From contig JADHLI010000019.1 in assembly GCA_016780775.1 (NCBI GenBank), positions 1 through 36,379 of the forward strand: a DNA stretch of 36,379 nucleotides. Reading direction: 5' to 3'. Of the stretch, positions 1 to 36,379 are shown in pieces. The stretch is from Alphaproteobacteria bacterium. Its GTDB lineage: Bacteria; Pseudomonadota; Alphaproteobacteria; Puniceispirillales; Puniceispirillaceae. The translations under genes were made by a program, and so were the position numbers. Positions within the stretch are counted from its first letter, which is position 1; each line of letters opens with the position of its first letter. The notes under the pieces are model-generated. The model was not told where the DNA came from, did not search any database, and saw only the letters and a program-made list of their open reading frames with translations.

Positions 1-81
1 ATCTAGCCCATCATGTAAATGTACGTCAATCTCACGCAAAACCTTCAACGCATCTTCGTCCGAATACCGTTTCCGTGCCAT
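1..81 (-). CDS. IS3-family transposase OrfA, N-terminal fragment cut by window edge
   Basis: Minus-strand ATG at 79-81 opens a frame that stays open to base 1 (27 codons), starting MARKRYSDEDALKVLREIDV. This N-terminus, with its basic start, the SDEDALKVLREI helix and the VHLHDGLD segment, resembles OrfA of IS3-group elements. OrfA is the helix-turn-helix protein that binds the IS ends and is frameshifted onto the DDE transposase OrfB. A good ribosome binding site (AGGAGG, complement at 91-96) lies about 10 bases upstream. Recognition is from memory of the family. Only the very N-terminus is visible, so it is not known whether the element is intact. Confidence 0.7.
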   Translation of the reverse strand, partial: MARKRYSDEDALKVLREIDVHLHDGLD

Positions 82-142
82 CCTTAAAACCTCCTGTGAC
101 CATCTAGTAATGGCATAGTTTTAGGGGGCTAAGACAGTCCCA
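1..142 (-). mobile_element. End of an IS3-type insertion sequence (partial)
   Basis: The segment holds the first codons of a transposase reading leftward plus about 60 bp of untranslated IS end. Read on the minus strand the outer end starts TGGGACTGTCTTAGCCCCC, beginning with TG as IS3-family ends do, and it stops exactly where the interrupted thiamine-diphosphate enzyme resumes at 143. The boundary at 142 is inferred from the TG tip and from where homology of the neighbouring protein starts. The other IS end and any target-site duplication lie outside the window. Confidence 0.65.
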
Positions 143-1732
143 GGTGAGAGCTATCTTGCGGTGCTGGATAGCCTGTATGACCAAACCGTCATTGATGTAG
201 TTACCTGCCGTCATGAAGGTGGTGCAGGCTTTATGGCGGTAGCAGATGCCAAGCTTACAAAAAAACCAGCTGTGGTCTTTGTTAGTCGCGGACCCGGGGC
301 AACTAATGTGTCGATAGCGGCCCATCTAGCCGAGCAAGATGGGGTGCCGTTGGTAATTTTTATTGGGCAGGTCGCCGAGCATGAGTGCGGACGCGGCAGT
401 TTTCAGGAAGTAGATTACAATGCGATGTTTGGCCAAATCGCTAAGTCTGTCTTTGAGGTTTCTAACCCCGATAAATTATCTGAAACTATTTCCCGCGCAT
501 TTTGCGATGCCCAGACCCCAACCAAAGGGCCAGTGGTTATATCCGTGATGGAAGATATGCTTTGTGCGGATTGCGATGTCCCCAATTTTCCTGTGTTAAA
601 GCCTGCTATTTGCGGCGTAGATGAAAATCATGTGCAACAGGTAAGAGAGGAGTTAGCGAAGTCCCAGCGCCCCCTTATTATCGCTGGCGGAGCTTTTGAT
701 GCTTTGCAAGCGCGCCCCGCTCTCAAAGCGTTTGCAGAGGCATATCGCATACCTGTGGCTACCACGTTTAAACACCAACAGATATTTGATAATCGTTCAG
801 ATTTATTTGCCGGTCATTTAGGATTTAAAATCCCGCCACCCCAGCTAGACTGCCTACAAAAACATGATTTACTGATTGCACTTGGCACGCGCCTCGGCGA
901 TACCCCTACCCAAAACTATCAGCTGCCTAGCCTGCCAAATCCTAGCGCCCCTATCATTCATATTGCTGATACGCCAGAGGCTATAGGCCGTGTTTTTCCA
1001 ACCTATCTTGGCATTGTAACTAATCCAGCAGATTTTTGCCTGGCTCTAGCAAAACACACGCCAAAGAAAGTAGAAGTCCGATCAAGTTGGGTAAATGAGA
1101 TCCATAATTTTATGCAAGGCTTTCGGAGCTATACGCCAAAAAATCCAGCAGATGGGATGGATTTTTCCTATGTGGTTCAGGCACTCTCGAACGCGCTTGA
1201 TGATGATGTCATCTTAACAATGGATTCCGGGAATTTTTCTTCTTGGGTGCATTTGTTATGGCCTTTTACAGGGCGTGAGCAGGTGCTAGCGGCGATTGGT
1301 GGGGCGATGGGGCTTGGCTTGCCAGCGGCTATTTCTGCTGCCCTTCGTGTATATGATAAATCTGTTATCGCCTTTGTAGGAGATGGCGGGATTATGATGA
1401 CCGGCAATGAGTTGAGAATAGCGGTTGCCCGGCAACTTCCCGTAAAGCTGGTAATTGCCAATAATCGAAGTTTTGGCACTATTCGATTGCATCAGGAGAA
1501 GGCCTATCCTGAAAGGGTGTCTGCGACCGACCTTTCTAATCCAGATTTTACGCTTTGGGCGCAGTCTTTCGGTGCATGGGCTGAAACCCTCGATAATCCA
1601 GAAAATGCCAAAGATATTGTCACGCGCTTTCTGGCACAGAAAGGCCCAGCGGTACTAAATGTCCTTACCAGTACAGAATTGGTATCTGCGTTTGCCTCGG
1701 TTAAACAGGTCCGAAAGATGCATATTTCTTAA
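143..1732 (+). pseudogene. Thiamine-diphosphate-dependent enzyme (acetolactate-synthase-like), 5' truncated by IS
   Basis: The frame encodes a TPP-enzyme fold: an N-terminal PYR domain with the catalytic-Glu motif CRHEGGA near the start and the RGPGATN motif; a central domain around residues 190-330; and a C-terminal PP domain with the cofactor/Mg motif GDGGIMM...ANN. Family members usually begin with about 20-30 residues ending in ...VPGESYLAVLD. Here GESYLAVLD is in frame from 143, preceded by the tip of an insertion sequence and a stop at 122-124. A GTG at 161 is the first formal start, but it would delete the conserved GESY segment and has no ribosome binding site. The gene is therefore probably a 5'-truncated pseudogene with an otherwise undamaged frame. 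Substrate is unknown; relatives decarboxylate or ligate 2-oxo acids. Confidence 0.75.
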
Positions 1733-1761
1733 AAAGCTTTTTTCCCGGCCTGTGTGTAGCT

Positions 1762-1793
1762 GCCTGCCTTGCTTGCCACCATGATAGGCAGGC
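1762..1793. terminator. GC-rich hairpin between convergent genes
   Basis: GCCTGCC (1762-1768) pairs perfectly with GGCAGGC (1787-1793) around an 18-base loop. It lies between the converging thiamine-diphosphate gene remnant and the kinase gene. No T-run follows on either side, so it may be only a weak or Rho-assisted end, or a chance hairpin. Confidence 0.3.
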
Positions 1794-1863
1794 TTAAATC
1801 TGGCGGATAAAGCTATTATTTTTGGATATTAGCAATGTGGTATTTAGCGGCTTCGCGAATGTA

Positions 1864-2493
1864 TCAAAGCGCAATATCGACCGCTTCCAGGTTGCTTTGC
1901 TCTAAGATGCGTTCGGCATTGGGTATATCATTGGATGCCGCGCGCTCTTTAGCGGCGGCCACATCTAGTCCATGTGCAAGCCAGCGTTGGATCAGGCGTT
2001 GTTCTAGAACTTTCAGTGGCGGTGATATGAACACACGCAAAGACCAATAGGTCTGTAAATCTCTCCACAATTTCTCATCCAAGAAGAGATAATTTCCTTC
2101 GATGATTATATATTGATGGTGTTCTTGGATACAGACAGCATCAGGAATTACACAGTCACGCGCCCGATCAAATAGCGGGACAGATATTTCCTTTTCAGTA
2201 GTAAGTTTATGAATAAGCGTCTTAAATCCATTGACATCAAAGGTTTCAGGCGCCCCTTTTCGAGATAGAAGGCCGCGCGCCTTTAACGTTTCATTGTCTA
2301 AATGAAATCCGTCCATTGGAACAAGGCCGCAGGACATAGATTTTTCATCGAGCCGCATTTGCAACATTTTAGCTAGCGTTGATTTTCCAGATGCTGGCGG
2401 CCCTGCGATAGCAATCAATATGCGCATATTTGAGTTGGCTAGCGTTTTAAGGTGAGCGCATACACGATCAACATGCTTTGGGATATCTTCCAT
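1864..2493 (-). CDS. P-loop nucleoside/sugar kinase-like protein (uridine-kinase/FrcK family)
   Basis: A 209-residue protein with a Walker A motif GPPASGKST (residues 31-39) and the downstream VPMDGFHLDN motif. Both are typical of the phosphoribulokinase/uridine kinase/pantothenate kinase branch of P-loop kinases, which phosphorylate small hydroxylated molecules in the cytoplasm. The LLSRKGAPETFD segment is characteristic of the group that includes the fructose-cluster kinase FrcK of rhizobia. Length fits that group. It stands alone between the truncated TPP-enzyme gene (convergent) and the aconitase X pair (same strand, about 140 bp away), so neither context nor sequence fixes the substrate. 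Kinase family assignment is strong; substrate is unknown. Confidence 0.75.
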   Translation of the reverse strand: MEDIPKHVDRVCAHLKTLANSNMRILIAIAGPPASGKSTLAKMLQMRLDEKSMSCGLVPMDGFHLDNETLKARGLLSRKGAPETFDVNGFKTLIHKLTTEKEISVPLFDRARDCVIPDAVCIQEHHQYIIIEGNYLFLDEKLWRDLQTYWSLRVFISPPLKVLEQRLIQRWLAHGLDVAAAKERAASNDIPNAERILEQSNLEAVDIAL

Positions 2494-2583
2494 CGCCGAC
2501 TACACCCCTCCAAACTATGTTGCTGTATGGCTTCTTGCCATCATTTCTGCTACACCTCACAAACTCATGAAATGCATATTTTC

Positions 2584-2636
2584 AAAAATAGCTACTGACA
2601 TAACACCGGAAAAAATTACACCGGCAAAAGCTATTT
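2584..2636 (-). terminator. Possible long-loop terminator after the aconitase X operon
   Basis: On the minus strand, just past the stop of the small aconitase X subunit, AAATAGCT pairs with AGCTATTTTT, which ends in a short T-run. The intervening 35 bases contain two direct copies of ACACCGG (plus-strand sense). The long loop makes this a weak terminator call; the position is what supports it. Confidence 0.3.
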
Positions 2637-3045
2637 ATCCAGTAATGAACACTTGCCCTTTTGCAGGAATGACACGCAAATGATCGCCTGTGGTGATAAG
2701 CTGCGTGACATCGCCATCCGCAAATCTATCTACCATCGCTAAATTGGCCAACGCTGCGCCTTGCGCCAAAATAGTGTTGGCCTGATTAAACAAAATAGCT
2801 TTGGGGGCTATTTGGCGCGAGGTCATCTCATACAACATCCACGCTGTAGCCACGCCGCCTTTAGCAGTGTTAAGTACCAGGATCATATCCTGATAACTCT
2901 GGCCGTATAATTTATGCTGGGGTCTTGAGAACACCCCCTTGAATCTATCTAGGTCATAGCGTGCAGAAAAATTATCATCAGCAACTAGCGCTATCCCCTC
3001 AACTGTGGGGCCAATTCCGACATGACAGCAAAGCTCTGTTGTCAT
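2635..3045 (-). CDS. Aconitase X small subunit (swivel domain, DUF126)
   Basis: A 136-residue protein matching the DUF126 swivel domain that forms the smaller half of aconitase X enzymes: the GIGPTVEG start, the HKLYGQSYQDMILVL core, and the C-terminal TTGDHLRV segment. With the large subunit encoded just upstream it should form a cytoplasmic Fe-S hydro-lyase. Known members act as cis-3-hydroxy-L-proline dehydratase or mevalonate-5-phosphate dehydratase. The ATG overlaps the large-subunit stop by 4 bp (3042-3045), indicating translational coupling. The loop that usually reads G-[KR]-G-S with a catalytic serine reads AKGGVATAW here, so the serine appears replaced by glycine; this may mark a subfamily with a different substrate. 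Confidence 0.8.
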   Translation of the reverse strand: MTTELCCHVGIGPTVEGIALVADDNFSARYDLDRFKGVFSRPQHKLYGQSYQDMILVLNTAKGGVATAWMLYEMTSRQIAPKAILFNQANTILAQGAALANLAMVDRFADGDVTQLITTGDHLRVIPAKGQVFITG

Positions 3046-4277
3046 TGTACAATCTCCCCTTTTTCAGCAGACGCAATACAGGCTTCCATGCTAGCTAGCG
3101 CAGGTTGATAGCCATATCCGCCGAGAATATTAACAATCTTTGCGGAATTACTTAGCAGCCTTACCCAGCCATTTGCCTCCCCTATCTCCCGGGCATATTG
3201 CTGATAAAAACAGGTGCCAACCAGAACCCTGCCGCCAAAGGCTTCGATAGCGCTAATATAGCCCATGGCAGTCGCATCGCTATAGACTTGAGAAGAGGTG
3301 CAGACAATCACATCTGTGGTTTCTGAGCGTTGTCTGCCACCGCATAGGCTGGCGAGCTGGCCCATCTCCACAAGGCTCAGTTGCGGGGCAGCAAACACCA
3401 CTACATCTACAGCTTCGCCCTTAGCATTGAAGGGCTGTTTCAGAGTAGCAGTCGCGTTATCATCAATCTCAGTCACATTAAGGATATCACCGCCCACATC
3501 TGCTAGCACTCGGCATTCAGGCGTTATGCCAACGATGTGAAATAAGGGAGTTGAGCCGTAGCTGGCCATAGCCGCGCCAAAATGCTTTAGCTGGTCAGAG
3601 GTAGGTGCTGCTTCAATTCCTTCAATTACCGGCACTTCCCAATAGCTGCCTGCCATCCGGCCAATGGTTGCTCCTAGCACGCCCCATTCCATCAAATCTT
3701 GAGGTGTTTTTGTAACGTGGTAGCGTCTGCTAGCTTGCCGGTGCACATCCAGATGCAAGCCATAGCGCGGAGTGCGCCCAGTTAGCCCAGCTGCTAGCGC
3801 AGAAGGCCCACCTTCAAAATTTGACCGTGCCCCGCAAACAGAGTTGGAATAAATCACCACGCCGGTATCACCATAGGCTACATGATCACCAAATACTGGT
3901 GGCATAATCGTCTGGTAATTGATGCAAGTGTTAGTCATCATAATGCCTATCTCTTGGCAGGCAGCAACAAAACGGCGTTCCAGATTTGCCATACCTTCGT
4001 TCTGGCCAATAGGCGCGTAGCAAGATAAATCCACCCCGCGCGGGTCAGTGATCATTGGGATGCAGACCTTAGCGCCATCTGCGGCTAATTTTTCGGTAAA
4101 ATTAACACCAGCTTCCCCAAGCGATTCCGGGTCTGCCATCATATGTGCTTGGCTAACCTGAACCATATCTTCGGCATCAAACATGCGGCCAACCTGCAAC
4201 TGATGTTCTATTGCCCACTTAACAGCTGGCCCTGCCTCACCAAACAGCATAGCCTTTTCATCGTCTCTTAATTTCAT
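3042..4277 (-). CDS. Aconitase X large (catalytic) subunit, DUF521
   Basis: A 411-residue protein of the aconitase X catalytic family. Three cysteines stand where the family ligates its Fe-S cluster: C118 (NTCINY), C148 (SVCGARSNFEGGP) and C356 (VGTCF). The motif CGARSNFEGG and the following HLDVHR segment are typical. The enzyme should dehydrate or hydrate a small hydroxy acid; in bacteria cis-3-hydroxy-L-proline dehydratase is the best-characterised activity, while the name reflects similarity to aconitase. It precedes the swivel subunit with a 4-bp overlap. A PrpF/GalD-like isomerase and TcuAB-like genes lie a few kilobases away, which makes an aconitate-like substrate possible, but no proline racemase or ornithine cyclodeaminase-like gene is visible nearby. 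The substrate is unresolved. Confidence 0.85.
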   Translation of the reverse strand: MKLRDDEKAMLFGEAGPAVKWAIEHQLQVGRMFDAEDMVQVSQAHMMADPESLGEAGVNFTEKLAADGAKVCIPMITDPRGVDLSCYAPIGQNEGMANLERRFVAACQEIGIMMTNTCINYQTIMPPVFGDHVAYGDTGVVIYSNSVCGARSNFEGGPSALAAGLTGRTPRYGLHLDVHRQASRRYHVTKTPQDLMEWGVLGATIGRMAGSYWEVPVIEGIEAAPTSDQLKHFGAAMASYGSTPLFHIVGITPECRVLADVGGDILNVTEIDDNATATLKQPFNAKGEAVDVVVFAAPQLSLVEMGQLASLCGGRQRSETTDVIVCTSSQVYSDATAMGYISAIEAFGGRVLVGTCFYQQYAREIGEANGWVRLLSNSAKIVNILGGYGYQPALASMEACIASAEKGEIVQ

Positions 4278-4579
4278 TTTGCTCTCGGCTTCATTTTACC
4301 CTCAGTGCATTATGTCGGCCTTTTGCTGTAATTAAAGCCCAGAGAAGATCATATTAGCGGGTGCTTATGACTGTCAATCGAAACCCTTGTCTCTGCGTTT
4401 TCTCTTCATCTTGCATCAAAAGCTGGCTGCCTCTCCAAAGCCTGTGACATCTGCTTCACCTGTAGCAGAAACAAATAGCCGAGTTGTTTTTTTGATATTT
4501 CAACATGCCATAGATGTACAGACGCATACATAAAATAACTCTGGCTATTTTTCGGGGGTACAAAGATGTTTGTGCGGAC
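4278..4579. other. Non-coding stretch with one inverted repeat
   Basis: About 300 bases upstream of the aconitase X operon with no convincing open frame. It probably contains the promoter of that operon near 4278-4380, but no clean -35/-10 pair stands out. The only structure seen is a pair of inverted arms (AAATAGCC-GAGTT at 4473-4485 and AACTCTGGCTATTT at 4537-4550) separated by about 50 A/T-rich bases and followed by TT. It lies past the stop of the small membrane-protein gene on the minus strand. Confidence 0.5.
4473..4550. repeat. Imperfect 13-base inverted repeat
   Basis: AAATAGCCGAGTT at 4473-4485 is the reverse complement, with one extra base, of AACTCTGGCTATTT at 4537-4550. It sits just beyond the stop of the minus-strand small membrane protein and could act as a loose terminator or be a small mobile-repeat remnant. 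The arms share the AAATAGC core with the repeat near 2584. Confidence 0.35.
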
Positions 4580-4720
4580 TTAATCGTCTTTTTTCAGTCG
4601 CTTGCGCAACGTTCTAAGACCAATATAAAGGCCTAGTGCAACAGCGGCTAGGATGAATGTATCTGTGTGGGAGACCCGGTCGCCACTAAATAGCGCTGAA
4701 ATTGTGCCAAAAATATCCAT
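4580..4720 (-). CDS. Small single-span membrane protein, 46 residues
   Basis: Starting at the ATG at 4718-4720 the frame gives a 46-residue protein: a short amphipathic start (MDIFGTISALFSG), one hydrophobic segment at about residues 20-34 (DTFILAAVALGLYIGL) and a strongly basic then acidic tail (RTLRKRLKKDD). The positive charges just after the hydrophobic stretch predict that the tail faces the cytoplasm. A longer in-frame start at 4774 would add 18 mostly polar residues and is less convincing. No family is recognised and no operon partner is close. It may be a real small membrane protein, but there is no independent evidence of expression. Confidence 0.4.
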   Translation of the reverse strand: MDIFGTISALFSGDRVSHTDTFILAAVALGLYIGLRTLRKRLKKDD

Positions 4721-4921
4721 ACATCGCCTGCCTTCATCAAATCGCTTTAATGCCCTTATGCAAGATTGCAACAACGGGCTTATTTTGCCAAGTTTTTAAT
4801 CATGGAATTGCTGTCAGCCTGCTTGCATCATAATGCGGTCAATGCCACTCTAGTTGCTGGACAGACCAACGTCATTTAAGGGGGCAGGAAACGCTCCTAT
4901 TCAGTTTGGGCAGATAGGCAT

Positions 4922-5821
4922 ATGACAGTACAAAAACCAGTTAACACTATTGCTATTTTAATGCCTGGTGATATGGGGCATGGCTGTGCAGAAAGCCTTT
5001 TGAGACATGGTTTTCGGGTGATAACTTGTGTTGCTGGACGCAGTGATAGGACAAAATCACTTGCCAAAGTAGCAGGTATGGAGATGCTGGTAAAGTTGGC
5101 GGAAGTGGTGGAGAAGGCTGATCTTATCTTGTCTATTTTGCCGCCCCAATTTGCATTAGATATGGGTGTGCAGATTGCTGAAATTATGCAAGATATTAAC
5201 ATCTATCCAGATTATGCAGATTGTAATGCCATTTCCCCGCAAACTGCCCAGCAGCTAGAAGATGTTTTTGCGCCACTTCCGGCCCACTTTATCGATGGTG
5301 GCATAATTGGTTTTAACCCTATTAAAGAAGAGGGTAAGACACGGCTTTATGTCAGTGGGCCAAATGTTTCCTCTATCTTGCAACTACATGAAAGGGGGCT
5401 GGTGGTTAAATCGGTGGGGGATAAAATCGGACAAGCCTCGACGATGAAAATGGTGTATGCCAGTGCCACCAAAGGCGCTTTTTCGCTATTTGCTTCTGTT
5501 GCGGTAATGGCTGAATTAACAGGCTTGCGAGACCAATTATTTGAAGAGTTCTCTGCGAGCAAGCCAGATATTTTGAAAAATATGCAGATGATGGTGCCGC
5601 GCATACCTGTAGATGCAAGCCGCTGGATGGCAGAGATGGACGAAATTTCTGCAACCTTTGCTGGTTTTGGTATGAGCCCAAAATTTCATCAAGGCGCAAG
5701 GGAGCTAATGGAATTGGCAAATAAAACACCGCTTGCCAGCGAAACACGTGAAACCCTGCCAGATAACCTCAATATTAATGATGTGCTGGATATGTATGTT
5801 AGCGCGTTAAAGAATAGCTAG
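4922..5821 (+). CDS. NAD(P)-dependent dehydrogenase, beta-hydroxyacid/DUF1932 type
   Basis: A 299-residue protein of the 6-phosphogluconate-dehydrogenase-like superfamily. The N-terminal Rossmann part begins AILMPGDMGHGCAESL, a variant of the usual GxGxMG nucleotide loop, followed by the ADLILSILPP strand and the DGGIIG motif. The C-terminal half (GQASTMKMVYASATKGAFSL onward) matches the DUF1932 helical domain of putative phosphogluconate dehydrogenases. The lysine in STMKMVYASATKG is the likely catalytic residue. It probably oxidises or reduces a small hydroxy acid. It is transcribed away from the small membrane-protein gene and is followed after about 50 bp by another small membrane protein. 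The substrate is unknown. Confidence 0.8.
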   Translation: MTVQKPVNTIAILMPGDMGHGCAESLLRHGFRVITCVAGRSDRTKSLAKVAGMEMLVKLAEVVEKADLILSILPPQFALDMGVQIAEIMQDINIYPDYADCNAISPQTAQQLEDVFAPLPAHFIDGGIIGFNPIKEEGKTRLYVSGPNVSSILQLHERGLVVKSVGDKIGQASTMKMVYASATKGAFSLFASVAVMAELTGLRDQLFEEFSASKPDILKNMQMMVPRIPVDASRWMAEMDEISATFAGFGMSPKFHQGARELMELANKTPLASETRETLPDNLNINDVLDMYVSALKNS

Positions 5822-5872
5822 TCTACAGGGTGTTTGGCGGCCGCAAGGTGGGCTGTGAGGGAGGCGGTAAAA

Positions 5873-6061
5873 ATGGATTGGATAGATGCGATAATGCTGC
5901 CAGCTGTTATGATCGCCTGGCTGTTTTTATCCTATGATGCGGTTAATCGGCTATGTGTTCGGTTTGGCTGGAAGATGCGCGGTGGCGGCGGCATGATTAT
6001 CTGGATAGCGGTTGGATTTTCTGGTGGAGCGTATTTAATGCATCTTTTCAATGCGCTATAG
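5873..6061 (+). CDS. Small two-span membrane protein, 62 residues
   Basis: ATG at 5873 follows a good ribosome binding site (GGGAGG about 10 bases upstream), preferred over an upstream in-frame start at 5834. The 62-residue product has hydrophobic segments at about residues 5-22 (DAIMLPAVMIAWLFLSYDA) and 40-58 (MIIWIAVGFSGGAYLMHLF) joined by a basic, glycine-rich loop (RFGWKMRGGGG), suggesting a hairpin in the inner membrane with the loop inside. It lies about 50 bp after the DUF1932 dehydrogenase and is probably co-transcribed. No family is recognised. Confidence 0.5.
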   Translation: MDWIDAIMLPAVMIAWLFLSYDAVNRLCVRFGWKMRGGGGMIIWIAVGFSGGAYLMHLFNAL

Positions 6062-6071
6062 CCTAGTTTAT

Positions 6072-6100
6072 ATAAAAAAGGGACTGCCCGAAAGCAGTCC
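6072..6100 (-). terminator. Rho-independent terminator on the minus strand
   Basis: GGACTGC (6081-6087) pairs with GCAGTCC (6094-6100) around a six-base loop CCGAAA. On the plus strand an A-run precedes it; on the minus strand the perfect 7-bp stem is therefore followed by CTTTTTT, a textbook terminator. It should stop transcription coming from the chromate-transporter-like gene about 150 bp away. Confidence 0.7.
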
Positions 6101-6121
6101 AAGTTTAGGGAGGAAGTGCGT

Positions 6122-6211
6122 ATGATCTATCAGACCATATTCACATTTCTTTGTACGCGCAAAAAGTTAGCTTTGAATCACCTTTATTTTTTAAAGGCTA
6201 TGCTGGGATAG
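6122..6211 (+). CDS. Possible 29-residue peptide ORF with strong ribosome binding site
   Basis: A very strong Shine-Dalgarno stretch (AGGGAGGAAG, 6107-6116) lies 5 bases before an ATG that opens a 29-codon frame beginning MIYQTIFTFLC with two basic residues and a hydrophobic C-terminal part. It follows directly after the hairpin at 6081-6100 and faces the end of the chromate-transporter-like gene. It could be a genuine tiny membrane peptide, the remnant of a gene, or a structured RNA or repeat whose loop merely contains an SD-like stretch. No family is recognised. Confidence 0.25.
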   Translation: MIYQTIFTFLCTRKKLALNHLYFLKAMLG

Positions 6212-6246
6212 GAAATAGGCTGGCCTTATTTAGATTTTGATGCAGG

Positions 6247-7536
6247 TTAGAGCCCAAAAAATAGTTGTAAGCCAGCCCCTATTACAGCGCTGCTTAAGAG
6301 AATGCGGATAATGCCCCATTTTAGATAAAAGGTGAGAACCGCACTAATGGCAAATAGGCCAAGTGCTACCCCCTCAAGGCTGGTTAATTCTGGCTGCCAT
6401 AGCGTAAGAGGACCAAGCTTATGCAGCTCAATTTCGGCAAAAAATACATGTAAGGCAAACCAAAGTGACAGATTCAATATTACGCCCACAATGGCGGCAG
6501 TGATCGCCTCTAATGCCCCCGCAATACGCGGCTGGTTGGAAATCCATTCAATATAGGGCGCACCAGTAAAAATCCATAAAAAGCAGGGTATAAACGTTAC
6601 CCATAATACAACTATCGCGCCGCTCAGACCGAGCCATATGCCACCATCCTTGAACCCAGCGAGAAAGCCAACAAATTGGGTAACCAGTATAAGTGGGCCG
6701 GGCGTGGTTTCTGCTAGCCCGAGCGCATCTACCATTTCCGGGGCGCTAAGCCAGCCAAAAGCCCCCACAGCATCTTGTGCCAGATAGGCCAAAACTGCAT
6801 AAGCACCGCCAAAGGTTACAATCGCTAGGATTGAGAAAAACCGGCCAATTTCAATAAGGATTTCAGGGGCACCAAACAGAGTTAACCCAGCTAGTGGCGC
6901 AAGCCAAATAACCATCCAGATCAATATGGTTTGTCCTGTTTTTCTGGCAGAGAGATGTGCCAGCTCAGTTGGCTGTTGGGTCTTTGACTTTCCTAGCATT
7001 AGCCAGCCGAAAATAGCAGAGGCAAGTACAATAACTGGAAATGGAATGGATAGGAAAAAGATAGAAACAAAGGCAATGCCTGCTATCAGCCAATGAAAGG
7101 GGAAAAACAGGGCTTTATGGGCAATGCGCAACAGAGCCTGCATCACAATGACTAAAACAGCGGCTTTAACGCCATAAAAGAAAAGGGCAAAGATCGGAAC
7201 ATCTCCATAAATGGCATAGCTTGCCGCTAGAGCCATGATTACAACTGCGCCGGGCAGAACAAATAATAACCCCGCTATCAGTCCGCCTAGCGTGCCATGT
7301 AGTCGCCATCCAGCATAGGTAGCAAGCTGCATAGCCTCTGGGCCAGGAAGTAGCATACAAAAGCTTAGCGCGTTTAAAAACTGGCTTTCCGAGAGCCAAT
7401 TGCGTGTCTCAACCAGTTCGCGGTGCAGCAGCGCTATTTGCACCGCGGGACCACCAAAAGACAAAATGCCTATCTTCCACCACAGATAGGTTGCTTCGCC
7501 AAGGGTGGGGGTATCATATTTGTGCGATTTGCCCAT
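6247..7536 (-). CDS. chrA: ChrA-family (chromate ion transporter superfamily) membrane protein
   Basis: A 429-residue, very hydrophobic protein with the two homologous halves of long-chain CHR transporters. The first half has the hallmark FGGPAVQIALLHRELVE and LPGPEAMQLATYAGW motifs (about residues 25-75); the second repeats them as FGGAYAVLAYLAQDAV and ETTPGPLILVTQFVGF (about residues 240-290). About ten membrane spans are expected. Characterised members extrude chromate, sometimes in exchange for sulfate, from the cytoplasm. No chrB regulator or other metal-resistance gene is nearby, so in this organism it may handle another oxyanion. The divergent neighbour is the PrpF/GalD-like gene 233 bp away, and the minus-strand terminator at 6072-6100 lies downstream. 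Confidence 0.85.
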   Translation of the reverse strand: MGKSHKYDTPTLGEATYLWWKIGILSFGGPAVQIALLHRELVETRNWLSESQFLNALSFCMLLPGPEAMQLATYAGWRLHGTLGGLIAGLLFVLPGAVVIMALAASYAIYGDVPIFALFFYGVKAAVLVIVMQALLRIAHKALFFPFHWLIAGIAFVSIFFLSIPFPVIVLASAIFGWLMLGKSKTQQPTELAHLSARKTGQTILIWMVIWLAPLAGLTLFGAPEILIEIGRFFSILAIVTFGGAYAVLAYLAQDAVGAFGWLSAPEMVDALGLAETTPGPLILVTQFVGFLAGFKDGGIWLGLSGAIVVLWVTFIPCFLWIFTGAPYIEWISNQPRIAGALEAITAAIVGVILNLSLWFALHVFFAEIELHKLGPLTLWQPELTSLEGVALGLFAISAVLTFYLKWGIIRILLSSAVIGAGLQLFFGL

Positions 7537-7769
7537 AAAGGAATGCGCCAGATGACTGCTGAATAATAGGTTTTTAGGCTAAAGACTACGCATTGAAAAG
7601 GTGTTTGTCTATGTAAGAGGAGCAGTGGAAAAGGATTAACTGCTGAGCTAAGCGAAGGGGGCTGGCAGGCGCGTATTTTCTGGGGCATAATAAGCGAAGC
7701 TTTACAATGGGAGCTAGCGGGTTAAAAGCTAGCTTTTTTTAAAAATAGCTTTGCTAGGAGTGCTAGATA

Positions 7770-8840
7770 ATGCAAGTCGCAACCCCCTTTATCTTTATGC
7801 GTGGTGGTACTTCGCGTGGGCCATATTTTAACAAAAAAGATGTGCCAGAAAATCGTGAAGCATTGGCCGAATTTCTGGTGAAAGCGGTTGGGTCAGGACA
7901 CCCCATAAATATCGATGGGATCGGCGGCGGTGTTGCGGTGACAACCAAGGTAGCTATGCTGTCAAAGTCTGAAGATGAATGGGCAGATATTGATTATTTT
8001 TTTGCTCAAGTAAGTGTGGAAACAAAGCTCGTAGATTTCAAACCAACTTGCGGCAATATCCTCTCTGGTGTAGGCCCAGCAGCCATAGAGATGGGTCTGT
8101 TTAGGCCGATAGGTGATATTGCTGAGGTAAAGATTAGAGCTGTTAATACTGGTGCTAGAATATTGGCGCGTGTGCAGATGCAAGATGGCCAACCACGCTA
8201 TGAGGGCAGCGCCCAGATAGATGGGGTGCCGGGGTCGGCTGCACCTGTGGAGCTGAATTTCATGAATGTTGCTGGCTCTTCAACAGGGGCGTTTTTGCCA
8301 AGCGGTAATCTGATCGATAGTTTTGAGGGGATAGAGGTCACTTGTATGGATGTCGCGATGCCAATGGTAATCGCAAGAGCCGCTGATTTCAGGCTTACAG
8401 GTACCGAGACGCGCGATGAGCTAGATGCCAATCGTGATTTTTTTGCCAAGATGGAAAAAGTACGGCTTGCGGCAGGTACGGCAATGGGCATGGGGGATTG
8501 CAGCCGTTCTGTGACCCCAAAGTTTGGCTTGTTATATCCGGTTGAGGGAGTAGGGCATATTGGTGCACGCTATTTCATGCCGTGGGAGACACATCCAACT
8601 ATGGCAGTTACTGGTTCACAGGCGCTGGCTTCTTGTGCGCTAACCCCTGGCACTATCGCGGACGCAATGATGACTATTCCAAATGAACGTCCAGCCAAAA
8701 TTGCTTTACACCATCTGATGGGTGAGATGGATGTGCTGATTGATTATGAGATGGTTAATGGCCAGTTTGTGCATAAATCTGCAGGTCTGGTGCGCACCGC
8801 ACGCAAGCTGGCACAAGGCGATTTATTTGTCCCTGCTTAG
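7770..8840 (+). CDS. PrpF-family isomerase (4-oxalomesaconate tautomerase/GalD-like)
   Basis: A 356-residue protein of the PrpF family. These enzymes have a diaminopimelate-epimerase-like two-domain fold and shift double bonds in methylaconitate, aconitate or 4-oxalomesaconate. Diagnostic motifs are MRGGTSRG (residues 10-17), DGIGGG (49-54) and KPTCGN (91-96). K60 and C94 match the lysine and cysteine acid-base pair described for PrpF. Length and the MGDCSRSVTPKFG and PWETHPTMAVTGSQ segments fit GalD-type members best. The ATG at 7770 has TAGGAG about 10 bases upstream. No gallate dioxygenase, prpC or acnD is present; TcuA/TcuB-like genes and aconitase X are, so an aconitate-type substrate is favoured by context. 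Confidence 0.8.
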   Translation: MQVATPFIFMRGGTSRGPYFNKKDVPENREALAEFLVKAVGSGHPINIDGIGGGVAVTTKVAMLSKSEDEWADIDYFFAQVSVETKLVDFKPTCGNILSGVGPAAIEMGLFRPIGDIAEVKIRAVNTGARILARVQMQDGQPRYEGSAQIDGVPGSAAPVELNFMNVAGSSTGAFLPSGNLIDSFEGIEVTCMDVAMPMVIARAADFRLTGTETRDELDANRDFFAKMEKVRLAAGTAMGMGDCSRSVTPKFGLLYPVEGVGHIGARYFMPWETHPTMAVTGSQALASCALTPGTIADAMMTIPNERPAKIALHHLMGEMDVLIDYEMVNGQFVHKSAGLVRTARKLAQGDLFVPA

Positions 8841-8850
8841 AACGTCGAGC

Positions 8851-9957
8851 TTAGGCCCCTTTGGTATCTGGGCCTTCTTTATTGTCTGGTAGGCGTTTGG
8901 CAATAAATGACATAGCAAAAATTAATGGGATAATACGTACCGTGTGATGGAAGGCTACAAAAGCTACATCAAAGCCAAAAATCAGCGCCAACAGTGTAAC
9001 CTCGTAAAGCCCGCCAGGCACGAAGGCAAGCCACAATTCTAAGAAGTTAAATCCTTCCATCATCGCCATAATTAGCGCTGCTATAATGAACAGGCTGAGG
9101 ATGATCACGGTGTTTATTAACGCATCCTTCAGATAGCCAAAAACTTCTTGAAAGGGGACTTTTGCTAGCCGTGCGCCAATCGCCCCGCCAATGGCTAATT
9201 GTGCTAAAATGACAAATTCATTTATGCGCGGCAGATCCGCCCAGCCCATCAAATGAAATAGAATGGACAGGCACATAGGCCCCAAAAGATAGGGCAAGGG
9301 TAGGCGCAAAATGAAGGCGAGCCCAAGCCCCAACACAGCGATAAAGATAAACAAGCCTAAATCAAAAAGGTGTAGATCAAAAATGCTAGGCATGCTGGCT
9401 AGGGTGCGGTTAGAGGTGGCCACCGCATCTCCGCCCTGAATAAAGGCCAGCAAGAGCGGTGTAGACAAAAACACAACAGTTACCCGCACCAGATGAAATA
9501 GCGCGACCACATAGTCTTTTTCAACAAGCTGGCGCGCTAATATCAGGGCTTCTGCTTGGCCGCCTGGCAAAGAGCAGAAAAATGCCAATCTTTTATCATA
9601 ACCCCGCCATTTGGTTAGCAACTGATATCCGGTCATACAGACAATAAAGGTGGTCACCATCATTACACATAGGCTTTTCCACCAAATTGTAATTTGCAGC
9701 AACATCTGCTGGTCAAATGCTGCGCCGATCATCACCGCCAGGCCTAAAATGACGGGAATATGAAACCAGCGTGCAACGCCCAGATAAGGCTGGATCGGGC
9801 GCAGCAGGGCGCCGCCAAACCAAACTCCAAACAAGCTGCCCATTAGAAAGGGGGCAGGCATGCCAGCTTGAAAGAACAGCCAGCCTGTTGATAGGGCTAG
9901 GGCAAAGGTAGCGCCCATTTTTACCAGATCATCAAGAAACACATAAATTGAGGGCAT
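8851..9957 (-). CDS. AbrB-family integral membrane protein (putative transporter)
   Basis: A 368-residue polytopic protein of the membrane AbrB family (often misnamed ammonia monooxygenase or AbrB regulator). Two internal repeats are visible, each with the PAPFLMGSLFGVW / LPYLLGPMCLSIL type motif (about residues 33-46 and 220-235). The CSLPGGQAEAL and FVPGGLYEVTLLALIFG pairs near residues 135 and 320 are characteristic. About ten membrane spans are predicted. The family's function is not well established; members often sit with tricarboxylate or aromatic-acid catabolism genes and are presumed to be carriers. It follows the GntR regulator by 9 bp on the same strand, so the two form an operon, which makes a role as uptake or efflux carrier for the regulator's ligand reasonable. 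Confidence 0.75.
   Translation of the reverse strand: MPSIYVFLDDLVKMGATFALALSTGWLFFQAGMPAPFLMGSLFGVWFGGALLRPIQPYLGVARWFHIPVILGLAVMIGAAFDQQMLLQITIWWKSLCVMMVTTFIVCMTGYQLLTKWRGYDKRLAFFCSLPGGQAEALILARQLVEKDYVVALFHLVRVTVVFLSTPLLLAFIQGGDAVATSNRTLASMPSIFDLHLFDLGLFIFIAVLGLGLAFILRLPLPYLLGPMCLSILFHLMGWADLPRINEFVILAQLAIGGAIGARLAKVPFQEVFGYLKDALINTVIILSLFIIAALIMAMMEGFNFLELWLAFVPGGLYEVTLLALIFGFDVAFVAFHHTVRIIPLIFAMSFIAKRLPDNKEGPDTKGA
8853..8882 (+). terminator. Terminator of the PrpF-like gene
   Basis: AGGCCC (8853-8858) pairs with GGGCCT (8870-8875), followed by TCTTTATT, giving a compact hairpin with a T-rich tail 12 bases after the plus-strand stop. It overlaps the last codons of the convergent AbrB-type gene, so those codons double as a terminator. 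Confidence 0.5.
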
Positions 9958-9966
9958 GTTTCAGTC

Positions 9967-10791
9967 TTAATCCATCTGCGGGTGTTCTGCCTGACTGATC
10001 AGGTGCAGGCGCGCTATTAGGCCAGCTTCCAGATGAACACGCATCGCCTGCTCAGCCGCATCTGGCTTGTTCTTCTGGATGGCGATATTAATTTTTTCAT
10101 GTTCTGCCAGAATATTGGCAAGGCGGGTTTCCATACTATAGACGGTTGCGCCCAACAATACCATCATTTGTAATAATTGGTTAAGTTGTTCTTCAAGGAA
10201 GTGATTGCCAGATGCCTTGCAAATACTGGCATGAAAGCGTCGGTTATGTTTGGCGAGAATTTCAGGAGAAGCATTGTTTTCTATCAATGATTTTTCTTCT
10301 GCTAGCAGCTGGTCAATAAAATGCCGTTCTCCGGGAGTGGCGCGCTGGGCAGATAGTTTGGCGGCCAGCCCTTCAAGTGTGCCGCGTAACTCATACAGGC
10401 TGCGAATATCGGCCCATGCCAGCTTGCGCACACGCAGCCCCTCATTGTCTACTTCCAGAACACGTTCTGTTTTTAGCTGCGTTAGTGCCTCTCTTAAGGG
10501 GGTGCGGCTAACATGTAAGGCTGAGCCTAATTCAACTTCTTTCAGACGCATGCCAGGCCAGATAGCCCCGCTATGCAAGCCAGCAAGGATAAGGGCACGA
10601 ATACGCCCCACACTGCCAGTGCCTAAATCATTGCTTTGGCTTATAGGTGATCCCTCTAGTTCAGCTTCTAGCTGCTGCCAGTCGATTTGCTCAGCAGGGC
10701 TCATCCCATTTGTAGATGTAACTTTTGCTGGTTTAAGTTTAGATAAATGTGATTTAGGTGTTTTTTTTGGTGCCAAATCTGTCTCTTTCAT
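9967..10791 (-). CDS. GntR-family transcriptional regulator, FCD subfamily
   Basis: A 274-residue regulator. Residues 60-125 form the winged helix-turn-helix, with recognition helix VSRTPLREAL (94-103). Residues 130-262 form the all-helical FCD ligand domain, whose metal-binding histidines are probably H187 (NRRFHASI), H231 and H253 (RVHLEAG). FCD proteins usually bind small organic acids and repress neighbouring catabolic genes. The first 55 residues are an unusually long polar, lysine-rich lead; a start at M30 (10702-10704) is possible. It heads an operon with the AbrB-type gene and faces the TcuA-like gene across a very short gap holding two TGTATACA palindromes. On the minus strand a CATAAT -10-like box lies 16 bases before its ATG, so those palindromes would cover its own promoter, suggesting autoregulation. 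Confidence 0.85.
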   Translation of the reverse strand: MKETDLAPKKTPKSHLSKLKPAKVTSTNGMSPAEQIDWQQLEAELEGSPISQSNDLGTGSVGRIRALILAGLHSGAIWPGMRLKEVELGSALHVSRTPLREALTQLKTERVLEVDNEGLRVRKLAWADIRSLYELRGTLEGLAAKLSAQRATPGERHFIDQLLAEEKSLIENNASPEILAKHNRRFHASICKASGNHFLEEQLNQLLQMMVLLGATVYSMETRLANILAEHEKINIAIQKNKPDAAEQAMRVHLEAGLIARLHLISQAEHPQMD

Positions 10792-10817
10792 TGACTATTT
10801 ATGCGATTATGGCTTAG

Positions 10818-10836
10818 TTGTATACAAATGTATACA
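10818..10836. promoter_or_regulatory. Double TGTATACA operator, probable GntR binding site
   Basis: Two copies of the perfect palindrome TGTATACA lie at 10819-10826 and 10829-10836, offset by exactly 10 bp, one helical turn. The first extends to TTGTATACAA. TTGTATACAA-like palindromes are known targets of FCD-type GntR regulators, and such a regulator is encoded immediately to the left. The site overlaps the beginning of the TcuA-like reading frame and lies just upstream of the regulator's own start, so one protein could shut both operons. Confidence 0.7.
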
Positions 10837-12240
10837 AAAAATGGAAATACCGAAGATATTCTCTGGGATGTACTGGTTATTGGGGCTGGAAATGCGGGCC
10901 TCTGTGCTGCTATTACGGCTGCAGAGGCCGGATGTTCGGTACTGGTCCTAGAGGCAGCACCGCCAGATATGCGCGGCGGCAATACGCGCCATACTCGCAA
11001 TCTTCGCGCAACCCATGATGCCCCTACCGATGTGTTAATCGAAAGTTATTCGGTCGCCGAATATTTTGATGATTTGATGCGCGTGACCAAGGGTGTGACC
11101 AATCAGGAATTGGCGACCTTGACACTCGAAAAATCAGCTGAGCTTACGCGTTGGCTTGGCACCAGAGGAGTGCGCTTTCAACCTGCTCTTAGCGGTACCC
11201 TTAATCTTGGTCGCACAAATGCCTTTTTCCTAGGCGGTGGTCGCACGATGCTGAACAGCCTATGCCGACATGCAATAAATTGTGGGGTGGAGTTTTTATA
11301 CCAGACCCCAGTCCAAGAGATGCAGCTAGAAGACGGGTTTTGTGAAGGCGTGTTACTTGAAGATGGTCGTCGTTTCAGGGCAAAGAAAACTATTGCGACT
11401 TCAGGCGGTTTTGAGGCCAATCTGGATTGGCTGTCCGAAGGTTGGGGTAATGCCGCACAGAATTTTCTAATCCGGGGCACGCCTTATAATAAAGGGGTGG
11501 TGCTGAAAAGCTTGCTGGCGCGGGGAGTGAAATCGATTGGTGATGTAGATCAATGCCATGCGGTGGCAATAGATGCACGCGCACCGCAATTTGATGGTGG
11601 AATTGCTAGCCGGATTGATGCGGTGCCATTCAGTGTTGTTTTGAATAAAAATGGTGAGCGTTTTTATGATGAAGGGGAGGATTTCTGGCCAAAACGTTAT
11701 GCCATTTGGGGGCGTCTGGTTGCAGGACAGCCAGATCAAATTGCCTATGCTATTGTTGATGCGCATGGCCTGACCCGTTTTATGCCTTCTGTCTTTACCC
11801 CGATTAAAGATGATACGATAGCCGGGTTAGCCGGCCAACTAGGATTAGACCCCGCCAAGATGCAAGCGACTATCGCAGGCTTTAATAAGGCTTGCCCTGA
11901 AGGGCCTATTGACCAGCAAATTTTAGATGGCAAGAAAACAGCTGGGCTTAGCCCGAACAAAACCAACTGGGCCGCGCCCATAGCTAGCCCGCCTTTTTAC
12001 GGTTTTCCGCTGCGCCCAGGTATAACCTTCACTTATATGGGCGTGGAGGTGAATGCGCGCGCCCAAATGCTGATGGAAGATGGCAGGCCGGCAGCAAATC
12101 TCTATGCAGCAGGCGAGATTATGGCAGGCAATATTTTGGGGCAAGGCTATTTAGCAGGTATCGGAATGACTATCGGCAGCGTCTTTGGGCGTATCGCGGG
12201 GGAAGAGGCGGCGCGTGCCTTAAATAGGGGCCTTAAATAG
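10828..12240 (+). CDS. tcuA: FAD-dependent tricarballylate-dehydrogenase-like protein (TcuA family)
   Basis: A flavoprotein of about 470 residues in the fumarate reductase/TcuA family. The dinucleotide-binding motif is VLVIGAGNAGLCAAITAAEAG, followed by the GGNTRHTRN FAD motif; the C-terminal part has the substrate and FAD segments PGITFTYMGVEVN and YAAGEIMAGNILGQGYLAGIGMTIG. TcuA oxidises tricarballylate to cis-aconitate using FAD, passing electrons to TcuB. The next gene (13 bp downstream) is a TcuB homologue. The frame is open from an ATG at 10801; the ATG at 10828 is chosen because it gives a more usual length, but neither has a clear ribosome binding site, and the 10828 start codon lies inside the GntR operator. 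A nearly leaderless transcript is possible. Substrate may be tricarballylate or a related acid. Confidence 0.8.
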   Translation: MYTKNGNTEDILWDVLVIGAGNAGLCAAITAAEAGCSVLVLEAAPPDMRGGNTRHTRNLRATHDAPTDVLIESYSVAEYFDDLMRVTKGVTNQELATLTLEKSAELTRWLGTRGVRFQPALSGTLNLGRTNAFFLGGGRTMLNSLCRHAINCGVEFLYQTPVQEMQLEDGFCEGVLLEDGRRFRAKKTIATSGGFEANLDWLSEGWGNAAQNFLIRGTPYNKGVVLKSLLARGVKSIGDVDQCHAVAIDARAPQFDGGIASRIDAVPFSVVLNKNGERFYDEGEDFWPKRYAIWGRLVAGQPDQIAYAIVDAHGLTRFMPSVFTPIKDDTIAGLAGQLGLDPAKMQATIAGFNKACPEGPIDQQILDGKKTAGLSPNKTNWAAPIASPPFYGFPLRPGITFTYMGVEVNARAQMLMEDGRPAANLYAAGEIMAGNILGQGYLAGIGMTIGSVFGRIAGEEAARALNRGLK

Positions 12241-12253
12241 GGAATAGTTTTAA

Positions 12254-13399
12254 ATGGATGAGATTAATCTGGTAGAGATGGCTAAAGCTAAGCCGAGTGA
12301 TAAGCGCCCATATGACCAAAACGCGCATGATGAGACTGCGCGCATCATGCAAATTTGTAACGCTTGCCGCTATTGCGAGGGATTTTGTGCGGTCTTTCCA
12401 GCAATGACGCAGAGCCGTGAATTTGATGTAGCTGATACCGCCTATCTAGCTAATTTATGCCATCATTGCGGGGCGTGTTACTATGCCTGCCAATATGCCC
12501 CGCCACATGAGTTTGGCGTGAATGTACCGGCAGTGCTAGCTGAAAGGCGCGCTGAAACCTATGCTGATTATGCATGGCCGCGCCCACTAGGTCAGCTATT
12601 TGCGCGTAACGGTCTGGTTGTTTCTATGGCCATTGTGGCTGGGTTAGCTATCACATTAGGGCTGATGCTTGCGATGATAGCCCCGCATCTATTTTGGGGG
12701 GTGCATTTAGGTGAAGCGGCTTTCTATCAGGTGATGCCGCATAATGTGATGGCAGGAATACCGCTTGTTATAACCGCATTTACATTATTGGCGATGGGCA
12801 TAGGGGCGGTGCGTTTTTGGCGCGATGTTGGCGCAGGCTGGCCAGGTTGGCAGGGCTTAACTGAGGCAATATCTGCGGCAGGAAGCTTGAAATATCTAGG
12901 CGGGGATAATGCTGGGGACGGCCCTGGCTGTCCGGTAGGCGATGATAGGAACAGCCATAACCGCCGCCATGCCCATCATCTGACATTTTATGGTTTTATG
13001 TTGTGTTTTGCTGCCACGTCAACAGGGACAATTTATCACTATGTTTTTGGCTGGCAGGCACCTTATGGCTATTTCAGCCTGCCGGTAATTTTAGGCACAG
13101 TGGGCGGGGTGATGCTATGCTGGGGTACCGCGTGGCTGTGGCAGCTTAAACGTGCGATGGCTGAGGAGATGAAAAGCTTGCGCCATCTGGGTATGGATTA
13201 TGCCTTTATCTGGCTATTATTCTGGGTCAGTGCAACTGGATTAGCTCTGCTGGCTTTGCGTGAGACAGGCTTGATGGGGCTAATGCTGGCTATCCATTTG
13301 GCACTAGTTTATGTATTATTTCTGGTGTTGCCCTATTCTAAGTTTGTGCATAGCTTATACCGCTCCATTGCCCTTATCCTCTATTCGGTAAAGCGGTGA
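12254..13399 (+). CDS. tcuB: TcuB/CitB-like iron-sulfur membrane protein
   Basis: A 381-residue protein. The N-terminal cytoplasmic domain has two CxxCxxCxxxC clusters (C35-C38-C41-C45 and C69-C72-C75-C79), ligands for two [4Fe-4S] centres. A membrane domain of about six spans follows (from about residue 115), with several histidines (for example the NRRHAHHLTFYGF stretch) that could bind haem. In Salmonella, TcuB takes electrons from the FADH2 of TcuA and delivers them to the quinone pool. The gene starts 13 bp after the TcuA-like gene and is surely co-transcribed. Length and layout match TcuB. The pairing itself is the strongest evidence for the function of both proteins. Confidence 0.85.
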   Translation: MDEINLVEMAKAKPSDKRPYDQNAHDETARIMQICNACRYCEGFCAVFPAMTQSREFDVADTAYLANLCHHCGACYYACQYAPPHEFGVNVPAVLAERRAETYADYAWPRPLGQLFARNGLVVSMAIVAGLAITLGLMLAMIAPHLFWGVHLGEAAFYQVMPHNVMAGIPLVITAFTLLAMGIGAVRFWRDVGAGWPGWQGLTEAISAAGSLKYLGGDNAGDGPGCPVGDDRNSHNRRHAHHLTFYGFMLCFAATSTGTIYHYVFGWQAPYGYFSLPVILGTVGGVMLCWGTAWLWQLKRAMAEEMKSLRHLGMDYAFIWLLFWVSATGLALLALRETGLMGLMLAIHLALVYVLFLVLPYSKFVHSLYRSIALILYSVKR

Positions 13400-13517
13400 G
13401 GGACGCCTTCATTATCTTGCTATCGGATGTCTTTATTATTGACCGCGGATAGGCGGGTAGGGCAGTTTGTTGCCAACAGTTTTGCCCCTATCCTTTCTTG
13501 CATCTGGCGTCTTTTTT

Positions 13518-14420
13518 ATGCTCTCTATTTTAGGTAATGATATTTTGCCAGTTTTCTCAGTTTTAGTGCTGGGGTTCTTGCTTGGCAAAATAAAGCTGGT
13601 ATCGCGCGAAGAGGCTAGTGCCCTAAACCGGGTCGCTTTCCTTGCTTTACAGCCGCCGCTGATATTCTTGCTGCTTAGTCAGGTTGATTTATCCTCTATC
13701 CATTATCTTGCCATCCTCAGCTATGGGGCAGGGCAAGCGATTATCTTCACCCTTTCCTATCTGCTCTGCCGCTATGTTTTAGGGCATGAGATGATGGAGA
13801 GTTGGCTTTTAGCTATGGCGATGATTTTTGTGAACTCGCTGTTATATATCTGGCCGATATCTACGCTGATTTATGGCGAAGCTGGCAATATTCCCATCGT
13901 TGCGATTGTGGCGTGGGATGCGGCAATTACCTTTGCTTTTTTTGTTATTTCCACTGATGTGCTAGCGCATAAAACCGCTTCTGTTGCGGCTTCTATCAAA
14001 CGGCTAGGGAAAAACCCGGTGTTGTTGACTATTATCTTTGCCCTTATTTTTAATCTGTCAGGCCTGCCTTTGATAACGCCGGTAAAGACGGCCCTTAATT
14101 TTCTTAGCGGGGCAACTGCACCTGCAACTCTGTTTGCGCTAGGGGTAATTTTATCGGCAACCAGCTTGATGCCATCGCGCACCGTCTGCCTGCTAACAGG
14201 TATAAAGCTGTTTGGTCTACCTGTGCTAATTGCCGGTATATTGATGGCCGGAAACTGGCCCGCAGATTGGAACAAGCTGCTGGTGTTAAACGCGGCTGGT
14301 CCGGCTGGTGCGATGCCTTTTGCTATTGCGATGTTATATGGGGTTAGCACCGCACGTATCGCGCCTATCATCATCTGGACATCATTACTTTCCTTGTTCA
14401 CCCTAGCTTGGCTAGCTTGA
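13518..14420 (+). CDS. AEC-family transporter (auxin efflux carrier/malonate-permease type)
   Basis: A polytopic membrane protein of 300 residues from the ATG at 13518; TTG codons upstream (13467, 13470) extend the frame but the ATG start MLSILGNDILPVFSVLVLGF matches the family N-terminus better. The features are about ten spans in two five-span halves, a conserved LNRVAFLALQPPLIF segment in helix 2, and the C-terminal LNAAGPAGAMPFAIAMLYGV segment. AEC proteins move malonate, malate, auxin or other organic acids. It follows tcuB by about 120 bp on the same strand and replaces the MFS carrier TcuC found in Salmonella, so it is the likely carrier of this operon. The direction of transport cannot be told. 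Confidence 0.75.
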   Translation: MLSILGNDILPVFSVLVLGFLLGKIKLVSREEASALNRVAFLALQPPLIFLLLSQVDLSSIHYLAILSYGAGQAIIFTLSYLLCRYVLGHEMMESWLLAMAMIFVNSLLYIWPISTLIYGEAGNIPIVAIVAWDAAITFAFFVISTDVLAHKTASVAASIKRLGKNPVLLTIIFALIFNLSGLPLITPVKTALNFLSGATAPATLFALGVILSATSLMPSRTVCLLTGIKLFGLPVLIAGILMAGNWPADWNKLLVLNAAGPAGAMPFAIAMLYGVSTARIAPIIIWTSLLSLFTLAWLA

Positions 14421-14449
14421 AGGGAGGGGGGAGAAGAAAGTTTTGAGCT

Positions 14450-15373
14450 TTAATTAGGCTTATATTTAGAACCTTTACTTAGGCGCGGAGCATCCAGCTG
14501 GTTTAGATCGCAATGCACATCTAGCATCGCTGAGAAATCATCCCCGCCAAATCCGCGCGAGCGTGCAAGGTTAAATGCTTCGCGCGCAGCAGCGGCCATG
14601 GGCATAGAAACTGCCTGCGTATTTGCTGCTTCAACAACCAGGCTTAAATCTTTATGGGCTAAATCAATGGTAAAGCCAGGCGCTTTATCATCACTCAGCA
14701 CCTTGGCAGGCCAAGCTATTTTTAGCTGGCCATTAACAGCTGTAGTGCCATAGAGCACATCTAGCGTGCTATCTAGATCAAGGCCAAAACCACTAGCTAG
14801 TGACAGGGCTTCAGCATTCATCTGGCAATAGGAAATCGCGAGGAAATTATTCACCAGCTTGGTACGGGTGCCAGCCCCTTGGCCGCCGCAATGAAAGATA
14901 TCACTGCCCATCAGCTTCAATAGGGGCAGGACGCGTTGATACCCAGCTTCTGTGCCGCCAACCATAAATAAAGACTGGCCGGCATCGGCATGCGAGGCTA
15001 GCCTTCCAACTGGCGCATCGATAAAATCAATGTCCTTGTCTGCGCAGCAGCCAGCGATAAAATCAGTAGTTTCTGGACTAACCGTGCTCATATCCATGAC
15101 CAATTGGCCTTTTTTTGCATAGCTTAAAATTGCGTCTGCACCACCTGAAACCACCTCGCGAACAATGGCGGAATTGGGTAGCATGGTAATCAGGATATCT
15201 GATTTTTCTACAACCTCAGCCACAGAGCTACAGCTTTGCCCACCTTTGGCAATGGCCGCCTCTAGCTGACTGGCTACCACGTCATAGACATGAAGCTCAT
15301 AGCCCCCCTTCATGATATTGGCTGCCATTGGCAACCCCATGCGCCCTAGCCCGATAAAACCGATTTTTTCCAT
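14450..15373 (-). CDS. Beta-hydroxyacid dehydrogenase, YihU/sulfolactaldehyde-reductase-like
   Basis: A 307-residue NAD(P)-dependent dehydrogenase. It has the nucleotide loop GFIGLGRMGLPMAANI (residues 5-20), the DAPVGR substrate loop (119-124) and the catalytic Lys in TKLVNNFLAI (K172). The long stretch around WPAKVLSDDKAPGFTIDLAHKDL (about 220-240) resembles YihU, which reduces 3-sulfolactaldehyde, more than GarR or hydroxyisobutyrate dehydrogenase. YihU binds the sulfonate through Arg123, Asn174 and Ser178 (from published structure, recalled); here R124 and N175 are kept but the serine position is A179. The reaction could be reduction of an aldehyde or oxidation of a 3-hydroxy acid with a sulfonate or carboxylate. 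It is divergent from the aldolase-sulfatase operon with 156 bp between. Confidence 0.75.
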   Translation of the reverse strand: MEKIGFIGLGRMGLPMAANIMKGGYELHVYDVVASQLEAAIAKGGQSCSSVAEVVEKSDILITMLPNSAIVREVVSGGADAILSYAKKGQLVMDMSTVSPETTDFIAGCCADKDIDFIDAPVGRLASHADAGQSLFMVGGTEAGYQRVLPLLKLMGSDIFHCGGQGAGTRTKLVNNFLAISYCQMNAEALSLASGFGLDLDSTLDVLYGTTAVNGQLKIAWPAKVLSDDKAPGFTIDLAHKDLSLVVEAANTQAVSMPMAAAAREAFNLARSRGFGGDDFSAMLDVHCDLNQLDAPRLSKGSKYKPN

Positions 15374-15532
15374 AGCACCTACCCTTAGCTTTTGAAAATA
15401 TATTATTTTTTGCTTATGGCATTTATAATGCTATGGGATGGGCTTTCTTGCCAAATGATTTTTAAGTTGACTTATCTAGCCCCTGCCCAAATCATTTTAA
15501 CGTGCAGGTCATAACAAAATAAAGGGGCAGTG

Positions 15533-16345
15533 ATGTTGGATTTAGGCGGACGTGAATCAATTTATCAGCCAGAACAAGAAGGGCTCATTTTCCCAGAGCG
15601 GCCAGAAAACCTCTCTATAGAAGAGGAGCGAAAATATCGTAAAGAAAGGCTGGTTGCCGCTTGCCGTGCTTTTGCTATCCAGAAATTTGATTATGGTTTT
15701 GCAGGTCACGTGACTGTGCGCGATCCAGAACATCCAGCGCTTTACTGGACTAATCCTATGTGCGTGCATTTTGACAAGGTGAAAGTCTCGAACCTTATCC
15801 TAGTTGACCATGATGGCAAGGTTATCGAAGGCGATTATGCGGTGAACCGGGCGGGGTTTGTTTTGCATGCCAATGTCCATGAAGCGCATCCTGATATTAT
15901 TGCTATGTGTCATGCCCACACAACCTATGGCACCGCATGGGCGGCAACTGGCCGACCTATTGAGCCGATTACACAAGATGCTTGCGCCTTTTTTGAAGAC
16001 CATGTGGTTATCGGTGATGAAGCTGGTGCGGTAGCAGTAGAAAACCATGCTGGCTCGAATGTAGCTACGGCCTTTGCCGGTGTGAAAGCTGCTTTGCACC
16101 AAAATCATGGTCTGCTAACCGCTAGCCGCCATAGTATAGATGCAGCGGCTTTCTGGTTTATTGCGTTGGAGCGTTGTTGCCAGCAACAGCTCGATATAGC
16201 GGCAAGTGGTATTGACCCGATTTATATCTCACCAGAGCGTGCGCGCTATAGCCGCGAGCATGTGGGAAGTGAATATATTGGCTGGTTGCATTTCCAGACA
16301 ATCTGGAACCAGCTGATTGAAGATGCCCCAGATATGTTTGATTAA
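15533..16345 (+). CDS. Class II aldolase/adducin-family protein
   Basis: A 270-residue protein of the fuculose-1-phosphate-aldolase/adducin fold. The metal-binding histidines are visible in AMCHAHTTYG (H127 and H129, numbered from the ATG at 15533) and HQNHGLLT (H192), with E118 in VHEAHPD as catalytic acid candidate. An in-frame GTG directly precedes the ATG; AAAGGGG lies upstream. Such enzymes cleave or decarboxylate phosphorylated or plain hydroxy-oxo compounds, or act as non-catalytic adducin-like proteins. It is followed after 23 bp by the sulfatase-type gene and is thus in one operon with it. This implies that the sulfatase product, or a downstream product, is split here; that step is inference. 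Confidence 0.8.
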   Translation: MLDLGGRESIYQPEQEGLIFPERPENLSIEEERKYRKERLVAACRAFAIQKFDYGFAGHVTVRDPEHPALYWTNPMCVHFDKVKVSNLILVDHDGKVIEGDYAVNRAGFVLHANVHEAHPDIIAMCHAHTTYGTAWAATGRPIEPITQDACAFFEDHVVIGDEAGAVAVENHAGSNVATAFAGVKAALHQNHGLLTASRHSIDAAAFWFIALERCCQQQLDIAASGIDPIYISPERARYSREHVGSEYIGWLHFQTIWNQLIEDAPDMFD

Positions 16346-16368
16346 AAAATCTGTTTGGAGGGCTGTTA

Positions 16369-18036
16369 TTGCCTAAATCTGGGAAAAAGAACATCCTGTT
16401 CTTAATGTTTGATCAGCTACGATTTGACTATTTAAGCTGTTATGGGCATCCGCATCTGCATACCCCTAATTTAGACTGGCTTGCCTCAAAAGGGGTGCGC
16501 TTTACCAATTGCTATGTACAGTCGCCTATTTGTGGTGCTTCGCGTATGAGCTTTTATACAGGCCGCTATGTAAGCTCGCATGGCGCGGCATGGAATGGCT
16601 TTCCGTTGAAGGTTGGCGAGATGACAATAGGGGATCATTTACGCGGGCTAGGCGGTGATGCGTATCTTATTGGCAAGACGCATATGCGTGCAGATGCCAA
16701 AGGTATGGAACGGCTGGGCTTAACGCCCGATAGTGTCATTGGCGCGCGGGTGGCAGAATGCGGCTTTGATATTTTTGTGCGTGATGATGGGCTATGGGGT
16801 ATGGGCCCCGATGGCGCTTATGATGAGCAGGCTTCTGCCTATAACCAATATTTGCGCGATAAGGGCTATGAGGGCGATAATCCATGGCATGATTTTGCGA
16901 ATGCAGGTTTGGATCAGGATGGGGATATCGCCTCTGGCTGGCTCTATGGGAACAGCCATTTGCCAGCTAATATAGCAGAAGAGGATTCAGAAACGCCGTG
17001 GCTTACGCGTGAGGCTATCAAGTTTCTCAAAGAAAAGGCAGATAGTGACAAGCCGTGGTTGTGTCATGTCAGCTACATCAAGCCGCATTGGCCATATATT
17101 GTGCCTGCGCCTTATCATGATATGTATGGGCCAAACAGCTTTCTTGCGCCTATCCGTGATAGAGCAGAGCTGGATGTCCCGCACCCTATCTATGCCGCCT
17201 TTACCCAGAACGCTATTGGCAAGGCGTTTAGCGATACAGAAGTGCGCGAAAAAGTGCTAGGCGCCTATATGGGGCTAATTAAACAAATAGATGATCAGAT
17301 GGGGGTCTTGTTTGACTATCTGAAATCTTCTGGCCAGATGGAAAATACAATGATTGTCGCTACCTCTGACCATGGGGATTATTTGGGCGATCATTGGCTA
17401 GGGGAAAAGGATTTATTTCATAACCCTTCTGTGAAAGTTCCGCTGATTATCTATGACCCAAGCGCAGAGGCAGATACTGGCCGTGGCAGCGTATGTGATG
17501 CATTGGTAGAAGCAATAGACCTTGCGCCGACTTTTACTGATTTTATGGCAGGCAGGGTTGCTGATGAATGGCTAGAAGGTCGGTCGCTGATACCGCTCTT
17601 GTCTGGAAAGCCGCCGCATGATTGGCGCGATTATGTAATAAGCGAATATGATTATTCCATGTCCCCAATGGCTGCTAAGCTGGGGGTAGCACCTAAGGAT
17701 GCAAGGCTATTTATGGTTGCAGATTATAGCTGGAAGCTTGTCCATTGCGAAGGCGGTTTGCCGCCAATGCTGTTTGACCTAAAAGAAGATCCCAGTGAGC
17801 TTAATGATTTGGGGTGCCATCCTGATTATCATGAGGCAAGACAGCATTGTTATGCGATGTTGCATGACTGGGCACTTCGGTGCCGTCAGCGGACCACCTT
17901 AAGCACGCGTGAGATACTTTCAAATCGCGGTAAGTCGCGGCGTAAGGGGATTATATTGGGGCTTGCACAAGCCAGCGATGCAGAGGCAGAAATTCTTGAA
18001 AAATATACAGGGAAACCCCCGGCTAGGCCTATTTAA
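16369..18036 (+). CDS. Sulfatase / phosphonate-monoester-hydrolase family enzyme
   Basis: A 555-residue hydrolase of the alkaline-phosphatase superfamily with no signal peptide, so cytoplasmic. Metal ligands begin at D15 (LMFDQLR). The active-site motif is C55-G-A-S-R59 followed by TGR, the form in which the cysteine is converted to formylglycine. Later motifs are SYIKPHWPYIVPAPYH, TSDHGDYLGDHWLGEKDLFHNPSVKVP and the C-terminal SEYDYS. The long central insert with the NPWHDFANAG and SGWLYGNSHLPA segments is typical of a sulfatase/phosphodiesterase branch rather than choline sulfatase. The start is TTG at 16369, supported by GGAGG 8 bases upstream; the next in-frame ATG would remove the D15 metal ligand region. 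Linked to aldolase, TRAP and YihU-like genes, which fits uptake and hydrolysis of a small sulfate or phosphonate ester. Confidence 0.85.
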   Translation: MPKSGKKNILFLMFDQLRFDYLSCYGHPHLHTPNLDWLASKGVRFTNCYVQSPICGASRMSFYTGRYVSSHGAAWNGFPLKVGEMTIGDHLRGLGGDAYLIGKTHMRADAKGMERLGLTPDSVIGARVAECGFDIFVRDDGLWGMGPDGAYDEQASAYNQYLRDKGYEGDNPWHDFANAGLDQDGDIASGWLYGNSHLPANIAEEDSETPWLTREAIKFLKEKADSDKPWLCHVSYIKPHWPYIVPAPYHDMYGPNSFLAPIRDRAELDVPHPIYAAFTQNAIGKAFSDTEVREKVLGAYMGLIKQIDDQMGVLFDYLKSSGQMENTMIVATSDHGDYLGDHWLGEKDLFHNPSVKVPLIIYDPSAEADTGRGSVCDALVEAIDLAPTFTDFMAGRVADEWLEGRSLIPLLSGKPPHDWRDYVISEYDYSMSPMAAKLGVAPKDARLFMVADYSWKLVHCEGGLPPMLFDLKEDPSELNDLGCHPDYHEARQHCYAMLHDWALRCRQRTTLSTREILSNRGKSRRKGIILGLAQASDAEAEILEKYTGKPPARPI

Positions 18037-18045
18037 ACCTTGCCT

Positions 18046-19542
18046 CTACCACGCCAGTAATCCAAGCGTTATTGCGGGGAAGGCAAGAATAAGGGCTACC
18101 CGCGTTATGTCGGATGCCACAAAGAACAACACCGCCTTATAGGTTTCCTGCATGGGTGTCTTTTTGTCCATTTGGTTCAGGATAAATAAATTCATGCCCA
18201 CTGGCGGGGTAATCAAGCCAACTTCTACGACAATCAAAACCAGAATACCAAACCATATAGCCAGCTGTTCTGTATTTAGCCTTGCCAATGCGCCTTTGCT
18301 AACCCCTCTTAGCTCTAAGGCTCTAATTTGCTCACGCGTTAATTCTGCCCCTGATGCCAGACTAGCTTGGATGCTCTCCAACATTTCTGGTGCAAGCTGG
18401 ATACCTGCGGCTAGCGCTTCTGCGGCGCGGTGGGCGTGGAGCTCAGCCAGCGTTACAAAGGTAAAGTCAAGCGTCATCACAATGGGCCAGAATATTGGAA
18501 CCGTCAGCAAAATCATCGACAAGCTATCCATGAAACAGCCTAGAATGAGGTAAAAACAAATTATGAATAACAGAACAACGAACGGGCTGAACCCTTGCGA
18601 GCCTACCCAGATGCCTATCTCTTGTGGGACTTGGGTCAGGGCTAGAAATCCATTATAAATTCCGGCGCCAAGAAGGATAAAAAATATCATTGCCGTGGAC
18701 TGGCCGGTTGCATAAAAACTGCTGGCAAAGGTTTTTCTGGTTAACCCTTCTGAAAAATAGGCAACTAATCCAGTGCCAAACGCGCCGATAGAAGCTGCTT
18801 CTGTTGGGGTAAACCAGCCGATATAGATGCCGCCTACCACCACTAAAAATAGACTGAGGACAGGCCATACTTTCCCCATGGCACGCAAACGGTCAGCATA
18901 GGTACGGCGTGGACGCAGGCCCGCAGATTGCGGATATAACCGAACATAAAGCGCGATAACAAGCATATAGCCTAAAGCTGCCATTATGCCGGGAATGAGG
19001 GCAGCCAAAAACAGCTTGGCGATATTTTGCTCTGTTAAGATAGCATAGATAACCAAGACCACTGATGGCGGGATGAGGATACCTAAGGTGCCCCCTGCGG
19101 CAAGTGTTGCGGTGGAAAAGCCGCCAGCATAGCCAAGCCGCTTCATCTCTGGCATGGCCACTTTGCTCATAGTGGCGGCGGTAGCAAGTGAAGATCCGCA
19201 AATGGCGCCAAACCCTGCACAGGCCCCAATAGAGGCCATAGCTACCCCGCCTTTACGATGCCCTAGCCAGCTTTCTGCCGCATTGAATAGCGCCTTGCTC
19301 ATGCCGCCAAGAGTTGCAAAATGCCCCATCAGCAAAAACATGGGTATGATAGATAAAGAATAGTTAGAAAAAGTGCTGAAGCTTTCATGGCGCAAGCGGC
19401 CAAAGGCAACACTTGTATCCCCAACAACCACCACCATACCGACAAGGCCAGTGACAAACATGGCCAGCCCAATAGGTACACGCAAAAATATCAGGAACAG
19501 CAATACTGGAAAAGAGGCGATGCCAAGGGCTAAATCGCTCAT
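18046..19542 (-). CDS. dctM: TRAP transporter large permease, DctM type, with an inserted segment
   Basis: A 498-residue membrane protein of the TRAP large-permease family. Visible hallmarks are the GSSLATAATMSKVAMPEMKR segment (117-136), GTLGILIPPS (151-160), GCFMDSLSMILLTVPIF (335-351) and VGLITPPVGMNLF (441-453). About twelve spans are expected; this subunit moves the substrate using a Na+ gradient. Typical members are 425-440 residues. Here about 60 extra, mostly helical and polar residues (roughly 362-423, with AELHAHRAAEALAAG and LTREQIRALELRG) separate TLDF from LAIWFGILVLIVVE, where most homologues join directly or nearly so. It overlaps the small-permease stop by 4 bp and is last in the dctP-dctQ-dctM operon. 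It converges on the sulfatase-type gene with 9 bp between. Confidence 0.9.
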   Translation of the reverse strand: MSDLALGIASFPVLLFLIFLRVPIGLAMFVTGLVGMVVVVGDTSVAFGRLRHESFSTFSNYSLSIIPMFLLMGHFATLGGMSKALFNAAESWLGHRKGGVAMASIGACAGFGAICGSSLATAATMSKVAMPEMKRLGYAGGFSTATLAAGGTLGILIPPSVVLVIYAILTEQNIAKLFLAALIPGIMAALGYMLVIALYVRLYPQSAGLRPRRTYADRLRAMGKVWPVLSLFLVVVGGIYIGWFTPTEAASIGAFGTGLVAYFSEGLTRKTFASSFYATGQSTAMIFFILLGAGIYNGFLALTQVPQEIGIWVGSQGFSPFVVLLFIICFYLILGCFMDSLSMILLTVPIFWPIVMTLDFTFVTLAELHAHRAAEALAAGIQLAPEMLESIQASLASGAELTREQIRALELRGVSKGALARLNTEQLAIWFGILVLIVVEVGLITPPVGMNLFILNQMDKKTPMQETYKAVLFFVASDITRVALILAFPAITLGLLAW

Positions 19543-20165
19543 GCTTGCTCCTGTTCTTTTGATAATCTGTTTGGCCGGCCAGAGAGCAGCGCAATACCTT
19601 CATAATAGACCCTGCAAATGGCAACAAAACCAGCTACATATGCCATTATTAAAGCCGCAGCATAGCCATACCAAATGGGCAATTCCAGCAGGGCGGTTGT
19701 CTCATGGCTACGATATTTATCGCCCAACCCATTGCCTAATTGCCACGCTACCAGAATAAGGGTCAGGGCAAAGATGATTTCGATGATGAACATCAAAACG
19801 CTTTGGAAGCTTGTTGGCATTTTATCGGTGAAGATAGCCACGATGGCATGCCCTGCCTGTAATTGGCATAACGGCATAAAGGCAAAAATAACCCCTGCCA
19901 TTCCAGCTTCTAAAAGCTCGTAATCACCCATGATGGGGCCTATCCCAGCTTCGATCAAAAAACTGGCTAGGTCTGGCGCTATATTTTGAACAAGCTCTGA
20001 ATGCAAAAAACTATTCAGCACCCGCCCTGCAACCGAAAAGCATGTAAGGCTAATAAGCGTGGCCAGCATAAACCCGCCAATGAGGCTGGTGAGGCGTGAA
20101 ATCTGTGTAACAAAACCTATCATAGGCGGATTGATCACTCTAAATCCAAGGGCAAGTTTGCCCAT
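19539..20165 (-). CDS. dctQ: TRAP transporter small permease, DctQ type
   Basis: A 208-residue membrane protein with four hydrophobic segments (about residues 28-50, 72-100, 128-150 and 170-195), in line with DctQ four-helix subunits though somewhat longer than the usual 160-180 because of an N-terminal lead of about 25 residues. The EIIFALTLILVAWQLGNGL segment fits the family's third helix. DctQ holds the large permease in the inner membrane and is needed for transport. The gene lies 35 bp after the binding-protein gene and its stop overlaps the DctM start by 4 bp, giving the standard P-Q-M order. Substrate is unknown. Confidence 0.8.
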   Translation of the reverse strand: MGKLALGFRVINPPMIGFVTQISRLTSLIGGFMLATLISLTCFSVAGRVLNSFLHSELVQNIAPDLASFLIEAGIGPIMGDYELLEAGMAGVIFAFMPLCQLQAGHAIVAIFTDKMPTSFQSVLMFIIEIIFALTLILVAWQLGNGLGDKYRSHETTALLELPIWYGYAAALIMAYVAGFVAICRVYYEGIALLSGRPNRLSKEQEQA

Positions 20166-20200
20166 TTATAACCAGCAAGGACAGGCATGGATGATGTGAA

Positions 20201-21262
20201 TTACTTGCTCAGTTGTTTAAGGCAGCTATCTTGACGCGCGCGCGCTTCGGCAACAAGCCCAGCCCCATCCAGACCTTTTTCGTTCATATCAGCAATCCAT
20301 CGCGCATAAATTGGCTCAACAGCTTGTTGCCATTCCGCCACCTTATCCCCCTTCAGGGTAATGATATTATTGCCATTATCAATCGCTAGTTCGCGGGCAG
20401 GGCCATCTTGACCAGACTGGGTGCGCCCCGCAAACACAGAAAATTCCAATCCTGAATGTGTGTCAATGACCGCCTTTAAATCATCTGGCAGGCTGTTATA
20501 AACATCCCTATTCATGGCCATAATAAAGGTCAAAGTATATAAAGCTGCCCCTTCAAATTCTGTATGGTTTTCAACGAGGTCAGGTACTTTTAGCGAGGTG
20601 GTAACCTCCCACGGAATAGTGGTGCCGTTCAATACGCCTTTGGACAGGCTTTCAGGCACGGCTGGAACTGGCATTGCCACAGGGGTTGCCCCAACCTGTT
20701 CTAATAATTGATTTACCACGCGCGAGCCGCCGCGTATTTTCATACCCTTTAAATCAGAAATTTCTTCAACCGGGTCTTCCGTGTGAATAACACCCGGCCC
20801 ATGAACCCACGTGCCAAGGATATGCATATCTGCGAATTCAGTATCCTTCATATGCCGTTCAAACATATTCCAAAAAGCACAGGAAAGGGCGCCAACATCC
20901 TTCATCAAAAAGGGCAGCTCGAACACTTCGGTTGATGGAAAACGTCCCGGCGTGTACCCCACCACCGTCCAGATGATATCCGCAACCCCATTTACCACCT
21001 GATCGACCAGTTCCGGCGGACGCCCACCAAGTTGCATAGAAGGATAGTGGTCTACCTTAATTCTGCCCCCAGAATCTTTTTCAACCCTATCTGCCCATAC
21101 ATCTAAAACTAGTTTTGGGGCATTTGCTGTTGCGGGAAGAAACTGATGCATCTTTAGCGTGACTTCCTGTGCGGATACCGATGCGGCGCTGCCAAATGCG
21201 AGGGCAACGGCCATGGCCGCAGCGCAAGAAATTTGAGAGACAAATCTTCTAGCAGGTGTCAT
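20201..21262 (-). CDS. dctP: TRAP transporter substrate-binding protein, DctP type
   Basis: A 353-residue periplasmic binding protein from the ATG at 21260-21262, which has GGAG 9 bases upstream; an in-frame ATG at 21292 would put ten polar residues before the signal peptide. The signal peptide spans about 32 residues and ends ASVSA before QEVTLKMHQF. Family features are the VDHYPSMQLGGRPPELVDQV region, FELPFLMKD, and GMKIRGGSRVVNQLLEQVGATPVAMP, where the arginine of KIRGGSR is the conserved carboxylate-binding Arg of DctP proteins. That Arg predicts an organic acid or other anionic ligand. First gene of the TRAP operon; divergent from the SDR gene with about 215 bp between, which should hold both promoters. 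Confidence 0.9.
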   Translation of the reverse strand: MTPARRFVSQISCAAAMAVALAFGSAASVSAQEVTLKMHQFLPATANAPKLVLDVWADRVEKDSGGRIKVDHYPSMQLGGRPPELVDQVVNGVADIIWTVVGYTPGRFPSTEVFELPFLMKDVGALSCAFWNMFERHMKDTEFADMHILGTWVHGPGVIHTEDPVEEISDLKGMKIRGGSRVVNQLLEQVGATPVAMPVPAVPESLSKGVLNGTTIPWEVTTSLKVPDLVENHTEFEGAALYTLTFIMAMNRDVYNSLPDDLKAVIDTHSGLEFSVFAGRTQSGQDGPARELAIDNGNNIITLKGDKVAEWQQAVEPIYARWIADMNEKGLDGAGLVAEARARQDSCLKQLSK

Positions 21263-21478
21263 ATTTTTCTCCGCATATCGCAGCTTGAGCATCTGAGGGT
21301 GTTTCTTCCGGAAGTGCTACCTGAAAAAACCAGATTTAGCAATAAAGTTGTGAACTGCGCTGACAGTCTCACAGCTCTTCGCTATGCTTAAATCTAAGGG
21401 CTAGACTGATAATTATATAAGAAACGCTTAAACTAATCATAATGCTTAGCTTTAAAATCATAAAGGGGAATTTACGCT

Positions 21479-22243
21479 ATGGAAATTTCAGGGAAAAAGG
21501 CGCTGGTGACCGGGGGGGCACGCGGCCTAGGCGCGGCGGCAGCGCGGCATTTAGCTGAGCAAGGGGCGCAGGTTACCATTCTGGATTTTGATGCAGAGAA
21601 AGCTGCACAAATTGCGGGTGAAATTGGCGGATTTAGCCTTCAGTGTGATGTACGGAATGAAGAGCAGGTAAAAGAGAGCTTAGCCGCAGCCACTAAGCAT
21701 TTTTCGGAAAGTCCGCGCATTATCATAAATTGTGCAGGGATTGCCTCAGGTGCCCGTGTGGTTACCCGCGATGGCGACGTATCTACGGCCCTATTCCGCA
21801 AGGTGATAGAGGTTAATCTGCTTGGCTCTTACCATGTGATGAGTTATGGCGCGGCGGCGATGATGGATTTGCCAGCACTGGATAATGGGGAGCGCGGTAT
21901 CATCCTTAATACAAGCTCTGCTGCATATGAAGATGGACAAATTGGCCAAGCTGCCTATGCCGCTTCCAAAGGCGGGATTGCGTCTATGTGTCTGCCCGTA
22001 GCACGCGAGTTTGCCAGATCAGGTATCCGGGTAATGGCGATTGCGCCGGGCTTGTTTCACACGCCGATGATGGAAGGTTTGCCGCAAGAGACCGTGGCGG
22101 GAATTACCGCTAATATCCCGTTTCCAAACCGTCTTGGCGCGCCGTCTGAGTTTGGAAAATTGGCTGCTGATATCATTCAGAATGCCTATCTAAATGGCAG
22201 TGTCATTCGGCTCGACGGCGCGGTTCGCCTGCCCCCAAAATAG
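21479..22243 (+). CDS. Short-chain dehydrogenase, 3-hydroxyacyl-CoA dehydrogenase type-2-like
   Basis: A 254-residue SDR enzyme. The cofactor loop is TGGARGLG (11-18) with D36 at the end of strand 2, indicating NAD(H) preference. NCAG is at 84-87, and the catalytic residues are N113, S147, Y160 and K164. The region RGIILNTSSAAYEDGQIGQAAYAASKGGI and the APGLFHTPMMEGLP segment match the type-2 3-hydroxyacyl-CoA dehydrogenase (HSD17B10-like) group closely. It may oxidise a 3-hydroxyacyl-CoA, a branched intermediate or another secondary alcohol. The ATG has AAAGGGG about 10 bases upstream. It is transcribed away from the TRAP operon and may handle a catabolite of the TRAP substrate. Confidence 0.85.
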   Translation: MEISGKKALVTGGARGLGAAAARHLAEQGAQVTILDFDAEKAAQIAGEIGGFSLQCDVRNEEQVKESLAAATKHFSESPRIIINCAGIASGARVVTRDGDVSTALFRKVIEVNLLGSYHVMSYGAAAMMDLPALDNGERGIILNTSSAAYEDGQIGQAAYAASKGGIASMCLPVAREFARSGIRVMAIAPGLFHTPMMEGLPQETVAGITANIPFPNRLGAPSEFGKLAADIIQNAYLNGSVIRLDGAVRLPPK

Positions 22244-22274
22244 ACAAAAGAGGGGGCAAGAGTGCGCTGCCTTG

Positions 22275-23033
22275 TTAACTGTTTTGGTCTAGATAGCGCA
22301 TTAAGGCGTCCCACGAACCTGCATCAGCTGTGGCATCATAATCACGCGATCCTGCGACCGTGAAGGAATGACGTGCGCCGCCAAATATTTCTGCTGTATG
22401 GGGGATGTTTGCCGCTTGTAGCTCATCCAGAAGGCTTGCTAAATCTTGCATTCCTGAAACCGGATCAGCCGAGCCATGTAAAAGCAACACTGAACCTTTT
22501 GTTTGGCTGTAATTCTGACCTTTTGGGGTGCTAAGCCCGCCATGAAAACTAATAAAACCATCTAGCGCCATGCCCGCGCGTGCCGCTTCCAAAACGCCAG
22601 CACCGCCAAAGCAATATCCCATGATAAAGGCCTTGCCGTCCATGCCAGCTTTGCTCTGGCCAGCAGCGATAGCCGCCTTGATACGCGCTCTAAAGGTGTC
22701 TCGGTCTTTATATAAGGCGCCTGTTTCCCGGCGGTAATCATCGCGGCCTTCCAGCTTGGCATCAACACCAAACAGGTCAATAGCGATAGCCGTGTAGCCT
22801 TGCTCAGCTAACATTTCAGCGCGGCCAATCTCATAGGCATCCAAACCGTTCCAGTCATGAATAATATAGATTGTGCCTTTTGCTGGCTGTGCCGGCATTG
22901 CAACATGTGCAGTAAATTTTTTCCCTGCAACATTATAATCCAGCTTTGCGCTATGTCCGCCAGCTAGGGCGGTTGCGATGCTAAGAGATAGGGTGAATGC
23001 GGCTACACTCAAACGCAAAAATATTTTAATCAT
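22275..23033 (-). CDS. Exported dienelactone-hydrolase-family protein
   Basis: A 252-residue alpha/beta hydrolase from the ATG at 23031-23033, preferred over one 12 bases upstream because TGAGGG precedes it at good spacing. A signal peptide of about 25 residues (MIKIFLRLSVAAFTLSLSIATALA) predicts export to the periplasm. The catalytic triad is C141 in GYCFGGAG, D190 in GSADPVS and H222 in RHSF. True dienelactone hydrolases act on chloroaromatic lactones in the cytoplasm; exported homologues are usually of unknown substrate and may split small esters or lactones. It converges on the SDR gene with 31 bp between. It is divergent from the BtuF-like gene, with a repeat-rich 290-bp gap. Confidence 0.8.
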   Translation of the reverse strand: MIKIFLRLSVAAFTLSLSIATALAGGHSAKLDYNVAGKKFTAHVAMPAQPAKGTIYIIHDWNGLDAYEIGRAEMLAEQGYTAIAIDLFGVDAKLEGRDDYRRETGALYKDRDTFRARIKAAIAAGQSKAGMDGKAFIMGYCFGGAGVLEAARAGMALDGFISFHGGLSTPKGQNYSQTKGSVLLLHGSADPVSGMQDLASLLDELQAANIPHTAEIFGGARHSFTVAGSRDYDATADAGSWDALMRYLDQNS

Positions 23034-23096
23034 CAATGCCCTCATAATGGAAATATTTCGGAATTGCCTACTTACGAAAAAGATATCATTTTTTTT

Positions 23097-23150
23097 TTCT
23101 ATACTGATTTTAACTTCTATACTGGTTTTAATTTCTATACTGGCGAAACA
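23097..23150. repeat. Three tandem 18-bp repeats in a divergent promoter region
   Basis: TTCTATACTGATTTTAAC (23097-23114) and TTCTATACTGGTTTTAAT (23115-23132) differ by two bases; a third copy at 23133-23150 keeps only its first 11 bases (TTCTATACTGG). They sit directly upstream of the exported hydrolase gene, after a run of eleven T. Tandem sites of this spacing can be regulator-binding repeats, or slippage products of the T-rich tract. Confidence 0.7.
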
Positions 23151-23322
23151 CCCTTATGGATGTTGCCTGAAGCTATTATTTATTTTTAACGATGGCAGAT
23201 AAGGACTAATTTGGGACGGTTAACGAAGAATGTAAAACTTTAAATAGATCGCTCACTATTATCATAAAAAAAAGATCACCAGAGCGTGATATTATAGGCT
23301 TTTTGAAATTAAGGAATATGTT

Positions 23323-24099
23323 TTGCGGAAATTTCCCCCTGAGCGAATTGTCTGTCTGACCGAGGAAACCGTAGAGACATTATATCTACTGGGCGAGGAG
23401 GCGCGGATTGTTGGCGTGTCTGGCTATGCGGTTCGCCCTCCACAAGTGCGCAAAGAAAAGCCGCGTGTTGCCGCCTTTACTTCAGCCGATATTCCAAAAA
23501 TCCTCGCGCTGGAGCCAGATATCGTCCTTACATTTTCTGATTTGCAGGCCTCAATCGTTGCAGAGCTTATCACCTTGGGGGTTACGGTGATGGCCTATAA
23601 TCAACGGGATATTGCTGGCATTTTAGCCATGATCCGGCATCTGGGCGCCTTAGTTGGGGCAGAGGCGCGTGCGGAGGCCTTAGCTAAGGGGTATGAGCGC
23701 AGGCTGGCACAAATAGCTGAAAAAGCACATCAGAAAACGCCCCCTACGGTCTATTTTGAAGAATGGGAGGAGCCGATGATAACAGGTATTAAATGGGTTT
23801 CTGAGCTGGTAGAAATCGCTGGTGGGCGCGATATCTTTCCCCAGCTAGCGATGCAAAAAGCAGCAAAAGACAGGCTTGTTACCTCAGAGCAGGTTATAAA
23901 AGCCGCCCCAAATGTTATTCTGGCCTCTTGGTGCGGGAAAAAAGTTCGGCCTGAAAAAATCGCTAGCCGCCCCGGATGGCAGGATATTCCAGCGGTAAAA
24001 AACCAGCAAATTGCGGAGATAAAATCTGCGCTTATATTACAGCCGGGGCCTGCTGCGCTTACCGATGGGCTAGATGCCATAAAGGAGATCTTATCATGA
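23323..24099 (+). CDS. BtuF-like cobalamin-binding-type protein without signal peptide
   Basis: A 258-residue protein of the Fe-siderophore/B12 periplasmic-binding fold (BtuF/FecB). It opens RIVCLTEETVETLYLLGEEARIVGVSGY, and also shows the LEPDIVLTFSDLQ segment, the mid helix from LAKGYERRLAQIAEKAHQ and the YFEEWEEPMITGIKWVSELVEIAGG region typical of the cobalamin-binding branch. The start is TTG at 23323, with AAGGA 8 bases upstream; there is no signal peptide or lipobox, so it should be cytoplasmic, unlike true BtuF. Its stop overlaps the ATG of the following DUF71 gene. BtuF-like genes linked to DUF71 genes have been proposed to take part in B12 salvage. Confidence 0.75.
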   Translation: MRKFPPERIVCLTEETVETLYLLGEEARIVGVSGYAVRPPQVRKEKPRVAAFTSADIPKILALEPDIVLTFSDLQASIVAELITLGVTVMAYNQRDIAGILAMIRHLGALVGAEARAEALAKGYERRLAQIAEKAHQKTPPTVYFEEWEEPMITGIKWVSELVEIAGGRDIFPQLAMQKAAKDRLVTSEQVIKAAPNVILASWCGKKVRPEKIASRPGWQDIPAVKNQQIAEIKSALILQPGPAALTDGLDAIKEILS

Positions 24100-24767
24100 A
24101 GGGCAAGCCAGCCGTTATGTCGTGGTCATCTGGCAAGGATAGCGCGTTTGCGTTGCAAGCCGCACGCCAGCAGACCGATATAGAAGTAGTCGGGCTGGTT
24201 TCTACCTTTAATGAAACATTTGATAGGGTGGCTATTCACGGCACACAAAGGGAGGTAGCCAAAGCGCAAGCAAAATCACTAGGCTTGCCCTTGATAGAAG
24301 TGGATTTGCCCTACCCTTGCAGCAATGAAGCCTATGAAGCCCGTATCGGGGCTTGTGTTAATAAGCTGAAAAGCCAGAATATTTATGACTGGATATTTGG
24401 CGATTTGTTCTTAGAAGATGTACGCGCCTATCGTGAAAAACAGATGGAAGGTACAGGCCTTACCCCGCATTTTCCTTTATGGGGAAAAGATACACAAAAG
24501 CTTGCCCAAGAGATGCTATCGGCAAAGCTTATTTCCCATATTGTTACCTTGAACCCAGATAAGGTACCAAAAGATTTATGTGGCAGCCAATATACGCAAG
24601 GCTTTTTGGATGCGCTGCCAGAGGCAGTTGACCCATGCGGAGAGAATGGGGAATTTCATACCGTTGTATCTTATGCACCGGGTTTTGCTGAACCATTGCA
24701 GTTGCAAATTGGGGAAACAGTAGAGCGGGAAGGCTTTATCTATACTGATTTCAGCTTGCAGGGCTAG
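24096..24767 (+). CDS. DUF71/Dph6-like PP-loop ATP-binding protein, probable B12 salvage
   Basis: A 223-residue protein from the ATG at 24096, preceded by AAGGAG and overlapping the stop of the BtuF-like gene by 4 bp; a longer in-frame start lies inside that gene and is rejected. It has the PP-loop SWSSGKDSAFAL near the N-terminus, GDLFLEDVRAYRE in the middle and the C-terminal DPCGENGEFHT motif of the DUF71/COG2102 family. In eukaryotes and archaea this family is diphthamide synthetase (Dph6), an ATP-dependent amidating ligase. Bacteria lack diphthamide; a bacterial branch clustered with B12 transport genes has been predicted by comparative genomics to act in B12 salvage. The coupling seen here fits that branch. 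Confidence 0.8.
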   Translation: MKGKPAVMSWSSGKDSAFALQAARQQTDIEVVGLVSTFNETFDRVAIHGTQREVAKAQAKSLGLPLIEVDLPYPCSNEAYEARIGACVNKLKSQNIYDWIFGDLFLEDVRAYREKQMEGTGLTPHFPLWGKDTQKLAQEMLSAKLISHIVTLNPDKVPKDLCGSQYTQGFLDALPEAVDPCGENGEFHTVVSYAPGFAEPLQLQIGETVEREGFIYTDFSLQG

Positions 24768-24817
24768 CATAGGCGTTTCTCAAAAAAAAGGCCTCAATTC
24801 CAGCGGCGGGTCAGAAT

Positions 24818-25738
24818 TTAGGGTGTCGTGGGCGGGGCTATGACGGGTTTTGCTTTGCGCCTGAGTTTCACTTCACGAAAGGTGATGAAACTGGTTGCGC
24901 TGATGATGAGCGCGCCGCCAATATATAAATTAAAGTCGGGCACATCCGCAAAGATAAAAATGCCAATAGCGGTTGACCAAATAATACGCAAATAATCAAG
25001 CGGCAGGATAAAAGAAACCGCGCCGCGTTGCAGGGCCGCATACATCAGCAAATGACCAGCGGTTCCAAATCCGGCAATACAAAATAGATATAATAATTGC
25101 TGTAAATCTGGCCATTGCCATACATATAGACATAAAATGAAGCCGATAGGGGCACTGCCCACCGCTTGCCAAAAGGTTATCGATAGAACGCTATCGCTTT
25201 GGGTAAGTTTTTTGGCGATGAGTACACATACAGACCATGCAAAAGCAGCATATAAGAGCATCATATGGCCTAGCGAGATCGCAATATCTGGCCGCATCAC
25301 CACAATCGTGCCAGCAAATCCGAATAAAATAGCCGTCCAGCGTCTGATGCCTACCGCCTCTTTTAGAAAAATTATCGATAGGAGCGTGGCAAATATAGGC
25401 ACGGTGAAAAGCAGGGTTGTGGCTTCGGCTAGCGGCACAAGGCTCAGGCCATAAAACACACAGACCATCCCTGAGCCACCAAACAGCCCGCGGGTAATCT
25501 GCAGACCGTATGATGAGGTCTCAAGCGAGCTTTTGCCTTTATATAAGATCGCAGGAAGCAGAATAAACAGCACTAAAAAAGCGCGGAAAAAAACAATCAC
25601 AAAAGGATGTAGCTCGTCGCTAAGAAGCTTCACGCCAGTTTGCATAAAGGTTATTAATATTCCGGCGGTGACCATAAAGATGATAGCCACTATCACTTTT
25701 GGTGTTTTTTGTGATAACAGGCGTTTTGCATTATCCAT
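24818..25738 (-). CDS. EamA/DMT-superfamily transporter
   Basis: About 306 residues from the ATG at 25736-25738, which gives the usual family length and begins just before the first span; in-frame starts up to 25876 would add a polar 46-residue lead. Ten hydrophobic segments in two five-span EamA repeats are visible, with the conserved PLAEATTLLFTVPIFATLLSI in the first repeat and GAVSFILPLDYLRIIWSTAIGIFIFAD in the second. Members export amino acids, metabolites or S-adenosylmethionine-type compounds; the substrate cannot be predicted. It is divergent from the dimethylglycine-dehydrogenase-like gene and converges on the DUF71 gene with 50 bp between. Start choice is uncertain as no good ribosome binding site was seen. 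Confidence 0.8.
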   Translation of the reverse strand: MDNAKRLLSQKTPKVIVAIIFMVTAGILITFMQTGVKLLSDELHPFVIVFFRAFLVLFILLPAILYKGKSSLETSSYGLQITRGLFGGSGMVCVFYGLSLVPLAEATTLLFTVPIFATLLSIIFLKEAVGIRRWTAILFGFAGTIVVMRPDIAISLGHMMLLYAAFAWSVCVLIAKKLTQSDSVLSITFWQAVGSAPIGFILCLYVWQWPDLQQLLYLFCIAGFGTAGHLLMYAALQRGAVSFILPLDYLRIIWSTAIGIFIFADVPDFNLYIGGALIISATSFITFREVKLRRKAKPVIAPPTTP

Positions 25739-25869
25739 AAGCTTGATTAAAGCGCGTTTCCTTGGCTGGCGGCAATTAAAAAACATTTCCCATGATTTTC
25801 GTCCTGTCAATAATGCCCCTCTAATAATGTGTGGTCCATAATAGATGAAGCGTAGATGGCGTTCTATGC

Positions 25870-25932
25870 TTGACAAGCAGATTTGGTATTCTTTTAGTTA
25901 AAGATGAATTGAAAATAAAAATTCAATCTTTA
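25870..25932 (+). promoter_or_regulatory. Promoter plus inverted repeat before the dimethylglycine-dehydrogenase-like gene
   Basis: A perfect -35 TTGACA (25870-25875) is followed after 17 bp by TTTAGT (25893-25898), a 4/6 match to the -10 box, placing the transcript start near 25905. TAAAGAT-GAATT (25899-25910) and AATTC-A-ATCTTTA (25920-25932) form an imperfect inverted repeat across the start site, a likely regulator site or leader hairpin ahead of the ATG at 25952. Confidence 0.45.
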
Positions 25933-25951
25933 TCTGTGGGGGGCAGCAGGC

Positions 25952-28357
25952 ATGAATACGCATTACCGTGTTGTAGTTATTGGCGGCGGGGTTGTCGGCG
26001 CATCTGTCATTTATCATCTGGCAAAATTGGGCTGGAGTGATGTGGTTATGCTCGAACGCTCGGTATTGACAGCCGGATCATCTTGGCATGCGGCTGGCGG
26101 TATTCATGCGCTAAACGCTGACCCAAATATCGCCGGCTTGCAGGCTTATACCATCGATTTGCTACAGGAGATTGAGGCAGAGAGCGGCCAGAATATTGGC
26201 TTGCATATGACCGGCGGGCTAACTATGGCGGGGACGCCTGATAGGTGGGAATGGCTGCAATCTGCTTACCGCGTTTTCCAGTCTATCGGCATTGATGACT
26301 GCCATCTTGTCAGCCCTGAAGAAGCGGCCAAGCTAAACCCCATCATGTCTACTGATGGGCTGCTTGGCGGTATGTGGGCAGACCGTGAAGGCTATTTAGA
26401 TACCACTGGAACGGTGCATGCCTATGCGCAAGCCGCACGCAAACGCGGGGCTGAATATTATGAACATACCAAGGTTGAAGCGCTTGAGCAGACACAAGAT
26501 GGCTGGCGGGTAATCACCGATAAAGGTGTTATTAGCTGCGAGCATGTTGTGAATGCAGCGGGACTTTGGGCAAAACAGGTTGGCCGTATGGCTGGCATTG
26601 AGTTGCCTGTATCGCCTTTAAAACATCACTATCTTATCTCTGATTCTATTCCCGCCTTAGAAGAAATTGATTTTGAAGTGCCAATGACGGTTGATTTGGA
26701 GGGATTTACCTATCTACGCCAAGACCAGAAAGGCGTGCTGCTTGGCATCTATGAGCTAGATTATGAACATTGGGCGATGGATGGTGCGCCGTGGGATTAT
26801 GGGATGGAGCTGTTTCAGGAGCAGACCGACCGCATTGAACATGAGCTAACTATGGGCTTTGAGCGCTATCCAGTTCTTCAGGATGTTGGCGTTAAAACAT
26901 GGGTTAATGGCGCTTTTACCTTTTCACCAGATGGTAATCCGTTGGTAGGGCCGGTGCCAGACAAGCCCGGCTATTGGTGTGCATGTGCGGTGATGGCAGG
27001 CTTTCTGCAAGGGGGCGGTGTTGGCAAATCACTGGCAGAATGGATGATAGATGGTGAGGCTGAGGCAGATGTCTATGGAATGGATGTCGCCCGTTATGGC
27101 GATTTTGCTGAAAATAAGGAATATATCCGCCAGACAACCGGCCAGTTTTATTCGCGCCGATTTGTGATGACCTATCCAAATGAGCAGCTACCTTCTGGCA
27201 GACCTTTGAAAATGGCCCCCGCACATGATGCGATGCGCATGGCTGGATGCCAATGGGGGCAAAGCTGGGATTTAGAAGTGCCGCTCTATTTCGCGCCGGA
27301 AGGGTTCAGCGAAATCCCCTCTCTGAAACGTTCTAATGCCTTTGATATTGTTGGTGCAGAATGTCGTTCGGTGCGGGCTGGGGTAGGCTTGCTGGATATT
27401 ACTGGGTTCTCTCGTTTTGAAGTTACTGGCCCGAATGCAGAGGCATGGCTAAATTCTATTATGGCTTCAAAATTGCCAAAGCCCGGACGTGCCGCACTTG
27501 CCCCGATGCTAAGCCCAGAAGGCCGAATGAAGGGCGATTTGAGCCTCTTCAATTGGGGGGATGGCAGCTGGTGGATTATGGGTTCTTATTATTTGCGTGC
27601 ATGGCATATGCGCTGGTTCAATGATTATCTAACCGATGGCGTTGTGGTGAGAGACCTAGGCGAGGAATGGGCAGGGTTTTCCCTATCTGGGCCAAAATCA
27701 AAAGAGGTTATTGCGCGTTTGAACAGGGATGTAGCAGATACGCTTCCTTTCATGGGATGCGGAAATTTTGACATTGGTTTGTTGCGCACAAAAATTGGCA
27801 GATTATCTGTCACTGGCGAAATGGGCTATGAGATCCATTGCCGGATGGGGGATCATATTGCCTTGCGCCGCCTATTGCTGGAAGCAGGCGCAAAGTGCAA
27901 TATTTGTGAGTTTGGCTTTAATGCGCTTTTATCCCTGCGCTTGGAGAAGAGCTTCGGCATCTGGTCAGCTGAATTTACCCAAGGCTATACCCCCGGTGCA
28001 ACGGGCATGGATAAATGGATAGCTTGGGATAAGGCTGATTTTGTTGGCCGTGCGGCTGCGATAGCTGAACGTGACGGCAATGGTGCGCCGCAAAGGTTGG
28101 TAACCCTGGAAGTGGCGGCAGGCGATGCGGATGCCTCTGGCTTTGAGCCGGTCTGGTCAAAGGATAAGCTGGTTGGGTTTGTAACCTCTGGCGGCTATGG
28201 CCATACGCTAGGCACCTCCCTTGCGATGGCGATGGTAAATAGTGATTTAACAGGTGTGGGCACAGAGTTAGATTTGCATGTTGTGGGCGTTAAACGTTCA
28301 GCAAAGGTGATTGCACCCTCGCCCTATGACCCCAAAGGGCTGGTGATGCGTGCTTAA
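25952..28357 (+). CDS. Dimethylglycine/sarcosine dehydrogenase-like flavoprotein with GcvT domain
   Basis: An 801-residue enzyme with the full layout of the dimethylglycine dehydrogenase family. Residues 6-360 are the DAO-type FAD domain, with the loop GGGVVGASVIYHLAK. H46, in GSSWHAAGG, lies at the position that covalently binds FAD in the rat enzyme. Residues about 365-420 are the FAO_M linker, and about 425-795 the GcvT-like tetrahydrofolate domain with LDITGFSRFEVTGPNAE and the FGFNALLSLRLEKSFGIW segment. Such enzymes oxidise N-methyl groups of dimethylglycine, sarcosine or similar amines and transfer the one-carbon unit to folate. No signal peptide, hence cytoplasmic. It is followed after 40 bp by another flavoprotein of the DAO family; the two probably act in sequence. 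Confidence 0.85.
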   Translation: MNTHYRVVVIGGGVVGASVIYHLAKLGWSDVVMLERSVLTAGSSWHAAGGIHALNADPNIAGLQAYTIDLLQEIEAESGQNIGLHMTGGLTMAGTPDRWEWLQSAYRVFQSIGIDDCHLVSPEEAAKLNPIMSTDGLLGGMWADREGYLDTTGTVHAYAQAARKRGAEYYEHTKVEALEQTQDGWRVITDKGVISCEHVVNAAGLWAKQVGRMAGIELPVSPLKHHYLISDSIPALEEIDFEVPMTVDLEGFTYLRQDQKGVLLGIYELDYEHWAMDGAPWDYGMELFQEQTDRIEHELTMGFERYPVLQDVGVKTWVNGAFTFSPDGNPLVGPVPDKPGYWCACAVMAGFLQGGGVGKSLAEWMIDGEAEADVYGMDVARYGDFAENKEYIRQTTGQFYSRRFVMTYPNEQLPSGRPLKMAPAHDAMRMAGCQWGQSWDLEVPLYFAPEGFSEIPSLKRSNAFDIVGAECRSVRAGVGLLDITGFSRFEVTGPNAEAWLNSIMASKLPKPGRAALAPMLSPEGRMKGDLSLFNWGDGSWWIMGSYYLRAWHMRWFNDYLTDGVVVRDLGEEWAGFSLSGPKSKEVIARLNRDVADTLPFMGCGNFDIGLLRTKIGRLSVTGEMGYEIHCRMGDHIALRRLLLEAGAKCNICEFGFNALLSLRLEKSFGIWSAEFTQGYTPGATGMDKWIAWDKADFVGRAAAIAERDGNGAPQRLVTLEVAAGDADASGFEPVWSKDKLVGFVTSGGYGHTLGTSLAMAMVNSDLTGVGTELDLHVVGVKRSAKVIAPSPYDPKGLVMRA

Positions 28358-28397
28358 AAAGATTAGGCGTTAAGGGCAAAGGTAAAAGGAAGCTGCA

Positions 28398-29705
28398 ATG
28401 GAAAAGGCTGTAGATGTCATAATAATAGGGACAGGCGTCATTGGCGCTGCCACCGCTTTTGAGCTTTCCAAAAAAGGCTATAAGACCTTGTCTGTAGATC
28501 GTAATCGCCAGATAGGGCATGGCTCTACCGCAGGCTCCTGTGCCATTATTCGCATGCATTACTCTACCTATGATGGGACCGCCTTTGCGTGGGAGGGGTA
28601 TCATTATTGGCGCGATTGGGCAGATTATCTAGGGCTAGATAAAAGCCATGATTTAGCCAAGTTTAAACAATGTGGGTGTTTGGTTATGAAAACACCTGAA
28701 AACGATTTTATGCAAAAGCATATTGAGAATAGCCATGCATTAGATATTCCTATCGAAGAATGGGATGCAAAGCAGATTTCGGCCCGCTTGCCACTTTATA
28801 ATCTGGACAGCTTCTCGCCGCCTAAACGCATGCATGAAGAAGGCTTTGCTGAGCCAAATGGTGGCCATATTGATGGCGGGGTTTTCTGGCCGCTTGCTGG
28901 CTATGTTACAGACCCCGCCCTTTCTGCACAAAATCTTGCAGCAGCGGCAAAGAAGCATGGTGCGCAATTTAAATTAGGCGTTGAGGTTGCAGGGATATTG
29001 CAACAGGCCGGCAAGGTTACAGGGGTTAAGCTTAAGGATGGAAGCGCGGTTCATGCCCCGATTGTTGTGAATGTAGCAGGCCCCGGATCAGCCCATATAA
29101 ACCATCTGGCTGGCGTGATTGACGAAATGACAATTACTACCCGTCCATTGCGTCAAGAAGTGGTGCATGTGCCGGCCCCAAAGGGATTTGATTTTGAAAC
29201 AGATGGCGTGATTGTCTCTGATAGCGATATTGCCCTTTATTGTCGACCCGAGCATGGCAACCATATTCTTATTGGCAGTGAAGACCCTGCATGTGACCCT
29301 CATCAATGGACTGGAAATGATACAGATTATGATGGGGATTTCTCCGAACAATGGACAACCCAAGCGATGCGCTATGCTCAGCGTGTACCAAGCCTTGGTA
29401 TTCCTTCAAAAATGCGAGGGGTTGTCGACCTTTATGATGCGTCAACAGACTGGATACCTATTTATGATAAGACCAGTATTAGCGGCTATTACATGGCCTG
29501 TGGTACCAGCGGCAACCAATATAAAAATGCGCCTATTGCTGGCAAAATGATGGCCGAATTAATTGATTATTGTGAAGGCGGAAGGGATCATGATGTAACC
29601 CCTCTAGCCTTTAGGTTGCCCTATATTAACCGTGAAATAGATGTTGGCTTCTATTCTCGGCAGCGCAAAGTGAATACAGAATCCAGTTTTTCCGTATTGG
29701 GCTGA
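28398..29705 (+). CDS. FAD-dependent oxidoreductase, DAO/sarcosine-oxidase-beta type
   Basis: A 435-residue flavoprotein. The FAD loop is IIIGTGVIGAATAFELSKKG (G11, G13, G16), followed by GHGSTAGSCAIIRMHYS, and near the C-terminus the ACGTSGNQYKNAPIAGKMMAEL segment that closes the FAD site in sarcosine-oxidase-type enzymes. The family oxidises secondary or tertiary amino acids to imines. The ATG has AAAGGAAG 6 bases upstream and the gene lies 40 bp after the dimethylglycine-dehydrogenase-like gene, so one transcript is likely and a related methylated amine or imino acid is the probable substrate. No SoxADG subunits are present, so it is not a classical heterotetrameric sarcosine oxidase. Confidence 0.8.
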   Translation: MEKAVDVIIIGTGVIGAATAFELSKKGYKTLSVDRNRQIGHGSTAGSCAIIRMHYSTYDGTAFAWEGYHYWRDWADYLGLDKSHDLAKFKQCGCLVMKTPENDFMQKHIENSHALDIPIEEWDAKQISARLPLYNLDSFSPPKRMHEEGFAEPNGGHIDGGVFWPLAGYVTDPALSAQNLAAAAKKHGAQFKLGVEVAGILQQAGKVTGVKLKDGSAVHAPIVVNVAGPGSAHINHLAGVIDEMTITTRPLRQEVVHVPAPKGFDFETDGVIVSDSDIALYCRPEHGNHILIGSEDPACDPHQWTGNDTDYDGDFSEQWTTQAMRYAQRVPSLGIPSKMRGVVDLYDASTDWIPIYDKTSISGYYMACGTSGNQYKNAPIAGKMMAELIDYCEGGRDHDVTPLAFRLPYINREIDVGFYSRQRKVNTESSFSVLG

Positions 29706-29734
29706 TTAGGGGCTAATTATGAACTGGTTTTGGA

Positions 29735-31372
29735 CTAGCTAGCGATAGCTTTAGCCTGTTTGCGTAGCTCTGTTTTCAGGATTTTTCCAGTCGTGGTTTT
29801 CGGTAATTCGGTGAAGATAATTTTCTTAGGCCGCATAAATCCAGCAAGACGTGCGCGGCAATGCTCGATTAAACTCTCCTCTGTGACGCTTGCCCCCTCA
29901 GCTAGTTCGATAAAGGCACAAGGCACTTCGCCCCATTTATCATCTGGCATTGCAACCACTGCTGCCAAGGCCACGCTCTGATGTGTATAAAGCGCTTTTT
30001 CCACTTCAATAGAGCTGATATTCTCGCCACCTGAAATAATGATATCTTTGGCTCTGTCCCGGATTTCGATATAGCCATCTGGATGCATCACAGCGATATC
30101 ACCAGACCAAAACCAGCCATCCCGAAAGGCCTCGTTGCTAGCCTCTTCTTGCTTAAAATACCCCTTCATTACAATATTGCCGCGAAAAACAATTTCACCT
30201 TGCGTCTCGCCATCTAGGGGTACGGGCTGGCAAGTGTTAGGGTTCAGAACAAGCACATCTTCTTGCATCTCATAGGCAACCCCTTGCCGCGCCTTTAGAC
30301 GCGCTTGCTCTTCGGCTGGCAAGGCGTTCCATTCGGGTTGCCATGCACAAACCACGGCTGGCCCATAAACTTCTGTCAGGCCATAGACATGGGTGATGGT
30401 AATATCTAAGGCTTCAATTTTAGCAATAACCGAAGCTGGCGGCGGTGCCGCAGCTGTCATCATTTGAATGGCTTGCGAAAAGTCGCGCCGTTCGGCTTTT
30501 GGGGCGCTGGCAATCATCGACATAATAATGGGCGCACCGCAAAGATGGGTAACGCTGTGATTTGCAAAAGCGGTAAAAATGGCATCAGCACGCGGGCTAC
30601 GCAAAAACACATTTGTGCCGCCTAGCAACGTAACTGTCCATGGAAAACACCAGCCATTACAATGGAATAATGGTAATGTCCATAAATAAACAGGGTGATG
30701 CGGCATTGTCCAAGTAACCACATTATTAACCGCATTTGTGTAAGCGCCGCGATGGGAATAGACAACCCCTTTTGGCTTGCCTGTCGTGCCAGAAGTATAG
30801 TTTAGTGCGAGGGCATCCCATTCATCATCTGGCAAGCTATAGGCAAATTCTGCATCCCCCTCTGCCAGTAAATCATCATAGCTTATTTCTGTTTTGGCAT
30901 CTGCATCTGGCCCCTCTTTATCGCAGATATCAATAATAGGAATATCTAGGCCAGATAGGGCAACCGCCTGTTCGGCAATTTTGCGAAACTCTGTATCTAC
31001 CAGAAAGATTTTAGCCTCACCATGGCTAAGGATATAGCCAAGTGTTTCTGCATCTAGACGTGTATTATTGGCATTTAGCACTGCCCCTAGCATGGGTACG
31101 GCAAAGGCACATTCAAAGGCTTCTGGAATATTTGGCGCAAGCAATGCCACTACATCCCCTTTGCGAATACCGCGCCTTTGCAGGGCCGAGGCAAGCTGAC
31201 GGCAACGCCGGCCAACCTCTGACCAGTTGCGCCGAATATTCCCATGTATTTGTGCTAGCCTGTTGCCATATACACGCTCGGTTCTCTTGAGCATAGATAA
31301 AGGGGAAAGGGGGGTGAAATTAGCCTGCCGCTTTTCTAGCTCTGCGCCCTCAAAAACAGATGTTGCTTGCAT
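29735..31372 (-). CDS. AMP-forming acyl-CoA synthetase
   Basis: A 545-residue member of the ANL superfamily. The phosphate loop YTSGTTGKPKG is at 192-202, followed by the GLTEVYGPAVV motif, the hinge region DRAKDIIISGGENISSIEVEKAL and the catalytic lysine K530 in PKTTTGKILK. The opening LSPLSMLKRTERVYGNRLAQIHG and the NANNTRLDAETLGYILSHGEAK segment are typical of the medium-chain/short-chain acyl-activating group that also includes methylmercaptopropionate-CoA ligase DmdB. It makes an acyl-AMP and then an acyl-CoA in the cytoplasm. The chain length or substrate cannot be told from motifs. It is divergent from the epimerase gene and convergent with the DAO-type flavoprotein. Confidence 0.85.
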   Translation of the reverse strand: MQATSVFEGAELEKRQANFTPLSPLSMLKRTERVYGNRLAQIHGNIRRNWSEVGRRCRQLASALQRRGIRKGDVVALLAPNIPEAFECAFAVPMLGAVLNANNTRLDAETLGYILSHGEAKIFLVDTEFRKIAEQAVALSGLDIPIIDICDKEGPDADAKTEISYDDLLAEGDAEFAYSLPDDEWDALALNYTSGTTGKPKGVVYSHRGAYTNAVNNVVTWTMPHHPVYLWTLPLFHCNGWCFPWTVTLLGGTNVFLRSPRADAIFTAFANHSVTHLCGAPIIMSMIASAPKAERRDFSQAIQMMTAAAPPPASVIAKIEALDITITHVYGLTEVYGPAVVCAWQPEWNALPAEEQARLKARQGVAYEMQEDVLVLNPNTCQPVPLDGETQGEIVFRGNIVMKGYFKQEEASNEAFRDGWFWSGDIAVMHPDGYIEIRDRAKDIIISGGENISSIEVEKALYTHQSVALAAVVAMPDDKWGEVPCAFIELAEGASVTEESLIEHCRARLAGFMRPKKIIFTELPKTTTGKILKTELRKQAKAIAS

Positions 31373-31472
31373 GTGACTTGCCTTAATAATCTGTGTGCCG
31401 ATACATTGCTCTTATGACTATATCGGCTTACCATCATTTTGGACAGTTAAACTCTAATAGAATAGATCAGGC

Positions 31473-32465
31473 ATGGACGGGCATATGGATAATAATCTTG
31501 TAGATAAGTTTCTGGTAGATAAAAGCAGATTTGATGGCACAGTGATGGTAACTGGGGCAGGGGGATGTATTGGGGCGTGGGTTGTCGCTATCTTGCAGCG
31601 TTCTGGCATTTCTGTTCTAGCGCTTGATCTATCCGAAGACCGGAGGCGTGTTGCCCTGCTTTTAGGAGAGGATGAGGCAGCTAGAGTGAACTGGCAGGCT
31701 AGTGATATCACTGATTTTACGACCCTGCGCCATCTTGCAGAAACCCATAATGCCAGCGCGATTATACATCTGGCCGGGTTGCAAGTTCCCTTTTGTGCAG
31801 CCAATCCAGCGCTGGGGGCACGGGTTAATGTTGAGGGGACAATCAATATCCTGCAAGTGGCGCGTGAGTTAGGTATCAAACGAAACGCTTATGCTTCGTC
31901 TATTGCGTCGCTGGCATTGCCGCCCGGCGGGCCTTACAAAGAAACACTTTATGGCGCCTACAAGCTGGCCAATGAGCATAGCGCTTTTGTCTATTGGTCA
32001 GATTGGCAGGTGCCCTCTATCGGGCTTCGGCCAAATGTTGTTTATGGCGTTGCCCGCGATCAGGGGATGAGCTCTAAAAACACCACGGCTATCCATGCGG
32101 CGGTTGCAGGAAGCCGCTTTGAAATCCCCTATACAGGGGATTATAGCTGGCTCTATGCAGGGGAAGCGGCGGCGGCCTTTATTGCTGCGGCCAGTTTTGA
32201 GGCAGAAGGCGCCCCTGTCTTTGATCTGAATGGCAGATGCGAGACATTAGAAGATGGGCTCGCTATTGTAAAAGAACTCGCACCTGATGCAGAGGTGTCT
32301 TGCTCTGGGCCTGAATTTCCGTTTCCAGCTGATTTGGATGAAAGCGCGCTTCGCGCCTTTGTGCCGGAATATCACTCTATTTCCGTGACCGAGGGGGTGC
32401 GGGACACCTTCAACGGGTTTGCCGCCCTGAAAGCAGAAGGCAGACTGCCATCCTTGCCAGAATAG
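31473..32465 (+). CDS. NAD-dependent epimerase/dehydratase (extended SDR)
   Basis: A 330-residue extended-SDR enzyme. The NAD loop TGAGGCIGAW lies at 27-36 and D52 at the end of strand 2 indicates NAD rather than NADP. The active-site residues are S142/S143 and Y160-GAY-K164. HLAG (99-102) and LRPNVVYG are family-typical. The first 20 residues precede the Rossmann fold and contain a second ATG at 31485, so the start is uncertain. Such enzymes epimerise or oxidise sugar nucleotides or sugar acids; uronate-dehydrogenase-like members share this outline. The nearby SMP-30-type lactonase fits a sugar acid pathway, but the two are not in an operon. Confidence 0.75.
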   Translation: MDGHMDNNLVDKFLVDKSRFDGTVMVTGAGGCIGAWVVAILQRSGISVLALDLSEDRRRVALLLGEDEAARVNWQASDITDFTTLRHLAETHNASAIIHLAGLQVPFCAANPALGARVNVEGTINILQVARELGIKRNAYASSIASLALPPGGPYKETLYGAYKLANEHSAFVYWSDWQVPSIGLRPNVVYGVARDQGMSSKNTTAIHAAVAGSRFEIPYTGDYSWLYAGEAAAAFIAAASFEAEGAPVFDLNGRCETLEDGLAIVKELAPDAEVSCSGPEFPFPADLDESALRAFVPEYHSISVTEGVRDTFNGFAALKAEGRLPSLPE

Positions 32466-32503
32466 CTCCGAAATTTTGGGGCTATATTGGCGCATTTAGG
32501 CAT

Positions 32504-32534
32504 GGGGAAAAGATTCTTCAAAATCTTTTTCCCC
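32504..32534 (+). terminator. Long stem-loop after the epimerase gene
   Basis: GGGGAAAAGATT (32504-32515) pairs with AATCTTTTTCCCC (32522-32534) with a single bulged base and a six-base loop. It lies 40 bases past the epimerase stop and about 70 before the next small gene. There is no T-run after the stem, but the stem is long and stable, so partial termination or transcript-end protection is likely. Confidence 0.5.
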
Positions 32535-32602
32535 TTCCTGATAATTGGCATGGAATTTGGATCGGAAAGCCTATCTATTAACCTGCCGAGGCTCGATGCA
32601 TC

Positions 32603-32767
32603 ATGAACGCCAAAGAACAAAAAGAAATTCTAGAAATCTGGCAGGTGTTGGGTCTTTCCTTGATGTATATCACGGGCGACAAGCAAGAATTCTTTAAAAC
32701 CGTTAAAGAAGAGCTTGGCTATCAATGGGATGGCGAAGGCTGGCGCAAAGTTATGCAACTGCATTAG
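32603..32767 (+). CDS. Small hypothetical protein, 54 residues
   Basis: ATG at 32603 opens a 54-codon frame ending TAG at 32765-32767. GAGG lies about 12 bases upstream. The product is charged and predicted to be largely helical: MNAKEQKEILEIWQVLGLS, a short hydrophobic patch (LGLSLMYI), then DKQEFFKTVKEELGYQWDGEGWRK with three tryptophans in all. The amino-acid pattern looks like a folded soluble protein rather than noise. It sits between the epimerase (same strand) and the convergent FKBP-rhodanese gene. No family is recognised. Confidence 0.5.
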   Translation: MNAKEQKEILEIWQVLGLSLMYITGDKQEFFKTVKEELGYQWDGEGWRKVMQLH

Positions 32768-32796
32768 CCGTGCTGGCTAGCGAATGCGGCCTGCTC

Positions 32797-32826
32797 TTTA
32801 GGCGCTTTAGGCTTTAGGCTTTAGGG
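32797..32826. repeat. Short heptamer repeat TTTAGGC
   Basis: TTTAGGC occurs at 32797-32803, 32806-32812 and 32813-32819, with TTTAGGG at 32820-32826. It runs into the stop codon of the minus-strand FKBP-rhodanese gene (stop at 32821-32823). Probably replication slippage; similarity to a plant telomere unit is coincidental. Confidence 0.6.
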
Positions 32827-33588
32827 TGTATAATCTACCAAAGGCATACCTGCTTCCCTCCAGCCATAAATCCCGTCTTTTAAATAAGATACTTTCTCAA
32901 AGCCAAGCTGCTGTACCAGCGCATTGCCGAGATAGGATGCCGCCTCACCATCTTCATCATAAAGGGTGAAGGGTGTGTTCAGCGATTTAATGAGGTCAGC
33001 AAATTTACGCTGAAAATCGGGATGCAACTGGCCTGAGCTGTCAAAGCCAGTGATCATCACAGCCCCTTCGATAACCCCAGAGCTGGCTCTGGCATCGGCA
33101 CTACGGATATCAATAAAAATCTGGTCTTCTGCAATGGCACGCGCCAGCATATTTGCATCTAACTCGCTTAGTTTTGGCGGCCATCTTATGGCGATCAGAT
33201 AGATGTCAAAAGTGAGAGTTGCGTTTGGCGGAATGACATTTCCAGCCCCGCGCAGCCCATAGCCCAATTCTGGTGGGACAATCAATTGCCGGCGTTCCCC
33301 AACTTCCATTCCCTCAATACCGATATCCCACCCCTCAATGACTTCGCCAGCGCCAAGAATAAAGTTAAATGGCGTGTCTCGTGCGAGTGAATCATCGAAT
33401 ATTTTTCCATCGCTAAGGCGCCCTTGATAATGGACCTTTGCATACATACCCTTTTCAACAGCAATACCATAACCCGGGCTAAGAATTTCAATTTCTAGTT
33501 CTGCTGCCAAGCTGGGTGTAGATAGACAAAACAGAACGCCTATACTCCAGATAAGAGAAAGGACGCTTCGGCGGCTGAGGGCAAGCAT
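32821..33588 (-). CDS. Exported FKBP peptidyl-prolyl isomerase fused to a cysteine-less rhodanese domain
   Basis: A 255-residue protein with three parts. Residues 1-29 are a signal peptide (ending PSLAA). Residues about 35-135 are an FKBP domain with all signature segments: VHYQGRLSDGKIFDDS, GWDIGIEGMEVGERRQLIVPPELGYG and IPPNATLTFDIYLI. Residues about 140-252 have the rhodanese fold: IFIDIRSADARASSGVIEGAVMI and the terminal LKDGIYGWREAGMPL. The rhodanese active-site loop, normally Cys-led, reads LYDEDGEAA (209-217) with aspartate at position 211, so sulfur transfer is not expected. The FKBP part should speed proline isomerisation in the periplasm; the second domain may be a binding module. 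It stands alone between convergent and co-oriented genes. Confidence 0.85.
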   Translation of the reverse strand: MLALSRRSVLSLIWSIGVLFCLSTPSLAAELEIEILSPGYGIAVEKGMYAKVHYQGRLSDGKIFDDSLARDTPFNFILGAGEVIEGWDIGIEGMEVGERRQLIVPPELGYGLRGAGNVIPPNATLTFDIYLIAIRWPPKLSELDANMLARAIAEDQIFIDIRSADARASSGVIEGAVMITGFDSSGQLHPDFQRKFADLIKSLNTPFTLYDEDGEAASYLGNALVQQLGFEKVSYLKDGIYGWREAGMPLVDYTP

Positions 33589-33659
33589 AGGTTTATCCTT
33601 ATTTGTAGCGCCCTTATCTTAGCGAAGGGACAGCAGAGAAAAAAAACGATTTTTATATT

Positions 33660-34637
33660 CTAACCACCGTTAACACCTTTTGTATTCACATAAAGCGCAT
33701 AGATAGATTGGCTAGCAGCCATAAATAGCCGATTTCGCTGCACCCCGCCAAAACATACATTTGCACAACGTTCTGGCAGGGCAATTCGGCCAATAGCTTT
33801 GCCTTGCGGGTTGAACACCATAACCCCATCTAGCGCTTCACTGCCCATGCCCCAGCCGCACCATAAATTACCCTGAATATCGCACCGCATACCGTCTGGA
33901 GTGCCACCCTTTCCGGCATCAATATGCACGCGGCGGCTGGCTTTATTTATATCGCTCCCATCATCAGACATATCATAAGCAAGGATAGTGCGGTTTGGTG
34001 TAGACCGGCTGGCCACCACATATAAAATGCCCTCATCTGGGGAAAAGCACAGGCCATTAGGCCCGTCTATATCATCTGCCATGACGCGCAACTCGCCACT
34101 ATCTGGGTCTAGGCGATATACAGCAGGATTATTCTCACTATTTTGCTGAATACCTTCATAATTTCCTAAAATGCCAAAGGGCGGGTCAGTAAACCAGATA
34201 GAGCCATCTGATTTTACAACCACGTCATTTGGTGAGTTTAAAGGTCGGTTTTGATAGGTATCAGCAAGTATGGTTATATTGCCGTCATATTCCGTGCGGG
34301 TCAGGCGCCTGCCATGTTCGCAACTTACCAGCCTGCCTTGACGGTCACGCGTATTACCATTGGCAAAATTCGAGGGCTTGCGATAGACAGATACAACCCC
34401 TGTCTCCTCTTCCCATTTTAAAATCTGCTGATTGGGAATATCGCTCCAGAGCAGATAGCGGCCATCACCAAAATAAACAGGCCCCTCTGCCCAGCGGCAA
34501 CCTGTATAAAGCCGTTCTACCGCAGCAGAAAAAATTGTTAGGCTATCAAAGCTGGGGTCAAGGCTGATAACACTAGGGTCTGGATAGCGTGGATAGGGGC
34601 GCCAACCTGCGGTTTTGGGGGTCTCATCGCTCATCAT
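33660..34637 (-). CDS. SMP-30/gluconolactonase-family protein
   Basis: A 325-residue six-bladed beta-propeller hydrolase. The divalent-metal ligands are recognisable: E51 in WAEGPVYF, N137 in LNSPNDVV, N194 in DGPNGLCFS and D248 in GTPDGMRCD. FTDPPFGI and the terminal NVCFGGVQRNRLFMAAS are typical of the gluconolactonase/LRE group. It has no signal peptide. The usual reaction is hydrolysis of a sugar lactone to its aldonic acid. Two ATGs lie together at the start; either could be used. The acyl-CoA dehydrogenase gene lies upstream on the same strand with 78 bp containing a 13-bp triple repeat. Confidence 0.8.
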   Translation of the reverse strand: MMSDETPKTAGWRPYPRYPDPSVISLDPSFDSLTIFSAAVERLYTGCRWAEGPVYFGDGRYLLWSDIPNQQILKWEEETGVVSVYRKPSNFANGNTRDRQGRLVSCEHGRRLTRTEYDGNITILADTYQNRPLNSPNDVVVKSDGSIWFTDPPFGILGNYEGIQQNSENNPAVYRLDPDSGELRVMADDIDGPNGLCFSPDEGILYVVASRSTPNRTILAYDMSDDGSDINKASRRVHIDAGKGGTPDGMRCDIQGNLWCGWGMGSEALDGVMVFNPQGKAIGRIALPERCANVCFGGVQRNRLFMAASQSIYALYVNTKGVNGG

Positions 34638-34665
34638 TCATATCTCTTCATTCTATCGTCTCAGG

Positions 34666-34704
34666 GCTAGGATGTTATGCTAGGATGTTATGCTAGGATA
34701 ATAT
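34666..34704. repeat. Three tandem 13-bp repeats
   Basis: GCTAGGATGTTAT at 34666-34678 and 34679-34691 are identical, and GCTAGGATAATAT at 34692-34704 differs at two bases; a partial GTTAGCAT follows. They lie between the acyl-CoA dehydrogenase stop and the SMP-30 start. The unit is not self-complementary and does not encode protein. A variable-number repeat or a regulator array are both possible. Confidence 0.8.
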
Positions 34705-34715
34705 GTTAGCATAGA

Positions 34716-35879
34716 TTAACGCGCGCGTTGGTTAAATCGGCGTCCAACAAGAGCTGAGGCAATATTCGTCTTTTGAACATCTATAGCCCCGCCAGCAATG
34801 CCCCACCCCCATGCGTCGCGCATTTTCTGTTCCATTGGATAGGCAGCAGAATAGCCATAGCCGCCCATTAATTGCAAAGCTGCGCCAGTTACTTCCCGTG
34901 TAATCTCGTTTGCATAGCATTTCGCAATAGAGCTATCTGCAATACTAGGCAGACCCTTTTGTGCGCTAACCACCGCACGATAGAGAAGCAGACGGGCGCC
35001 ATCTAGCTTCATTTTCATTTCTGCAAGGCTAAGTTGTACAGCTTGAAAATCAACAAGTGGCTTGCCAAATTGTTCACGCTCTTGAACATATTCTAGGGCG
35101 GTATCAAACGCTGATTGTGCACAAGCAAGGCTCATAGTCGTATTCCCGCAACGCTCTAGATCGAAGGCTTCCATTAATTGTTTAAACCCGCCCGCAGGAA
35201 CAACGATATTAGATAAAGGGATTTCCACGTCATCAAAGAACATATCCGCACTTGGGATGCCGCGGAAGCCCATATGATGCTCTGCTGCACCAAAGCTAAA
35301 ACCGCTGACATCTTTTTCTATAAGTACCGCACCGATACCCTTTGCACCTGGCGCGTCTGATAGGCGGCAATAAACGACATAGGCATCAGCATGTCCAGCA
35401 CCTGAACACCAGCGCTTTGTGCCATTAATAATGACTTTATCTCCTTTGATAACGCCGTTTGTTTTCAGATCTGTCAGGGCCGTGCCTGCTTGCGGCTCAG
35501 ACATGGAAACAGCCACAATCATATCACCGCTACAAACTTGCGGCAGGATGCGTGCGCGCATTTCTTCGGGGGCAAAATGGGCAATTGCCAGAGCAGGGCC
35601 AAAGCTGCTTTCAAAGACAGGGAAGGCAACAGCACAGGAAATTTTTGCAAGCTCCTCTAGCACCAAAACGGCATCTAGATGGCTCATCTCGCCGCCCCCA
35701 TATTTGGCTGGCAAATTAACCCCCATCAGACCCAGTTCAGCATAGCGCTTTAACAGGGACCGTGGCGGCGGGGTATTGGTTTTTTCAATTTTCTTTGCCA
35801 GCTCTGGCAATTCTGCATGTGCAAATTTTTGTGTGGTGTCAATCAGCGCCTGTTGTTCGCCAGATAAAGAAAAATCCAT
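34716..35879 (-). CDS. Acyl-CoA dehydrogenase family protein
   Basis: A 387-residue FAD enzyme of the ACAD fold. It has an N-terminal helical domain (FSLSGEQQALIDTTQKFAHAE), the central beta domain with MSEPQAGTALTDLKT and INGTKRWCSGAGHAD, and the C-terminal helical domain with ERCGNTTMSLACAQSAFDTALEYVQEREQFGKPL and LMGGYGYSAAYPMEQKMRDAW. It removes two hydrogens from an acyl-CoA and passes electrons to electron-transferring flavoprotein. The usual IYEGT loop with the catalytic glutamate reads IAGGA here (Gly at 363), so the base may lie elsewhere, as in several ACAD subfamilies. It is divergent from a CaiB-type CoA transferase gene, suggesting a CoA-thioester pathway. Confidence 0.85.
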   Translation of the reverse strand: MDFSLSGEQQALIDTTQKFAHAELPELAKKIEKTNTPPPRSLLKRYAELGLMGVNLPAKYGGGEMSHLDAVLVLEELAKISCAVAFPVFESSFGPALAIAHFAPEEMRARILPQVCSGDMIVAVSMSEPQAGTALTDLKTNGVIKGDKVIINGTKRWCSGAGHADAYVVYCRLSDAPGAKGIGAVLIEKDVSGFSFGAAEHHMGFRGIPSADMFFDDVEIPLSNIVVPAGGFKQLMEAFDLERCGNTTMSLACAQSAFDTALEYVQEREQFGKPLVDFQAVQLSLAEMKMKLDGARLLLYRAVVSAQKGLPSIADSSIAKCYANEITREVTGAALQLMGGYGYSAAYPMEQKMRDAWGWGIAGGAIDVQKTNIASALVGRRFNQRAR

Positions 35880-36033
35880 GGATACCCCCCTTTATTACCA
35901 ATTCTCTGTAAAGCCTAGGCGGCATTGCTGCTCTTTAGCAAGTCTTTGCATTTACCAAAAATCTGCTAGGGTTAAAAAAAATCATCGACATAATCTGAAA
36001 TAAAGCTCCGTTACAGGAATAAAGGAATTTCAT

Positions 36034-36379
36034 ATGGCTAGTTCTCCATCAGATCCCACTGCATTAGCAGGTGTTAAAGTTCTTGATTTAAGCCGTATTC
36101 TAGCTGGGCCTTCGGCAACCCAAATGCTGGCAGATTTAGGGGCAGATGTGGTCAAAATCGAAAACCCAAATGGCGGTGATGATACACGCGGTTGGGGGCC
36201 TCCTTTTATCGAAACAGAAGATGGAACGCGCAGTGAAGCTGCATATTTTGCCTGTTGTAATCGTGGCAAACGTTCTGTCAGTCTTGATTTTACAACAGAA
36301 GAGGGCGCGCAGACAGCACGTGAATTAGCTAAGGCTGCGGATATTCTAGTGGAAAATTTCAAGCCGGGCGGTCTGGCAA
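36034..36379 (+). CDS. CaiB/BaiF-type CoA transferase, 3' end outside window
   Basis: The first 115 codons of a family III CoA transferase. The ATG at 36034 has AAAGGAA about 8 bases upstream. The opening LAGVKVLDLSRILAGPSATQMLADLGADVVKIENPNGGDDTR and the CCNRGKRSVSLDFTTEEG and ADILVENFKPGGL segments are diagnostic of the family. These enzymes exchange CoA between an acyl-CoA donor and a carboxylic acid, via an aspartyl intermediate at about residue 169 that lies beyond the window. The divergent acyl-CoA dehydrogenase shares the short intergenic region. Substrate is unknown. Confidence 0.9.
   Translation, partial: MASSPSDPTALAGVKVLDLSRILAGPSATQMLADLGADVVKIENPNGGDDTRGWGPPFIETEDGTRSEAAYFACCNRGKRSVSLDFTTEEGAQTARELAKAADILVENFKPGGLA

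Follow-up and report, generated by a model that had tools for sequence, protein, structure and literature searches.

In the tcu system of Salmonella, a described counterpart of the locus considered here, the roles of TcuA and TcuB are known from the titles of cited references, one of which names cis-aconitate as the product of TcuA. The PrpF superfamily includes aconitate isomerases: TarA and TbrA of Bacillus are described as such in the available text of PMC11495376, and, in the accessible part of its description, the aconitate isomerase Adi1 is given an oxalomesaconate tautomerase of P. putida as a related protein. The characterised members of the aconitase X (AcnX) family are dehydratases of cis-3-hydroxyproline or phosphomevalonate, not aconitases. 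Among the matches listed from the open-access literature, none showed a bacterial module joining either PrpF or an AbrB-type protein to TcuAB. We analysed a stretch of 36,379 nucleotides from a marine alphaproteobacterium (the window), in which a sequence-only reading had proposed a tricarballylate/aconitate module whose GntR regulator and carriers differ from the LysR protein and MFS carrier of the classic tcu operon; all the genes it had named were recovered, as ORFs with profile matches, at or near where it had placed them. A tcu-type tricarboxylate catabolic module is, on balance, the probable reading of this locus: its genes most likely serve to take up a compound with three acid groups, such as tricarballylate or aconitate, and to pass it on to the citric acid cycle.

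By sequence, TcuA (10828-12240, + strand) is a member of the FAD-dependent tricarballylate dehydrogenase family, and TcuB (12254-13399, + strand) is probably a member of the membrane Fe-S protein family of that name. TcuA exceeds the curated equivalog cut-offs of NF006130 (640 against 369 bits) and TIGR02485 (562 against 373 bits), is 55% identical to the TcuA of an E. coli plasmid, and keeps 170 of the 173 residues that are invariant in six other TcuA proteins, including that of the E. coli tcuRABC cluster. TcuB scores 506 bits against the equivalog TIGR02484 (cut-off 247) and 456 bits against the subfamily model NF011607 (cut-off 524), and has the same two CxxCxxCxxxC Fe-S cysteine motifs as E. 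coli TcuB. On the - strand lie the GntR/FCD regulator (9967-10704; PF07729 90 bits, PF00392 45 bits) and, starting 9 bases behind it, the AbrB-type membrane protein (8851-9957; PF05145 198 bits), and these two likely form one operon. An AEC-family carrier (13518-14420, + strand; PF03547 74 bits) is the last gene after tcuAB. Judged from the starts of relatives, the true starts of GntR (10704), TcuA (10828) and AEC (13518) likely lie inside the listed ORFs, which open at 10791, 10801 and 13467.

The tandem palindromes TTGTATACAA and ATGTATACAA (10818-10837, no strand) overlap the tcuA start and are the probable GntR operator. At up to one mismatch, the window has two palindrome matches, side by side at this start. 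The count by itself shows nothing, because shuffled sequences give similar numbers of the 10-base palindrome (a mean of 1.2, with at least two in 29 of 100 shuffles); it is the adjacency, placement and conservation of the two that are informative. The tandem pattern is found at one place in the 2.2-Mb genome, with 0 mismatches in a search that allowed two, and a reversed control pattern also gave one match per strand. Of 28 related loci examined, 7 have the exact tandem pair where tcuA begins, and in 11 TGTATACA was not seen in the stretch searched. At the paralogous locus on contig C30, an operator search returned no full match and two one-mismatch matches, no more than expected by chance.

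Related genomes bear out a conserved linkage of the core genes. In 17 of the 18 loci read from the order, AbrB (PF05145) and GntR are divergent from TcuA-TcuB; this core is a recurrent unit of SAR116-type marine Alphaproteobacteria. Of the 33 TcuA-bearing genomes of the order, 14, from 8 genera, have PrpF no more than 10 kb away from TcuA, where chance would give about 2% per genome (an estimate from roughly two PrpF genes per 2 Mb), the genomes being related and their counts thus not independent. In the other 19, some with broken contigs, PrpF is not within 10 kb, and one of these (G087) has no PrpF match anywhere, indicating that TcuAB can work without it. Against the sister species, the module genes show dN/dS values of 0.04-0.10, a sign of purifying selection. 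Further afield, TcuAB, GntR and PrpF occur with a tripartite tricarboxylate transporter (TTT) on plasmids of roseobacters, Paracoccus and Thalassospira, only some of these stretches having AbrB; in Shinella, the aconitase AcnA adjoins TcuA and PrpF is distant. A TTT with a two-component pair is joined to the module in relatives (L091, L095, L109, L110, L118), and contig C30 (L087) has a TTT set with its own PrpF.

The AbrB name is misleading. Four records from the roseobacter, Paracoccus, Thalassospira and Shinella set label PF05145 AbrB a transcriptional regulator, yet modeling suggests a carrier. The predicted structure has a pLDDT of 88.5, and VIA, a second aligner that re-scored Foldseek's own match list, gave it Z-scores of 23.7 against AspT and 22.5 against CitS with bound citrate, over 333 of 368 residues, with the next family at about 13. 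Foldseek alone gave weak matches, with a best E-value of 1e-3 (to NHA2) and a TM-score to CitS of at most 0.56. By this model comparison, the protein has the CitS/AspT-type fold of CPA-reentrant carboxylate carriers, and the available part of a published source, where 5a1s is the template, likewise assigns the family to the CPA-reentrant fold. AspT is an antiporter and CitS a citrate symporter, and the shared fold makes AbrB a likely tricarboxylate carrier. The AEC protein, kept at 92% in the sister species (dN/dS 0.065), is near TcuAB in 1 of the 18 loci, and appears to be a lineage-specific second carrier of uncertain role.

In the tcu-type reading, the AbrB protein, with its elevator fold, would import tricarballylate and/or aconitate, with AEC as the second, lineage-specific importer. 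TcuA, with its FAD, would oxidize the CH-CH2 bond of tricarballylate to give aconitate, and TcuB would pass the electrons from TcuA through its Fe-S clusters to membrane acceptors. PrpF would interconvert trans- and cis-aconitate, whether the trans form is imported or arises as a side product, and an ordinary aconitase would convert cis-aconitate to isocitrate. The GntR/FCD protein would repress, or otherwise regulate, both divergent units from the tandem TTGTATACAA sites at the tcuA start. As the cis-aconitate made by Salmonella TcuA needs no isomerase, the likelier task of PrpF is to bring trans-aconitate into the route or to recover the trans isomer.

PrpF (7770-8840, + strand; PF04303 309 bits) is probably, from its sequence, an aconitate isomerase (delta or cis-trans) of the GalD/YbhH type. 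Its Lys60 and Cys94 align with K66 and C100 of LigU, the conserved lysine and cysteine of the subfamily. By motif, they also match K73 and C107 of SoPrpF, which are needed in that enzyme according to the available text of PMC5690661. The weakest plasmid match listed for PrpF, followed up as a potential aconitate isomerase of Bacillus, turned out to belong to a Priestia cluster with no relation to the module. That PrpF might instead be an oxalomesaconate tautomerase of aromatic (protocatechuate 4,5-cleavage) catabolism is hinted at by its top-scoring model, the oxalomesaconate tautomerase (GalD) model NF033377, where it falls just under the cut-off (428 against 440 bits) and a 72% identical paralogue on contig C30 passes it at 458 bits. 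However, LigK is not found above cut-off in the host genome (best 90 against 304.5 bits), and in two genomes of the same order (G064, G094) a different PrpF, from another clade, adjoins LigK. In a quick tree, with SH-aLRT as the sole measure of support, the window PrpF falls in a Tcu/TTT-linked clade, apart from the LigK-linked oxalomesaconate isomerases. Nearness to TcuA is expected in most rows of this tree because they were gathered through TcuA; nine TcuA-near rows lie outside the window's clade (L023, L034, L046, L061, L065, L082, L111, L112, L118), and five long-branch rows (L023, L046, L082, L112, L144) are unsure in place. The missing LigK and the separate clade led us to reject the oxalomesaconate pathway, which we hold to be highly improbable for this protein. 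It is also rather unlikely that PrpF is an unrelated chance neighbor of a module made up only of AbrB, GntR, TcuAB and AEC: it does form its own convergent transcription unit, separate from the core, the palindrome search of the window found no operator copy at it, and in one genus (g5) and in G064 no PrpF adjoins the core, but the linkage recurs in the 14 genomes noted above, and other orders, as well as Campylobacterota (L082), again show PrpF next to TcuAB.

The sequence-only reading had arranged import, oxidation, isomerization and hydration in a single line, with aconitase X as the hydratase and a DUF1932 dehydrogenase close by. Import and oxidation keep their place in the tcu-type reading, whereas the single line is doubtful, given that a cis-aconitate product needs no isomerase, and hydration by aconitase X as its last step is not supported. 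The AcnX large (3042-4277, - strand) and small, swivel (2635-3045, - strand) subunits are 3.5 kb from PrpF in the host genome, but AcnX is within 10 kb of TcuA in just 1 of the 33 genomes and in none of the 18 loci. In the sister G067, which has the same module, it sits on another contig and keeps its own neighbors (a kinase and a TPP enzyme), with the module and DUF1932 continuing elsewhere. This linkage pattern and the other functions of characterised AcnX proteins led us to reject it as the hydration step; AcnX very unlikely belongs to the module, and a route from TcuAB through PrpF to AcnX is scarcely credible. The window DUF1932 protein (4922-5821, + strand; NAD-binding) is probably also outside the module, its type being near TcuAB in 1 of the 18 loci and kept only in the sister species. 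Such dehydrogenases may be a real part elsewhere, since in Pacificitalea (L141) TcuAB is adjoined by a different one, 24% identical to that of the window, of which L008/L094 (one genome) has a 41% relative near TcuAB. The name CobZ_N-term of TIGR02485 invites reading TcuAB as a CobZ-type cobalamin enzyme, to which we attach practically no probability: CobJ, a marker of the cobalamin ring pathway, was not found in the host genome, for which reason this reading was dropped, and among the 11 TcuA genomes tested another 6 gave no CobJ match either. A more serious alternative, improbable as we judge it, is that the same architecture handles a different tricarboxylate, for instance a C7 homoaconitate-type or alkylated one, with PrpF shifting the double bond and an isopropylmalate dehydrogenase (IPMDH)-like or 2-hydroxyacid dehydrogenase (2-HADH) completing the conversion. 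LigU, to which PrpF is close, isomerizes oxalomesaconate, a C7 tricarboxylate. At C30, the best scores of the partner dehydrogenase are with models of isopropylmalate/homoisocitrate dehydrogenases, though below their cut-offs, and 2-HADH is near TcuA in 15 of 80 TcuA loci. Many relatives add such enzymes (2-HADH in 12 and IPMDH-like in 3 of the 18 loci), needless in a plain tricarballylate route, and this counts against the tcu-type reading. So do the TcuB score below the NF011607 cut-off, the genomes in which PrpF is not near TcuA, the separate PrpF unit and the model that PrpF matches best, and the loci that lack the exact operator pair. On the other side, the invariant TcuA residues are almost all retained, and the window itself has neither IPMDH nor 2-HADH.

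The tcu-type reading points to tricarballylate or aconitate as a genuine source of carbon for abundant ocean bacteria, and offers a testable function there for two misnamed families, PF05145 AbrB and the GalD-like PrpF beside TcuAB. It also corrects the inclusion of aconitase X, which was tempting but poorly supported. More speculatively, and with rather little confidence, PF05145 AbrB, whose members are often annotated as transcriptional regulators, could be a CitS-like tricarboxylate carrier family, and the TcuAB-PrpF-IPMDH/2-HADH clusters of SAR116 and roseobacters could be a marine route specialized for a different tricarboxylate and not for tricarballylate. Compared with known systems, the module is a differently wired relative of the Salmonella tcu system and not a new kind of system. 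It shares TcuA, TcuB and the order tcuA-tcuB with tcuRABC of Salmonella and an E. coli plasmid (NZ_LR890509.1), but there the regulator is the LysR-type TcuR, whereas here a GntR/FCD protein adjoins tcuA and PrpF is nearby. In place of the MFS carrier TcuC, the window has AbrB and AEC; no TcuC homologue was found in the host genome, and TcuC was likewise not found in the 11 genomes searched, where a positive control run with three of them matched. The tar/tbr systems of Bacillus likewise set a PrpF-superfamily aconitate isomerase beside a carrier, joined in tar by a regulator; in the available text of PMC11495376, the regulator is of LysR type, the carrier is an MFS protein and TcuAB is not mentioned, and the likeness of TarA to the window PrpF is one of family description and not of the TarA sequence. 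With the GalD/LigU oxalomesaconate isomerases and YbhH, PrpF shares its subfamily and the conserved lysine and cysteine, differing from GalD/LigU in its separate clade and in a host without LigK over cut-off. Finally, whereas relatives combine the module with a TTT, as in TctDE/TctCBA, the window has its core without one beside it.

Open reading frames and family scans of the window confirm the presence of all the genes named in the sequence-only reading, which forms contig C5 of a genome of 2.2 Mb that is 99.6% complete. The PrpF gene (7770-8840, plus strand) converges on the AbrB gene (8851-9957, minus strand), which lies 9 bases behind the GntR gene directly ahead of it on the same strand; divergently from GntR, and in this order away from it, the TcuA, TcuB, and AEC genes occupy the plus strand. 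Aconitase X (AcnX; 2635-4277, minus strand) and the DUF1932 dehydrogenase (4922-5821, plus strand) are separated from the PrpF side by a chromate transporter gene (6247-7536, minus strand). A HIBADH-type dehydrogenase, a class II aldolase, a sulfatase-like gene, and a TRAP transporter adjoin the module at 14450-21292, and are retained in the sister species G067 to the extent that its fetched stretch (L090) reaches.

The best seven relatives of the window's TcuA include a record with the title SAR116 cluster bacterium (L006, 77%) and two with the title Candidatus Puniceispirillum (L009, 68%; L031, 66%), the remaining records being titled Alphaproteobacteria only. Of the 136 genomes of the order that were searched, 31 have TcuA over the cut-off, 96 have PrpF, and 60 have AcnX. 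Linkage was counted in the 33 genomes whose TcuA match exceeds 300 bits, including fragments and two matches just under the cut-off; G080, whose sole TcuA match (276 bits) is of a paralogue type, was left out. All of these genomes but one (32 of 33) have PrpF, which in 14, from 8 genera, lies no more than 10 kb from TcuA; AcnX is present in 23. Many of the genomes are in short contigs, so that part of the linkages will have escaped the count. True TcuA is found in 18 of 20 loci fetched from TcuA genomes (L107 and L108, with a divergent TcuA-like protein only, were excluded). AbrB and GntR lie no more than 12 kb from it in 17 of the 18 loci, pointing away from TcuA-TcuB in every one; the same span holds a D-2-hydroxyacid dehydrogenase in 12 loci, PrpF in 9, TctA in 6, an IPMDH-like dehydrogenase in 3, and AEC and a window-type DUF1932 in 1 each.

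The earlier inclusion of AcnX in the module is not borne out: it lies within 10 kb of TcuA in 1 of the 33 genomes, the window's own, and within 12 kb in none of the 18 loci. In G067, which shares 87-94% identity with the window in its module genes, AcnX is on another contig (C59), still with two of its window neighbors (nucleoside-kinase-like and TPP enzyme genes), and the module contig continues past DUF1932 into other genes. DUF1932-type dehydrogenases are also seen near PrpF genes at L115:2113-2997, L120:2469, L130:5479, and L141:11577-12440, the first three being 36-43% identical to that of L141; they are placed both in loci with LigK, the aldolase of the oxalomesaconate pathway, and beside TcuAB in Pacificitalea.

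The complete genome G077 (L091) presents a fuller version as a single cluster: TctE-TctD, TctC, TctAB, IPMDH, PrpF, 2-HADH, AbrB, GntR, TcuA, and TcuB. The window's genome divides this set between the window, whose part lacks 2-HADH, and contig C30 (L087, G000:C30:63001-75021), which carries a two-component pair (HK-RR), TctC, TctAB, an IPMDH-like gene, a further PrpF (72% identical), and a flavoprotein resembling TcuA. The latter passes NF006130 (527/369 bits), does not pass TIGR02485, and differs from six true TcuA at 30 polar residues that do not vary among them; TcuB has a single match in the genome. Four loci with the core and no adjacent PrpF (L089, L092, L009, L031) have, as judged by eye, a GMC-type oxidoreductase beside or near tcuB and a histidinol-dehydrogenase-like gene close by. 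AbrB and PrpF also travel jointly apart from tcu: in another family of the order, L128:4810-10982 and L129:4472-10644 show the row AbrB-PrpF-IPMDH, with enoyl-CoA hydratase, CoA transferase, and HMG-CoA-lyase-like genes (by eye from reading frames) and no TcuAB in the fetched stretches.

Of the 173 positions that do not vary among six other TcuA, the window's TcuA retains 170. One model names CobZ, a cobalamin enzyme; this role is opposed by the absence of CobJ from the window's genome and 6 more of the 11 TcuA genomes tested. Family membership, with roles taken from reference titles, strongly suggests that TcuA would oxidize the substrate, with electrons reaching the membrane via TcuB.

Among solved structures, PrpF is nearest to YbhH, then LigU. 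Its K60 and C94 align with LigU K66 and C100, which we take to be catalytic (residue 66 is Met in 6p3h), and correspond by motif to SoPrpF K73 and C107, variants of which could not sustain growth when propionate was the only carbon source. In a 48-row tree, the window's PrpF belongs to a clade of 26 rows (support 99), with TcuA and/or TctA near 25 of the rows and a TctC-like gene near the 26th (L126). A separate 7-row clade (support 99) holds all four LigK-linked PrpF; LigK has no match over the cut-off in the window's genome, and in G064 and G094 it adjoins a different PrpF. Nine further TcuA-near PrpF do not join the window's clade, some of them sitting on branches that are long and uncertain; the recruitment of PrpF to TcuAB therefore probably happened repeatedly. 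Aconitate isomerase activity has been demonstrated for the PrpF proteins TarA and TbrA (PMC11495376) and for Ustilago Adi1, for which the P. putida oxalomesaconate tautomerase is given as a related protein (PMC4720413). The window's PrpF would likewise isomerize trans- and cis-aconitate.

AbrB, a membrane protein, would import the tricarboxylate. Over 333 of 368 residues, its model (12 sequences, pLDDT 88.5, pTM 0.85) matches AspT at Z 23.7 and citrate-bound CitS at Z 22.5, the next family being at Z ~13; Foldseek alone gave weak matches, with sodium/proton antiporters ranked first. PF05145 is put in the CPA-reentrant fold group with 2-hydroxycarboxylate carriers in a published study (PMC8396727), with the citrate symporter 5a1s as template. 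Such a predicted sharing of the CitS/AspT fold is no proof of substrate. The 11 genomes searched for TcuC gave no match, the control having worked for three of them.

A candidate GntR operator is suggested by tandem palindromes at the tcuA start, TTGTATACAA (10818-10827) and the adjoining ATGTATACAA (10828-10837), the second holding the likely start codon. These are the only window matches with at most one mismatch, a count not above chance (1.2 expected). Two TGTATACA with a 10-base spacing stand at the tcuA start in 7 of 28 related loci (L003, L005, L006, L008, L089, L090, L095). A single copy is present in 10 loci, and the stretch is without any in the other 11, four of which (L009, L092, L093, L100; L009 and L100 from the same genome) show altered copies by eye. 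Genome-wide, the tandem pattern with at most two mismatches occurs at one place, with zero mismatches, and a reversed control pattern also gives 1 match per strand.

After isomerization, ordinary aconitase, whose step is established biochemistry, would take over. The natural substrate could be tricarballylate, trans-aconitate, both, or a homologue; the IPMDH-like and 2-hydroxyacid dehydrogenases recurring in relatives are unaccounted for by plain tricarballylate use.

In the 80 loci of the public genome collection that match TcuA best (39 of at least 20 kb, many on short contigs), we counted matches above 75 bits: TcuB is seen in 79, regulators of the GntR type in 29, TctA in 24, 2-HADH in 15, PrpF and AbrB in 14 each, and IPMDH in 6, whereas neither AcnX nor AEC is seen in any. 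Beyond the order, the arrangement HK-RR-TctC-TctAB-PrpF-USP-2HADH-AbrB-GntR-TcuA-TcuB is found on plasmids of Pseudosulfitobacter pseudonitzschiae and Alloyangia pacifica; Paracoccus marcusii has a reordered version including AbrB, and Pacificitalea one lacking AbrB within the stretch examined. In Thalassospira marina, GntR-TcuA-TcuB adjoins HK-RR-TctC-TctAB-PrpF-IPMDH, without AbrB within the stretch. In Shinella, the aconitase AcnA adjoins TcuA, AbrB and GntR are a few genes off, and PrpF is distant; Paracoccus yeei, Martelella, and Methylobacterium have TcuAB without PrpF within the stretch examined. On an archaeal Haladaptatus plasmid (NZ_CP111041.1, L144), TctC, TctB, TctA, and PrpF are combined with a TcuA-like protein that shares 35% identity with the window's TcuA; the stretch contains no TcuB. 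A tcu/TTT locus titled Oceanobacillus (L010, WNWL01000007.1), whose PrpF groups with alphaproteobacterial proteins in the tree, may be a mislabelled record or a transferred locus. No description of the variant composition was found among the literature matches listed and the passages of the papers named. The variant is real and widespread, and differs from the classic order tcuR-tcuA-tcuB-tcuC, which is present on an E. coli plasmid.
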